Notes under the pieces: model-generated
Database searches by the model: none
Told to the model about the DNA's origin: nothing
The model's input: only the letters and a program-made list of their open reading frames with translations
NCBI RefSeq assembly: GCF_028823615.1
Contig: NZ_JAPEHT010000004.1
Coordinates: 1-51,751, forward strand
DNA length: 51,751 bases
Direction: 5' to 3'
Source: Planococcus sp. A6
GTDB lineage: Bacteria; Bacillota; Bacilli; Bacillales_A; Planococcaceae
Program-made: the position numbers and the translations under genes
Shown: piece after piece, positions 1-51,751 of the stretch
Layout: every line of letters starts with the position of its first letter
How positions within the stretch are numbered: the first letter of the stretch is position 1

Positions 1-1
1 T

Positions 2-379
2 TACGGCATGGATGTGCCCGGGCGGCAAGAACTAGCCATCCAAGCAGGACAGAACTGCGCAGGATTCCGCGATGCCTTCGAATTTATCACAAGAGCCGAA
101 ACGCGCGGAAAATACTTCGTAGATCCAGACTATCCCGTTGCCAGGTTCGATCCTTACACGAAAAGTTCCTATGCATTCATCTTTTCGCGGAGCTCGGGTG
201 AAGAAGTGGAAGTCAGCTTGAAAAAAGATTTCTTTCCTGCTGCTTTTTATGAACTGGCGAAGAAAAACCGGGACTGCCTGATGACGCAGGAAGAAGTACA
301 AGCTTTCGAAACGCTCAAGAAAGACTTATGCTTGCGCGCGTTAGAGCTTCCTTTAGATGAAGTCGTGGAAGTGCGCTGA
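2..379 (+). CDS. Hypothetical protein, 5' end cut by window edge
   Basis: The frame is open to the left edge and ends at a TGA at 377-379. The first ATG (position 8) has no ribosome binding site in the seven visible bases, so the true start probably lies upstream and this is a C-terminal part of about 125 residues. The product is soluble and mixed-charge, with no signal peptide or membrane segment. It has an aromatic-rich middle (FVDPDYPVARFDPYTKSSY) and an acidic tail. I do not recognise the family. A strong terminator follows at 437-478, so it is the last gene of its unit. Confidence 0.6.
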   Translation, partial: YGMDVPGRQELAIQAGQNCAGFRDAFEFITRAETRGKYFVDPDYPVARFDPYTKSSYAFIFSRSSGEEVEVSLKKDFFPAAFYELAKKNRDCLMTQEEVQAFETLKKDLCLRALELPLDEVVEVR

Positions 380-436
380 AGAATTGAGTTCGCTATAAAA
401 CGAGGATGGCAAATGAAAATCTCAATAAGCCCACAC

Positions 437-478
437 AAAAAGAGGAAATGCTGAGACATTCAGCGTTTCCTCTTTTTC
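437..478 (+). terminator. Intrinsic terminator after the edge gene
   Basis: An 18-bp stem (437-454 pairing with 460-477, one G-T pair) closes a five-base loop and runs into T-rich sequence. The stem begins in an A-run, so it may also work on the minus strand. Confidence 0.85.
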
Positions 479-694
479 GTTTCAGGATAGAAACTGTCCG
501 TTTACACGTATGCCTTTCATCCTGCCTGTAGCTGTTTTTCGTAAATCCAATATTTTCCTTTGTGTAAAAGGGTAGAGCTTGTCCAAAAATTGCTAGGTAG
601 TATTTTTCAAATATACCAAATAGTCTGTAATTTTATTGCTTGTCCAAATTTACTTCGGTATACTAAATTTTATCAAAGTCGAGGAGGAAAAAAT
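479..694. other. Intergenic region with paired direct repeats upstream of the protease
   Basis: No gene is seen here. The 11-mer GCTTGTCCAAA occurs at 577-587 and again at 638-648, 61 bp apart (about six helical turns). Both copies are followed by AT-rich sequence and lie upstream of the protease ribosome binding site. They could be a tandem regulator site or two overlapping promoter elements (TTGTCC as a poor -35). No clean -10 with standard spacing was found. Confidence 0.4.
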
Positions 695-2335
695 TTGAAG
701 AAAAAATATATTGTACCTGTCATTTTATCATCGGCTCTCGTCGCAAGTTCGTTCACAGCCAGCACCACATTGGCAAATGGCCAACAAGGAAATGGTGCGC
801 CAGATAAAACGTGGAATGAAAATGCCAATGTCCCTGTATTCGTCAAAGAGAAAATTGCCGAGAAGCGGGCTTCAAGCAATGCGTCAAATGCGCTTGATTA
901 CCTAGCGGAAAACGAGAACAAGACCGGACTGAAAAATCCCAAGAAAAACTTAAAGCAAAAAGCGATTGAAAAGGATGCGCTCGGCATGACACATGTCCGC
1001 TTTAACCAGGCAGTTAACGGCGTCCCAGTGGAAGGTGCGGAAGTGGTTGTTCATTACAACGAACAGGACGAATTGGTATCCGTTAACGGCGGCCATTTCC
1101 CTGAAACGTCCGCCAGCAGTGTTGACACGACGCCGACTGTGAGCGTCGTCAATGCCGTTCAAACAGCGAAAGGTGCAGTTGACGCTCCAGAAGAGCTCGA
1201 GTATGCGCCTGAATCGGAAGTTGTCGTCTATCCATTTGACGGTGAAAACCATCTAGCTTATAAGGTAAACGTCAACTTCCTCGGGGACGAGCCCGGCAAC
1301 TGGTTTGTCTTTGTCGATGCGAAAAGCGGTGGGGTAATTGACCAGTATAATGCGATCATGCATGCTGAAGACATCCATCAGTCTGTCGGAACCGGCGTAC
1401 TCGGCGAGCAGCGCAAAATTCACACAACGAAGAGTAAAGAAGCCAAAGAAGGCACGACTTTCAGCTTGTCGGATGAGTCGCATGACGGCTTGGAAGGCAT
1501 CTATACTTTCGATGCAAACGACGGGGAAATTGTCACGAACCATAGCGCCTCGTGGAAAGATGAATACTTGCGCCCAGCTGTAGACGCGCATTATAACTCA
1601 GAGCAAGTCTATGAATATTTTCATGATGAACACGACCGCAACTCGCTAGACGACAACGGCATGGCGATTATTTCCTATGTGCATTACGGGGAAAGTTATA
1701 ACAACGCATTCTGGAATGGCCGCCATATGACTTACGGCGATGGCGATGGCTCGTTCATGGTGCCATTGTCAGCCGGCTTGGACGTCGCAGCGCATGAAAT
1801 GACGCACGGCGTGATCTCCAATTCGGCGAATCTCCAGTACCGTTTTGAATCCGGCGCGTTGAATGAATCCTTTGCGGATATTTTCGGTGCTTTGGTTGAT
1901 GAGGACGATTGGGAAGTCGGGGAAGACATCATGGGCCCTGATGCTAAAGCGGACGGCAGGGCCTCGTTGCGCAGCTTAAGCGACCCAAGCAAATATCCAG
2001 TTAATGCGGCTTACGTTGCGTACGGCGACGGTGAAGGAAACTACCCTTCCCATATGGATGAGTTCTATGACTTGCCGAGAAGTTTAGATAACGGCGGCGT
2101 CCATATCAATTCATCCATTACCAACCACGCAGCTTACTTGATCGGCGAAGAGATCGGCAAGGAAAAACTTGGCCAGATATTCTACCGCGCATTGACGGTC
2201 TACTTGACGCCAACTTCCAACTTCAGTGAAGCCCGCAAACTCATTGTCCAGTCAGCGGCTGACATCTACGGAGAAGGTAGCGCAGAAGAAAAAGCGACGG
2301 CTAAAGGATTTGACGATGTAGGTATCTACGAATAA
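695..2335 (+). CDS. Secreted thermolysin-like neutral metalloprotease (M4 family)
   Basis: An extracellular zinc endopeptidase made as a preproenzyme of about 546 residues. The TTG at 695 is taken as the start because it follows GAGGAGG at 681-687 and begins a typical signal peptide (MKKKYIVPVIL, hydrophobic core to about residue 28). The longer frame from 560 would put 45 unlikely residues in front. An FTP/PepSY-type propeptide occupies roughly residues 50-225. The catalytic domain carries HEMTH at residues 367-371 (zinc ligands and catalytic Glu) and the third zinc ligand Glu391 in GALNESFAD, exactly 20 residues on, as in thermolysin. A GGVHINSSI motif near residue 470 supplies the catalytic His. 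The gene looks intact and is monocistronic between terminators. Its role is probably nutrient scavenging in late growth. Confidence 0.95.
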   Translation: MKKKYIVPVILSSALVASSFTASTTLANGQQGNGAPDKTWNENANVPVFVKEKIAEKRASSNASNALDYLAENENKTGLKNPKKNLKQKAIEKDALGMTHVRFNQAVNGVPVEGAEVVVHYNEQDELVSVNGGHFPETSASSVDTTPTVSVVNAVQTAKGAVDAPEELEYAPESEVVVYPFDGENHLAYKVNVNFLGDEPGNWFVFVDAKSGGVIDQYNAIMHAEDIHQSVGTGVLGEQRKIHTTKSKEAKEGTTFSLSDESHDGLEGIYTFDANDGEIVTNHSASWKDEYLRPAVDAHYNSEQVYEYFHDEHDRNSLDDNGMAIISYVHYGESYNNAFWNGRHMTYGDGDGSFMVPLSAGLDVAAHEMTHGVISNSANLQYRFESGALNESFADIFGALVDEDDWEVGEDIMGPDAKADGRASLRSLSDPSKYPVNAAYVAYGDGEGNYPSHMDEFYDLPRSLDNGGVHINSSITNHAAYLIGEEIGKEKLGQIFYRALTVYLTPTSNFSEARKLIVQSAADIYGEGSAEEKATAKGFDDVGIYE

Positions 2336-2350
2336 GCATTTTAAAAATCG

Positions 2351-2392
2351 CTAGCCGTTTGTCTACCTGGACAGGCGGCTAGTGCTTTTTAG
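2351..2392 (+). terminator. Intrinsic terminator after the M4 protease
   Basis: A 13-bp stem with G-T wobbles (2351-2363 with 2370-2382) is followed by a T-run at 2386-2390. Confidence 0.85.
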
Positions 2393-2584
2393 TTTAGAGT
2401 GGAAGATGGACTCGAGCGATTGATTGTGTACGAAATACCGGATTTAGTTAAGGATGAGTGCGATCGGTAACGGGACTCTGTTGGATTGAAGAAAAATAAA
2501 TTCAGGCTTGGAACTTTGGGCGGAACCCGTATTTAAAAAATAGCGTCTTCATATTGTCAGTCTAATACGTTTGAAGGAGCAATT

Positions 2585-3377
2585 ATGGAGATCATCGAAA
2601 TATTAAAAGCATTGGTGCTAGGGATAGTGGAAGGCCTAACCGAATTTGCGCCCATCTCATCAACAGGGCATATGATCATCTTTGATGATTTATGGCTCAA
2701 CACAGAAGGCTTTTTAGGCGGGCCGTCAGCCAACACCTTCAAAATCGTCATTCAGCTCGGGTCTATACTCGCGGTCGTCTTCATTATATAAAATCGAGCA
2801 AGACACACCCACGACATTCAATATCCTGCACGTTTTGATCGGTATTGTGCCAGCAGGGGTTTTCGGCTTGCTGTTTGAAGACTTTATAGATGAGCATTTA
2901 TTCAGCATTGAAACCGTGCTGATCGGATTGGTCATCGGGGCATTCTTCATGATCATCGCCGATAAATTCGGCCCCAAAAACCCGTCGATCAATTCATTAG
3001 ATGAAATCAGTTACCTTAAAGCCTTAACTGTGGGCACCGTTCAATGCTTCTCCTTATGGCCAGGCTTTTCTCGCTCAGGCTCGACCATTTCAGGCGGCGT
3101 ATTGCTGGGGCTAGACCATAGAACCGCAGCTGATTTCACTTTCATCATGGCCGTCCCGATCATGCTCGGAGCATCAATCGTCTCGCTCGTCAAAAATTGG
3201 GAAGCCATTTCATTTGATCATCTCAGCTTCTATGCCGCAGGGTTTGTTACGGCATTTATCTTTGCGTTGATTTCCATCAAGTTTTTCTTGAAATTGATTT
3301 CACACATCAAGCTGGTGCCCTTTGCCATTTATCGTCTCTTGCTAGCCAGCGTTTTGGCATTTATTGTATTTCTTTGA
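2585..3377 (+). pseudogene. uppP: Undecaprenyl-diphosphatase (UppP/BacA), broken by a short deletion with frameshift
   Basis: An intact UppP dephosphorylates undecaprenyl diphosphate at the membrane to recycle the peptidoglycan lipid carrier and gives bacitracin tolerance. The start is the ATG at 2585 after GAAGGAG. Residues 1-68 match the family N-terminus, including the catalytic [15 protein letters not shown] block. The frame then ends at TAA 2789-2791. The rest continues in another frame from about 2787 and carries the second active-site motif (GFSRSGST) and the complete C-terminal membrane segments. Compared with my memory of B. subtilis UppP, about ten residues of the loop after ILAVVF are missing. 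This indicates a deletion of roughly 30 bases that also shifted the frame, not a one-base slip. A TTG at 2835 could start the second part, but it would lack one catalytic motif. A second functional lipid phosphatase elsewhere is expected. Confidence 0.85.
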
Positions 3378-3694
3378 CCATTAATGCAAGGGCAGTCGAA
3401 TAAAACGATGTCGATGAATATAGATAGAACCAGTAAAGAAAAAGAATTTCTTGTGAGATTCTTTTTCTTTTTTTGCTGGAGTATACCGCTACATATTTAA
3501 GTGAAAATTAAGGCCTCAGGCAAACCTGCTTTTTCACACGACAACTCATAGGACTACTGCAGGTATTTTTTATTTCGATTTAAAGTCGAAGTTGTAATTA
3601 AATAGAAAAACCGAACCTATGAATGAATTTAAATTGAAAATCTTAGGATATACTAATTATTAGTAGACACTTGTAAGTTGAAAGGATGGGGAAA
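3378..3694. other. Intergenic region after uppP: terminator plus AT-rich leader
   Basis: A terminator sits at 3435-3474: a 16-bp A/T-rich stem, 3435-3450 pairing with 3455-3470, followed by a T-run. The remaining 220 bases are AT-rich and presumably hold the promoter of the next gene. No open frame with a ribosome binding site was found. Confidence 0.6.
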
Positions 3695-4519
3695 ATGGGA
3701 AATTTCATCTGCCGCACATGTGGAGTTCAAACTGAAAGCCTTGAGTCAGCACCGGATAGTTGTTCAGTCTGTACAGAAGAACGGCAATACGTCAGCGTTA
3801 AAGGGCAAAGTTGGACGACATTGGAAGAGATGATTCACTCCACTGCTTATCAGAATGAGATTACGCTAGAAGAACAAGGGCTCTCAAGTATAACGACTGT
3901 GCCAAGTTTTGGAATTGGGCAAACTGCGTATTTGGTTCAAGGGGAAAACTTCAATATCTTGTGGGACTGTATAAGCTATCTTGATACCGCGACAATCGAA
4001 ACGGTTAAGGAGTTAGGGGGAATCGATGCCATCGCCTTGTCCCATCCGCATTATTATTCGACTCAAGTGGAATGGGCTGAAACTTTTGATGCGGTAATCT
4101 ATATTCACGAAGATGACAAGCAATGGGTGACGAGACCAAGCGACCTCATTATCTTTTGGTCAGGCGAAACGCTCGAAGTTGCAGAAGGGTTCACGCTGCA
4201 CCGGATCGGTGGCCATTTCAAAGGTGCAGCTATCCTGGAATGGAAAGATGGAAGTGCCGGCAAAGGCGTGTTATTGACAGGCGATATCGTCCGCGTCGTC
4301 GCAGACCGCCAGTGGGTCAGTTTTATGTATAGCTACCCGAACTTCATTCCGTTGCCTGTGCGCACTGTCGAAAGAATGGCGGTCCAGTTAAATGAAATCC
4401 GCTTCGACCGAGTGTATGATGCCTTTCACCGGATCGTAGTGAACGAGGCGCGGGAAGCCGTACAAAACTCGGCTAGAAGATATATTGATGCGTTGAATGG
4501 TGTGCTTTTTGACACATAA
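3695..4519 (+). CDS. Metallo-beta-lactamase-fold protein with N-terminal zinc ribbon
   Basis: About 274 residues. The ATG at 3695 is preferred over 3686 because the GGATGGGG ribosome binding site overlaps the earlier ATG. The N-terminus holds two CxxC pairs (C6/C9 and C23/C26), a rubredoxin-like zinc ribbon. The rest follows the MBL fold: a strand with GIGQTAYLV, a metal-site segment SHPHYYST near residue 112, a later His in GGHFKGAA, and an Asp in LLTGDIV. The canonical HxHxDH motif is degenerate: HxH is kept, but the following Asp-His is replaced. The active site may therefore be altered, as seen in some MBL subfamilies. Substrate unknown. The gene stands alone in front of the riboswitch-like leader of the Nudix gene. 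Confidence 0.8.
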   Translation: MGNFICRTCGVQTESLESAPDSCSVCTEERQYVSVKGQSWTTLEEMIHSTAYQNEITLEEQGLSSITTVPSFGIGQTAYLVQGENFNILWDCISYLDTATIETVKELGGIDAIALSHPHYYSTQVEWAETFDAVIYIHEDDKQWVTRPSDLIIFWSGETLEVAEGFTLHRIGGHFKGAAILEWKDGSAGKGVLLTGDIVRVVADRQWVSFMYSYPNFIPLPVRTVERMAVQLNEIRFDRVYDAFHRIVVNEAREAVQNSARRYIDALNGVLFDT

Positions 4520-4582
4520 TAATGGAAAAGCAATTTTATATTCCATTATCGAGAACAAATCTGTAGAATGAAAGCGAACTGG

Positions 4583-4668
4583 AAAATTGTAGCTAGGGTT
4601 CCGCTATCTAGGTAGGTCAGTGACCGAGGGCTGCATCTTTTACTCTACGTAAAAGGCACCTATTGACA
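4583..4668 (+). promoter_or_regulatory. Candidate ykkC-class riboswitch aptamer upstream of a Nudix gene
   Basis: The leader contains CTAGGGTTCCG at 4593-4603, the hallmark of the ykkC aptamer superfamily (guanidine-I, ppGpp, PRPP and nucleoside-diphosphate subclasses). It is followed by CAGTGACCGAGGG at 4618-4630, which corresponds to the conserved (CUG)GUCCGAGAG segment. A further hairpin is formed by TTTTAC at 4638-4643 with GTAAAA at 4649-4654. A long terminator follows at 4670-4735. Subtype 2c of this family was reported to sense nucleoside diphosphates such as ADP and to control Nudix hydrolases, and the gene here is a Nudix hydrolase. The ligand assignment is inference; membership of the superfamily is supported by the two motifs. 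Confidence 0.7.
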
Positions 4669-4669
4669 T

Positions 4670-4738
4670 AAAAGGTCCGAGGGGAAAGGTTCAACGTATT
4701 TGTTATGCGTTGAATTCTTTCTTCTCGGACCTTTTTAT
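4670..4738 (+). terminator. Long terminator hairpin, probable expression platform of the Nudix riboswitch
   Basis: AAAAGGTCCGAG at 4670-4681 pairs with CTCGGACCTTTT at 4724-4735. An inner stem is formed by GTTCAACG with CGTTGAA, and a T-run follows. It lies between the aptamer-like region and the Nudix ribosome binding site, where a transcription-attenuation terminator would be. Confidence 0.8.
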
Positions 4739-4759
4739 TATGAGAAGGAGGTTTATGGA

Positions 4760-5200
4760 ATGAAAAAGATTGATGATTTAAAAGCGGGGGTCGCGGTGGT
4801 GATCCTAAATGAACAAAATCAGGTTTTGTTGCAAAAAAGAGCAGATGTACGATTATGGGGCATTCCTTCGGGCCATGTGGAAATAGGCGAAACCGTTGCT
4901 GAGGCAGCTATACGCGAAGTAAAAGAGGAAACTAATTTAGAGGTGAAAATCACCAAGCTTATCGGCGTATACTCTGACCCTGATTCTCAGGTGTTTGCTT
5001 ATCCTAGTGGCAGAACCGTGCATTTTATCACGGCTTGCTTTCTTGCTGAAATCACAGGTGGGACCTTGCAATGCAATTCCGCTGAGTCGATAGATGTTAA
5101 GTTCTTTGATGTACACCGTCTGCCAGATGATTTATTAAAGATGCACCCTGAATGGTTAAACGATGCACTAGCTAAATGCGAGACAGCGTTTATCCGTTAG
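4760..5200 (+). CDS. Nudix hydrolase, riboswitch-associated
   Basis: 146 residues, a single Nudix domain that would cleave a nucleoside-diphosphate-X substrate in the cytoplasm. The Nudix box lies at residues 38-60 (G38, E44, R52-E53, E56-E57), with Asn59 where Gly is usual (EETNL). The start at 4760 follows GAGAAGGAGG; an upstream in-frame ATG at 4700 lies inside the terminator and is rejected. Flanking aromatic residues (WGIPSGH) are typical of MutT/YjhB-like members. The ykkC-type leader suggests that a nucleoside diphosphate or a related compound controls its expression. Confidence 0.9.
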   Translation: MKKIDDLKAGVAVVILNEQNQVLLQKRADVRLWGIPSGHVEIGETVAEAAIREVKEETNLEVKITKLIGVYSDPDSQVFAYPSGRTVHFITACFLAEITGGTLQCNSAESIDVKFFDVHRLPDDLLKMHPEWLNDALAKCETAFIR

Positions 5201-5382
5201 CTCATTTATTATCGTGACAGCAAAAAAGGTACATTTAAATGAGCAAGCCTTGCCTTAAAGAGGATATAAAGACTAGGAGGTAGAAGTATTTAAAAATTAA
5301 TGCGGAGCAATGGAAATAGTGTAGCGTATAGATAACCAAACCTAATGAACTTCATAGTGATATTAAAGAGAGGTGGATGGTT

Positions 5383-6360
5383 ATGCAATACAACCTGAGG
5401 GAGATCAGGAGTAATATCGATAACGAATTGTCGATTAAGTCGAGCAACGCAGTGATTTTGATGTGTGCCATTTTTATCGCGTCCATCGGTTTAAACTTGA
5501 ACTCCATTCCAGTTGTGATTGGTGCAATGCTCATTTCACCGTTGATGAATCCAATACTTGGCCTCGGCCTTTCTTTGGGAATATCTGATATGAAGTTGTT
5601 TTACAAGGCTTTGCGTCTTTTAGGAGTTCAATTGGGAATCAGTATATTGACCTCCTTTCTCTATTTTTCATTTTCCCCGATCACGCAAGCCAGTGATGAA
5701 ATTATCGCAAGAACTTTCCCGACTATTTGGGATGTGTTGATCGCGTTTGCTGGAGGAACAGCGGGTTGGATAGGTCTGCGCAAGAAAGTCGCGAACAATA
5801 TTGTGCCAGGGGTCGCTATTGCAACAGCACTGATGCCGCCAGTTTGTACGATAGGTTATTCTTTATCAGCTCAAAATTTGTCATATTTTCTAGGGGCAGG
5901 TTACCTCTTCCTAATAAATTGCAGTTTCATTTTGATTGCGACCTTTATCGGCGTGAAAGTGTTGCTTCGCAGCGATAAAAGCTTGCAGCTGACTAAGAAG
6001 AAACGCATCAATACCTATATCGCCATTTTGACAATACTGGTTACAGTACCGAGCATTTTCAGTGCTTATGTGTTAATCAGACAAAACATGACCACCCTCA
6101 ATATTGAGCGTTTCATTGATGAAGAGTTCAAGGAAACAGTCGTTATTAATCATGTCTACAATGACGATCGTCAGCTTTTAGTTGTGACAACTTTGGGTAA
6201 CCGGTTCAACGAGGCTGAAAGGGAAGAATTGAATGATAACTTATCGAATTACGGATTTGACGATTTAGAACTGACTCTTATCCAAGTACCCGATTTGAAT
6301 GAATTGGATAAACAACGTTTGGAAGAGCTATTCCAGAATCAAACATTGTGGCAACAATGA
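5383..6360 (+). CDS. DUF389 (TIGR00341-type) integral membrane protein
   Basis: 325 residues, with five or six predicted membrane segments in the first 225 and a soluble C-terminal tail of about 100. The N-terminus carries the family signature: a basic stretch, then NAVILMCAIFIASIGLNLNS, then PVVIGAMLISPLMNPILG. A second motif, GVAIATALMPPVCTIGYSL, lies near residue 150. The ATG at 5383 is chosen over 5377 because GAGGTGG at 5370-5376 is too close to the latter. The function of the family is not established. The gene appears monocistronic. Confidence 0.9.
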   Translation: MQYNLREIRSNIDNELSIKSSNAVILMCAIFIASIGLNLNSIPVVIGAMLISPLMNPILGLGLSLGISDMKLFYKALRLLGVQLGISILTSFLYFSFSPITQASDEIIARTFPTIWDVLIAFAGGTAGWIGLRKKVANNIVPGVAIATALMPPVCTIGYSLSAQNLSYFLGAGYLFLINCSFILIATFIGVKVLLRSDKSLQLTKKKRINTYIAILTILVTVPSIFSAYVLIRQNMTTLNIERFIDEEFKETVVINHVYNDDRQLLVVTTLGNRFNEAEREELNDNLSNYGFDDLELTLIQVPDLNELDKQRLEELFQNQTLWQQ

Positions 6361-6588
6361 CCCGAGACGCTTATTGATTTCTCATTTACTAGCTAAATGT
6401 CAATAATATTGGTGAATTAGTCACTATTTTTAATGTTTATCGATATCATTGTGACTAGTTAAGAAAAAAATTCTAATAAATATTTACTTTCCAAATACTA
6501 GTGGTATTCTATTAATAGCTAAAATAGTAAACGAATTCCTCTAACAAGTTCAATTTTAGTTGCAGTCTATTTAGGGAGCGAAGGCCGG
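6361..6588. other. AT-rich intergenic region with a weak inverted repeat
   Basis: AGTCAC at about 6419 and GTGACT at about 6451 form a short inverted repeat around a 26-base AT-rich interval. A poly-A tract follows. This fits a minus-strand terminator or a protein site. From 6523 onward the frame of the next small ORF is open. Confidence 0.3.
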
Positions 6589-6726
6589 GTGTCTCGAGAA
6601 AGCGTGAATTTGATTTTATCCGTTGTTGTCATCATTTTAGTTGTAGGGCTTGGCATGTACCTTCAGAAAGTGGGTGCTCCTATGTATGGCATTCCGGGTC
6701 TTCTAGAGTCTGTCATCAAGAACTGA
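6589..6726 (+). CDS. Small single-pass membrane peptide, or C-terminal remnant of a transporter
   Basis: A GTG-started ORF of 45 residues: SVNLILSVVVIILVVGLGM forms one membrane helix, followed by YLQKVGAPMYGIPGLLESV. GAAGG and GGGAG lie just upstream. The same frame is open back to 6523 and there encodes more hydrophobic sequence (SSILVAVYLG) without a start codon. It could therefore be the surviving tail of a larger transporter. A convincing terminator follows directly, which shows that transcripts end here. I do not recognise the family. Confidence 0.4.
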   Translation: MSRESVNLILSVVVIILVVGLGMYLQKVGAPMYGIPGLLESVIKN

Positions 6727-6729
6727 AGC

Positions 6730-6798
6730 ATTAAGCTGCAAACTCATTTCATTAGATTTTCTTAACTGATGAAATGAGTTTTTTTATTGCAGCTTACC
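6730..6798 (+). terminator. Strong nested terminator
   Basis: The inner stem is 6741-6752 with 6769-6780 (AACTCATTTCAT and its complement), followed by a seven-T run. An outer stem, TAAGCTGCAA with TTGCAGCTTA (6732-6741 with 6787-6796), encloses it. Confidence 0.85.
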
Positions 6799-6916
6799 CA
6801 TACCATTATTCCGAACCGATTGATGTGGTTTCTGGGATTTAATACAATACACATCATCATGTTATCGAAGTAGCGGAACTGTTGTGGAAGCCATATTGGA
6901 GGAGAGGAAAGCGTAA

Positions 6917-7660
6917 ATGACGAAACCATTCGTACCTGTTATATCGATAATGATGAGCATCTTCCTATGCAGTGGCTGTTCTAGCGCTCCGGACGGATTA
7001 GAAGAAGTAGAGGGGACTGGTCTGACCTATAGCGAAAATTTCAATGCTTATGACGGGTTGAATGAGAGAGAACATGTGGAGTTTTATAAACCTGCAGAAG
7101 CACAACCATTGTCTCCATCGATTTTAGGTGAACATCACCTGCTCAAAAAGGGGATCGATTCTGATTTACTGCCTTTCGAAGTAGATGGAGAAAATGCGTA
7201 TGTGGTCACTTCCGAAGACCGAACCGGGAAAGTGATTCATCAAGTTCAGTTGAGCTATCTTGGGAAATCTGAAGAGGGCATTATAGATGAGTTTTTCATC
7301 GTCTCGGTAACTGAAATGGAAAAAAATCCGGTCGAGAATTATGAAGTTGCAGAAGCAACTGATTCGGTCGGAAATCGATTTGATAAACAAGAGCTGAGCG
7401 GGGATGATTTCATTTTCCAGCAAGTGCTGACCACAAATAGTGCTTTATTGTATCGGTATTATGAATATGATGAAGCGGAAGAAAAATTAAATGTGGTCGG
7501 TACCGCCGCTAACGAATTTTATTCCTATCACGATGGATTCGTTTACCACGTGGGTTATTTAATTGATCGACAAAAGAATACTGAGAAGGTACAAAACAAT
7601 ATGCTCAACTTGACGCGTAATATTATTCTAGGAAAAGATACATCCAAAGAAGGAAGATGA
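6917..7660 (+). CDS. Hypothetical lipoprotein
   Basis: 247 residues. A type II signal peptide (MTKPFVPVISIMMSIFLCSG) ends in a lipobox-like CSGC with the acylated Cys at about residue 21. The mature part is hydrophilic and acidic, with no recognised domain, and would sit on the outer face of the membrane. The ATG follows GGAGGAGAGG. A polytopic membrane protein starts 25 bases downstream, so the two are probably co-transcribed and may work together. Confidence 0.8.
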   Translation: MTKPFVPVISIMMSIFLCSGCSSAPDGLEEVEGTGLTYSENFNAYDGLNEREHVEFYKPAEAQPLSPSILGEHHLLKKGIDSDLLPFEVDGENAYVVTSEDRTGKVIHQVQLSYLGKSEEGIIDEFFIVSVTEMEKNPVENYEVAEATDSVGNRFDKQELSGDDFIFQQVLTTNSALLYRYYEYDEAEEKLNVVGTAANEFYSYHDGFVYHVGYLIDRQKNTEKVQNNMLNLTRNIILGKDTSKEGR

Positions 7661-7685
7661 CGACGACTAGAAGAGAGGAAAAACC

Positions 7686-8339
7686 ATGATTAAAAATAAA
7701 GCGGCATTCGTGGGTTCGTTTATTATATTCGCTATTTGCATGTACTTATTTTTTCCGTTTTCAAATACAGCGATAAAAGAGGCTCAATTTGTCTTTATGT
7801 CGTTTCCCATTCAAGATCAAGAAGGATATAATTTGTTGGGAATCATTGGGTCTATCATGTTTATTGGCGCTATCATTTTGTTGTTCAATAGCCTGGAAAA
7901 ATATCGATTTCGGATAGTGTTCGCAGTCGTCATTGTCTATATGTTTTTACCGAATCTATTGATTGCGGCATACCAGGAAACTCTAGCAAATGGCATTTCA
8001 GCTATCTCTTATGACGGAAATGGCCAGTGCGACTTTGTCACGATGGATGATTCCATGGACGCCGAATGCAATCTAGTATTACATAATCGCAGTGATGAGG
8101 CTGTGACAGTGGAATTGGAATTTATCGATTCGTTGTTTATGGAAGAAGAAGACATGCGGATGGAGTCGCTTATGAACTTGGCGGGTCCTTATACAGTTAC
8201 ACTAGCAGCCAATAGCAAAAAGCACATTCATTTAAAAGAGTTAATCGACTTATCAGGTGTTCCCGCTCATATCGACTCTGGAACCTCATTTGGTATAAAT
8301 CTAAAAATTAAAGCCAGGAATAAAACGAGGATTTTATAG
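7686..8339 (+). CDS. Membrane protein with extracytoplasmic C-terminal domain
   Basis: 217 residues. Three membrane segments are visible (about residues 7-27, 50-68 and 76-97), then a domain of about 115 residues. That domain has two Cys (CDFVTMDD and AECNLVLHN) that could pair, and a beta-rich composition. It follows the lipoprotein gene closely behind GAGAGGAAA. Family not recognised; an envelope function is inferred only from topology. Confidence 0.75.
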   Translation: MIKNKAAFVGSFIIFAICMYLFFPFSNTAIKEAQFVFMSFPIQDQEGYNLLGIIGSIMFIGAIILLFNSLEKYRFRIVFAVVIVYMFLPNLLIAAYQETLANGISAISYDGNGQCDFVTMDDSMDAECNLVLHNRSDEAVTVELEFIDSLFMEEEDMRMESLMNLAGPYTVTLAANSKKHIHLKELIDLSGVPAHIDSGTSFGINLKIKARNKTRIL

Positions 8340-8383
8340 AACTTACATAAAGAAACGATAGGATCTATCGAGAGGAGTTATGT

Positions 8384-8926
8384 ATGGAACATAACGAAAA
8401 GGTTTCAATAAAACAATTACAGAAGAAATTGATCCCCGTTGTAAACCAAGCAAACGAGGCTTTTCCCATTATCGGCAACATTCTCCCGAGCTTTTCGGAT
8501 GGAAAATGGTCATACAAAGAACGATTATACGACAACCCATCGGAAACGCGTTTTCCTGATGACCAGCTCAATTGGGAAGAATATATCGTCAGTGAGAAGA
8601 AAGTGGTGTTCCTGGCAATGCAGGGGGAGAAATGCGTCGGGCAAATTCGCTTGGTGAAAGACTGGAACCGCTTTGCATATATCGAGAATATCGCTGTCCG
8701 TAAAAGTTTCCGAAAAAAGGGTGTCAGTCAGCTCCTGTTAGAAGCTGCACAAAAATGGGCAAAGGGACAATCATTGATTGGGCTATCTCTTGAAGCACAG
8801 AACGATAACGTAATCGCATGTCGGTTCTATGCAAATCAAGGATTTGTATTGGGTGGTGCTGATACCTTAAAGCAAAAAGCGAATCCCAATATCGATATTA
8901 CTTTGTACTGGTACAAGGTATTTTAA
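8384..8926 (+). CDS. satA: GNAT acetyltransferase, SatA (streptothricin acetyltransferase)-like
   Basis: 180 residues, close in layout to B. subtilis SatA/YyaR, which N-acetylates streptothricin with acetyl-CoA. Shared segments are IENIAVRKSFRKKGVSQLLL (acetyl-CoA loop, about residues 104-123), GLSLEAQNDNVIACRFYANQ, and an ending of the type ALYWYKVF (here TLYWYKVF). Compared with SatA, the N-terminus is some ten residues longer. The start follows GAGAGGAG. Resistance function is inferred from family; the natural substrate could differ. Convergent with the small gene at 9103, with a shared terminator between. Confidence 0.8.
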   Translation: MEHNEKVSIKQLQKKLIPVVNQANEAFPIIGNILPSFSDGKWSYKERLYDNPSETRFPDDQLNWEEYIVSEKKVVFLAMQGEKCVGQIRLVKDWNRFAYIENIAVRKSFRKKGVSQLLLEAAQKWAKGQSLIGLSLEAQNDNVIACRFYANQGFVLGGADTLKQKANPNIDITLYWYKVF

Positions 8927-9038
8927 CTTTAGGAAGCATTATGGAGAAAAGTGTCCTGGCTAACATTTTGAGCTCATAAAATCCAGTGTTTAAGTGAAAT
9001 GCTTCAACGAAGTTAACAGTACGGCTTATTCATAAAAA

Positions 9039-9079
9039 GGGGAGAAGCTGCGCTAATATAAATGCGCGTCTTCTCCCTC
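9039..9079. terminator. Bidirectional terminator between convergent genes
   Basis: GGGAGAAG..GCGC at 9040-9053 pairs with GCGC..CTTCTCCC at 9064-9077. On the minus strand the stem is followed by five T (CCCCTTTTTATG), so it serves the minus-strand gene at 9103 best. Confidence 0.8.
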
Positions 9080-9102
9080 TTCATTTCCGTAAAAGTCTGT
9101 TT

Positions 9103-9375
9103 TCACGAGTGCCCGGGTTTAGCCGTATACCCAATATATAAAAAGACGAATCCAGTAATACATGTAGCGGCTCCAAATAGCAATCCAGCAGCAGCCGAAC
9201 CCATTCCAGCGCCTGTTAAAGAACCTACAATACGAGCAAAGAGAAAGAAGACGACCAAAGGAAGGACAAAAGCGGTAAGAAACCCGGCATTGATCCACTT
9301 CTCCCTGTTCTTTCCGGCGAATTTACGGACGGCCAAACTTAATAAAGCAATATAGGCAGCGAGTATGAGATACAT
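9103..9375 (-). CDS. Small membrane protein
   Basis: 90 residues with three predicted membrane helices (about 2-18, 29-48 and 57-80) joined by short basic and glycine/alanine-rich loops. TAGGAGGAA lies seven bases before the ATG on the minus strand. No recognised domain; small three-helix proteins of this kind are common in Bacillales and mostly uncharacterised. Confidence 0.75.
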   Translation of the reverse strand: MYLILAAYIALLSLAVRKFAGKNREKWINAGFLTAFVLPLVVFFLFARIVGSLTGAGMGSAAAGLLFGAATCITGFVFLYIGYTAKPGHS

Positions 9376-9568
9376 TCGATTCCTCCTAATCAGCAGTGTT
9401 GAAAATCAATTCACAGTTTTAATGAGTAACACATGGATTATATCACTTCCATAAATTGGGTGAAAGAAGAAGTGGAATATTAAACTAGTCTTTTTGCTAT
9501 AATCAACCCTTTTAAAAAAACGTTTGGTAAAATATAGATATAAAAGCTGTTTACGTAGGAGTGAAAAA

Positions 9569-10180
9569 ATGACTTTTCTTAAAAATGCTCTATTGATCGT
9601 TCTATCACTGCTGTTGTCCCAAGTTTTGATGTATTACATCATCGATGAAGTAATTGTCATGTTCGCTGTGTCCCCAGTGCCATATATACTCGGTAGATTC
9701 CTGTTGGCTTTCTTCATTTTTATGAGTTTTAAGTTTTTATTGAAAGAATATGAAGTCGAACCGATCTATATAGATTTGGCGTTGGTCCTTTACTTAATCT
9801 TATTGTTCTCTGCGACTCTTTATAGAGGAGATGGAAAAACAAGCGATTATAACCTGATGCCGTTTGACTTTTTAAACTATATTTCTGAGGTCAATCTCTC
9901 AACCTTTATCGCGGCTTTGCTGATTAATATGATGCTCTTTGTGCCTGGAGGGGCTTATTTATACATAAAGAGAATCAAATTTGCTTATTCGTGGCAGATT
10001 CTTCTCTCTAGCAGTCTGGTGATAGAACTGCTGCAGTTTTTCACTAAGCGCGGATCGTTTGATATTGATGATTTACTATTAAATACGGCAGGTGGTTGTT
10101 TAGGCTTTTTGTTGGCAAAAGTTGTCCATATACGAATCACACAAGAAAAACAAACAACAGCTACAAAGCTGTCTCATTGA
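9569..10180 (+). CDS. VanZ-like family membrane protein
   Basis: 203 residues with five predicted membrane helices. The VanZ-like pattern is visible: SDYNLMPFDFLNY in the first extracytoplasmic loop, INMMLFVPGGAYL, then SLVIELLQFFTKRGSFDIDDLLLNTAGGCLGF. The E-Q-F...G...D-I-D-D-L-x-x-N-x-x-G motif is typical of the family. The ATG at 9569 follows GTAGGAGTG; the frame open from 9524 lacks a ribosome binding site. Family members affect teicoplanin resistance or envelope properties; the role here is unknown. Confidence 0.85.
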   Translation: MTFLKNALLIVLSLLLSQVLMYYIIDEVIVMFAVSPVPYILGRFLLAFFIFMSFKFLLKEYEVEPIYIDLALVLYLILLFSATLYRGDGKTSDYNLMPFDFLNYISEVNLSTFIAALLINMMLFVPGGAYLYIKRIKFAYSWQILLSSSLVIELLQFFTKRGSFDIDDLLLNTAGGCLGFLLAKVVHIRITQEKQTTATKLSH

Positions 10181-10204
10181 AACAAATACAAGTCCGAAGT
10201 CAAA

Positions 10205-10250
10205 TCAAAGAAGGGTCAATTATCCACGGATAATTGACCCTTCTTTATTG
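10205..10250. terminator. Bidirectional terminator, 19-bp perfect stem
   Basis: AAAGAAGGGTCAATTATCC at 10207-10225 pairs perfectly with its complement at 10228-10246. It separates the VanZ-like gene from the convergent nucleotidase. Confidence 0.9.
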
Positions 10251-10267
10251 TTTCTGCAGTCACTGTC

Positions 10268-11677
10268 TCACAAGAAGTGAGGAGAACCAAGCTCTGCATG
10301 CTCAGCTTGTCTTTCTGATCGCATTTTAAAAGCTTGCTCGAGGAATTTGGGCTGGTTCGCATAAAGCTGAATGACATCTTTAATTTCTTCGGCCATATAA
10401 ACTTGGTTTCGATTTTCGGCCAAGTCCGGGTAGCCGGATCCGCGCTGCAGGTAATCGGAGCTGGCAACTTTATACCACCGCTCATCCTGTATTGATTCAC
10501 CATCAATCAGGATGTCTTGAACACGTTTGCCATCATGGATGATCGTAGCTCCTGAAATGTGCAGCCGGCCGACAAATTTCCCACGGAATCCAGGTCCACG
10601 ACCATCCGCCAGGCACGCTTGTGCATCCAAGGATTGCGTGAAGGCTTTTTTTAGCTGCTTGCCTTGTACTTCAAAAGAAGTCGGATTCAGTGGAGATGGG
10701 CAAACTTCAATTAGTTTTTGACGGGAAATATTGTGAAACAGGCCTGCGTTGGTGATGCCGCTATTGATCAAACCGATATCGCATTGCATCATGTCACGCA
10801 AACCATCCGCGATCAAATTGGTTAATGGGTTTTCTTCAATCACGTCATGCCAAAGTGGCTCCGGTAAATCGTAAAGGGACTTTCCTAAAGAAGCGAGCGC
10901 TTTCGCTTTATTATCTTTTAAAATGTCCATTACTACAGAATCTGGCGCAGCGTCTTTTGTTGAGTTCGTGGCCGAATGAAGAAGCTCAACCTTGCCGTTC
11001 GCCACTTCAAGCTCGATCACACCGATATGTTCAGCGTAATTTCCTGCGCTGTTCATGATCGTCTCGTTGACCAGGTTGGCTTCTGAATACAGCTGGTGAT
11101 CGTGTGCCGAAATCACGACATCAATTTCAGGAATCGTTCGAGCCAGTTCTTCATCGGCAGCTGTGCCAACATGGCTCAACAAGATGCAAATATCATACGA
11201 ACCGGTGCGGCTTAAGATTTCTTGTTGTGTCATGGTGACATAATTCGAAACACTGATTCCAAGCCCGTCATTGAAAACATCCATGTCGGGGGAAGCGCCT
11301 GTAACTAATATACGCAAGCTGTTTTTATGTAAAATCGTACTTTTAACAACGCCTTGAATTTCACTTCCATCTTTTTTTCTGAGATTGTTGCTAATGAAAG
11401 GGAGCGGGCTGGTTGTAGCCATATGCTCCAAGGTCTCTATGCCATTGAACATCTCGTTATTCCCAATCGTCAAAGCGTCATAGCCGGTCGACTGAAGCAA
11501 TTCAAGCGCAGCCACGCCGCGCGTTCCTTGCAATTCAATGCTTTTGAAATCGGCGAAATCGCCACCATCAAGGAGGAGCGTATTTTCGTCTTTCAATTCC
11601 TTGATCATGCTTGCCGCTCGCGCAAAGTTTTCATAACTACTGTGAACATCGTTGGTATGGATGATTTTCAGTTTCAT
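10268..11677 (-). CDS. yunD: YunD-like bifunctional metallophosphatase / 5'-nucleotidase, cytoplasmic
   Basis: 469 residues. The N-terminal calcineurin-like phosphoesterase domain shows the dimetal motifs TNDVHS (residues 8-13), GGDFAD, GNNEMF, LSHVGT and SAHDHQ. A 5'-nucleotidase C-terminal domain follows, with substrate-binding SDYLQRGSGYPDL near residue 420. There is no signal peptide, unlike secreted UshA-type enzymes, which matches cytoplasmic YunD. The start follows ACAGGAGG. It would hydrolyse nucleoside mono- or diphosphate-type substrates; the exact one is unknown. Confidence 0.88.
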   Translation of the reverse strand: MKLKIIHTNDVHSSYENFARAASMIKELKDENTLLLDGGDFADFKSIELQGTRGVAALELLQSTGYDALTIGNNEMFNGIETLEHMATTSPLPFISNNLRKKDGSEIQGVVKSTILHKNSLRILVTGASPDMDVFNDGLGISVSNYVTMTQQEILSRTGSYDICILLSHVGTAADEELARTIPEIDVVISAHDHQLYSEANLVNETIMNSAGNYAEHIGVIELEVANGKVELLHSATNSTKDAAPDSVVMDILKDNKAKALASLGKSLYDLPEPLWHDVIEENPLTNLIADGLRDMMQCDIGLINSGITNAGLFHNISRQKLIEVCPSPLNPTSFEVQGKQLKKAFTQSLDAQACLADGRGPGFRGKFVGRLHISGATIIHDGKRVQDILIDGESIQDERWYKVASSDYLQRGSGYPDLAENRNQVYMAEEIKDVIQLYANQPKFLEQAFKMRSERQAEHAELGSPHFL

Positions 11678-11819
11678 AAGAACCTCCTGTTAGTTATTTC
11701 CTTTTAAAGTAAGACCAATAGTCTACCACTAAGGTTTCAAAAAATCCTTATCAATTTTCTGACTACTTGAAACGTTATGATATCTACCCACTGTTGTAAT
11801 GGTAATTATTACTCTTGAA

Positions 11820-11862
11820 ACAAAAGGACAGAAGAGATCACTGACTCTTCTGTCCTTTTCTC
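11820..11862. terminator. Terminator after the SgrR-like gene
   Basis: AAAAGGACAGAAGAG at 11822-11836 pairs with its perfect complement at 11845-11859. Both flanks allow a U-run, but the neighbouring minus-strand gene end at 11885 makes it the terminator of that gene. Confidence 0.85.
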
Positions 11863-11884
11863 TGCAATATAATTCAGCCCTTCA

Positions 11885-13537
11885 TCAAATACTCGGCCGC
11901 ACCCACAAGTTGGAATAGTCGACATAGCCGAAATGGCTGATCTTAATATTCATTAAATCTGCGGAAAAGGGAACATGGCGCTTCTCGTAATAAAGCGGAA
12001 TCATGATCGAAGACTCCAATAATAGCTTCTCGACCTGTAAGTTTAAAGAAGTCCATTGTGCGAAAGGAGTCTGCGCATACTGGTCAAGGCAATCGAGTAC
12101 TTCTTTGTGTTTCGATATCGCCCCAGCTAAAGGCGAGTAGCTGTTCTTCAGAAAGTAAAAGAATGAGAAGTTTTGGTTCATTTCAAGTACTTCTCCATGG
12201 ATAAATAAGTCTCCTTGCTGATCTGTCCCATGATCCGATAGCTTTTCTGCAAAAGACATCCAATGTACTTTTACGGGAACTCCTTCTTGTTCAAGAGCCT
12301 CTTTTAACCATAGTGCAGATTGTTCAGAGTGCTTGACCGCTTTCAAGACCAAGGCTTGATTAAAGTGGGGGCGTTCCATTTCTGGTACGGTAAAACATTG
12401 GTCGTATCCAACTAAGCAACTCTTGCCATTCGGTAATGCACGCTTATGATAATCACTTATCGTACGCCGGTGTTTCGCGATGACATAATGAATATAACCC
12501 CGCACTTCTTGCCGCTGGATATCAGTAGAACGGAACGCATTCATCACGACGACGCCAAATCCAGTATCACTTTCCACTTGAAACGTGGCTGCTTCTTTCG
12601 TATGGCTTGATGAACGATAAGTGATTTCAAAATCTCTCGGAACCTGGACAAAATCAACGACATCGAGCAAGGGCCTTTTTTGAAAATATTCATCGAAGGC
12701 TTTTAAAGACGTTTTGTCTTCTGAATTTTCCGCTTCATAAAATGCGCCGGTTCCCCAAATTCTGCCGTTGCTTTCTTTATAAATACTCGAATTCATCATG
12801 CCGAGCAATTGAAGACAGTAGCTGCAGCCCTCAGGAAAGAACAGGTCCACAACTAACGGAGCGGCTGATTTCACTTCAGCCACCGGTTCCCACAAGGAAT
12901 TAAAATACACATGGTTTCGTAATCGATTGAGACAAGTTACCACATCATCGGCAGTTAAAGTAGAACCGTCATGGAACTTGACGCCTTTATGCAAATAAAG
13001 CCGAAGATGAAATTCGCCGACATCCCAAGCGTGGGCAAGTTCGGGTTTGATTACGCCGTTTTCATCCACCGCCACCAGACGGTTAAATACATTGGCCACC
13101 ATATTGGCGCTTTGCATATCGATCGCTTTCAGCGGATGCAAGGTCAGCAATTTATGGCGCCTTGGAACGATCAACTTATCGATTTCATCGGCGCTTTGAA
13201 AATAACCAAATCTCAGGCGGAATTGATTGAGCAGCCTCAATTTACTGTCATTGGACCAATCGTACAGTAAGTATTTGCTGCTTTCCTCAACAGCTTCTTG
13301 ATTGATGATAGTCATCACCTGGTCTTCGTAAATCGCTTCGACATCTTTTAACCACACCAGATTGGATAAATTCCCTCTGCCGCGTCCCGCTGTATACTCG
13401 AGCCATCCTTGATCAGCCCATTTTTTGATGTAGCGAGTGGTCTGTTTCGTGCTGAGGTCGAGGGCTTTCGCTATTTCTTCGTGCTTTACATTTCCTGAAG
13501 ATCCGCTGTTCCATAAGGTTAATAACTGCTTCTCCAT
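11885..13537 (-). CDS. SgrR-like transcriptional regulator: N-terminal winged HTH fused to a solute-binding domain
   Basis: 550 residues. The first 110 form a winged helix-turn-helix (HEEIAKALDLSTKQTTRYIKKW, about residues 24-45). From about residue 150 to the end it resembles family-5 extracellular solute-binding proteins (LAHAWDVGEFHLRLYLHKG.KFHDGSTLTADDV). This is the layout of SgrR, a cytoplasmic regulator that senses a small ligand through its binding-protein domain. The ATG at 13537 follows AAAGGAG; the ATG at 13582 has none. It is divergent from a broken MFS exporter, as SgrR is linked with a sugar efflux transporter, so the exporter was probably its target. Confidence 0.88.
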   Translation of the reverse strand: MEKQLLTLWNSGSSGNVKHEEIAKALDLSTKQTTRYIKKWADQGWLEYTAGRGRGNLSNLVWLKDVEAIYEDQVMTIINQEAVEESSKYLLYDWSNDSKLRLLNQFRLRFGYFQSADEIDKLIVPRRHKLLTLHPLKAIDMQSANMVANVFNRLVAVDENGVIKPELAHAWDVGEFHLRLYLHKGVKFHDGSTLTADDVVTCLNRLRNHVYFNSLWEPVAEVKSAAPLVVDLFFPEGCSYCLQLLGMMNSSIYKESNGRIWGTGAFYEAENSEDKTSLKAFDEYFQKRPLLDVVDFVQVPRDFEITYRSSSHTKEAATFQVESDTGFGVVVMNAFRSTDIQRQEVRGYIHYVIAKHRRTISDYHKRALPNGKSCLVGYDQCFTVPEMERPHFNQALVLKAVKHSEQSALWLKEALEQEGVPVKVHWMSFAEKLSDHGTDQQGDLFIHGEVLEMNQNFSFFYFLKNSYSPLAGAISKHKEVLDCLDQYAQTPFAQWTSLNLQVEKLLLESSIMIPLYYEKRHVPFSADLMNIKISHFGYVDYSNLWVRPSI

Positions 13538-13635
13538 CGCTTTCTCCTTTAAAAGTGGACGTGTTCTCTTGAAATTGTCCATTTTTTCAATATTTTGTCT
13601 GGTTTAATATACAGAATATGGAGGGGGAATTCAAT
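13538..13635. promoter_or_regulatory. Divergent promoter region of the SgrR-like gene and MFS transporter
   Basis: A 98-bp AT-rich interval holds both ribosome binding sites (AAAGGAG on minus, ATGGAGGGGG on plus) and, between them, AT-rich sequence with AATATTTTG and TTTAATATACAG. It must hold both promoters and any SgrR-like operator. No clear dyad was identified. Confidence 0.45.
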
Positions 13636-14863
13636 ATGAAATGGCAAGAATATCCACGGAACATCAAAGTGCGTCTCATTACTTCTTTTTTCAATCGGGC
13701 GGTATCCTCTGCAGTTATGCCGTTCATGGCGCTGTTTTTTGCAGAAGAAATAGGGAAAGTGGCGGCGGGGATGTTCTTGATATTTACGGTCGTCATGCTA
13801 TATTTCCGATCGCTTGCCAAGAAAGAAAGTACTGATGGTAACCTCTTCGTTTAGTGCTGTGTTTTTTGGCGTGATGGCAACCAGTTTAGTGCCGGAATCG
13901 AATTGGATTTGGTTGTTCGCTTCAGCTTATATCGCTTATATCATCACCAGCAGCCTGGGAAGGCCGGCCATCCATGCGATTATTATCGACTCGACCACTC
14001 CGGAAAATCGCAAAGCAGTCTATGCAATCGATTATTGGTTAGTCAATTTATCGCTAGCTGTTGGAGCGGCTTTGGGCGGGTTATTGTACATGAACCATCA
14101 AATCGAATTATTTCTATTATTATCTATAACATCGGCATGCCTTCCCGTAGCGTATGCAATTTGGCTCGAAGACCTGCAAGTCAGTCGCTTAGAAAAGCAG
14201 CATAAAAATGTATTTCTCGATGTGCTCCAAAATTATCAAGTGGCATTTCAAGACAAGCCCTTCGTAAAAGTGGTCATCGGGTCGATGTTCATTTTTGCTG
14301 CCGAGTTTTCGTTAAACAGCTATATCGGAGTTCGGTTGGCAGAGAGTTTTCAACCCATTTCGGTTGAAGGATTTGAAATTGGCGGCGTTCGGATGCTGAG
14401 CATACTCAATATCCAAAACATGCTGTTGGTCGTCTGCTTTACCTTTTTGATTAATAAAATCACGGATCGTTTCAACAAGAAAAAGGTCCTTCTCTATGGG
14501 CTATTCATTTACAGTGTCGGCTATATCGTCATGACTTCAGCTAATTCCTGGTATTTGCTGCTTCTTTTCAGTGTGATCGCGACACTTGGGGAATTGATGT
14601 ATTCGCCAATCCGCAATGCGGAACAGGCGAATATGATGCCAACAGATAAAAGAGGCTCTTACTCAGCGTTTTCCGGTATTGCTTTTAGTGGTGCCGACTT
14701 AATTGCCCGCTCGACGATCATTTTGGGAGCTTACTTGATCCCAACGATGATGTCCGTTTATATGGGCCTTATCCTGATGCTTGGCACATTGCTTGTGTAT
14801 ACTGGGCTATTTGGCAAAAAGGTTGAAAGTAAAACATTAGCAGCGAGTAATGCAAGTTTATGA
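13636..14863 (+). pseudogene. MFS efflux transporter with internal deletion and frameshift
   Basis: The start ATG 13636 follows GGAGGGGG. The first frame gives MKWQEYPRNIKVRLITSFFN and the first two helices, then runs out at TAG 13852-13854. The rest, from DRLPRKKVLM at about 13810, lies in another frame and covers ten further helices to a normal C-terminus. MFS motif A normally reads G-x-x-x-D-R-x-x-R-K-K; only its DRLPRKK half is left, directly after helix 2. So about 10-13 residues plus the frame were lost in one small deletion. An ATG at 13814 could start a truncated protein lacking helices 1-2. An MDR-type drug exporter is the likely ancestor. Confidence 0.82.
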
Positions 14864-15004
14864 GTATAAGGTATAGTGGATTAGATTTTGTCGAATATCG
14901 GGAATACAGATGAAATGGTAAAATAAGGGGAGAAGCCGAAAGGAAGTATAAGAAAAGGGATAATCTTTGTTTATATTAATTTCGGATGTAAGGGAAGTGG
15001 CTAA

Positions 15005-15577
15005 ATGCTGAAAACCGAAGAGGATCTTGTATGTCTAATACAAGAAGACGAATGGATGTTGGATTTATTGCGTGCTGCAAAATTCTTGGGCCTGCCAGAC
15101 TGGTGGATCTGTGCAGGATTTGTCCGTTCAAAGGCGTGGGATGTTTTACATGGACTTGATGAGAGAAGTGCTCTTGCCGATATTGATGTCATTTATTACG
15201 ATGCCACCCTAACTGATGAAGGAAAAGAGAAAGAACTGGAAGCGAAACTCACCGAGCTTATTCCAAACGTTCCGTGGTCGGTAAAGAATCAAGCAAGAAT
15301 ACACATTAGAAATAATGTTTCAGCATTCACATCTTCTGTTGATGCAATGGCTAAATTTCCAGAGACAGCAACTGCAATAGGGGTTAAACTGGACGACCAA
15401 GACCGCTTGGTAGTAGCGGCTCCTCATGGAATTCAAGATTTGATTAATTTGGATGTTAAGCCCACACCATACTTTTTGGGAAACGAGCAACGGTTAAAAA
15501 TATATGAAGAGCGGGTTTCCAAGAAGAATTGGCCATCAATTTGGAATCAGTTAAAAATTCATTATGGTAAATCTTAA
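15005..15577 (+). CDS. Nucleotidyltransferase family protein (DUF925 / NTP_transf_6)
   Basis: 190 residues. The pattern LPDWWICAGFVRSKAWDVLHG followed by DIDVIYYD (the two-Asp nucleotidyltransferase signature) near residues 62-69 marks this family. It is a polymerase beta-like fold of unknown substrate, cytoplasmic. The ribosome binding site is AAGGGAAG. It begins a forward run of short accessory genes; a Nudix gene starts about 60 bases after it and may be co-transcribed. Confidence 0.85.
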   Translation: MLKTEEDLVCLIQEDEWMLDLLRAAKFLGLPDWWICAGFVRSKAWDVLHGLDERSALADIDVIYYDATLTDEGKEKELEAKLTELIPNVPWSVKNQARIHIRNNVSAFTSSVDAMAKFPETATAIGVKLDDQDRLVVAAPHGIQDLINLDVKPTPYFLGNEQRLKIYEERVSKKNWPSIWNQLKIHYGKS

Positions 15578-15635
15578 ATTTTGAAATTGGTTTGCGCAAA
15601 GTTAAATTATGAGCAAAACTGAGGAGGGAAACAGG

Positions 15636-16145
15636 ATGGAGCTGTGGGATTTAGTAGACGCATCAAGAAAACCATTAAACAAATTGCATACACGCGGAGA
15701 GGAGCTTCAATCGGATGAATTTCATGTGGTTGTGGAGGTTTATACGATTAATGCAGACGGCCGCATGTTAATGACTCAAAGAGACGCTGCCAAAACGTTC
15801 CCATTGCTTTGGGAAAGCACAGGAGGTTCAGTACATGCAGGGGAAAGCAGCGTAGAAGGTGCTGTCAGAGAACTCGCTGAAGAAACGGGAATTGCCGTGG
15901 CAGCAGCGGATCTTCAATACTTGGGTGAGAGGTCAAAGGGCAAATCATTTCTAGACAGCTATTTGTATATAAGCCATCGAACTATTGAAATCAATGAACT
16001 AACTCTGCAGCCTGGGGAAGTCTGTGATGCCAAATGGGTCCGAGTTGAAGAACTGAAGGAAATGAATCGAACAGGTCAAGTAGTGGCACCGGTTTGGGAG
16101 AGGTATCAACTGTATTCGGAAGAATTGAAATCCTTATTTAGATAA
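15636..16145 (+). CDS. Nudix hydrolase
   Basis: 169 residues. The Nudix box lies at residues 64-86 with all key residues (G64, E70, R78-E79, E82-E83, G85). The N-terminus, MELWDLVDASRKPLNK, and the domain layout resemble IPP-isomerase-like/YfcD-type Nudix proteins that begin with a short beta hairpin. The ATG at 15636 follows GAGGAGGG; the open frame from 15609 has no such signal. Substrate unknown. Confidence 0.88.
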   Translation: MELWDLVDASRKPLNKLHTRGEELQSDEFHVVVEVYTINADGRMLMTQRDAAKTFPLLWESTGGSVHAGESSVEGAVRELAEETGIAVAAADLQYLGERSKGKSFLDSYLYISHRTIEINELTLQPGEVCDAKWVRVEELKEMNRTGQVVAPVWERYQLYSEELKSLFR

Positions 16146-16215
16146 AAGATGTGAGCAGATAATTTTAGAAGTAGTGGTAATAATGGACGATATATATTAC
16201 TGGGGAGTGTAAATA

Positions 16216-16683
16216 ATGAAAATAGAAATGCAGCCAATGTCAGAAGAAGAATTCGATCAGTTTATGGCGTTCTTGATCCCTGATTATGCACAAGACTTAT
16301 CGGAAAATTATATGATTCCAGAGGATGCAGCAATGGAAGAATCAAAAGCTTTGATGGCACAATTGTTTTCGAACAAACAAAATAGAGAGGGACAATCAGT
16401 TTGTCATGTTGTCTCAATGGAAGAAGATAAAGTAGTTGGCTCCCTTTGGTACAATATCCAACCCACTACGAACAAAGCTTACATCTATCATATTTTAGTT
16501 GGAGAAGAGTATAGGAAAAAGGGGATTGCTACAGCGGTATTGCAGAAACTAGAGGAAGACATGCGAAATCGCGGTATTACTTCCATGGGGCTAAATGTGT
16601 TCGGGACCAATCCCCATGCTTATGAACTTTATGAAAAGCTGGGTTACCAAGTGCAATCAACATCCATGGGGAAAAGAATATGA
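16216..16683 (+). CDS. GNAT family N-acetyltransferase
   Basis: 155 residues. The acetyl-CoA binding core is IYHILVGEEYRKKGIATAVL (about residues 95-114, R/Q-x-x-G-x-G/A type). The C-terminal motif GTNPHAYELYEKLGYQ is also present. The start follows GGGGAGTG. Acceptor substrate unknown. A good terminator follows. Confidence 0.88.
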   Translation: MKIEMQPMSEEEFDQFMAFLIPDYAQDLSENYMIPEDAAMEESKALMAQLFSNKQNREGQSVCHVVSMEEDKVVGSLWYNIQPTTNKAYIYHILVGEEYRKKGIATAVLQKLEEDMRNRGITSMGLNVFGTNPHAYELYEKLGYQVQSTSMGKRI

Positions 16684-16749
16684 ATCGAAAAACATTAGTC
16701 TCTAACTTTATGGCATAAGGGTTTCCACGTAGATGAAATTACACATACG

Positions 16750-16789
16750 AAAAGACAAGAAATTCGAAAATGAATTTCTTGTCTTTTTA
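16750..16789. terminator. Bidirectional terminator
   Basis: AAAAGACAAGAAATTC at 16750-16765 pairs perfectly with 16772-16787. It lies between the GNAT gene and the convergent protease-like gene. Confidence 0.88.
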
Positions 16790-16835
16790 ATTTGGATAAG
16801 CCTCATCTTGAGAACTGGTTATTTCATTTCGAAAA

Positions 16836-17609
16836 CTAAACTATAAAACTATTGCTAGGCAGCGATGTCATATCTTCTATCGTACTTCCTTCGTTTTTTT
16901 CTAAATACCATTTCACCAAATAGTAGCCAATGGCACAACCGGCCCAAAAAGGTATATTTTCTTCTTTGCTGCCAAACATATAAACATCTGTTTTTTCGCC
17001 CACTTCATTGCGATAGGAGTGAGAAGTGGTCTCCCACAGAACTCGGACTTGTCTTTCCGTGAGTGCATCTTTATAAGGGCCAAGATAGTCATCACCCAAC
17101 CTGATTTTCACAAAATGCTCTGCTAGGCCTTCCAATATTAACCGGTCTAACAAAGTTTGATTGTGCTCAGTAATTGTTGAGGCATAAGTTCGCCAGTGAT
17201 GATGGTACTCATGCGTAATGACTGACTTTAGCGTGGAACGAACTTGAGCATCGGGCAACACCGCGAAAAAAAGTCTGCCGTTCCAATCGGTATAGGCTGA
17301 AACGCCTCCGAGTTTTTCTCTAACAAAATGATCTTTGTCGTCTAGAATGAACAATTCAAACTCTAACGCTTTTGATACTGGAAACTCTAATTGCAGAAGG
17401 GTTAGTTCGTCTTTGATGAACTTTTCGTAAGCAAGATAGTGCATTTCTTGGAGTTGTTTCTCGAGAGTTTCGATCTTATTTTCAAGATCGAATATACCGA
17501 AAAACGTCATCGTTTCAAATTCCTCATTCGATACCTTGAATATATCGAGAAACAAGTCTTTTCTATGGGCCTGTGGATTTGAAGCTGCTGCTCCAAGAAA
17601 AGTTTCCAT
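16836..17609 (-). CDS. DUF2268 putative Zn-dependent protease; start codon uncertain
   Basis: 257 residues from the only available ATG. A gluzincin-like site HEYHH (residues 133-137) and Glu160 in LILEGLAEHF match the DUF2268 family, predicted zinc proteases. Oddly, the ATG at 17609 has no ribosome binding site. The frame stays open 17 codons further to 17660, where an in-frame ATC-ATC pair sits six bases after a perfect AAAGGAG. The added segment (IISIEKTAINVIPRLKQ) looks like the usual family N-terminus. Either translation begins at a rare ATC codon, or an ATG has mutated and expression is reduced. Confidence 0.8.
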   Translation of the reverse strand: METFLGAAASNPQAHRKDLFLDIFKVSNEEFETMTFFGIFDLENKIETLEKQLQEMHYLAYEKFIKDELTLLQLEFPVSKALEFELFILDDKDHFVREKLGGVSAYTDWNGRLFFAVLPDAQVRSTLKSVITHEYHHHWRTYASTITEHNQTLLDRLILEGLAEHFVKIRLGDDYLGPYKDALTERQVRVLWETTSHSYRNEVGEKTDVYMFGSKEENIPFWAGCAIGYYLVKWYLEKNEGSTIEDMTSLPSNSFIV

Positions 17610-17733
17610 CTGTTTAAGCCTTGGGATTACGTTAATTGCCGTCTTTTCAATACTGATGATAGCTCACTCCTTTCAACGCATCCTTTAAAAAATGCTGGGA
17701 ATTTCTTTATATTTACAAAATAGTAATTAAATA

Positions 17734-17763
17734 TATCAATAAGAAGCGCGGTATTAGTATAAT
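17734..17763 (+). promoter_or_regulatory. Candidate sigma-A promoter for the UMP kinase paralogue
   Basis: A perfect TATAAT lies at 17758-17763. A weak -35 (TATCAA at 17734-17739) precedes it with an 18-bp spacer. The gene starts 57 bases later behind AGGAGGAG. Confidence 0.5.
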
Positions 17764-17820
17764 GTAAAAAGTGTGAAAATTCAAAGCGGCTAGTGGCTAG
17801 CTGTCAGGAGGAGTGTCTAG

Positions 17821-18564
17821 ATGAAAACAATTAAAAGAGTATTGATCAAACTTAGTGGTGGGGCATTGGCAAGCGAAAGTGGAGATAACTTTGACCCTCA
17901 AAAGCTGGACCATATCGCTGATGAAATTCTTTCCATTACCGATATGGATATCGAAGTGGCACTTGTAATTGGCGGTGGTAATATCTTCCGTGGCAACTTG
18001 GCGGAGCACTGGAATATTGACCGTGTGGAAGCGGATAACATCGGAACACTTGGCACCATCATGAACAGCTTGATGTTGAGAGGCGTTTTAAAAAGCAAAA
18101 CCGCTAAAGACGTCAGGGTGATGACTTCGATACCGGTACCGTCTGTAGCTGAACCGTATATCCAGCTGAGAGCCAAAAGGCATTTGGAAAAAGGCTCCAT
18201 TGTCATCTTCGGCGGAGGCAACGGTCAGCCGTTCGTGACGACTGACTACCCAAGCGTCCAGCGGGCAATCGAAACGAACTGCGATGCCATTTTCGTCGCC
18301 AAGCAAGGCGTCAACGGTGTATTCGATCAGGATCCGAATCAGCACAGTGAAGCGAAAATGTATCGGACATTACATTTCGACGATATCTTAAAGGAAAACA
18401 TCAAAGTCATGGACCAGTCTGCTCTTCTTCTGGCAAAAGACTTCAATATCTCCGTCAACATATTCAACTTCGATAAAAAAGGTGAAATGAAGAGAATCGT
18501 CGAAGGCAAACAGACTGGAACTTTGGTTTCACAACAAGCTTCAGAGTTTTATGTGAAAAGCTAA
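17821..18564 (+). CDS. UMP kinase paralogue (PyrH-like, amino acid kinase family)
   Basis: 247 residues, full length for bacterial UMP kinase (UMP + ATP to UDP + ADP, cytoplasmic hexamer). Family landmarks are visible: KRVLIKLSGGAL at the N-terminus, ALVIGGGNIFRG, AEPYIQLRAKRHLEKGSIVIFGGGNGQPFVTTD, and GVNGVFDQDP. It differs from ordinary PyrH: LSGG replaces LSGE, the GNP-type loop reads GNGQPFVTTDYPS, and it stands among GNAT and protease genes, not in the tsf-pyrH-frr cluster. It is probably a second, diverged copy; whether it still phosphorylates UMP or has another role is open. Confidence 0.8.
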   Translation: MKTIKRVLIKLSGGALASESGDNFDPQKLDHIADEILSITDMDIEVALVIGGGNIFRGNLAEHWNIDRVEADNIGTLGTIMNSLMLRGVLKSKTAKDVRVMTSIPVPSVAEPYIQLRAKRHLEKGSIVIFGGGNGQPFVTTDYPSVQRAIETNCDAIFVAKQGVNGVFDQDPNQHSEAKMYRTLHFDDILKENIKVMDQSALLLAKDFNISVNIFNFDKKGEMKRIVEGKQTGTLVSQQASEFYVKS

Positions 18565-18586
18565 AAATCGTAGGATGTGAACATAA

Positions 18587-19057
18587 GTGGATGTAGCGGA
18601 AATATGTAAAAAAATGAAGATACATCAAATTACGGGGCCTTTCGAAAACGAAGCGAGGACAGTCGTTTTAAAAGGCTTAGAGGAGCGATTCGGATTTATC
18701 GATCCTTCCTACAACCCTGATTTAAAAGATATATTGAGCAGTTACAGCCGGGAGAAGACGATGTTTTTTGTTTGTGTCTTTAATAATGCAGTAATTTCTA
18801 CTGGAGCAGTTTCTTATGAAGCCCCTGGTGTCGGCAGAATTGAACGCATGTCTGTCCTTAAGGAATACAGAAGGGGCGGTATAGCCAAAACAATGCTCCA
18901 ACACTTAGAATCATGGGGACAGCAACAGGGCTACGAAAAAGTGGTTCTGGAAACAAATAAAAGCTGGACGAGTGCGATTGAATTTTATAAGAAGCAACAA
19001 TACGAATTCTACTTGGCTGAAGGGGACCGAATCCACTTTTTTAAGCGCTTGGTTTAA
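18587..19057 (+). CDS. GNAT family N-acetyltransferase
   Basis: 156 residues from a GTG preceded by TAGGATGTG; the internal ATG at 18614 has no ribosome binding site. The acetyl-CoA loop is IERMSVLKEYRRGGIAKTML (about residues 84-103), and an N-x-x-A-x-x-F-Y-like segment (SWTSAIEFYKKQQYEFY) closes the domain. It starts 22 bases after the UMP kinase paralogue and is likely co-transcribed with it. Substrate unknown. Confidence 0.85.
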   Translation: MDVAEICKKMKIHQITGPFENEARTVVLKGLEERFGFIDPSYNPDLKDILSSYSREKTMFFVCVFNNAVISTGAVSYEAPGVGRIERMSVLKEYRRGGIAKTMLQHLESWGQQQGYEKVVLETNKSWTSAIEFYKKQQYEFYLAEGDRIHFFKRLV

Positions 19058-19147
19058 GACAGCTAATAATGTTTAGGTAGATGAATTATAAATCTGCTAG
19101 TTTCATTAGGGAATTACAGACCAGTACAAAAAGAAAGGGCTGCTTGG

Positions 19148-19897
19148 ATGAAACATATTTATGCTTTTGAAGAAACGAGTGACTGCGATAAGTTTCAAAC
19201 GATTATTCAAGACTTTACTAAGAAACTGCAGAACTACGAGCAATTCTTGGAAGACAAGTATAAATTGATAGAAAAGCCAAAAGGAATAGTGTGGACGTCT
19301 TTTGATGCGGCTACCACTATTTTCTCGGATCTTCCGATTCCTGCTTTTACGAATAAAGACACTATCTACATTACACCCGATATGAACGCTTGGAGAAAAT
19401 TATTTATACAACAATTGGATGGAAGAAATCTTCCTGCTATCCGAGCATTCTATGAGCGGCTATCCGAGAAACATCTGCTGACAATATTGGGACATGAATT
19501 AACGCACCACTCAGATTTGTTCTTAGATGAATTTGAAGATGCACGGGAAGACAATACCTGGTTCGAAGAAGGCGTGTGTGAGTATCTTCCAAGAAAATTC
19601 TTTCTAACTGATAGTGAGTTTGAGGAAATTGCAGCAATCGAAACCGAACTGGTCAACACATTCACGTCTGAATATGGAGGCCGTTCTCTAAGCGCTTTTG
19701 GAAGCAATTCCTACCAGGCAAGCTTATCCAGTATTATGTTTGATTACTGGCGAAGCTTTCTTGCTGTTAAATACCTGGTAGAAGAACGCTATGATCACAA
19801 CATAGAAACCGTTTTTGAAAAATACCATGAGTGGGACAGCGAAGGGCGCCGGATTACACTGATGGAGCATTTTAAATTGGATCAGGTATCTTTATAG
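19148..19897 (+). CDS. Putative zinc metalloprotease (gluzincin type), family not named
   Basis: 249 residues without a signal peptide. HELTH at residues 116-120 is followed by WFEEGVCEYL (residues 138-147), giving HExxH plus a downstream Glu about 20 residues on, as in gluzincins. The rest is helical and charged. It resembles in plan the DUF2268-type protein encoded at 16836, but the sequences are not clearly related. Intracellular location is inferred. The ribosome binding site (AAGAAAGGG) is moderate. Confidence 0.75.
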   Translation: MKHIYAFEETSDCDKFQTIIQDFTKKLQNYEQFLEDKYKLIEKPKGIVWTSFDAATTIFSDLPIPAFTNKDTIYITPDMNAWRKLFIQQLDGRNLPAIRAFYERLSEKHLLTILGHELTHHSDLFLDEFEDAREDNTWFEEGVCEYLPRKFFLTDSEFEEIAAIETELVNTFTSEYGGRSLSAFGSNSYQASLSSIMFDYWRSFLAVKYLVEERYDHNIETVFEKYHEWDSEGRRITLMEHFKLDQVSL

Positions 19898-20029
19898 ATT
19901 TAAGTGGAATGGAATTCGAAATGTCGAGAGTAACTCATGTAGGGTTAGTTTGTATTTAAATGAGATAAGAAAAATATTTAGTAACTTTCAGTTTCGAAGT
20001 TGATTGTTGAAAAAGGGGGATACTCCGTA

Positions 20030-20767
20030 ATGAACTTTGATCAAAAAATAATGATCATTCAAGGATATCTCGACCAGGGTGACCTGGAAGCAATAAACAA
20101 CATTTCCTCCTTTTTAGAGGATGAAAATCCACACGTAATCTATATTGCAATCGACGCCTTAGGAAGATTGCCAGTAAGTGAAACGATTGAGTTTCTCCTA
20201 ATTTCACTTACAGTACGTCCGAGTGAAGAAGTTCGTTATGCTGCTCTCGAAGCATTATGGGGATACACAGGAGACAAAGTTTTTGATGCTGCGGTTGCGA
20301 GATTGAATGATAATAGTGAACTGGTAAGGATCTCAGCAATTGAAGTATTGAGTGAGATGCGAGACACCAAAGCAAAAAAGCATTTAATAGAGGCTCTATC
20401 TGATACGGATGATATTGTACGAAGAGAAGCAGCAGAAGGATTAGGTAAACTGGGAGATTCGTCTTTAATCCCTATATTACAAGAATTTCTTCAAAAAGAA
20501 GTCAGTAGTGCGGCGAAAGTCGGGTTCTACTTTGGACTTTATCTATTGGGAGCGAGATTTCAATTGAAGTCTTTATTAAATCTTCTTGAAGACCCTTGCT
20601 ACCAAGTCAGGATTGCTGTTGCTAACAGCCTAGGAGATTTATTTGACGAAGAAAATGAGAAACAAATTAAAAAATCGTTGAACACAGCGTTAACAAAAGA
20701 AACTACATTAGCTGCTCGTTCCGCTTTGAAAAGTGTAATCGAAGAGCTGTGTTCCAATGAAGATTAA
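20030..20767 (+). CDS. HEAT-repeat protein
   Basis: 245 residues made of about six HEAT-like helical pairs, for example NPHVIYIAIDALGRLPVSET, SEEVRYAALEALWGYTGDKV, SELVRISAIEVLSEMRDTKA and DDIVRREAAEGLGKLGDSSL. These form an alpha solenoid for protein-protein contact. The ATG at 20030 follows AAAGGGGGAT; the earlier TTG at 20000 lies before this site. Partner unknown. The PBS-lyase type HEAT pattern (R-x-x-A-x-x-x-L-G) is clear. Confidence 0.85.
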   Translation: MNFDQKIMIIQGYLDQGDLEAINNISSFLEDENPHVIYIAIDALGRLPVSETIEFLLISLTVRPSEEVRYAALEALWGYTGDKVFDAAVARLNDNSELVRISAIEVLSEMRDTKAKKHLIEALSDTDDIVRREAAEGLGKLGDSSLIPILQEFLQKEVSSAAKVGFYFGLYLLGARFQLKSLLNLLEDPCYQVRIAVANSLGDLFDEENEKQIKKSLNTALTKETTLAARSALKSVIEELCSNED

Positions 20768-20805
20768 GAGATAACGAAAAATACCCAGTATAAGGCGGGG
20801 AAGAA

Positions 20806-21348
20806 ATGAAGGCTCTTTTAGTTATTGATGTACAAACTGGTTTAGTAGAAAAAGGAGATTTCCAAAAAGAATTGTCACTGATCGAAAGAACTATCAAAGA
20901 GTTTCAAATCAATGGTGATCCAGTTATTTTTATGAAGCATTTGGACGAGGAAGAACAAAGCCCTCTTTTTAGAAATTCCAAAGGCTCCGACCTACATGTT
21001 TCTTTACAGAAGTACGCAAAACACATCATCGAAAAACAAACACCAAGTTCTTTTTTTAACACCAATTTGTCATCAAAATTAGAAGATTTTGGTGTCAGTC
21101 ACATATTTATCTCGGGGTTCAATACGGAATATTGCTGCATGTTTACGGCTATCGCCGCTTTTGATAGAGGCTATAAGGTCACATTTTTGGAAGATGCCAC
21201 TGCTACGGTGAATAGTGATGAGACTTACGAAATGAGAGGCCTGGACATTAACGACTTCGTCGGCTCTGTATTGTATTCATCGAACGCTATTGAAGTATTG
21301 AACAATGAAGAGTACGTGGAGAAGTATAAAGTGAATAATTTAAATTAA
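20806..21348 (+). CDS. Isochorismatase-family cysteine hydrolase
   Basis: 180 residues. The D-K-C catalytic triad is present: Asp8 in LLVIDVQTG, Lys77 in IIEKQTPSSFF, and Cys110 in GFNTEYCCMFTA. Family members hydrolyse isochorismate, nicotinamide or related amides; the specific substrate cannot be read from sequence. The start follows GGCGGGGAAG, 38 bases after the HEAT-repeat gene, suggesting co-transcription. Confidence 0.88.
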   Translation: MKALLVIDVQTGLVEKGDFQKELSLIERTIKEFQINGDPVIFMKHLDEEEQSPLFRNSKGSDLHVSLQKYAKHIIEKQTPSSFFNTNLSSKLEDFGVSHIFISGFNTEYCCMFTAIAAFDRGYKVTFLEDATATVNSDETYEMRGLDINDFVGSVLYSSNAIEVLNNEEYVEKYKVNNLN

Positions 21349-21399
21349 GATAGACTCATTTTGCTAGTAACTAATTTGTCTTAACCAGGGAGTGGTGTA

Positions 21400-21861
21400 A
21401 TGTCGGAAATTACATTCCTAGCATCCTCAAGAAAATTTTTCATTCCCCTAGAAATAGAAGAATACAATCAGCATACTGAATTTGAAAATGAAGAAGATTA
21501 TATATGGTTATCCGTGAGTAAAGCAGATGAGGCCTGGCTTCAGGAAGTTCAATGTCTTTTCTCTTTGCCCTATATTTATGTAGCAGAGGGTGTGGGGAAT
21601 CGCCTATTTTTAACCTACCTTGAAAAGTATATGGAGACCGGTGATGTAATAGAGGTCTATAGAGTCCCAAATCAGCATACTCTATCAATTTACAGAAAAA
21701 ACTTTGAGGAAGATCCAGAATATATTGAAGTGAATGTTGGGAGTTATACGTATCGAGATCGATTTGGATTCTTTCAGTTCAATCCAAAGAAATGGATAGA
21801 GGAATTGAGCCACCGAAACTATATGGGCCCTAATGCTATTACTACGTTTGTTAAGTATTAA
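21400..21861 (+). CDS. Hypothetical protein
   Basis: 153 residues, acidic, soluble, without signal peptide or membrane segment. It is rich in Glu/Tyr (EEYNQHTEFENEEDYIWLSV) and ends with FQFNPKKWIEELSHRNYMGP. I do not recognise the family. Size, acidity and position in a run of orphan-immunity-like genes suggest, without proof, a similar role. The ATG follows AGGGAGTG. Confidence 0.65.
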   Translation: MSEITFLASSRKFFIPLEIEEYNQHTEFENEEDYIWLSVSKADEAWLQEVQCLFSLPYIYVAEGVGNRLFLTYLEKYMETGDVIEVYRVPNQHTLSIYRKNFEEDPEYIEVNVGSYTYRDRFGFFQFNPKKWIEELSHRNYMGPNAITTFVKY

Positions 21862-21963
21862 TTTCTAAATTCAAAGACTCTATATTTGTAATCGATATAG
21901 ATTTGAAAATGTAAAGACGGTTATTTAAAATGGTAAATCGGAATTCAAAAAGAAGGGAGTGGA

Positions 21964-22389
21964 TTGATTATAACTCCTTCATGGGAAAGTTTCTTAGACA
22001 TTATTGGATTAGAACACACTGAGCGGTCTTGTGCTCATATAGAAACAATCGCTGAATTTCCTAATGGTTATCCCGAGAAGTCGCGATTGTTCGAGCTACT
22101 CGAACAAATCGAGCAGCTTTATGGAAACAAAGAATTCACTGTCATTTGGCTAAACAACGGTGGTCGCCTTTATACAAAGATCGCGAGCAAGAAAGATGTA
22201 TCTAAAATCTCGTGTTTGTGGGAAAGAATTGCAGGGAATTACATGCTGTTCTTGCCACATAATGTAGTAATCGATAAGCAAAGAGTCTTGGACGAAGAAG
22301 AATTCATAGGAAAATGTCTAGAGCAACACGGGCAACTTGTATTAAAAACTGAAGATGCGTATGTGGTGCTTTTTCTGCAACTTCATTGA
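21964..22389 (+). CDS. Hypothetical protein (TTG start)
   Basis: 141 residues from a TTG behind GAAGGGAG. It is soluble and acidic, with no recognised domain. Segments such as FPNGYPEKSRLFELLEQIEQ and FTVIWLNNGGRLYTKI suggest an alpha/beta protein. Like its neighbours it is the size of an immunity protein, but this is conjecture. Confidence 0.6.
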   Translation: MIITPSWESFLDIIGLEHTERSCAHIETIAEFPNGYPEKSRLFELLEQIEQLYGNKEFTVIWLNNGGRLYTKIASKKDVSKISCLWERIAGNYMLFLPHNVVIDKQRVLDEEEFIGKCLEQHGQLVLKTEDAYVVLFLQLH

Positions 22390-22421
22390 AGTGATGCCGG
22401 AAACGAACTGGAGGTATCAAA

Positions 22422-22781
22422 ATGAGATTAAGCGGAAAAGAAATGGAAATGAAACTCATGGAAACCGATTATATCGATACGCAATTAGTAGACTTAATAT
22501 ATGACAATAAACAGCATGTAGTCACAATGAAGTTTAAAGCGATGGGTCTGAATGAAGAAGTACAAACTGTTATATTTAATGATTGTTTTTTAGCAAGCTT
22601 CAATACCTGGTTGGAAGGCATGGAAGGGAATATTCCACAATCCCCAAATGATTCAGCATTCTTTTTTCACGATATTTCAATCCAGGATATCGAAATTAAT
22701 GGTGTATTGCTTTATAAATGCAAAATGATTATTCCGATGATGGACTGCCATATCAACTGTAAGTCAATTGAAATTCAATAA
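22422..22781 (+). CDS. Hypothetical protein
   Basis: 119 residues from an ATG after CTGGAGG, 32 bases downstream of the previous gene. It is beta-rich (QLVDLIYDNKQHVVTMKFKA) and contains three Cys in its last third (C101, C109, C113 approximately). No signal peptide and no recognised family. Confidence 0.6.
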   Translation: MRLSGKEMEMKLMETDYIDTQLVDLIYDNKQHVVTMKFKAMGLNEEVQTVIFNDCFLASFNTWLEGMEGNIPQSPNDSAFFFHDISIQDIEINGVLLYKCKMIIPMMDCHINCKSIEIQ

Positions 22782-22916
22782 AGTTCATTCAGATGAAGTT
22801 AAAGGATGCTGGAGATAGCCTGTTTAAAGTGGTAGATTGCGCGCGAAGAAAAGATCGTGAGTCATTAAGCGCGTCTGCTACATGGAATCCGCACTTACAC
22901 ATTCTAAAAGAGATTA

Positions 22917-22968
22917 AAAATGGCTGGCATACACTCCGGGAAAAACCGGAAGTATGCCAGCCATTTAA
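22917..22968. terminator. Bidirectional terminator
   Basis: TGGCTGGCATAC at 22921-22932 pairs with GTATGCCAGCCA at 22952-22963, with a second small stem (CCGG/CCGG) in the loop. It lies between a forward run and the convergent SDR gene. Confidence 0.85.
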
Positions 22969-23031
22969 TTGAATCAATAACCTTGATCAGAAGAAATTTT
23001 TTTTTGAGCGAGCCAATCTTGGATCAGTTGA

Positions 23032-23793
23032 TTAAAATGCTGCTGTCCATCCAGCATCTGCTGTAATGACAGTGCCATTAACAAAGCTCGAATCATCCGA
23101 TGCCAAGAACAAAGCAACTTGCGCGATTTCATCTGGTTGGCCGATGCGAGGCATAATGGCTTGAACCGGCTGAGTACGGCTTGCACCGAATTGATTGAAG
23201 TCAGTTATGGAAGAAGCAATATTTGTGGCAACGCCTCCTGGTGCAATTGCGTTGCAGCGGATTCCTTCTTTGGCATACATATAACCGGTGTTTTTCGTAA
23301 GCCCAACGACGGCATGTTTGGACGCGCCATAAGCCGCTCCAGCGTGTGCGCCGTTTAATCCGCCAGTCGATGCGGTGTTGATAATCACGCCTTTGCCTTG
23401 TTCAAGAAAAATCGGGATTGCTTTGCGGGTGGCGCGCATGACTGCTTTTGTGTTGATATCGAAAATCAGGTCCCACTTTTCATCTGTGATGTCGCCGATC
23501 GGTTCAAAACTATCCATGATGCCGGCATTGTTGACGAGGATATCCAAGGTGCCATATTCGTTCACCGCAGTATCGATCATGGTGTCGATGTCCTGTTGTT
23601 TTGCGACGTTAACTTGCAACGCCTTAGCTGTGCCGCCGTTTGCCACGATTCCCTGTGCCACAGCTTCTGCGCCTTCGATGTTCAAGTCCGCCACAATGAC
23701 TTTGGCTCCTTCAGCTGCGTACAATTCTGCGATGGCTTGACCCATTCCTCCGGCTGCTCCTGTTACGATCGCTACTTTTCCTTCTAATTTCAT
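23032..23793 (-). CDS. Short-chain dehydrogenase/reductase (classical SDR)
   Basis: 253 residues. NAD(P) site TGAAGGMG near residue 12, acidic VADLN, NNAG near residue 88, catalytic Ser in NTASTGG, and YGASK near residue 154 are all present. The classical SDR ending (FLASDDSSFVNGTVITADAG) follows. The ATG at 23793 is chosen because GGAGGC lies seven bases before it; a TTG at 23808 would overlap that site. It is divergent from a TetR-family gene, probably its regulator. The Asp after the second beta strand suggests NAD over NADP preference. Confidence 0.92.
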   Translation of the reverse strand: MKLEGKVAIVTGAAGGMGQAIAELYAAEGAKVIVADLNIEGAEAVAQGIVANGGTAKALQVNVAKQQDIDTMIDTAVNEYGTLDILVNNAGIMDSFEPIGDITDEKWDLIFDINTKAVMRATRKAIPIFLEQGKGVIINTASTGGLNGAHAGAAYGASKHAVVGLTKNTGYMYAKEGIRCNAIAPGGVATNIASSITDFNQFGASRTQPVQAIMPRIGQPDEIAQVALFLASDDSSFVNGTVITADAGWTAAF

Positions 23794-23934
23794 TTTTGTC
23801 GCCTCCAATTTTATTGAACATGTGTATAATAAAATTATATGTTGTCAAAGTAATCGTTTGCAATGGACAAATAACAGAGAACTGTTCAGTAATCAACAGA
23901 AAAGAACATTATGTCCGATAAGAGGTGAAAAAAC
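23794..23934. promoter_or_regulatory. Divergent SDR/TetR control region
   Basis: A 141-bp AT-rich interval between the two starts. The 9-bp palindrome GAACTGTTC lies at 23879-23887, and GAACAT-like half-sites occur at about 23816 and 23904. These are candidate operator elements for the TetR-family protein; neither is a textbook long dyad. Confidence 0.4.
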
Positions 23935-24498
23935 GTGAAGGAAATTGATTTGCGTATCGTCAAAACTAAAGGGGCGTTGCAAGAGGCCTTGCTCAGCATG
24001 TTAAAAGACAAGCCGCTGCATATGATCAGTGTCACAGCCATTTGCCGGGAAGCGAAGATCAACCGGGGAACTTTTTATATGCATTATGGAAAAGTCGAAG
24101 ATTTATTTGAAGAATATTTCAAGGAAATCATGAAAGATTTGACGGACTCCTATATGGAACCTTATAAGCATGTACAGATATTACTGTCCAATGAGCTGGA
24201 TCCTTCCACCATCCGGATTTTCCATCATGTTGAGAAATACAAAAAGTTTTACCGCATCATTTTCTCAAAATACGTGCCAATGGCGTACTATTATTTATTA
24301 TTTGATCAAGTAAATCAATTGTTAAATCAGGACATTGATGAAAAACACCATGCGGAAAATAAGAATATGTTCAGCGCCTACCAAGCAAATGCCATTTTGG
24401 GTATGATCATCGAGTGGCATCGGGAGGATTTTCAAAAAACCGCTACAGAAATGAATAATTTGTTTGTGGAAATACTGAATTTCCATTTTCGAAAATAA
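23935..24498 (+). CDS. TetR/AcrR family transcriptional regulator
   Basis: 187 residues from a GTG behind AAGAGGTG. The N-terminal HTH (HMISVTAICREAKINRGTFYMHYGKVEDLFEEY, about residues 29-61) is a clear TetR_N. The C-terminus resembles the DhaS-type (TetR_C_7) ligand domain. Divergent orientation to the SDR gene suggests it represses that gene and itself. Confidence 0.9.
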   Translation: MKEIDLRIVKTKGALQEALLSMLKDKPLHMISVTAICREAKINRGTFYMHYGKVEDLFEEYFKEIMKDLTDSYMEPYKHVQILLSNELDPSTIRIFHHVEKYKKFYRIIFSKYVPMAYYYLLFDQVNQLLNQDIDEKHHAENKNMFSAYQANAILGMIIEWHREDFQKTATEMNNLFVEILNFHFRK

Positions 24499-24542
24499 AA
24501 TCGTGTATCAAGTATAGTCCCCCTAAGGAGGGAGCATCCAAA

Positions 24543-24983
24543 ATGAACATTCGAAAAGCGGATCACAGCGACTTGAACGCCATCGTATCCTTATCACCGC
24601 AAGCTATTTACGATGGAACTTTAGGTGAACTGATGCCTTCAAGTGAAAAAGTTGAAAGCTTGGTTCAACCTTTATTGGATAAAGGCGGTTTTTATTTTAT
24701 CGCAGAAGAGAAAGATGAAATCCTTGGTTGGGTTCTGGCAGGCACCACAAAAGATCAGTTTACTGAAAAGCCGATTGGGTTTATCTACGAACTGTATCTC
24801 CGACAACAATATCGTGGCAAAGGATATTCAAAACGTTTGATGAATGCGGCCATCGACCATTTTCAAGAGGACGGATATACAGAAGTCCGGTTAAGCGCAA
24901 AAGCTGAAAATCCTGCTGTGCATATATACGAGAATATGGGATTTACAACAAGGACTGTCAGCATGAGCTTGAATCTCAAATAA
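24543..24983 (+). CDS. GNAT family N-acetyltransferase
   Basis: 146 residues. The acetyl-CoA loop is YELYLRQQYRGKGYSKRLMN (about residues 83-102), followed by SAKAENPAVHIYENMGF. The start has a strong AAGGAGGGAG. It follows the TetR gene by 44 bases in the same direction. Substrate unknown. Confidence 0.9.
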   Translation: MNIRKADHSDLNAIVSLSPQAIYDGTLGELMPSSEKVESLVQPLLDKGGFYFIAEEKDEILGWVLAGTTKDQFTEKPIGFIYELYLRQQYRGKGYSKRLMNAAIDHFQEDGYTEVRLSAKAENPAVHIYENMGFTTRTVSMSLNLK

Positions 24984-25031
24984 TGTCAATGGTGCATTGT
25001 CTAGCCATTAAAGCTAAAAAGGAGGATTTCA

Positions 25032-25214
25032 ATGTCATTTGATCCACCGCTTATTTGGGTTGTGCTTTCGGTTATTTGGATTGTGTTGGCCTTATATGGA
25101 ATAGACCGCATGCAGAAATCCAAGGGAAATCGCGAGTCTGAAATGGAAAATAGAATTCAACGATTGGAAGAAGAAAATAAAAGGCTTAAAGATAAAGAAA
25201 AGGATGAAGCGTGA
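25032..25214 (+). CDS. Small membrane-anchored coiled-coil protein
   Basis: 60 residues: one N-terminal helix (LIWVVLSVIWIVLALYGI, residues 7-24), then a charged coiled coil (ENRIQRLEEENKRLKDKEK) facing the cytoplasm by the positive-inside rule. The ribosome binding site AAAGGAGG is strong. The architecture resembles phage-shock-type or YqkK-like anchors, but no family is claimed. Confidence 0.75.
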   Translation: MSFDPPLIWVVLSVIWIVLALYGIDRMQKSKGNRESEMENRIQRLEEENKRLKDKEKDEA

Positions 25215-25261
25215 ATCCTTGGACTGCTGGATAAAAAGGACGAAGGAGATGCTCTGAGCGA

Positions 25262-25798
25262 ATGTTCTGGCCTAATTTCGAATTAAGTTCAACTGATTCT
25301 AATTTTTGTATGATAGAGTGCAACCGGAAAACCCTACAGCAGCAGATCTCAAAGTTTATGAGCCAAACCTCGGCGGTGGTAGTCATCATGATAGATGGTG
25401 AAAGTTGTCAGAGTCACGATGAAATGCTAAATGAGTTTGCCGAAAAATTCAACTTTCCAAGTTACTTTAGTTTTAATTTAGATGCTCTGGATGAATGTTT
25501 AAATGATTTGGAATGGATAGGTGCAGAAAGATACCTTTTAATAATTAACCACTTCAACAAATTTTTGAAAGATGAGCCAATGGCTTTCCAGCAGTTTACC
25601 CTGATTTTGAAAGATACAATACAAGAATGGAATATTGGAAGATGTTACGGCGCACAATACGATCCACCTACGCAGTTCGATGTTATTTTCCATTGCGAGA
25701 ACTCTTTGCAATCTAGCGCGAACAGATTAAAATATTCAGGAATTAGCGAACTAACTATAATAAAAAGTTTATTTAAAACCAGAGGGAGTTCACCATGA
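25262..25798 (+). CDS. Barstar-family protein (orphan RNase inhibitor)
   Basis: 178 residues. From about residue 38 the sequence follows barstar (SAVVVIMIDGESCQSHDEML, then FPSYFSFNLDALDECLNDLEW). The family's N-x-D-A-L-x-x-x-L-x-D-L core is plain. Barstar blocks barnase-type RNases. No barnase-like gene is visible nearby, so it is an orphan, a common arrangement for immunity against toxins of competing strains. The ATG lies 13 bases after GAAGGAG, rather far. The stop overlaps the next gene by ATGA, so translation is coupled. Confidence 0.85.
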   Translation: MFWPNFELSSTDSNFCMIECNRKTLQQQISKFMSQTSAVVVIMIDGESCQSHDEMLNEFAEKFNFPSYFSFNLDALDECLNDLEWIGAERYLLIINHFNKFLKDEPMAFQQFTLILKDTIQEWNIGRCYGAQYDPPTQFDVIFHCENSLQSSANRLKYSGISELTIIKSLFKTRGSSP

Positions 25799-26382
25799 AA
25801 ATTGAAAACCACTTAAAAGACATACCGACATTCGAAACCGAGCGTCTTCTACTAAGAAAAGTAACAGAACACGACCTAGATGATGTTTTCGAATTCTCTT
25901 CCGACCCCGAAGTGGCGCATCGTATGACCTGGGAGAAGAACGATTCCAAAGGAGAAACCTTATCCAACTTCCTGCAGCCGACTGTGGACGGATATAAAGA
26001 TGGCCAAAGCGGTGTATGGGCGATTGTCTACAAACAAAGCGAGAAAGTCATCGGAACCTGTTCGCTGGTCGGGTGGTCAAATGAACATCAAAAAGCAGAA
26101 ATAGGTTACGTGTTAAATCGCAAATTTTGGGGAGCTGGAATCGCTACAGAAGCGTTAAGAGAAATCCTGAGTTACGGTTTTGGCGTGCTTCAGTTGAACC
26201 GGATCGAAGGCGGCTGCGATTTAGACAATATCGGGTCTGAAAAAGTCATGCTAAAAGCCGGCATGTCTTTCGAAGGCGTTTTGAGAAAAAATGAACGCAT
26301 CAAAGGAGAATTTCGAGACACCAAAATCTTTTCTATTTTAAAAAGTGAATTCGATTCTTTGACCAGAGGAGGTAGACAATAA
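25795..26382 (+). CDS. GNAT acetyltransferase, RimJ/RimL type
   Basis: 195 residues. FETERLLLRKVTEHDLDDVF opens the domain, AEIGYVLNRKFWGAGIATEAL is the acetyl-CoA loop, and GCDLDNIGSEKVMLKAGMSFEG follows, as in RimJ/RimL-like enzymes. It overlaps the barstar gene by four bases and the next small membrane gene by one (TAATG), giving a tightly coupled three-gene unit. Confidence 0.9.
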   Translation: MKIENHLKDIPTFETERLLLRKVTEHDLDDVFEFSSDPEVAHRMTWEKNDSKGETLSNFLQPTVDGYKDGQSGVWAIVYKQSEKVIGTCSLVGWSNEHQKAEIGYVLNRKFWGAGIATEALREILSYGFGVLQLNRIEGGCDLDNIGSEKVMLKAGMSFEGVLRKNERIKGEFRDTKIFSILKSEFDSLTRGGRQ

Positions 26383-26636
26383 TGAACTTAGGAACAATCT
26401 CGGTTGCAGCGTTTTTGATTTCTTTGGCTGTTTATACAGTTTGGTTCTTTAATGAAGACGTATTCTCTAATACGGCAATGATTGTAGCTATTGCTCTACC
26501 GCTTATCGGAATCGTGGCAGCACTCTTTGCCAAGAACAAATCGCTCAGAGTAGTGGGCTTAATTGGAAATTCTTTGGTTCTTGTTGTAGCCGTCATTATT
26601 CCATTTCTCTCCACATTGTTTTGGAGTACTCCTTGA
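26382..26636 (+). CDS. Small membrane protein
   Basis: 84 residues with three predicted helices (about 4-22, 29-48 and 56-78). Translation is coupled to the upstream acetyltransferase through a TAATG overlap, with GAGGAGG inside the end of that gene. No recognised family. Confidence 0.72.
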   Translation: MNLGTISVAAFLISLAVYTVWFFNEDVFSNTAMIVAIALPLIGIVAALFAKNKSLRVVGLIGNSLVLVVAVIIPFLSTLFWSTP

Positions 26637-26660
26637 ACTGACAAGGTTGCCGTCCATAAG

Positions 26661-26689
26661 AAAAGACTGCTTTATTAGCAGTCTCTTTC
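26661..26689. terminator. Terminator between convergent genes
   Basis: AAAAGACTGC at 26661-26670 pairs with GCAGTCT..TT around a TTTATTA loop, ending near 26688. It serves the barstar-GNAT-membrane unit. Confidence 0.7.
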
Positions 26690-26721
26690 AGCAAAGCTTA
26701 CGTATAGCAAAGCTTACGTGT
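26690..26721. repeat. 16-bp tandem direct repeat at the end of a gene
   Basis: AGCAAAGCTTACGTAT at 26690-26705 is followed directly by AGCAAAGCTTACGTGT at 26706-26721, 15 of 16 bases identical. The stop codon of the minus-strand gene (26714-26716) lies inside the second unit, so the duplication may have been part of how this 3' end arose. Confidence 0.85.
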
Positions 26722-27136
26722 GCCTCAAGCGGTATTCTCTTCGCAAGATAAATAGAACGTGAAATCCAATTAATGCAGGGACAAGGCTAATGTTTAATGA
26801 TTCAACATCAGTAAGTATGAATACTTGGAACATCGCAAAGAATACAAGGCTTGTAAATAAGACGTATAAGGCGAGCTTGCAGCAATAAGCGATAATCCAA
26901 TTGCGAGACGGTACCAAGCTCATTAGGAAGTCCACCAAGTACGACATCGGAATGCCCAGCACGAAAAATGCCGGGAAAATAAATACGTAAGTGACCCAAA
27001 ACGCTTTAAATAAGGTGAATTCAGACAATAGGTTCTGTTCATTCGCAATGACAAGCTGCCACAACAACATCAACATCACGTAAAGCGGGGCAGAAATAAC
27101 CGCACTGAAAAATCGTTCGAGAAAACTTTTTATCAT
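26714..27136 (-). CDS. Four-helix membrane protein
   Basis: 140 residues with four predicted helices and short loops, ending in a basic tail (RREYRLRHT). The ATG at 27136 follows TAGGAG by seven bases. The open frame from 27181 lacks a site, and an ATG at 27144 meets a stop at once. No recognised family. A HindIII-like tandem duplication covers its stop codon. Confidence 0.7.
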   Translation of the reverse strand: MIKSFLERFFSAVISAPLYVMLMLLWQLVIANEQNLLSEFTLFKAFWVTYVFIFPAFFVLGIPMSYLVDFLMSLVPSRNWIIAYCCKLALYVLFTSLVFFAMFQVFILTDVESLNISLVPALIGFHVLFILRREYRLRHT

Positions 27137-27233
27137 ATCATGGCTCCTAGTATCTAAGAATCTCCTACCTACATAATGCAATTATAACAATCTGGAGTGA
27201 AGGATCGTAATAATAGTTAGGAGGTGAACCTTG

Positions 27234-27644
27234 ATGAGGAAGTTTCTAGTATTGTTTGCTGCATGTCTTCCAGTGATGATGGCAATAGGATGTTCTGAAG
27301 AGGAAATAGTTCGTGTTCGTGTAGGCGCTCCTTTTAACGATGAAGGCACGACGGGAGCGGAGTTTAATACAGGCTTCACAGACTCAGAAACAATATCTGA
27401 GTTGCGGAAGATTGTTGAAATGGAAGAGAAAATAGAACCGCCAAAGGAGTTAGCTCCAGTCGCGGATCTTGTTTTTACCTTGGATAAACCGGAAGAAAAT
27501 GTTTCTGAACTTTGGCGGTACGTATGGTATATGGATGATGGCAGTGCTGTTTTGTCCAATAGAGGAAACGCAGTGGAAGAAGAGCAAGAGTTCTATGCTT
27601 TAAATGAAGAACAAACGAAAGAGTTAAAAAGCATACTAGAATAA
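27234..27644 (+). CDS. Hypothetical lipoprotein
   Basis: 136 residues from the ATG at 27234 (a TTG at 27231 is equally spaced from AGGAGGTG). A type II signal peptide with lipobox AIGC places the lipidated Cys near residue 20. The mature part is acidic. It contains ELWRYVWYMDDGSAVLSN, which looks like a beta-hairpin readout of a small domain, and ends in helical EEQTKELKSIL. No known family. Confidence 0.75.
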   Translation: MRKFLVLFAACLPVMMAIGCSEEEIVRVRVGAPFNDEGTTGAEFNTGFTDSETISELRKIVEMEEKIEPPKELAPVADLVFTLDKPEENVSELWRYVWYMDDGSAVLSNRGNAVEEEQEFYALNEEQTKELKSILE

Positions 27645-27879
27645 ATGGAATATAGGGGACGTAAAAGAAGCTGATGATGAGAATAACGGGTTCCGTTTCC
27701 TATCGCAAAACTTTAAAATGCGATACAAAATGTAATTGAATATGTGTAACAATATGCACCTTATTTTGTGAGATATCCTGGGAATTCAGGAACACAATTT
27801 GAGGTGTTTTTTATAAAATGAATCTATTTAAAAAGTTATGCGTATAATTTGTATAAGAATTAAAATAAGGAGGGATATT

Positions 27880-28251
27880 TTGAGAAACTATTTATTATTA
27901 ACGCTTATCGCATCAATATTTGTTCTATCAGGATGTTCAACTAATACAAATTCAGAAACTGGACCATTCCCTGCAACTGAAATTATTACTGAAGAGCCAG
28001 TGGTAATTGGGTATATTATTGAAGTTTTAGAAGAAGATCAAGCCATTATTATAAAGAGCGGTGTTACAAAAGAAGAAGCTATGAAATCAAATAAGAACGA
28101 TACAGAGTACGATGTGCATACGTTCTTTTCAAATGCCACAACGTTTGATGGAGAGTTAGAGAAAGGTTATAAAGTAGCTGTTTGGCAGCTCGAAAATCAA
28201 GAAGCCAAAGATAATTTGATTTCAGAAAAAATTGTAGTCTTAGAGAAATAA
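27880..28251 (+). CDS. Small lipoprotein, DUF3221-like
   Basis: 123 residues from a TTG five bases after AAGGAGGG. The signal peptide MRNYLLLTLIASIFVLSGC ends in a clean LSGC lipobox. The mature domain has the plan of small YobA/DUF3221-type OB-fold lipoproteins: GYIIEVLEEDQAIIIKSG, then a loop, then ELEKGYKVAVWQLENQEAKD. The family label is tentative. The upstream in-frame ATG at 27838 is not used because its extension is basic and lacks a ribosome binding site. Confidence 0.72.
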   Translation: MRNYLLLTLIASIFVLSGCSTNTNSETGPFPATEIITEEPVVIGYIIEVLEEDQAIIIKSGVTKEEAMKSNKNDTEYDVHTFFSNATTFDGELEKGYKVAVWQLENQEAKDNLISEKIVVLEK

Positions 28252-28375
28252 AACTGATTTTCTAAACGGGAGAACCCGGAAGTGGTGATCCAAAAAATCT
28301 CGCAGTGGATTAGCAGCAAAAAATAGACCAGATAAATCAATAGTATCTCTACCATAATGAGTGAGGGATTCAAAG

Positions 28376-28921
28376 ATGAAAACATGGGAGACGCTCTCTA
28401 CAGAATATTTATATAAAAATCCGTTCGGAAATTTGAGGAAAGAGCAGTGTAGGCTGCCAAACGGAATCGTCATTGATAACTTTTACATAAATGAGTATCC
28501 GGATTGGGTGAATGCCGTAGTCCTGACCGACAGAAATCAACTCGTGTTTGTAAAGCAATACAGGCATGGGACAAGAGGTTTTTATTTAGAAATTCCTGCT
28601 GGAAAGCTTGAAGAAAACGAAACCAGTGAGCAAGGAATTCTAAGGGAAGTTCATGAGGAGACTGGATTTACTTCAAATGAAAATCCGATATTGCTAGGGG
28701 AACATATGGTGAATCCGGCTGTTCAAAACAATAAAATTTCTACATACCTAATCACTAGTGCATTCAAAACGAGCGATCAGAAATTAGATGATACTGAAGA
28801 GATCGATGTTAAACTGATCGATTTCGAAGAGTTTGGCGATTTGATAATGAATCGAGCTATTGAAACACAATTGTTTACAGCCAGCGCTTACTATATGGCA
28901 AAGTCGTTTCTAAAAAAATAG
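28376..28921 (+). CDS. Nudix hydrolase, ADP-ribose pyrophosphatase-like
   Basis: 181 residues. The Nudix box spans residues 76-98 (G76, E82, R90-E91, E94-E95, G97). The preceding QLVFVKQYRHGTRGFYLEIP is typical of ADP-sugar pyrophosphatases, in which the box follows the E-(I/L)-P-A-G turn. The ATG at 28376 follows GAGGGA; the GTG at 28361 overlaps that site. The likely role is hydrolysis of ADP-ribose or a related sugar nucleotide. Confidence 0.88.
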   Translation: MKTWETLSTEYLYKNPFGNLRKEQCRLPNGIVIDNFYINEYPDWVNAVVLTDRNQLVFVKQYRHGTRGFYLEIPAGKLEENETSEQGILREVHEETGFTSNENPILLGEHMVNPAVQNNKISTYLITSAFKTSDQKLDDTEEIDVKLIDFEEFGDLIMNRAIETQLFTASAYYMAKSFLKK

Positions 28922-28955
28922 GGGTGCAACTGAAATTTGAAAGGGGAACGTACCA

Positions 28956-29111
28956 ATGAACAAGCAAAAAAAGAAGAACACAAATAAGACTGATTTTTTC
29001 GACGTAATCTTATTTTGGATCCCGGAACTGCTATTTCTACCCTTCAGACTCCTATTTATGGCGTTAAGGGGAATCGTTAGGTTAATTGGGGGATTTTTTA
29101 ATGTCGTCTAA
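28956..29111 (+). CDS. Small basic membrane protein (51 residues)
   Basis: An ATG seven bases after AAAGGGGAA opens a frame of 51 codons. It has a lysine-rich head (NKQKKKNTNK), then FDVILFWIPELLFLPFRLLFMALRGIVRLIGGFF. One long amphipathic or two short membrane helices are predicted. It follows the Nudix gene by 34 bases. The frame, ribosome binding site and composition all fit a real small protein. No family recognised. Confidence 0.65.
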   Translation: MNKQKKKNTNKTDFFDVILFWIPELLFLPFRLLFMALRGIVRLIGGFFNVV

Positions 29112-29174
29112 TTGGCCGGCTTACATGGGTCTGATAAGCTCTTTACGTATTTAGTAAAGTCGTGAAGTGATGAC

Positions 29175-29537
29175 GTGAACCGGTTGTGGAAAGTATTGCA
29201 TAAGTGGATTTTCGAGGAATACGACCAGTTTTCCAATGAATTGGGCTACACGAATTGGAAGATTACTTCAGAAAACACTTTTGGCATTTTTCAAATGGAG
29301 GGAGATGCGTTTTATCATGCTACACAGCTCTCCAACAGCGAATGGGCAGTTTGGAACGATAATGGAGGAGACCCGCCCTATGAATTCCAAGTATTTTCGA
29401 CTTGGGCTGAAGCGATCAGCCATCTCCGAACATTGTTTGAGGAAAGCCAATTGCCTGAAAGCCATTGGCGGCCTGAAGGATTTGATGTGGGAGAAGATGT
29501 TTTTTCAAAAGAGCCAGATCGAGAAAAAATGCTGTAA
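29175..29537 (+). CDS. Hypothetical protein, aromatic-rich
   Basis: 120 residues from a GTG with only a weak upstream site (GAAGTGATG). It is soluble, with many Trp (WKVLHKWIFEEY, NSEWAVWNDNGGDPPYEF, FSTWAEAISHL, SHWRPEGF). The pattern resembles small Bacillus proteins near toxin or immunity loci, but I do not recognise it. It could be an immunity-like protein. The start is uncertain. Confidence 0.6.
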   Translation: MNRLWKVLHKWIFEEYDQFSNELGYTNWKITSENTFGIFQMEGDAFYHATQLSNSEWAVWNDNGGDPPYEFQVFSTWAEAISHLRTLFEESQLPESHWRPEGFDVGEDVFSKEPDREKML

Positions 29538-29570
29538 AAGCACACATAGAGAAATGGGGAATTTAATTTG

Positions 29571-30071
29571 ATGTTACTTGAAGTCATTGTAGTTTTACTC
29601 ATTATTTCATGTTCGCTATTTATACATGAAATGGGACATGCTGTAGCAACGGTCACAGTGAGCAAAAATTCCAAAGCTGAAGTATTTATGGGTTCATGCA
29701 GTAAAGCAAACAAACTACGTCTATCTTTTGGAAGAATTACCTGTTATCTGACCGTCGCCATATATGGCTATTGCGAGTATTTGATCCCAAAAGAGTACCC
29801 AGCGTTTACATACAAGCAAAAACTCTTCTTCTACCTTGGCGGGCCAATCGCATCACTGCTTAGTTTTGTGGCACTGTTCATTGCCTCTCATTTTGTTTCC
29901 GGAGTGGCGGGGAATATCATCATTAATAGCGCAGGCGCAAACTTTTTTCTCTTTATCACGTCATTGATTCCGTGGACTTATCCCCGCTTTTTAGGTGGCC
30001 TTCCGAGTGATGGCTTACAGACTTTGAACTTGATGAAAGCGAATAGAAAACAGCGAAAGTTTATTACGTAA
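29571..30071 (+). CDS. Compact M50-like (site-2 protease fold) membrane protein
   Basis: 166 residues with four predicted helices. HEMGH at residues 19-23 within the first helix, and LGGLPSDGLQTL near residue 145 (the NPDG-like second metal motif), are the M50 intramembrane metalloprotease signature. At this length only the catalytic core is left, without PDZ or CBS domains. The ATG at 29571 follows TGGGGA; a TTG at 29568 directly precedes it. Substrate unknown; possibly cleavage of small membrane proteins or peptides. Confidence 0.78.
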   Translation: MLLEVIVVLLIISCSLFIHEMGHAVATVTVSKNSKAEVFMGSCSKANKLRLSFGRITCYLTVAIYGYCEYLIPKEYPAFTYKQKLFFYLGGPIASLLSFVALFIASHFVSGVAGNIIINSAGANFFLFITSLIPWTYPRFLGGLPSDGLQTLNLMKANRKQRKFIT

Positions 30072-30154
30072 TAAACTGTTGCTTACCTGATCTTTAGAAC
30101 AAATCATTAAAGTGGTAAGAGTGGTCGTTCAAAATACATAAGTAGTGTGTGAAC

Positions 30155-30188
30155 GGGGGAAACTCAAATATGAGTTTTTCCTTTTTTG
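30155..30188 (+). terminator. Terminator after the M50-like gene
   Basis: GGAAACTCA pairs with TGAGTTTTTCC around AATA, followed by six T at 30182-30187. One short bulge is needed. Confidence 0.65.
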
Positions 30189-30296
30189 ATTAGAAATAAA
30201 TTTATAGTGGAGCTTACTTAAGAATTTGCTAGTTATCTCTAAACGATATCCGTATATTTATAATATATCGAACTAGTGCTGTTACAGGAGGGTATT

Positions 30297-30776
30297 ATGC
30301 AAACGATCCATTCAAAAATTGAAATAATGACCTTAGAAGATCGGTTTGAAAACGAATTTGCCCTTATGTATGAAACAAATGTAATTCCTGAATTATTAAT
30401 TGAAACGACAGGAACTTCATATACCAATATCATTAATACTTTGATTGCCCAAAAATATTCCTTAATTGTTTGTTTACCTCGACTACCGGTCTATAAGGAA
30501 CTAAAGAAAGCGGAGGTGCTTAGAGAAAACCAGGCTTTTAAATTGTTGCGAATTCCTGCCGAAGACTATTCTTCTGCACTTGATGAGTTTCTAAAAGACT
30601 TTGAGTATGCTTTTACGTTTTTATGGATAAAGCATGCTTATGAAATCTCTTATGTATTGCCTAACACGAGCCAGGAAAGAATCAAACTTTTAAACTTAGT
30701 AGATAACGGAGTATATAGTTTCTGGATAGAAAATGAGGAATGCATCAGAGCTGTATGGATCGGAGAACCGAAATGA
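30297..30776 (+). CDS. Hypothetical protein coupled to an SMI1/KNR4 gene
   Basis: 159 residues; the ATG at 30297 follows ACAGGAGGG. It is soluble, with FENEFALMYETNVIPELLIETTG and a helical C-terminal half rich in aromatic residues. No recognised family. It overlaps the SMI1/KNR4 gene by ATGA, so the two are translated together; such pairing is usual in immunity gene runs, and a similar role is inferred. Confidence 0.68.
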   Translation: MQTIHSKIEIMTLEDRFENEFALMYETNVIPELLIETTGTSYTNIINTLIAQKYSLIVCLPRLPVYKELKKAEVLRENQAFKLLRIPAEDYSSALDEFLKDFEYAFTFLWIKHAYEISYVLPNTSQERIKLLNLVDNGVYSFWIENEECIRAVWIGEPK

Positions 30777-31303
30777 AGAAACATTACTACAATGGAAGAA
30801 ACTTTTGGCAATGCGATACCAACAATACCAGACCTCTTTATCCATGCAATGATGAAGTCATCGAAAAAGCTGAGTTAGTCTTGGGGATCCGTTTTCCTAA
30901 TTCTTTTAAAAACTTGATGAAAAAGCGAAATGGGGGAGAACTTCGTTACCCATACTTTACTGTTCCCGCATCTAGAGCAAATAGCAGATCAGGTGAGGTA
31001 TATCATTTGCCAAGTATTGAACCTATACATTTTGAAGTGGAAGACACCGGTATTTTATCATCCAAAGAACTGATTACCTCTACAAATGATGAGCGAGGTA
31101 GTACAGCTCTTTCTGACAAGCTCATCGTGCTTTGGACTGATTTTCATCATTGGCTTGTATTTGATTATAAAAATCAAAAAGAAAATCCATCGGTATTATT
31201 GATTGTTGAGAATTACGATTCACCCGAAATAGTTTGGGAGATCATTGAGCTCGCCGAGTCTTTTGATCAATTCCTGGAGCAATTGTTCCTGGAAACGAAT
31301 TAA
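30773..31303 (+). CDS. SMI1/KNR4 family protein (orphan immunity-like)
   Basis: 176 residues from the ATG at 30773 (overlapping the previous stop) behind GGATCGGAG. The SUKH core is visible: DEVIEKAELVLGIRFPNSFK, then LMKKRNGGELRYPYF, and later FHHWLVFDYK and VENYDSPEIVWEIIELAESF. SUKH proteins are the largest class of immunity proteins against polymorphic toxins. No toxin gene is seen in the window. Confidence 0.88.
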   Translation: MKKHYYNGRNFWQCDTNNTRPLYPCNDEVIEKAELVLGIRFPNSFKNLMKKRNGGELRYPYFTVPASRANSRSGEVYHLPSIEPIHFEVEDTGILSSKELITSTNDERGSTALSDKLIVLWTDFHHWLVFDYKNQKENPSVLLIVENYDSPEIVWEIIELAESFDQFLEQLFLETN

Positions 31304-31383
31304 AGCGGTGACTCCCGAATGCTCGCTATATGTTTAGGATTTAGATAGGGCAGTCTCGTGGTGAGAAAGGAAGATTAGAGAAA

Positions 31384-31827
31384 ATGGGAATTACTTGGAG
31401 GCCGCTTTGGTATGGGTTAGATCAAGCTATTGTGGCAGGAGATATTGATTATTATTACCTGTCCGACGACGTTGCAGAATTTGCGAATGGTGAAGTAAGC
31501 GCTGAGGATCAGGAAGTGTACGCTAAAATAGTGAAGATTATCCATCAGGAGATTGGCAAAGTGCGAGGCATCCTTACAGATGAATTGAGTTATAGAGTGT
31601 TTCTTGAAGATGGAGATATTATCCGGATCGATGCAGAAGAAAATATCGGATTGGTAGAATATCCAGCCGATTGCGGAATAAGTGAATGGACTTTCGAAGT
31701 GGAAATCGAGATCCTGAAGTTTACTGGATACTCATCTGAGGAGCGGATGACACTTATGACGGATAAGGAGTTCCAGGTTTGGCAGGCAGCAAGGGAAGCA
31801 AAACACAATTGCATGTTGGACAACTAG
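31384..31827 (+). CDS. Hypothetical acidic protein
   Basis: 147 residues from an ATG after AAAGGAAG. Strongly acidic and soluble (DIDYYYLSDDVAEFANGEVS; LEDGDIIRIDAEENIGLVEY). No family recognised. Its position directly after the SMI1/KNR4 gene and its composition suggest another immunity-type protein, but nothing in the sequence proves it. Confidence 0.65.
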   Translation: MGITWRPLWYGLDQAIVAGDIDYYYLSDDVAEFANGEVSAEDQEVYAKIVKIIHQEIGKVRGILTDELSYRVFLEDGDIIRIDAEENIGLVEYPADCGISEWTFEVEIEILKFTGYSSEERMTLMTDKEFQVWQAAREAKHNCMLDN

Positions 31828-31875
31828 AGAGTCACAGTATTCTAAGGAACTGCAGGCAGTGAAACGGAGCGATGG

Positions 31876-32298
31876 ATGATGGAATACTTTTATTTGTTTT
31901 TAAAAATTTCACTCGTAGGTTCGACAATTTTATTCAGCGATTTTATTTTTGGCCAAATTGGCTGGTGGTTCGCAGTTGTCATGATTCTTGCATTATGGGC
32001 ATCAGGTTATTTCGATAAAAAATCGATTCAAATAAAAAAACAAAAACTGACTGAAAGGTTTTCGATTCTAAAAACCTTGGACAGCGGACAATCAGTCAAT
32101 GTCGAACTAAAAAATGGCGAGTTGTTTTCGGATTACAATTTCAGTTCTTTCAATGAGGACGAAATAACTGTCGCTAAAAAACTAGAGCGAGAACAAATTA
32201 CGCAAGGAGAAGATAACGTTCGGGAGATCAAGTTCACAAAAATTCAGTCAATCACGAGCCCTGATGTTCAAGTTGCAAGAAGAAGACGGCGATTTTAA
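31876..32298 (+). CDS. Membrane-anchored hypothetical protein
   Basis: 140 residues. Two helices (about 3-23 and 29-45) are followed by a cytoplasmic tail of about 90 residues. The tail has a small beta-rich domain (SGQSVNVELKNGELFSDYNF) and ends in RRRRRF. ATG codons at 31876 and 31879 both suit CGGAGCGAT. It may be an SM-like or PH-like tail by appearance; no family is claimed. Confidence 0.65.
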   Translation: MMEYFYLFLKISLVGSTILFSDFIFGQIGWWFAVVMILALWASGYFDKKSIQIKKQKLTERFSILKTLDSGQSVNVELKNGELFSDYNFSSFNEDEITVAKKLEREQITQGEDNVREIKFTKIQSITSPDVQVARRRRRF

Positions 32299-32589
32299 AA
32301 GATAGTTTGGATGAAGCTATAAACAATGAACAATCTCTTTGCAACGTTCGTAAAAGTGCCTTCGATTATACGAACGTTCGTCAACTATTTTTATACGTTT
32401 GCGAACGCCGGTTTACATGATTTTCAGCACTTTCAAAGTCGTTCGAAAAGGTGTACTTTTACGAACGGTTTTATAGTACTGAGATTTAAGAAATAGCCTA
32501 AGTCTTTCAATATAATAATTATATTCAATTTATTGCTTTTAAGGACAAGAGGTTATAAGGAGGTGGCACTTCTAACTTTCATAAGAGAC
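32299..32589. repeat. Noncoding region with a 128-bp inverted-repeat element
   Basis: No gene is seen. The left arm AACGTTCGTAAAAGTGCC (from 32343) and the right arm, whose complement reads AACCGTTCGTAAAAGTACACC (ending at 32470), form an interrupted inverted repeat. A perfect 12-bp palindrome ACGAACGTTCGT lies at 32370-32381, and further GAACG copies lie between. This fits a short palindromic noncoding element (MITE- or REP-like). The far right end carries AAGGAGG at about 32559 without a matching ORF. Confidence 0.55.
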
Positions 32590-33162
32590 TTATTGACGAG
32601 TAAGATACCCGGATTTTATCAGATTTGCCTTATCTGAATCCATAAATTCTTTGTCCTTTTGAATAAACTCTTCCGATTTTTCCATCTCGCTGCACATAAC
32701 ACCAATGTTATCTTCAAAAATAGATTCGTGACTATGAACGAATTCCTTTTCAAACGTTTCTTGGCCTTCCAGGAAATTAAGTAGTTCATGATTATCTATG
32801 TATGAAAATGCTCTAGGAACTGTAAAGTTAATGTCCATATTTTTGATGGCAGCAACAGAAATAGGATTTTTAAACAATTGAAAGCTTTCTATTGGCACAA
32901 TTGCCCGTTCCTTATTCTCTATACAGATAGCCATTCTTTCATTGATCGTAGAATTCTCATAAAACATTGATTTAATATCAATCGGATTTTGAGGTTTGTC
33001 CAATTCTAGAATACCGATAAATTCGCTGACAGGTTTGGTCAAATAAAGATAAGCCCTTACAGATTCTTTGGAAAAAGATTTCCTGTATTCGTATTTTTTG
33101 ATTCCGTATAAAATAGGTCTAAAATAATCTGGATGAAATGATAAAATGATGTTTTTTTTCAT
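32590..33162 (-). CDS. ASCH/PUA-like domain protein
   Basis: 190 residues. The opening MKKNIILSFHPDYFRPILYG followed by IKKYEYRKSF matches the ASCH-type pattern (S-x-x-P-x-(Y/F)-x-x-x-I-x-x-G-x-K-x-x-E-x-R), a beta-barrel fold linked with RNA or modified-nucleoside binding. The second half (from about residue 110) is an unrecognised acidic helical extension with a KEFMDSDKANLIKSGY tail. The ribosome binding site on the minus strand (GGGAGCG) is moderate. Confidence 0.75.
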   Translation of the reverse strand: MKKNIILSFHPDYFRPILYGIKKYEYRKSFSKESVRAYLYLTKPVSEFIGILELDKPQNPIDIKSMFYENSTINERMAICIENKERAIVPIESFQLFKNPISVAAIKNMDINFTVPRAFSYIDNHELLNFLEGQETFEKEFVHSHESIFEDNIGVMCSEMEKSEEFIQKDKEFMDSDKANLIKSGYLTRQ

Positions 33163-33243
33163 TAGAAACGCTCCCTCAACTTATTTAAAAGGTATATCGT
33201 CTATAGTAACACTGATATATATAATTAAAGAGCAAGCAAATGG

Positions 33244-33272
33244 AGTTTACATATCATGAGGTTATCGGAAGC
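33244..33272. other. dif-like XerC/XerD site, copy 1
   Basis: AGTTTACATAT (33244-33254), a seven-base spacer CATGAGG, and TTATCGGAAGC (33262-33272). Read on the minus strand, GCTTCCGATAA and ATATGTAAACT match the XerC arm (ACTTCCTATAA/ACTTCCTAGAA) and the XerD arm (TTATGTAAACT) of Firmicutes dif, with 9 of 11 and 10 of 11 identities to the closest forms I recall. The spacer is one base longer than the usual six. Confidence 0.5.
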
Positions 33273-33281
33273 TCCAAAAAC

Positions 33282-33330
33282 AAAAAGGGATAGAAGATGC
33301 GACTCGATTAGCATCTTCTATCCCTTTTTA
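33282..33330. terminator. Bidirectional terminator next to dif-like copy 1
   Basis: AAAAAGGGATAGAAGATGC (from about 33283) pairs perfectly with its complement ending near 33329. Flanked by A- and T-runs, it can stop transcription in both directions, including that of the minus-strand gene at 33427. Confidence 0.88.
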
Positions 33331-33426
33331 TTTGAAAGTGTCCCTTTATGCAAGATTCCATTACAAAGAAACATTTTTATTCTAATCAAATAGTAGTTGG
33401 TTTTCTATTTCAAGGCCTTCTATCTT

Positions 33427-33831
33427 TCAATTAATCGAGTTGTGAATTTCATGTAGTATATCTTCGAATTCTTTATAGTAAATTTGTTTTTCTTCATCCG
33501 TAAGTTTTCCAAAATCACCGCTAATGATGCCAGCTACTTCTTGAAGTTCCGAAAATTCTGTGGACACTCCTAAATTTTTCATTTCATTACCGTCAATCGA
33601 GTTGAGTGCAATAAAAGTAGTTTCTTTTTCAATATTCTCTTCATCAAGTGTGCTGCCATTCCATCGATTCCAAGCAGTTGCTATATATTCTTTTGCATTT
33701 CCTTCAGTAGTCGCTTCTACTGTCGCTTTCTCTGTAGAAATATTTTCTTCCGGCACTAGATTAACCCAAGCGATCAACAGTACCAACATAGAGAAAATAG
33801 CAATAGGAATACCAATCATGATCTTCTTCAT
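33427..33831 (-). CDS. Membrane-anchored protein sharing the sensor-like domain of the adjacent anti-sigma factor
   Basis: 134 residues. The ATG at 33831 follows TAGGAGGGG. One N-terminal helix (about residues 4-24) anchors an outer domain. Its last 85 residues align by eye with the C-terminal end of the anti-sigma factor encoded at 34581. Shared positions include EY(I/V)..A.N.W, S.EF..LQ..A, and L(T/S)DEEK......(E)F(E)..L.EIH. It is divergent from the sigma gene and could modulate the same signal, for example by competing for a ligand or contacting the anti-sigma domain. No known family was recognised. Confidence 0.72.
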   Translation of the reverse strand: MKKIMIGIPIAIFSMLVLLIAWVNLVPEENISTEKATVEATTEGNAKEYIATAWNRWNGSTLDEENIEKETTFIALNSIDGNEMKNLGVSTEFSELQEVAGIISGDFGKLTDEEKQIYYKEFEDILHEIHNSIN

Positions 33832-33952
33832 CAGACCCCTCCTACGTATACCCACTATTGTAACACAGGATATTCCATTTTTTATCCAAATACTCTGTTT
33901 TCACAAATGCTATTTCAAGATTATAGAGATACGCGATACAAAGTTCCGATTT

Positions 33953-33981
33953 TGAAACCATAGAGCAGTGAGACTCGTCTT
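33953..33981 (+). promoter_or_regulatory. ECF-type promoter of the sigma operon
   Basis: TGAAACC at 33953-33959, a 16-bp spacer, and CGTCTT at 33976-33981 match the -35 TGAAAC and -10 CGTC consensus of Bacillus ECF sigma factors. It lies 61 bases before the sigma gene, so the sigma factor probably autoregulates. Confidence 0.75.
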
Positions 33982-34042
33982 AGGGACAGCTCATTTCACC
34001 TTGGATTAAAATACTATGTAAAGATAGAAGGGGGGCAGCACA

Positions 34043-34591
34043 TTGACCGACGAAAACAATATGCCTTTAAAAATTCAAAAAGAAGCCTGGTTAGAAAATC
34101 TAATGGATCAATATGGCGATCGTCTAACAAAGCTAGCCTATAGTTATTTGAAGGATTGGGGAAGGTCACAGGAAGTTGTCCAAGATGTATTTTTGACCTG
34201 TTACCAGCACTACGATACATATGAAGAAATTAACTCCTATAAAGCGTGGATTTATAGAATCACCATTAACCGCTGTAAAGATGTCCTGAAAAGTTCTTGG
34301 GCCAAACGGGTTGTCCTGAATAATCAGTTGTTTCAGTATATGCACACGAAGGAACCTACACCGCACATGGCATCGCTTCAAAGAGAAGGAGATGAGGAAC
34401 TGGCGGATTCCGTATTGTCTCTTCCAATCAAATATCGTGAAACCATTCATCTTCATTACTACGAGAATTTGTCGATACCTGAGATGGAAGCTCTGTTAAA
34501 CATCAAACAGAACACCTTGAAAACACGTTTGCGAAGAGGCCGAAAACTACTGGGAGAGACTATCAAAAGAGGTGATGTATATGAAGGATAG
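34043..34591 (+). CDS. ECF RNA polymerase sigma factor
   Basis: 182 residues from a TTG behind AAGGGGGG. Region 2 is seen at about residues 18-85 (YGDRLTKLAYSYLKDWGRSQ, EVVQDVFLTCYQHYDTYEEI, and AWIYRITINRCKDVLKS). Region 4 is seen at about 123-172 (LPIKYRETIHLHYYENLSIPEMEALLNIKQNTLKTRLRRGRKLL). It directs RNA polymerase to promoters of the GAAAC/CGTC type. It overlaps the anti-sigma gene, giving coupled translation, and has a matching promoter in front. Confidence 0.93.
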   Translation: MTDENNMPLKIQKEAWLENLMDQYGDRLTKLAYSYLKDWGRSQEVVQDVFLTCYQHYDTYEEINSYKAWIYRITINRCKDVLKSSWAKRVVLNNQLFQYMHTKEPTPHMASLQREGDEELADSVLSLPIKYRETIHLHYYENLSIPEMEALLNIKQNTLKTRLRRGRKLLGETIKRGDVYEG

Positions 34592-35333
34592 ATTAAGTGA
34601 GTATCGTGATGCTATGAACAAAAGCGTTTTTAAAAATCAGCAATTCACTGAAAGACATAAACAAGCGATCTTAGCGAAAATCAATGAACAGCCACAGCCC
34701 CGAAAAACAGGAAGTTGGTTCCCTCGTGCAGCAAGCGTCGCTTTTGTTATACTCTTCGTTATTGTCGGTGCTTACTTCCTGAGAGAACAATTAGAATTAA
34801 CACCTGAAAGTGTAGCTGAACCTTTGCTTGAACAGACCCCTGCTAAAAACAATCAAGAAAATCTTCCAGTTGATGAAAGAGATGAAGCAGAGAAAGTACA
34901 AGGAGAACCTGGAACATCCTCGTTAGAAGAACAATATAATGAGCATGGTGATCAAATTTATTCGAAAGAGGAACTGGCAAATCCTAAAAGTATTGCCTAT
35001 CAGATTGAATATAGTGAATATGAGAGCTTACCAGAGTATGTTTCTGCTTTATATAACAATTGGTTTAACGAAAATTCTACCGTAAGGAAAGGAACTGACA
35101 GCGAGACGGCAGAGCAGGTGATGGCCTCTTCAAGTGTTTCTTATATTAATTATTTTGAAGGCGCTATCCAATCCAAGGGAATGAGCGAAGAGTTCGATAA
35201 GCTACAGCAAATCGCTTTTGATTTAACAAGCAGTCCTGACACTCTTTCCGATGAAGAGAAAATAAAAGAGAAGACTGATGAATTTGAAGAGCATTTAGGA
35301 GAAATTCACGCTACTTTTAAAGAAGATTATTAA
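34581..35333 (+). CDS. Membrane-spanning anti-sigma factor with duplicated-type outer domain
   Basis: 250 residues. The ATG at 34581 follows GAGGTG and lies inside the end of the sigma gene. Residues 1-45 are the cytoplasmic sigma-binding part, and about 48-67 form one membrane helix. A low-complexity acidic linker follows (to about residue 120). The outer C-terminal domain from about residue 150 is shared with the protein encoded at 33427. The pairing with the sigma gene defines it as an anti-sigma factor; the signal it senses is unknown. Confidence 0.85.
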   Translation: MKDRLSEYRDAMNKSVFKNQQFTERHKQAILAKINEQPQPRKTGSWFPRAASVAFVILFVIVGAYFLREQLELTPESVAEPLLEQTPAKNNQENLPVDERDEAEKVQGEPGTSSLEEQYNEHGDQIYSKEELANPKSIAYQIEYSEYESLPEYVSALYNNWFNENSTVRKGTDSETAEQVMASSSVSYINYFEGAIQSKGMSEEFDKLQQIAFDLTSSPDTLSDEEKIKEKTDEFEEHLGEIHATFKEDY

Positions 35334-35465
35334 ATGATAGTCAGCTAAGAAAGACAAATAAAAGATGAAATAAATCATGTAGAGATATGTCGTGAAAATA
35401 TAGTTGAATCCCTATGATCGACAATTCGAAAATTTACTTTTAAAAACTATAATGAGGTGCATTTC

Positions 35466-36059
35466 TTGATTTTAAACTACCAGTTAACAGTCGACGATTT
35501 ATTCGCGCTCCAGAAAAATTATTTTCGCACCAGTAAGTACCATATTAATAGAGGCAAACTAGCTTTTATTGTCTTGTTGTTGTTTTCCTATCTCACTTTT
35601 AACTCCTTGTTGCTGAAGATCTTGCCGGGAAATGTCTCTCCTGATTTAATTGGTCCGGTCTCGATAGGAGGGGGAATCCTTTTGGTTTTGATTCTGCTGC
35701 CATTCGTCCGAGACTTGTACTTTAAACTACAGGTTTGGCGATTTAAAATAGCTTTTAAGCGATTAAAAAACAATGGGTGGCCGAAGGAGTGCATCACCAA
35801 ACTGACTCCTGAAGGCATCGAGCTGCATATTCACAACAGCCAACTCGAAGGCAAGACTCAATTGAACTGGAGTGCATTTCAGAAGGTAGGAGAAGACGAG
35901 CAACGATTTTTCCTCTATCACACGGATATGGACGCTGTTGTTCTTCCAAAGCAAATAGACTCTTCGAATGAAGAAAGCCGTAAAGCACTGAGAGTTTTGC
36001 TCACACGACAACTTGGTCATTTACTTAACTCAAACTCGAAGAAAAAAGCTAATGTTTAA
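35466..36059 (+). CDS. YcxB-like membrane protein
   Basis: 197 residues from a TTG five bases after GAGGTG. It shows an N-terminal beta hairpin (LNYQLTVDDLFALQKNYF), two membrane helices (about 30-48 and 58-76), then a cytoplasmic domain with LTPEGIELHIHNSQLEGKTQ, NWSAFQKVGEDEQRFFLYHT and VVLPKQ. This is the YcxB-like pattern. Function unknown. It lies in the sigma module and may be a target of it, though no ECF promoter was seen in front. Confidence 0.8.
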   Translation: MILNYQLTVDDLFALQKNYFRTSKYHINRGKLAFIVLLLFSYLTFNSLLLKILPGNVSPDLIGPVSIGGGILLVLILLPFVRDLYFKLQVWRFKIAFKRLKNNGWPKECITKLTPEGIELHIHNSQLEGKTQLNWSAFQKVGEDEQRFFLYHTDMDAVVLPKQIDSSNEESRKALRVLLTRQLGHLLNSNSKKKANV

Positions 36060-36140
36060 TAGATGGGGCCGAACAGCATCTGGGAGAAGCTTATAAAGAG
36101 ACGATCATTGCCACAACTTACAGAGAGTGAATTTTAAATG

Positions 36141-36169
36141 GGCCAACCACAAGGGTTGGTCTTTTTGAT
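36141..36169 (+). terminator. Terminator after the YcxB-like gene
   Basis: GGCCAACC at 36141-36148 pairs with GGTTGGTC at 36154-36161, followed by five T. Confidence 0.85.
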
Positions 36170-36405
36170 ACTTTAGTTTCTATTGTTCAGAGAAGTGTAT
36201 TTTTACGGGCGGTTTGAAATTTCTTATCTATTTGTGCTTTGAGCTATAATTGGCCATTGAATAAGAAATTATATAAATTTATGTAACGAAAAAAGAGAAA
36301 ATTGTTTCTGAATCGATAATCTCTCTTAATCAGCGGAGCCTTTTTGCTTTTGGAAACTTCTAGATAAAGAAAACGTTATATGAATATCGGCAAAGGAGAA
36401 TTTAA

Positions 36406-36954
36406 ATGAAGAAGAGAAAGTTAAGTCTCATCCTAATGGTTTTTAGTTCATTCTACTTTGCGATGCGTCTTTTGATGAAAATCGCCATGATAGACAGAAA
36501 TTATGCTTTTGTTTTCAATGGAAGTGATCTGGAACTGGTCTTGCCCCCATACGACCTTCTATTCGTTCTCATATTCTTTATCGGTATGTATACGTATTTC
36601 AAAGGCGTTCTGGCAATGCGGTATGTAGCAATAGTTCTCGCTATATTTTTTATTCCGTTTACGTTGTTTTTTTCGGTTCAATATCGTATCGCTGTTAACG
36701 ATCAATATAGCAGCTTTGTTGGAACCGGCGCAGAACATCTTCTGGTTATTGAGCATATTGCTGGGCTTCATCCAAAGCAGGGAGATCCGCAGGACATATA
36801 CTTGTTTGAAAAGGAAAATGCATTCATTTATAAAAAAACAGGCCAGTCAGAAATACAGAGAAAGGGAACTTCCTTTTCCAAGCAACCTAAATTAAGCTTT
36901 GAAAATGACAAGGCGATAATTGAAATAGGAGAAGAGTCTATACCCCTTAATTAA
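36406..36954 (+). CDS. Hypothetical membrane protein
   Basis: 182 residues with three predicted helices in the first 105 (about 6-27, 47-68 and 74-97). A hydrophilic tail follows, containing EHLLVIEHIAGLHPKQGDPQ and a beta-rich end. The ATG follows AAAGGAG. It lies just inside the right-hand dif-like site. No recognised family. Confidence 0.68.
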   Translation: MKKRKLSLILMVFSSFYFAMRLLMKIAMIDRNYAFVFNGSDLELVLPPYDLLFVLIFFIGMYTYFKGVLAMRYVAIVLAIFFIPFTLFFSVQYRIAVNDQYSSFVGTGAEHLLVIEHIAGLHPKQGDPQDIYLFEKENAFIYKKTGQSEIQRKGTSFSKQPKLSFENDKAIIEIGEESIPLN

Positions 36955-37157
36955 GGCAGAAGGAGAAAACCTTCTCTTTTTTCATGTACGCTCTATTTTA
37001 AAAGTGTTACATCAGTTTCTATTAACATTTGGATGCAGAAGGGAAATACCCGCGGTGTCCATTATTTCCATATACGGAATGCCTGCGGGGAGATACAAAT
37101 TTGTATTTAAAGTTATATGGATTATATCTATGTCTATATTAATAATTTTGGGAATCG

Positions 37158-37193
37158 TTGAGAGCGTAAAATATCTTGAGAGCGTAAAATATC
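37158..37193. repeat. Two exact 18-bp tandem repeats
   Basis: TTGAGAGCGTAAAATATC occurs at 37158-37175 and again, without any change, at 37176-37193. The unit is a multiple of three, so the duplication adds six residues to the overlapping frame. Confidence 0.9.
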
Positions 37194-37243
37194 TTGTGTA
37201 AATAACAAAACACAAACTTATTAATTAACATAGCATACCAAAG

Positions 37244-37271
37244 AGTTTACATATGACGAATTATCGGAAGC
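37244..37271. other. dif-like XerC/XerD site, copy 2
   Basis: AGTTTACATAT (37244-37254), a six-base spacer GACGAA, and TTATCGGAAGC (37261-37271). Total length (28 bp) and 11+6+11 layout are those of a dif site. Both 11-bp arms are identical to those of copy 1 at 33244, and the orientation is the same. A terminator hairpin follows at the same distance in both places. Confidence 0.55.
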
Positions 37272-37282
37272 TACAAATATAG

Positions 37283-37328
37283 AAGGGAGAGTAGAAAGCG
37301 GTAAGCCGAATCTTCTCTCCTTTTGCTA
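37283..37328. terminator. Terminator-like hairpin next to dif-like copy 2
   Basis: GGGAGAGTAGAAAGC at 37285-37299 pairs imperfectly with the sequence ending TCTTCTCTCC at 37320, followed by TTTTGC. Confidence 0.6.
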
Positions 37329-37603
37329 TTTTTGCCTAAAAAGTACATTTACAGCCGCTCTTAATATGGAGAAATATGTAACAACGATTGTAGATGTGAT
37401 TTCTTTATCCTAGATTTCTTTTTTTCCTTTAATTATGAAAAAAATCATATTATTTTTCATTTCCAAGTTATTATGATGACATTATTTTCAAAGGAGTTTC
37501 ATATGTTACTTAGAATATGGGAGTCTTAACCAAGTTTTAATACTGGGTTTTAGGGGAATGGGATATATGGTGCATTAAATAGAAAAAAAGGGGAGGAACA
37601 CTA

Positions 37604-38926
37604 ATGACGAAAAATTCGTGGTCAAGATTAATGTCCCTCACAGTTCTAAGTTCTGTGTTAGCTTTGGCAGCATGTGGCAATGAAGATGCTTCAGACGAAG
37701 AGTCAACGAATGACTCTGATGCTACAACAGAAGAAAGTACAGATGAGGGCACTACAACAGAAGAAGGTGCAGACGAGGGCGCAAATGAAAGTGCAGAAAC
37801 TGAACCCAAAGTCACTGAGTTTGAACCAGCATTTCCAGAACAAACTAGAGCACCTGCAGTAGAGACTGAAACAGAACTTAATGAAGAAGTTGTGGTTGAA
37901 GGTCTTGGCGTGACTTGGGGTATGGTAGAGTTCGAACCAAACCGCTTACTTGTGACGCAGAGAGATGCAGCAGAACTTCTTATTGTAAACCTTGAAGATG
38001 GTTCTGTTTCAGATCCAATCGAAGGTACACCAGAAGTGAATAACTCAGGTCAAGGCGGTTTGCTTGATGTAGCCGTTGCACCTGATTTTGACGAATCAAG
38101 AGCAGTATTCATGACGTTTTCTCAAGATCTTGAAGGCGGTACCGTCACTGCTGTCGGTAAAGGTGTGTTATCAGAAGATGAATCCTCACTCGAAGATTTT
38201 GAAGTCATCTTCCAAGCAACACCGGCATATGATGGCGACTTACACTATGGCGGTCGTATTATCTTCGATGAGGAGGGCAACCTATTCCTAACAACTGGTG
38301 AGCGTTCAGACGATCCAATTCGTGAACGTGCACAAGACTTGGACGCTTACTTAGGTAAAGTCATTCACATTACACAAGACGGGGAACCAGTAGATTCAAA
38401 TCCATTTGTCGAAGATGAAGACGCACTGGATGGTATTTACAGCTATGGTCACCGTAATATTCAAGGCATAGACTACAACCCTGAAACAGGAGACTTATGG
38501 ATTGTTGAATTCGGTCCACAAGCTGGGGATGAACTGAATATCATTGAACCAGCGAACAACTATGGATGGCCAATTGTTTCTTATGGTATCGAGTACACTG
38601 GTGAATTAATCAATGATGGTATTTCAGAGCACGAAGCGCAAGGCTTTGTGGAACCAAGATATTATTGGGATCCAACAAGTGCACCAAGTGGTATGTCATT
38701 CTATGATAATGACGCAATCCCTGAATGGGAGAACAATTTGTTTATCGGTGGTTTAGCCCCGAACTATATTGTACGTGTCGTTATTGAAGATGACATCATC
38801 GTTGGAGAAGAACGACTATTGACTGATGAAGTTCAACGTTTCCGTGACATTCTTGTAACTGAAGATGGCGCGCTTATTGCGAGCACTGATGGCGGTCTGA
38901 TTTACCAGATTACTGCAGCAGAATAA
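37604..38926 (+). CDS. PQQ-dependent-type sugar dehydrogenase lipoprotein (GSDH/YliI-like)
   Basis: 440 residues. A type II signal peptide ends in LAAC (Cys24). Residues 25-75 are a Glu/Thr/Ser/Asp-rich linker with repeated TTEE-STDEG-like units. The remainder is a six-bladed beta propeller of the glucose/sorbosone dehydrogenase family: GQGGLLDVAVAPDF, DLHYGGRIIFDEEGNLFLTTGE (catalytic His), and YGHRNIQGIDYNPETGDLW followed by GDELNIIEPANNYGWP. Such enzymes oxidise aldoses outside the cell with PQQ. The start follows a GGGGAGGAA site. Monocistronic, with a strong terminator. PQQ use is inferred from family. Confidence 0.9.
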   Translation: MTKNSWSRLMSLTVLSSVLALAACGNEDASDEESTNDSDATTEESTDEGTTTEEGADEGANESAETEPKVTEFEPAFPEQTRAPAVETETELNEEVVVEGLGVTWGMVEFEPNRLLVTQRDAAELLIVNLEDGSVSDPIEGTPEVNNSGQGGLLDVAVAPDFDESRAVFMTFSQDLEGGTVTAVGKGVLSEDESSLEDFEVIFQATPAYDGDLHYGGRIIFDEEGNLFLTTGERSDDPIRERAQDLDAYLGKVIHITQDGEPVDSNPFVEDEDALDGIYSYGHRNIQGIDYNPETGDLWIVEFGPQAGDELNIIEPANNYGWPIVSYGIEYTGELINDGISEHEAQGFVEPRYYWDPTSAPSGMSFYDNDAIPEWENNLFIGGLAPNYIVRVVIEDDIIVGEERLLTDEVQRFRDILVTEDGALIASTDGGLIYQITAAE

Positions 38927-38997
38927 TTTATTATTCTCTAAAAGCATCTACTCTCATATCAGCGTCATTAATTTGAGCGAATGAAAATATTAAAGAA

Positions 38998-39036
38998 GCA
39001 GGCATTCATGTATTCCCATGAATGCCTGTTTTTTTG
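38998..39036 (+). terminator. Terminator after the sugar dehydrogenase gene
   Basis: CAGGCATTCATG at 38999-39010 pairs perfectly with 39017-39028 around TATTCC, followed by seven T. Confidence 0.92.
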
Positions 39037-39224
39037 CTGTTTGAACAGGTTGAAGGTGTAAAGGCTATAGGAGAAGGGGCTTGAAACCATCAGCATCTCT
39101 CATTGTCTTTTATGGTATAATTACCCAAATTGATAGAAGTTTATAGATTGCTGAAATACGAATACATTTTCATTAATTATTTTATGTATGCTTCTTAGGC
39201 TTTTTTATGAAGGGATGTTTTCTT

Positions 39225-39509
39225 ATGAAATTAACCATCATACTTCTGCGTTTAGTATACCTTCCTATAGCTGGACTTTTTATACTTCCCATATCTTATT
39301 GGTTCGCAGCAGGCTTCATCTCTGAATATGGACCGGAAGCACCTGAAATTATCTTTCCACTCTGGCTAATACCGGCTGCAGTGTTCGTGCTAGGTGCAGT
39401 CATACAATGTTGGAGGAAGTATTTTTGGTTAGGAATAGGTATTACGGTGTTCTCGTTTATTTTGTTCTTTACAGACATCATTCCTTATAGAGCAATCAAT
39501 TTGTTTTGA
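39225..39509 (+). CDS. Small membrane protein
   Basis: 94 residues with three predicted helices (about 3-25, 44-62 and 68-87). The ATG at 39225 follows GAAGGGATG; an ATG at 39207 has no site in front and overlaps it. No recognised family. Confidence 0.7.
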   Translation: MKLTIILLRLVYLPIAGLFILPISYWFAAGFISEYGPEAPEIIFPLWLIPAAVFVLGAVIQCWRKYFWLGIGITVFSFILFFTDIIPYRAINLF

Positions 39510-39827
39510 ATTAACGGCAAGGAAATCTCTGTGGAGAGAGCTTTAGAAGCTGCTGTGAGATTTGGTTTCCCTGCCATCATTTCATGTATTCCCCGCGAGT
39601 TGGACTGTTTTGAGGCTGAACGAGTTTTTGGAGCACCGCTCAGATACATATGGAAAAGATCAAACACGAACTAGCTGTACTGGTGATGGGTTTTGTACAG
39701 GAATGGCAGTTTTTTAGATCTTGCTTTGCTGGAAAATCAGACATATGGACGAAAGCCTTGATTTAAAATTTGCCGTATCATTTTTAGTGGAATCAAAACT
39801 GAAAGTAACAAAGAGTGGATACTAGTT
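39510..39827. other. Intergenic region with a possible short ORF
   Basis: A GTG at 39531, eight bases after AAGGAA, opens 47 codons (ending at 39674): ERALEAAVRFGFPAIISCIP and a polar tail. The GFPxxxS part recalls small YvrJ-type proteins, but the match is weak and the frame directly continues that of the preceding membrane gene past its stop. It may be a decayed gene. Nothing else is seen up to 39827. Confidence 0.3.
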
Positions 39828-40365
39828 TTATGGCCGCTGTTCCCAAGGGGTTATCTTTCCGATCACTTGATAGCTTTTGTTGCCTCGCACGGCATTCATG
39901 ACACCCGTTGAGATTTCCTCATGGGTCAACCAGCGGGACACGCCCTTTTCGACTTTGAACCCGAGCTGCACTTGGTGATAGCTCATATGGCAGGGAATAT
40001 CGTGGTTAGCAACGGGATTTAATCTTGAACTGCTTCCAGTGACATGGACTAGTTTGCAAGGAATGGAAGCGGGAAGGAACTCGGCTAAGCAAGGGATTAC
40101 ATCACTCCCAGATGCATGGATCCAGGCAACGATCAACTGAATCGGCCCCTGTTGCTGCTGAAGACGAACAAGTTCAGCGGCTAATTTTTTTTGTATTTAT
40201 GTAGTCGATGATGACAGGCGTTAATTGATTGGGGTTTTGATCGAGTAGCTGCTGCATTTTCTGCTCACTGCGCCCAATTACAGAAACTTTATAGCCATTT
40301 CTCGATAACCATAGCGTGGCTTTGGCGAGCATTCCGGTGCCGCCGATGACAAGTGCATGTTGCAA
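39828..40365 (-). pseudogene. Short-chain dehydrogenase with a one-base frameshift in a run of eight T
   Basis: The TTG at 40365 follows AAGGAGTG and opens MQHALVIGGTGMLAKATLWL (NAD(P) motif GGTGML). The frame ends early, after DYINTKK. Removing one base from the eight-T run at 40185-40192 (plus strand) restores a single frame through LAAELVRLQQQQGPIQLIVA and the normal C-terminus GKITPWEQR. The product would be about 178 residues, a short NAD(P)-binding SDR-like protein. Either a sequencing slip, a phase-variable tract or recent inactivation. Confidence 0.82.
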
Positions 40366-40419
40366 ACGAATCACTCCTTATTTGAATGAATACGTGAAAA
40401 GATAGAAAGGGTGGAATGG

Positions 40420-41242
40420 ATGGCCATCATTATGGAAGCTTCCAATTGTTTGTTGTTATCAACTGACCAAAAAAAGTCGGAAAGCCTGTGGCGCGACGAT
40501 TCGTGTTTCAAGTTTATGTTCTCGTTGAAAGGGTCGATGCATTACCAAAGCAGCCGCAACGATTTAACCATAACTGACCAGGAATTTATTGTGTTCAATC
40601 CACATGATGGGCACCGGCAGCTTGCAGTAGACGATCACAAGTTTTTGGTTGAACTGGATGCCATGTTTCTCAGGGAAGCGGTGACGGCCATTACCGGAAA
40701 CGACAGAGAACTGTATTTTGCGCAAACTCCTCAGAAAAATCCCCTCATTGAACAATGGGTTCATTTTGTGCAGCAATACATGATGCTGGAAAAGGAAAGC
40801 GGAAATGGTTCTTCTGAAATTTTCTTGGAGCACAGCTTTGCCCAATTGAGTTTATTGCTCACGAAGACCGCAATCGGAACGCATTCACCCGATATGACCA
40901 CTGATCCTTTTCGAACAGTCCAGCCCGCGCTTTTTCAAGTGATGGCAGCGTTAAAAAAATGATTTTCAACATGCGTGGACATTGGATGAGATGGCAGCGA
41001 TTTTGGACATCAGCAAGTTCCAATTGGCGCATCTATTTAAAGAAAAAATCGGCGTTTCGCCGTATTCGTGGCTGCAGCTGTACCGTCTCGTGAGGGCTCA
41101 GGAGCTATTGCTGCAAACAAACCGGACCATCACAGATATCGCTTATGATTGCGGATTTTCCTCTATCGGTTCGTTTAATCAATTATTCAAGCGCCTTTAT
41201 GGCTTTTCGCCGCGCATTTTCCGAAAAGAGGGCTCGAATTAA
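40420..41242 (+). pseudogene. AraC-family regulator with a one-base frameshift in a run of seven A
   Basis: The ATG at 40420 follows AAAGGGTGG. An N-terminal cupin-like sensing domain (FKFMFSLKGSMHYQSSRNDL, FIVFNPHDGHRQL) leads to LFQVMAALK, and the frame stops at 40962. Dropping one A from 40953-40959 joins it to NDFQHAWTLDEMAAILDISK and the twin-HTH AraC domain (FQLAHLFKEKIGVSPYSWLQ; ITDIAYDCGFSSIGSFNQLFKRLYGFSP). So the original protein had about 273 residues. It is divergent from the SDR gene, which was probably its target. Its 3' end overlaps the convergent MFS gene by 60 bases. Confidence 0.82.
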
Positions 41243-42426
41243 GTAAAATAGTGCCACAATAACCATCAGGCTGCCACACATTGTAAACAGTTTCTGAATG
41301 CCGATGACTAAAGCAAGTGCTCCAAATATCGCCAGTGACAAAATATTTGAGCCGTACAATAGCACCGCATTAAAGCTGAAAGCACGGCCGAGCATATTTG
41401 CGGGCACAAGGGTTTGAATCAAATACACCCTCGCTAGGCTGGACAGCGGCAAACCGGCCGCTGCAATGAACACTCCTGCAAAATAAAACGGCAGGTAGCT
41501 CGCGAATCCAAGTACCACGAGGCCGAGTCCCCAAACGACAGAGCCCCATAAATAAAGCGAAAGGTCAAGGTTTTCCAGAAAAACGGAATGGCGATATTGG
41601 TCAAAATTACCCCGAGCCCGTACCAGCCTAACAAAAAGCTGTAGATTTCTTGGCCGCTCCCTGGAAAACGAACAAGGAGCAACAACAGCAAGCCGACTTG
41701 CCAAACCCAGGTGTTGAAAAAGACCATCCAAAACGTCGCGATGAACAAATGTTTCACTGTCCCTTCGCGTTTAACCCACATCAAGAAAACCCCAATCGAA
41801 TGGAAGAGCCCATCTCTTTTTGTCTCATTCAAATTCTCTTTACCTATTAGCTCCACCCAATGAACTTTCAGGATAAGAATGGCGCTCACGAGATATGTCA
41901 ATGCATCCACAGTGTAAAAATGGATGGCATGTCCGGCATTCAATAAGCCAATCGCAAAAAGCGGCGTGGTAACTTGAACGCCTCTTGTCACCGTATCGAA
42001 GAGACTATTGACTGTCGTTTGTTGCTCCACAGGCGTGATGAGCGGCAACATGGCTCGGTAAGCAGGGTTGTAAAAACAACCCAGACTTTGAACCATAAAA
42101 GCAGCCACCAGCAAATGCCAGAAAGCCAATATGTTCAATTGATGCAATACGACCAATGACAGGATGAGAGGAATCCGTAAAAGATCAATCGCTACGAGCA
42201 TCCGTTTTTTATCCACACGGTCCGCAAATGCTCCGCCAATCAAGCCGAAGAGCAAGTACGGCATTGCTTGTGAAATCGCGATTATCGTCGTCAAAGCGGC
42301 GGACTTTGTCAAATCATAGGAAATAAAAAGAAAGGCCAGGCCAGCTAATACATTGCCTAGCTGAGAAATGCCGGCTCCAGCCAAGTAATACAAAATGTTT
42401 TTGTTTTTCAGTACATGTCGATACAT
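41183..42426 (-). pseudogene. MFS transporter with a one-base frameshift
   Basis: The ATG at 42426 follows GGGAGGTG; a GTG at 42435 overlaps that site. Twelve-helix MFS, with motif A as GGAFADRVDKKRML near residue 62. The frame is correct to RFIYGALSFG and then reads nonsense. The other frame continues WGLGLVVLGFASYLPFYFAG to a normal end. One base is missing in the TTTGGGG stretch (plus-strand 41529-41535). The intact protein would have about 414 residues, resembling MFS drug or enterobactin-type exporters. Confidence 0.82.
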
Positions 42427-42644
42427 AACAATCACCTCCCGTTCAGGTTACGCTGAATTTTAAGGAGGCTCTATACGCATCTTGCCGCTTGATTTCGCAA
42501 GAATTCGATAGTTTAAAGATAAGAGCGCTGCAGATTCGCTGTGCTCTTGTTTGGTTAAAAAGCCATAATGAAGTCGTTGTTGCGAATTTTTAAAGCTATA
42601 GTTTAATAAGGATTACCAAGTTTTACAAAAAATAAAAAATAATC

Positions 42645-42673
42645 GAAACGTTTTTAAGCGCTGGAATCTCTAA
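42645..42673 (+). promoter_or_regulatory. Candidate ECF promoter of the second sigma operon
   Basis: GAAACG at 42645-42650 and CTCTAA at 42668-42673 with a 17-bp spacer resemble the -35 GAAAC and a degenerate -10 CGTCTA of ECF sigma factors. Its place 24 bases before the sigma start suits autoregulation. Confidence 0.5.
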
Positions 42674-42696
42674 TATACAAAGGGAGGATGAGGCAG

Positions 42697-43245
42697 ATGC
42701 AGCACGATGAAGAAATAATTTCTGCGGCGATTCAAGGAGACCGAATCGCCCTTCAGAATTTATTGAAATCCGAAAAAGAAAAATTATACAGAATGGCCTA
42801 TACATATGTGAAAAATGAAGACGATGCTCTCGAGGTTTTTCAACAAACTGTACTCCAGGCTATCGAATCAGTGCATCAAGTGAAAGAACCGCATTATTTT
42901 TCGACTTGGCTGGTCCGCATTTGCATAAATAAAGCACTGGCGTTTTTAAAGAACAATAAAAAGTTAATCTACATGGATGAAGTGGAGGAGCGGAATTTGG
43001 ATAATGGTGTCACCGCCGATGTGGCCGAACAAATGGATGTGTCGAACGCATTGGATTCGTTACCTGAAAAATTTAAGACAGCACTGATGTTGAGATATTA
43101 TCAAGACTTTACAGTCAAGCAGATCGCCACCGTAATGGAATGTCCAGAAGGCACAGTGAAAACAACTCTTCACCGTGGATTGGCGATGTTGAAAAAGGAT
43201 TTGAAAGGTGTGTATGCAGATGAACGACAAAGAGATTTTAATTAA
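42697..43245 (+). CDS. ECF RNA polymerase sigma factor
   Basis: 182 residues. The ATG at 42697 lies nine bases after GGGAGG; the ATG at 42688 touches that site. Region 2 is LYRMAYTYVKNEDDALEVFQ through STWLVRICINKALAFLKNNK, and region 4 is LPEKFKTALMLRYYQDFTVKQIATVMECPEGTVKTTLHRGLAMLKK. The gene overlaps the downstream anti-sigma gene, which is the usual arrangement. It resembles SigV/SigM-like ECF factors in general layout; the exact group is not assigned. Confidence 0.93.
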   Translation: MQHDEEIISAAIQGDRIALQNLLKSEKEKLYRMAYTYVKNEDDALEVFQQTVLQAIESVHQVKEPHYFSTWLVRICINKALAFLKNNKKLIYMDEVEERNLDNGVTADVAEQMDVSNALDSLPEKFKTALMLRYYQDFTVKQIATVMECPEGTVKTTLHRGLAMLKKDLKGVYADERQRDFN

Positions 43246-44320
43246 AAATGCTATGCAAAATATCAAAGTGCCAGAAGACTGCTTGGAGTCACTCATTGAT
43301 GATGCCTTTTATGAAACGTCCAAGCCTAAAAAGAACAAACGGAAAAAGTGGCTGATACCAGCCATCGCTGCGGCGGTTCTATTTATCGGTTTGTTTACAG
43401 CAACTCTTTCTGCGTCTCCAGTTCTTGCAAATTATATGGCACAGGTACCCGTCATTGGAAATGTCTTTTCCATTTTTGCCGAAGAAGAAGAAGGACTCAT
43501 ACAATACGAGCGCTTCAGTGATTACGTGAAATTAACCCAATCCAGCAATGGTGTAACTATTTCTATAGACAAAGCTGTATATGACGGAACAAATGTCACT
43601 TTCACTTATACGGTAACTTCAACTAAAGAATTAGATGACTCTGCTCACCTAACTGGTTTTCCGCAATTGCTCGAAGGAGAAGGTCCTACAGGCTCCATGG
43701 ATTGGAAATTGGCAGAAGGTTCATTGATTGGCATCAATACCATTCCGCATCTTGATGAAGAAGCAGCTCAGGTCAACGTGATTTGGGAACCAGAGAGCCT
43801 ATATACGGATGACGGAGAGATTGAAGGCGATTGGAAGTTTGAATTCGCGGTCGATCAGTTAAAAACAGATCCAATTATCTTAGACGAAATCAACTCGGAA
43901 GGCGGCGTTTCTGTTCACTTTACTGAAGTAACATTTACGGATATTGCCGTGAATGTCGCCTACCAACAGTTGGTGGACCCAGCTTTACTGGAAGTATGGG
44001 AAGCTGTGGAAGTCGAGCTGATTGCTGCGGATGATTTGGGGAATGTCTATCTAGTTCCTTATAATGGTGGGACCACTTACGGCGATGCCCGGACTCGGGA
44101 AGATTTTTTCTGGACAGCCACAATGAGAGGGCTTGATCCTCTTGCCACGTCATTAACCTTTTATCCCTTTGGCCATATCAGCAGAATGGAAGAAGGCAAA
44201 GAGCCGGAATCGATTCGAATAGAATTTGATGCACTTGAAATCAATATGCTGGAAGGGACCTATCAAATTATTGAAGATCCCGAGTTCCCGGTTTATGAAG
44301 AAGAGGAAGAAGAGACGTGA
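43214..44320 (+). CDS. DUF4179-containing anti-sigma factor
   Basis: 368 residues from the ATG at 43214, five bases after AAAGG. Residues 1-45 are cytoplasmic and bind the sigma factor by analogy. One helix lies at about 46-65. The outer part begins with the DUF4179 pattern (SPVLANYMAQVPVIGNVFSI) and continues as a beta-rich region to a Glu-rich end. Coupled to the sigma gene by overlap. A strong terminator follows. Confidence 0.88.
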   Translation: MQMNDKEILIKNAMQNIKVPEDCLESLIDDAFYETSKPKKNKRKKWLIPAIAAAVLFIGLFTATLSASPVLANYMAQVPVIGNVFSIFAEEEEGLIQYERFSDYVKLTQSSNGVTISIDKAVYDGTNVTFTYTVTSTKELDDSAHLTGFPQLLEGEGPTGSMDWKLAEGSLIGINTIPHLDEEAAQVNVIWEPESLYTDDGEIEGDWKFEFAVDQLKTDPIILDEINSEGGVSVHFTEVTFTDIAVNVAYQQLVDPALLEVWEAVEVELIAADDLGNVYLVPYNGGTTYGDARTREDFFWTATMRGLDPLATSLTFYPFGHISRMEEGKEPESIRIEFDALEINMLEGTYQIIEDPEFPVYEEEEEET

Positions 44321-44324
44321 AAAT

Positions 44325-44367
44325 AAACAAGCCCGGCGCAGTTTATAACTGTACCGGGCTTGTTTTG
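44325..44367. terminator. Bidirectional terminator
   Basis: ACAAGCCCGG at 44327-44336 pairs with CCGGGCTTGT at 44354-44363, with an inner CAGTT/AACTG stem. It lies between convergent genes. Confidence 0.88.
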
Positions 44368-44371
44368 ATAT

Positions 44372-45082
44372 CTACCATTCGAACACAAATTTCAGTGTAA
44401 TCGTAATCGCAGAATATAGGATGACGGAAATAAGAAAAGTCGGGAAATGCGTGTCCTTTTCGCTCGGCAATTCGTGCTTGAATACCGTGTAGATCATTGC
44501 GCCGGAAACGAGCGAGAAGACGATCGATTTGAACAGCGGCGTCAGTTCAGTCGTCAAGGCGACGATCCAGCCGGCAACAATTCCGACAGCCAGTATATAA
44601 CGGCCGTATTTATTGTACTCTACTGGAAACTTTCGCCACATATCATGGGCGACCGCCATGAAATGCGGACCGATCGCGACGCAGTAGAACAAAGCTTGAA
44701 TGGCTGATACTTCAAATGACAGGACAGAGTAGGAAACGAGCGCGTTATAGAAAGCATAGAACACGATGACCGACCAGAAAGTAGAGGTATGGGAAATGTA
44801 ATTTTGCTGGATGACGATTTGAATGCCGACGAACAAGACGACACCGAGAAGGCCGATGAAATAGATTTCCGACTCCATCGTTAGCTGCCGGTACGGTTCT
44901 TCGATCGCCGCTTGCTGCTTATGAAGTGTAGGGAGCAGGTAGATAAAAATATAGGAAACAGCAAGCCCGCCCGAAAACGAGAACCACTTCACTTGCTTCA
45001 GTTGATCTCGAGGCACCAGGACGCTCGCGAAGAAATGGATCAAGATGAATACAATGCCGATCAAAAACGGAATCAACAACAT
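44372..45082 (-). CDS. Polytopic membrane protein, ZIP-like in layout
   Basis: 236 residues with eight predicted helices. Features recalling ZIP-family proteins are SFSGGLAVSYIFIYLLPTLH near residue 35 and HFMAVAHDMW in a central helix. The ZIP signature HN(F/I)-x-(D/E)-G is not present, so metal transport is only a possibility. The ATG follows CAGGAGGC. Monocistronic. Confidence 0.7.
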   Translation of the reverse strand: MLLIPFLIGIVFILIHFFASVLVPRDQLKQVKWFSFSGGLAVSYIFIYLLPTLHKQQAAIEEPYRQLTMESEIYFIGLLGVVLFVGIQIVIQQNYISHTSTFWSVIVFYAFYNALVSYSVLSFEVSAIQALFYCVAIGPHFMAVAHDMWRKFPVEYNKYGRYILAVGIVAGWIVALTTELTPLFKSIVFSLVSGAMIYTVFKHELPSEKDTHFPTFLISVILYSAITITLKFVFEW

Positions 45083-45305
45083 GACCCAAGCCTCCTGTCA
45101 GATGAAATGATCTGATGAAATGGCGAGATTTTGTTAAGTAAAAAATGTCGTAAATAGTGTTCGATGATTTTCTATATTGTACTGCTTCGACTCTAAATAA
45201 TGAATAACCTTTTAATATTCAGAAGTCTTACGTAGTTGAAACAATTTTTAATAAGACAATAGGGATTTCCAGGAAAGACGAGAATCTAATCCAATGACTT
45301 AAATT
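45083..45305. other. AT-rich intergenic region
   Basis: Contains GATGAAATG twice in tandem at about 45103-45121 and should hold the promoter of the minus-strand membrane gene. No gene is seen. Confidence 0.4.
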
Positions 45306-45755
45306 CCGGAGGCTGAAGGTGAAACACAATATGCATTGTGAACTTACAAGCATGGCGGATACGCCTGAAACATAGAAGACTATTCGTTTTGGATACCGAT
45401 GATCGAGTTTTTCTTTGCGTATGCAGATTCATTTGAAATCCATTGTTGGAAAGAAGAAAGCGTAAAATTCGAAGATATTATAAATGAGTTGCCGAAAATA
45501 GAACGCGGTGACGAAGGCTAGTTGCTTATTGCAAGTGGGCAATTAAATGAAAAAGCGAAAGAATTCATTCTTACGCGTTCTCTTGATACCAAAGGCAGGT
45601 TGAAGTGGTTCTCCTTATTTTTAGAAAAGTGAGGCGAACCGTTATTTTCGTCTGAACATTATGGAGTGGAATTGATCGGTTACAAGTTAAACGCAGAACA
45701 AATAGCGTTTCTAGAAAAAGTTCTTCCTGGAGATGTTCGTAGGTTTGAGTGGTGA
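45306..45755 (+). pseudogene. Pseudogene with four in-frame stops and no frameshift
   Basis: One frame of 149 codons from 45306 to the final TGA at 45753-45755 reads like a soluble protein throughout: TYKHGGYA, IEDYSFWIPMIEFFFAYADS, WKEESVKFEDIINELPKIER, LLIASGQLNEKAKEFILTRS and GEPLFSSEHYGVELIGYKLN. It is interrupted by TGA at 45339, TGA at 45366, TAG at 45519 and TGA at 45630. Each of these stops is one transition away from TGG (Trp). No family was recognised, and the start is not clear (GGAGG at 45308 precedes a GTG in another frame). Confidence 0.72.
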
Positions 45756-45913
45756 ATTTGAAGACGCCTATATCTAAAGTTCTCGTAATTATGTATCAAA
45801 CTTCTTTGCTAAAAATTATTTTATTATTAAATCCATTTAATCGATAAGATTTTTATATACAGATAATAGACACGGAGATATACTAAATTTTAGTAGATTA
45901 GGGGGTAATTAGA

Positions 45914-46156
45914 TTGAATCGGAGAGGTACTGGAACAATTTTCATCTTGATTGCTGCGATGTTGTATTCTGCAAAATATATAAGCGCAGCCATATTTGGA
46001 AGCGCCACTACCATGTGGGACGAAGAGTTATTCGATATATTTTTGTCTTACACGGGAACTTCATTACATGCATTGAGTATTATTGCATTTATAAGCGGCA
46101 TAGTATATATCGGATGGGCTGAAATAGGTGAAATGAAAAAAGGAAACTCAAATTAG
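45914..46156 (+). CDS. Small membrane protein
   Basis: 80 residues from a TTG after AGGGGGTAAT. Two predicted helices (about 7-28 and 50-70) surround an acidic loop (MWDEELFDIFL). No recognised family. Confidence 0.68.
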   Translation: MNRRGTGTIFILIAAMLYSAKYISAAIFGSATTMWDEELFDIFLSYTGTSLHALSIIAFISGIVYIGWAEIGEMKKGNSN

Positions 46157-46285
46157 CATGGAAGGTATAATATTTACAGCCATTACTGAATAGAGTTCAA
46201 AAGTAAGAAAGTACCTTCACTCTATGATGTCTTTTATCTTGGTTTAACCGAAGGATTGATCAAAACTATTAAAGGAGAACCACTT

Positions 46286-46540
46286 ATGATTATTCGCTCG
46301 TTGAAGTCATTCGCTCTATCGATCGTCTTCTTTTTCATTGCACTTATCTCTTTAATCGTTGCTTTCACCGGAGACTCTTTTGCTATTGTAACATCAAGAC
46401 CTTATGGAGCTGAATCTTGGGAAACATCGAGCAATTTGATTGATGCCTATACATATATCCCTATGTTCATCGGCGTTTATTTCCTTTTGCTTTCTTCGAT
46501 CACTTTTACTATTTCATACTTAAATCTCCAAAAAAAATGA
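46286..46540 (+). CDS. Small membrane protein
   Basis: 84 residues. The ATG at 46286 follows AAAGGAG; the open frame from 46256 lacks a site. Two helices (about 6-28 and 55-78) flank an outer loop with RPYGAESWETSSNL. Possibly co-transcribed with the preceding small membrane gene. Unknown function. Confidence 0.68.
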   Translation: MIIRSLKSFALSIVFFFIALISLIVAFTGDSFAIVTSRPYGAESWETSSNLIDAYTYIPMFIGVYFLLLSSITFTISYLNLQKK

Positions 46541-46890
46541 ACTACGCTGTAATTATTGGGGAAAGAATTATTTGAAACTTCCTGATTATTACTAAAAAAA
46601 TTCGTCAATGTTCCAAATTGAACGCAATTGGAGTTATCAAATTGTCTTTTAGATTGATTGTATAAAATAGGGAGGCAGCCAATAATATGGCTGCCTCCCT
46701 GTTTCTATTTTGTAAAACACACAATAGATTGATAACCTTTTATGGTTATTTCTGGTATTCTATTGATATTAGCTCATTGGTTTTAATCCTATTTAAAAAA
46801 GAGAGATACCTAAAAATAAGTTCGGGATTTGTTCATTCCTAAGGATTTGAAATTCACGCTTTTTGTAAGAAATAGGCTAGGAGGGAGACA
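46541..46890. other. 350-bp intergenic region with one terminator
   Basis: AGGGAGGCAGCC at 46669-46680 pairs perfectly with 46689-46700, an unusually GC-rich terminator for this stretch. A smaller ATAACC/GGTTAT hairpin lies at about 46731-46748. The rest is AT-rich with no gene. Confidence 0.7.
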
Positions 46891-47118
46891 ATGGTTTTTC
46901 AAATTTATCGAGTGGTTCATATATTGCTTACTGGAGCTGTCACTATTCTGATTTCCACTTTTATTGCATCCGGCGGGCTTGGGGAAAATTATACCGATAA
47001 TCCTTTTCCAAATTGGGGGATAGGGGGCGTTCTATCTTTCATCAAAAAGACAGTCATTTACGGATTAATCATTAGTTTTTTGCCAATCCTATTTTATATG
47101 GTGCTTTTCTATATTTAA
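46891..47118 (+). CDS. Small membrane protein
   Basis: 75 residues with two helices (about 7-27 and 52-74), from an ATG after TAGGAGGG. A glycine-rich loop (SGGLGENYTDNPFPNWGIGG) lies between. No recognised family. Confidence 0.68.
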   Translation: MVFQIYRVVHILLTGAVTILISTFIASGGLGENYTDNPFPNWGIGGVLSFIKKTVIYGLIISFLPILFYMVLFYI

Positions 47119-47161
47119 AAGGGATGCTCATTAAAATCTTGATATATTTTGACTCCCTTTA

Positions 47162-47311
47162 TTAATCTGCTGATGCCAATTCGCTAAGCCGAATAAATTC
47201 CTCAGCGTCTTTCACACATAGTGCCATGCCTTTTTCCCAGAATTCTTTTTGGGTGATGTCTTCACCCAGATGCTTCAACTTAATATTTTGATTGGAGATA
47301 GAATCATGAAG
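47162..47311 (-). pseudogene. Possible C-terminal remnant of a lost gene
   Basis: On the minus strand a frame of 49 codons reads LKHLGEDITQKEFWEKGMAL then CVKDAEEFIRLSELASAD and a TAA. It looks like a real helical C-terminus, but it has no start and is closed upstream by TAG inside the 5' end of the GNAT gene. It may be the tail of a gene truncated when the neighbouring GNAT region was joined. Confidence 0.3.
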
Positions 47312-47842
47312 CTAATCAATGAACGGATATACTTGAGGCCAGTTGAGGCAGAAGATGCACAGCTGTTCTTGGATCACACCGAAGACGAGGAAATTCGATA
47401 CATGACCGGAACAAAAGCCAGGTTTTCGCTTGAGCAAATCCAAGACCATATCGAACAGATCCAACAGGACGACACGCGCTACGATTTTACGATCTGTTTG
47501 AACGCAACGAATCAATTGATTGGTGAATTGTCAGTATTGGATATTGACCAGGGCAACCAGAGTGCGGGGTTCAGGATCACCATGAATGCGATGGCACTGA
47601 CGGGCAAAGGCTATGGCACAGAAGCGATTGAACTGGTGCTGAAATTTGTATTTGATGAGCTGAAGCTCAACCGCCTGCAATTGGAAGTGTTTAGCCATAA
47701 CGCGCGTGGCATACGCGCTTATGAAAAGAACGGCTTCAAAAGAGAAGGAGTCTTGCGGGAAGCGCTCCATTACAACGGGGCGTTTTCAGACGAAATCATC
47801 ATGGCAATTATCCGAAGCGATTATATGACTGCAAAAACATGA
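47306..47842 (+). CDS. GNAT acetyltransferase, RimL-like
   Basis: 178 residues from the ATG at 47306 after TTGGAGATAG. RIYLRPVEAEDAQLFLDHTE opens the fold, AGFRITMNAMALTGKGYGTEA is the acetyl-CoA loop, and EVFSHNARGIRAYEKNGFKR is the closing motif. Base composition is clearly more GC-rich than the small membrane genes before it, more like the following nitroreductase operon. Substrate unknown. Confidence 0.9.
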   Translation: MKLINERIYLRPVEAEDAQLFLDHTEDEEIRYMTGTKARFSLEQIQDHIEQIQQDDTRYDFTICLNATNQLIGELSVLDIDQGNQSAGFRITMNAMALTGKGYGTEAIELVLKFVFDELKLNRLQLEVFSHNARGIRAYEKNGFKREGVLREALHYNGAFSDEIIMAIIRSDYMTAKT

Positions 47843-47868
47843 AAGGCTACAGAAGCCTTTCTTTTTTA
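47840..47868 (+). terminator. Terminator after the GNAT gene
   Basis: GAAAGGCT at 47841-47848 pairs with AGCCTTTC at 47854-47861, followed by six T; it begins within the stop codon. Confidence 0.85.
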
Positions 47869-47934
47869 ATGGATAAAAATCCCGTGAAACTTTCTGGTTG
47901 CATTTTTTCTGTAACGGGTTTATATTATGTGAGG

Positions 47935-47946
47935 CATCAATTGATG
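47935..47946. promoter_or_regulatory. Candidate MarR operator upstream of the nitroreductase gene
   Basis: A perfect 12-bp palindrome CATCAATTGATG lies 56 bases before the nitroreductase ATG. Its ATCAATTG core recurs at 48717-48724, before the MarR gene. This supports a shared operator. Confidence 0.5.
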
Positions 47947-48001
47947 AGGGGTCAATTAATATTCCTCAAAACAATTAGGATAGAAAAAGGAGCAATTTAT
48001 C

Positions 48002-48646
48002 ATGAACACACTGCAAAACAAAAAAACCAATGATTTCAATGAAATCGTCAATGGACGCCGTTCCATTAAACAATACGACCCGGATGTGAAAATCAGCCGC
48101 GAGGAAATGACCGAAATCCTGGAACAGGCTTCCACGGCGCCATCTTCCATCAACATGCAGCCTTGGCGTTTTGTTGTTATCGACAGCGCAGAAGGAAAAG
48201 AAAAGCTTGCGCCGCTGGCATCTTTCAACTTGGAAAAAGTAATGAGTGCATCAGCTGTCATCGCCGTGTTCGGCGACCTCAACAACATTGAGTACGCAGA
48301 AGAGATTTATGGAAAAGCCGTAGAACTCGGTTATATGCCGGAAGAAGTGAAAGAATTCCAAGTCGGCTATTTCAAACCTTTGTATGAAGGCATGTCCAAT
48401 GAGCAGATGAAAGACATCGTGCTATTGGACTCAGGGCTTGTATCCATGCAATTGATGCTCGTTGCCCGTGCATTCGGCTACGACACCAACCCGATCGGTG
48501 GCTACGACAAGGAGAAAATCGCTGAAACGTTCGGCCTGGACAAAGAGCGTTATGTGCCAGTCATGCTTCTCACGATTGGCAAAGCCGCCAACGAAGGCTT
48601 CCAGTCCTACCGCTTGCCGGTCGAGACGACCACGACCTGGAGCTAA
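48002..48646 (+). CDS. Nitroreductase family protein (FMN-dependent)
   Basis: 214 residues. The FMN-binding opening NGRRSIKQYDPDVKISREEM, then TAPSSINMQPWRFVVID, and GLVSMQLMLVARAFGYDTNP followed by GGYD are the nitroreductase core. It resembles YodC/MhqN-type quinone or nitro reductases. The ATG follows AAAGGAG. The MarR gene and a quinol monooxygenase gene follow in the same direction, a set that fits electrophile or quinone detoxification. Confidence 0.92.
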   Translation: MNTLQNKKTNDFNEIVNGRRSIKQYDPDVKISREEMTEILEQASTAPSSINMQPWRFVVIDSAEGKEKLAPLASFNLEKVMSASAVIAVFGDLNNIEYAEEIYGKAVELGYMPEEVKEFQVGYFKPLYEGMSNEQMKDIVLLDSGLVSMQLMLVARAFGYDTNPIGGYDKEKIAETFGLDKERYVPVMLLTIGKAANEGFQSYRLPVETTTTWS

Positions 48647-48752
48647 GCCAGCCGACCTTGAGTATTCGGGATTTATGTATTATATTTGACTGGTCAATGA
48701 ATAGTGGGCACAGCTATCAATTGGCTTCATCGATCATTTAGGAGGTCTTTCA

Positions 48753-49181
48753 ATGCCGTGTTCATTTTCAAAGCAGGAACAAGTGCTGCACCAGTTTAAG
48801 GGCCTGACCAATCAAATCAGCCCGAAGTTCGAGCGTTGCACAGGCATCAGTGCGTCGCGCTATGAGTTATTGTCACAGCTTTATAAGGTAGAAGAGATCA
48901 ACCAGTCGACACTCCAAAAGTTGGTCAATATCGATAGCGCCGCGGTCACACGCCATTTAAAGCAGCTTGAAGCGAGCGGCATGGTCACAAAGCGCAGAAA
49001 TCCAGAAGACAATCGTGTAATCTTTGTCAGCCTGACCGACGAAGGACGCGAGCGCATCGTCGAATACCGGAAAGAAAATACAGGCTTCGTCAAGCAAATG
49101 CTTCACGATTTCACGTCTGAGGAAGTGGATGCGCTTAGCGATATGCTCCGGCGCATGCAAGACAATATCGTTGATTATTAA
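48753..49181 (+). CDS. MarR family transcriptional regulator
   Basis: 142 residues from an ATG after AGGAGG. The winged helix is clear: ISASRYELLSQLYKVEEINQ, STLQKLVNIDSAAVTRHLKQLEASGMVTKRRNPEDNRVIFVSLTDEG. Near the N-terminus CSFSKQ has Cys3, which could serve as a redox sensor as in YodB-like proteins. It likely represses the nitroreductase gene and itself through the ATCAATTG sites. Confidence 0.92.
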   Translation: MPCSFSKQEQVLHQFKGLTNQISPKFERCTGISASRYELLSQLYKVEEINQSTLQKLVNIDSAAVTRHLKQLEASGMVTKRRNPEDNRVIFVSLTDEGRERIVEYRKENTGFVKQMLHDFTSEEVDALSDMLRRMQDNIVDY

Positions 49182-49210
49182 AAATATACATTAAAGGATG
49201 GCGAAATGAA

Positions 49211-49507
49211 ATGATGATTATCCATGCACATTTGCAAGTAAAACCTGAGCAAGAACAAGCGTTTTTAGATGAAGGCAAAACTCTTATTGAAGCATCGCGT
49301 CAAGAACCAGGCAATGTCCAATACGACTTGATGAAATCGGTCGAGAAGGACGGCCATTACACGATGGTCGAAGTATGGAAAGATGCGCAAGCAATCGAAG
49401 CTCATAATGCGAGCGAGCATTTCACGGCATTTTCCAAAAAAGCAGCCGGATTCATGAGCGCGCCGATGGAACTGAAAGTCTATAGCGGTGAAGTTGTCCC
49501 CATGTAA
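49211..49507 (+). CDS. Antibiotic-biosynthesis-monooxygenase (ABM) domain protein, putative quinol monooxygenase
   Basis: 98 residues of dimeric ferredoxin-like alpha/beta fold: IIHAHLQVKPEQEQAFLDEG, QEPGNVQYDLMKSVEKDGHY, MVEVWKDAQAIEAHNASEHF. ABM proteins of the YgiN type oxidise quinols. AAAGGATGG lies upstream. It follows the MarR gene by 29 bases, so it is part of the same unit. Confidence 0.9.
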   Translation: MMIIHAHLQVKPEQEQAFLDEGKTLIEASRQEPGNVQYDLMKSVEKDGHYTMVEVWKDAQAIEAHNASEHFTAFSKKAAGFMSAPMELKVYSGEVVPM

Positions 49508-49607
49508 GAAAAACTTGATGGTTTAAACTAGATATCAAACAATGCTTGAACATCTCGATGAACTGTGACAAGATAGACCTTGAAAGACAAATGCTAATTT
49601 CATAAAA

Positions 49608-49702
49608 CACATGTGGGGGAATCGGTGTTGCCGATTGAGAGAATATCCGTGAGATATTGACCCTTGGAACCTGAACTGGCTAATACCAGCGGAGGGAACA
49701 TA
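49608..49702 (+). promoter_or_regulatory. TPP riboswitch (THI box) aptamer
   Basis: The leader has GTGGGGG at 49613-49619, a CTGAGA-equivalent (TTGAGAG, 49636-49642), GACCCTTGGAACCTGA (49660-49675), then CTGGCTAATACCAGCGGAGG (49676-49695) and GAA. These are the conserved J3-2, P4-P5 and closing strands of the thiamine pyrophosphate aptamer. A terminator follows, then a thiamine-precursor transport operon. Confidence 0.96.
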
Positions 49703-49730
49703 TTCAAATCGGTCTATTATGCGATGATAT

Positions 49731-49767
49731 GCGCCCAAGGTTTCTATAACCTTGGGCGCTTTTTTGT
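49731..49767 (+). terminator. Riboswitch-controlled terminator
   Basis: GCGCCCAAGG at 49731-49740 pairs with CCTTGGGCGC at 49750-49759, followed by six T. It lies between the TPP aptamer and thiY, where thiamine pyrophosphate would stop transcription. Confidence 0.93.
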
Positions 49768-49843
49768 ATCCGCAGTTGGATATGTCCCCTGACTCAGCTT
49801 CTGAAATCATCTTTTATGAATTCATTCAGAGGGGGGAAACAAG

Positions 49844-50851
49844 ATGAAAAAATGGACGATTGCCATTGCACCGGTATTGCTGCTGGCGGCATGCACAGAA
49901 GAAGCGGCAAATCCGGGAAGCGACGTGGCGAATGAACAGCAGGAATTACAAGAAGTGACGATGGTCTTGGATTGGACGCCAAATACCAATCACACCGGAT
50001 TGTATGTGGCGCAGCAAAAGGGCTATTTTGAAGAGCAAGGGCTCGATGTCGAGATCATCTTGCCGGGTGAAGCGGGCGCCAATCAATTGGTCGCTTCCAA
50101 CCAGGCGGAATTCGGCATCGGCGCACAGGAAAGCTTGACGGAAGCGAGAGTGCAGGACATTCCGATTGTTTCAATCGCGGCGCTCATTCAGCACAACACC
50201 TCCGGATTTGCATCACCTAAAGCCAAAGGAATCGAGTCGCCGAGCGATTACGAAGGGAAAACTTACGGCGGCTGGGGAGCGCCAGTCGAAAAAGCGGTGC
50301 TTGGGTCCATCATGGAACAGGAAGGGGCTGATGTGGAAAACGTCGACATCGTCAATATCGGCAATAGCGACTTTTTCACGGCGGTCGAACGTGACATAGA
50401 TTTTGCGTGGATCTATTACGGCTGGACGGGCATTGAAGCCGAACTGCGCGGCGATGAATTGAACATGCAGTATTTGACGGACTACTCGGACAAACTGGAT
50501 TATTACACACCGATCCTAATGACCAATGAAAACTTGATTGCAGAAGATCCGGAAACCGTTCGTGCATTCACCAAAGCAGTGTCGCAAGGCTATGGATTCG
50601 CCATCGATGAGCCTGAACAAGCAGCTGAGATCTTGATAGAGTCGGTCCCGGATTTGGATCCAGAACTGGTGAAAGCGAGCCAGAAATGGCTGTCGCCGAA
50701 ATATCAGGACGATGCAGCGAAATTCGGCGAACAACAAGAGCAAGTATGGGCGGATTATGCAGCCTGGATGTTCGACAACGGGTTGCTGGATGAGGAATTG
50801 GACGTGGAGCAGGCGTACACCAATGAATTTTTACCGGAGGAGGAAAACTGA
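49844..50851 (+). CDS. thiY: ABC transporter substrate-binding lipoprotein for thiamine pyrimidine precursor (ThiY-like, NMT1 family)
   Basis: 335 residues. The lipobox LLAAC puts the acylated Cys at residue 17. The NMT1/THI5-like domain shows VLDWTPNTNHTGLYVAQQKG, then GYFEEQGLDVEI, and FGIGAQESLTEAR. The motif WTPNTNHTG is typical of binding proteins for HMP or its formylamino precursor. Placed behind the TPP riboswitch with a permease gene, it fits the ThiXYZ uptake system. The start follows AGGGGGGAAA. Confidence 0.92.
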   Translation: MKKWTIAIAPVLLLAACTEEAANPGSDVANEQQELQEVTMVLDWTPNTNHTGLYVAQQKGYFEEQGLDVEIILPGEAGANQLVASNQAEFGIGAQESLTEARVQDIPIVSIAALIQHNTSGFASPKAKGIESPSDYEGKTYGGWGAPVEKAVLGSIMEQEGADVENVDIVNIGNSDFFTAVERDIDFAWIYYGWTGIEAELRGDELNMQYLTDYSDKLDYYTPILMTNENLIAEDPETVRAFTKAVSQGYGFAIDEPEQAAEILIESVPDLDPELVKASQKWLSPKYQDDAAKFGEQQEQVWADYAAWMFDNGLLDEELDVEQAYTNEFLPEEEN

Positions 50852-51144
50852 TGGGTAACGCATTACTAAGTATTCAAATCATCCCGAAAACGAAAAACGG
50901 GGAAGACGTCATTCCGTATGTGGACAAAGCGATCGCCGTCATTGAAAAGTCGGGCGTCCCGTACCAAGTCAATCCTTTGGAGACGACGATGGAAGGGGAT
51001 CTGGCGCAGTTGTTTTCGATCGTTGAGGAAATGAACGAGGCGATGATCGACAACGGCAGTTCGAACGTCATCTCGCAAATCAAAGTGCTGTATCAGCCGA
51101 GCGGCGCATCGATGGATAAATTGACGGAGAAATACCGGCCGTGA
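50851..51144 (+). CDS. MTH1187/YqgV family thiamine-binding protein
   Basis: 97 residues, overlapping the thiY stop by one base and behind GGAGGAGG. The family layout is LLSIQIIPKTKNGEDVIPYV, VDKAIAVIEKSGVPYQVNPL, ETTMEGDLAQLFSIVEEMNE. These small cytoplasmic ferredoxin-like proteins bind thiamine or pyrimidine compounds and occur in thiamine transport operons. Confidence 0.92.
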   Translation: MGNALLSIQIIPKTKNGEDVIPYVDKAIAVIEKSGVPYQVNPLETTMEGDLAQLFSIVEEMNEAMIDNGSSNVISQIKVLYQPSGASMDKLTEKYRP

Positions 51145-51751
51145 TGATTATGCGAAAAGGATGGAGACCGGTTCTGGTCCTCATCCTTTTATTGATCATC
51201 TGGCAAGTGCTGGTGCCGCTGTTTGAAGTGCCGGACTGGCTATTGCCAACCCCTTATCAGATCGGGCTGGAAGCGATCAACAGTTGGCCAAACTACAACG
51301 GGCATTTGTTTGCGACGATCCGTTTATCCATCCTCGGCTTTTTCATCGGATCCTCGGTCGGTCTTGGCGTCGCGATGATTCTTCATCTTGTACCGAAACT
51401 GCGGGAGACTTTTTATCCTTTGCTGATTTTATCGCAAAATATCCCAATTATCGTGTTGGCTCCATTGTTGGTCATTTGGTTCGGTTTTGGCTTATTGCCA
51501 AAACTGATCATCATCATTCTCGTGTGCTTTTTTCCGATCACCATCGCGGCACTTGACGGGTTCAGACAGACGAGCGGCGAATTGCTGCATTATATGAAAA
51601 TGGCAGGAGCCGACAGACGCCAGATTTTTATGAAGCTCGAATGGCCGCATGCGATGCCATCGATTTTTTCAGGCTTGAAAATTGCGGCGACCTATAGCGT
51701 CATGGGTGCCGTCATTTCCGAATGGCTCGGGGCGCAGGAAGGCATCGGCGT
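51144..51751 (+). CDS. thiX: ABC transporter permease for thiamine precursor (ThiX-like), 3' end beyond window
   Basis: The frame is open from the ATG at 51144 (overlapping the previous stop; GTG 51141 and ATG 51150 are alternatives) to the window edge. It gives about 202 residues with five predicted helices. The ABC permease EAA-type loop is present as MAGADRRQIFMKLEWPHAMP. SILGFFIGSSVGLGVAMIL and LSQNIPIIVLAPLLVIWFGF are the usual core helices of the BPD_transp_1 type. The ATPase gene is expected next, outside the window. Confidence 0.9.
   Translation, partial: MIMRKGWRPVLVLILLLIIWQVLVPLFEVPDWLLPTPYQIGLEAINSWPNYNGHLFATIRLSILGFFIGSSVGLGVAMILHLVPKLRETFYPLLILSQNIPIIVLAPLLVIWFGFGLLPKLIIIILVCFFPITIAALDGFRQTSGELLHYMKMAGADRRQIFMKLEWPHAMPSIFSGLKIAATYSVMGAVISEWLGAQEGIG

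Follow-up and report, generated by a model that had tools for sequence, protein, structure and literature searches.

Two dif-like sites bracket a signalling cassette on a Planococcus sp. A6 contig, which raises the question of whether they mark a gene module that moves. We conclude that the segment 33244-37271 is probably a mobile module within a chromosomal array of gene cassettes. Within the window (the whole stretch of 51,751 nucleotides analysed here), a pattern search gave exact matches to AGTTTACATAT-N-TTATCGGAAGC at both cores; 100 dinucleotide shuffles gave none, and the two cores are confirmed as real and beyond chance. Allowing as many as 3 mismatches, with spacers of 6 and 7 bp, revealed no third core in the window, and Rfam had no match in 29000-39500. 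The original prediction was right in its main observations: two direct copies with the same arms, a 6-bp spacer in the right copy, and a terminator hairpin beside each site, here placed on the XerC side of each core (Table 1).

Table 1 Features of the predicted module and its surroundings in the window
Feature	Coordinates	Strand	Basis and remarks
Array head, ~130-bp res-like element	32345..32474	+	Putative subsites III, II, I (III weak); among 27 matches
dif-like Xer core 1	33244..33272	+	7-bp spacer CATGAGG, class B; exact pattern match
Terminator-like hairpin, XerC side of core 1	33282..33333	+	Self-inverse match 33282-33333
Degenerate res subsite-I-like sequence after core 1 (weak)	33334..33359	+	By eye against the counted motif; without own score
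Small protein	33427..33855	-	C-terminal stretch common with anti-sigma protein; no Pfam match
ECF sigma factor	34043..34591	+	Pfam Sigma70_r2, Sigma70_r4_2
Putative anti-sigma factor	34572..35333	+	Position and hydrophobic stretch by eye; no Pfam match
YcxB-like membrane protein	35457..36059	+	PF14317
Orphan res-I-like motif within module, after small hairpin	36194..36214	+	Motif match
Membrane protein	36406..36954	+	No Pfam match
dif-like Xer core 2	37244..37271	+	6-bp spacer GACGAA, class C; exact pattern match
Terminator-like hairpin, XerC side of core 2	37281..37326	+	By eye
Flanking gene, GSDH family, outside module	37604..38926	+	PF07995

The module carries an ECF sigma signalling cassette. 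Pfam matches bear out the sigma factor and the YcxB-like protein proposed to lie between the sites, and the small protein proposed to share an anti-sigma domain has its C-terminal stretch in common with the anti-sigma protein (32% over 93 aa, E 1e-7, in a single comparison). Among the matches listed, one genome alone, G001 (two copies), matches the sigma gene at 90%; other genomes reach 66–80% over shorter or weaker stretches, whereas at least 41 of 46 match the flanking GSDH-family gene or a paralogue. The segment is thus not syntenic across all relatives. Homology to the module copy in G001:C10 ends at about 36065, with the last membrane protein outside the homologous stretch. The G001:C1 copy remains homologous as far as about 36184 and also matches a 140-bp piece of that protein’s gene. 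The orphan res-I-like motif is perhaps an old internal boundary.

Module homology in G001 and G016 begins at the first base of core 1 (query 3045). On the right, flank homology begins at core 2 (query 7044-7046) in G005, G029, G033, G012, G004 and G019, and only at query 7187-7240, past core 2 and its hairpin, in G001, G037, G020, G042, G041 and G023; the latter starts count against the module reading. The segment is best described as a putative single slot of a longer array family, with its head upstream of core 1.

The inner 18 arm bases were matched in 43 of 46 genomes, compared with none of 46 for a reversed control. Our 85 fetched loci contain 245 sites, with spacers of 6 bp in 176, 7 in 63, 8 in 4 and 5 in 2, and the modules share with those of Acinetobacter sites of about 28 bp with 11-bp Xer-like arms and a 6-bp spacer. 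All but one of the sites (244/245) lie outside ORFs of at least 100 aa, which make up 67.5% of the loci. A genome search for the exact 28-mer with a free spacer, as had been suggested, recovered three copies in the genome of strain A6, and looser patterns were needed for the family.

Alignments between loci end at the cores far more often than shifted positions would predict. Counting each alignment from both loci, 300 of 3292 ends fall at cores (control mean 36, maximum 74, 200 shifts), clustering at both edges of the core. An alignment end lies on 146 of the 239 inner sites, against a control mean of 18; the 93 that have none count against the module reading. Twenty of the 823 alignments run from site to site between different genomes, representing 12 distinct modules, with none in 1000 shifted controls. 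With ends at these 146 inner sites and 20 whole-module alignments, the sites do not behave as terminator-bound repeats that never coincide with segment boundaries. As in Acinetobacter, and as judged by comparison, the module is common to genomes as a discrete unit.

Background identity was at hand for 18 of the 20 site-to-site alignments (17 genome pairs, 1.2–11.9 kb per pair). Module identity exceeded it in all 18, by 0.7 to 24.9 points, although the excess below 4 points in three and the short backgrounds weaken the case. Six of these alignments are 96–99% identical against a background of 73–92% (99.2 versus 84.8, 98.6 versus 91.8, 98.5 versus 84.0, 98.2 versus 73.3, 96.7 versus 83.1 and 96.1 versus 81.8%). 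Outer flanks were unlike between copies in all four modules whose junctions were inspected. An automatic empty-site search returned only two rows, of which one, G028 versus G011, is clean, with a site at both ends; this outcome counts against the module reading. The alignments show whole putative modules common to species and ending exactly at cores, and cassettes seem to have passed as wholes from one species to another. They support a genus-wide family in which cassettes start and end exactly at dif-like cores. The ends of C260 and C215 have exactly 55 bp in common, reaching into a core, but were not counted as live recombination. Even with 3 mismatches allowed, these 55 bases match nowhere else in the assembly, which makes an unassembled short repeat an equally likely explanation.

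Which recombinase might act at the cores? The XerD and XerC arms were named by comparison with dif of B. subtilis and E. coli. A likely dif of strain A6, AGTTTACATAATATAAATTATAGGAAGT, was located at C36:1460-1487, on a different contig from the window; it agrees with the window cores at 19 of 22 arm positions. A dif match was obtained in 38 genomes, and in 17 of them the XerC arm is TTATCGGAAGT, identical to the window arm except at the last base. In the A6 genome, xerC and xerD both score above the NCBIfam cut-offs. Another tyrosine recombinase, such as the ~187-aa enzyme of small Planococcus plasmids, might recombine the cores in place of XerCD. A cluster of 12 short recombinases is found on 11 small or plasmid-like contigs, including A6 contig C63, which bears a core with spacer CCCGAC and resembles Planococcus plasmids, and the nine PF00589 matches of the genome include a second short recombinase on C80. 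However, the core arms are almost base-for-base those of chromosomal dif, and within the 85 loci the short recombinase occurs only on those 11 contigs; we consider this explanation unlikely.

Many arrays start with a res-like element. Matches of at least 80 bp to this head number 27 in the 85 loci, the window head included, and all 27 share the orientation of the nearest array and lie to its XerD side. Their aligned consensus contains three inverted-repeat subsites (subsite III weak), and a 205-aa serine resolvase gene (PF00239 in the one protein scanned) adjoins the head in L111, L130, L136 and L153. In the A6 genome, a resolvase gene probably lies beside a head at the end of contig C242; none was seen beside the head in the remaining loci. 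A divergent resolvase gene also accompanies a res-like element in two annotated plasmids. The res sites of Tn3-type and plasmid serine resolvases are ~130 bp long, with three subsites and a divergent resolvase gene. The Planococcus head resembles them in its length, its three subsites and, in some loci, its divergent resolvase gene, and we read it as a candidate serine-resolvase res site. Unlike known res sites, it stands at the front of a gene array, and many Xer cores are followed by single copies resembling subsite I. We rejected a LexA-type reading of the head because the expected spacing is missing. The fetched stretch shows no head in 14 of the 35 loci that have 4 kb or more ahead of the first site, which counts against the array reading; one of the 14, L137, ends just short of a listed head. 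The exact 26-bp subsite I had no match in viral contigs, and the head element none in phages.

These elements allow the view that a serine resolvase captures modules chiefly at res-I-like sites, with the Xer cores as passengers. A res-I-like motif (at least 15/21) is present on the XerC side of 92 of 243 sites, whereas the XerD side has 2 and random stretches 4. Of 16 alignments entering the head from at least 300 bp upstream (8 locus pairs), 15 stop at its inner end, a count used in place of a broader 69 ends that include near head-only alignments; it speaks for the preferred array reading as well. Motif ends coincide with an end in 78 of 823 alignments (a count without shift control), and 48 secondary ends lie near the motif end on the XerD side. 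Yet 192 XerD-side ends are at cores against these 48, and no alignment runs from motif to motif against the 20 from core to core, making capture by the resolvase an improbable account.

Orientation is consistent across the family. Neighbouring sites are direct in 159 of 165 pairs, and on dif-carrying contigs, to which the count was confined, the XerD to XerC arm direction points towards dif at 117 of 118 sites. Coordinates for this count came from one site list reaching part of G029 and, for the 17 genomes from G028 on, a second list made with a slightly different pattern. Only 578 of 910 ORFs near sites are on the same strand as the site. Array cores in these loci nearly always run in one direction, towards dif. 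Spacers, grouped into classes A, B, C and D after inspection of the data, follow a preferred order along arrays. The original prediction named a repeat family with another role as its main alternative. One such family, terminator-linked, with a transcription role and edges made by homologous recombination between repeats, has in its favour a terminator-like hairpin on the XerC side of 167 of 243 sites (XerD side 21, random intergenic DNA 36) but is highly unlikely given the polarity towards dif, the 76 sites without such a hairpin in the same test, and XerD-side homology that stops at 26–28 bp, the core end before the hairpin, in 95 of 126 counted ends, which suggests the 28-bp core as the unit of crossover instead of a ~100-bp repeat.

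We prefer an array of modules recombined at the cores by host XerC and XerD. Each module would open with the XerC arm, in most cases followed by a hairpin terminator and often by a degenerate res subsite I; its genes come next, and the XerD arm of the following core closes it. Two direct cores would recombine to release a circle, which could integrate at another core; alternatively, modules may be exchanged by two crossovers between cores whose spacers are similar. The hairpin may insulate neighbouring modules, and the res-like head would be the array start, where a serine resolvase may trim or join arrays. The window’s two spacers are unlike in length and sequence, which counts against this reading; pdif recombination requires identical or nearly identical spacers according to the available part of PMC13141974.

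The reasons that we infer for polarity and spacer order are tentative, and we hold the following scheme to be possible but doubtful. Chromosomal cassettes would be exchanged in place by two crossovers at like sites, with classes A–D acting as poor mutual partners in a fixed order; uniform polarity would let an ori-to-ter translocase meet the XerD arm first; and the res head would keep arrays directional and found new ones. Such exchange resembles the laboratory use of heterospecific lox or FRT sites.

Other mobile systems share parts of this organisation. Integron cassette arrays likewise start with a head element, after which directional cassettes follow, each separated from the next by a recombination site; unlike integrons, the Planococcus boundaries lie on dif-like cores and the head is res-like. 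IMEX elements integrate at chromosomal dif itself, exploiting host XerCD. The use of host XerCD would be common to both, but insertion at dif is not seen here: in all eight dif loci inspected, dif stands alone, with no further site within ~5 kb, and the window contig is not the dif contig. In G003 one site lies 4.7 kb from dif.

The original dif-module reading is supported. The proposed likeness to Acinetobacter pdif modules holds for the edges at cores and the site-to-site alignments, but not for the direct orientation or the res-like head. In the portions of PMC12907356 available, the dif (pdif) modules and the M10 chromosomal island of Acinetobacter likewise have 28-bp dif-like sites bounding arrayed gene modules, and one M10 module holds a small serine recombinase gene. 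Exchange of single modules via similar left and right spacers is proposed in the corresponding part of PMC13141974. In what both texts offer (PMC13141974, PMC12907356), Acinetobacter arrays switch between C and D modules and their sites are in inverse orientation, in contrast to the direct neighbours in Planococcus. Res-like heads, XerC-side hairpins, polarity towards dif and spacer order are found in Planococcus only, as far as the accessible parts of these texts go (PMC12907356, PMC13141974). The suggested novelty of a chromosomal Gram-positive version stands in part: a limited search of the PMC literature gave no Gram-positive dif modules by title, but chromosomal dif modules are already published for Acinetobacter, as the available part of PMC12907356 describes.

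If the module reading is true, Acinetobacter is not alone in capturing genes through the machinery that resolves chromosome dimers; the same process shapes the chromosomes of a Gram-positive genus, outside a resistance setting. Polarity and ordered spacers would open two questions to test: how the choice of Xer partner depends on spacer identity, and whether the direction of the translocase governs Xer recombination away from the terminus. A pattern scan beyond the genus gave at least 80 matches, at least 25 of them outside Planococcus and Planomicrobium; most of the listed matches outside these two genera, and the viral matches, look like chance. Those in Tetzosporium (four sites in 8 kb), Chryseomicrobium (two) and Cytobacillus (two) may be real arrays.

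Two direct dif-like sites with identical arms, which the original prediction had placed around an ECF sigma cassette and likened to the pdif modules of Acinetobacter, were confirmed at the predicted positions, and none of 100 shuffles of the sequence matched the site pattern. The gene content between them agreed with the earlier description. The arms are named XerD and XerC after the dif sites of B. subtilis and E. coli. On the right flank, homology to other genomes starts at core 2 in six genomes and past core 2 and its hairpin in six others; in genus genomes G001 and G016, homology of the left part of the module starts at core 1.

Features of the array in the window (core, 28-bp dif-like site; head, res-like element at the array start, on the XerD side)
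Feature	Position	Strand	Remarks
Array head	32345-32474		about 130 bp; recurs in 27 of 85 loci
Core 1	33244-33272	+	7-bp spacer; arms same as core 2
Orphan res-I-like motif	36194-36214		inside the 4-kb segment
Core 2	37244-37271	+	6-bp spacer; arms same as core 1

The inner 18 arm bases occur at eight places in the Planococcus sp. A6 assembly (265 contigs, 3.52 Mb), with more at up to three mismatches, and at least once in 43 of the 46 genomes of the genus, this one included; a reversed control pattern had no match in the same 46 genomes. Across the remaining family, 10 of 215 genomes had one or two matches (53 of 261 overall), and a separate scan gave 55 titled Planococcus or Planomicrobium among the 80 matches listed. 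Cores are present on plasmids too. In 85 loci (1.27 Mb) picked for holding sites or the gene that flanks the window's module, 245 sites were scored at up to three mismatches, compared with none in the reversed sequences under the same scoring. Two to four such sites lie within 3–8 kb in three loci (L213, L226 and L256, the last from Tetzosporium hominis), and the sequences suggest that arrays are also present in Tetzosporium, Chryseomicrobium and Cytobacillus. A single dif match (up to two mismatches) was found in 38 of the 46 genomes, and module cores differ from dif chiefly in the spacer and at the final base of the XerD arm. By neighbouring genes, xerD was read as flanked by fur and deoB, and xerC by trmFO and hslV; both score above the NCBIfam XerC/XerD cut-offs. 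A separate tyrosine recombinase of ~187 amino acids (L032:342-905) occurs 12 times across 11 contigs that are small or plasmid-like, several with a core whose spacer is CCCGAC or CCCGAA.

Alignments of at least 200 bp between loci gave 3292 usable ends, each alignment being seen from both loci, and 300 of these fell on a core; when site positions were shifted round each locus, 200 trials gave 36 on average and 74 at most. Among inner sites, 146 of 239 had an alignment end (mean 18, maximum 33 in 100 shifted trials). XerC-side homology ends pile up at offset 0 and XerD-side ends at 26–28, the two edges of the core. Twenty of 823 alignments began and ended at a core in each of the two loci, representing 12 distinct modules and 19 genome pairs; 1000 shifts yielded none. 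Background identity, taken from conserved regions of the same genomes, was available for 18 of the 20, and the module was more alike than background in all 18, by less than 4 points in three; six modules were 96–99% identical against a background of 73–92%. Junctions were inspected for four modules, where the outer flanks are unlike and the switch occurs at the core. The initial reading as a dif module is supported and widened. Within the Planococcus sp. A6 assembly, the end of contig C260 (L014) and the start of C215 (L015) have exactly 55 bp in common, ending within a core before the sequences diverge; these bases had no other occurrence.

Judged from sequence, the modules appear to work in the same manner as the dif modules of Acinetobacter. 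However, neighbouring sites are direct in 159 of 165 cases, and the alternating orientation of Acinetobacter is missing, which sets the Planococcus arrays apart as a variant rather than a member of that type. Spacers were assigned, after the fact, to classes A (CGnnGC-like), B (CA...), C (GA...) and D (T...). Neighbour steps followed A-B-C-D-A in 96 of 159 cases, a count that orthologous arrays enter more than once, and the reverse in 14; 5000 within-array shuffles averaged 44.6 forward steps and never exceeded 64. Restricting the count to a single array per genome gave means of 31.5 forward and 6.9 reverse among 59.4 steps. Across 25 genomes, forward steps outnumbered reverse ones in 19, tied in six and were never outnumbered. 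Module exchange in Acinetobacter is reported to require like left and right spacers (PMC13141974), and we infer that the order seen here could result from like-spacer exchange.

Where a contig has dif as well as sites, 117 of 118 sites (26 genomes) face dif with the XerC arm, the XerD arm lying on the far side. In 12 near-closed chromosomes the figure is 91 of 92, and the one exception lies in G045 at 1786710. Gene direction does not explain this polarity: 578 of 910 ORFs near sites are on the sites' strand. One explanation would be a translocase always coming from the origin side; another would be selection against harmful rearrangements. In G045 the dif itself (C1:1568393) is reversed relative to G028 and the arrays are still polar towards it, the pattern that an inversion spanning the terminus would leave.

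All 27 heads are in array orientation and ahead of the nearest array site, at 0.5 to 11.6 kb, with a site also on the head's other side in two plasmid loci; 35 loci have 4 kb or more ahead of the first site, and in 14 of them the fetched stretch had no head. Aligning the heads reveals two inverted-repeat subsites that are clear and a third that is weaker; the last subsite is a 26-bp palindrome except for its two middle bases. A divergent 205-aa gene adjoins the head in four loci (the one scanned is PF00239), and contig C242 of Planococcus sp. A6 ends in an apparent copy. We read the head as a putative res site. Of 16 alignments entering it from at least 300 bp upstream (eight locus pairs), 15 stop at its inner end, and 92 of 243 cores are followed by one half of the head's last subsite; thus two putative recombination systems, Xer and resolvase, meet in these arrays, Xer boundaries being the commoner. 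In the S. aureus plasmid pSA8589, a 133-bp stretch (L322:5228-5360) is 88% identical to the head; it adjoins a recombinase gene, with cfr close by. The head match also lies near cfr in the one E. coli plasmid inspected, and further enteric records have the same match; this may hint at the origin of that segment.

Modules are laid out as core, hairpin (terminator-like at 167 of 243 sites), often a res-I-like motif resembling the head's last subsite, genes and the next core. The orphan motif in the window, together with the end near 36065 of homology to the copy on contig C10 of G001, points to a possible fusion, and the 4-kb segment may have arisen from two older modules. The 152 slots hold 417 ORFs of at least 80 aa in 289 clusters. 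Cargo among the few proteins scanned includes ECF sigma factors, CadD (TIGR00779), a heavy-metal ATPase, GNAT, Hsp33 and CAAX-protease family members, and in one part of that set four proteins matched no family. A CadD-like gene beside a core pair (L004:11094-11774) has an in-frame tandem duplication of ~19 residues. Outside the module, the stretch 42688-44320 has a second sigma-like gene and, after it, a long ORF that may encode its anti-sigma factor; this sigma-like gene apparently falls into the cluster of the ECF sigma factor (c2, two members in the contig). At 41183-42435, two ORFs that overlap in different frames look like a single frameshifted MFS transporter gene.
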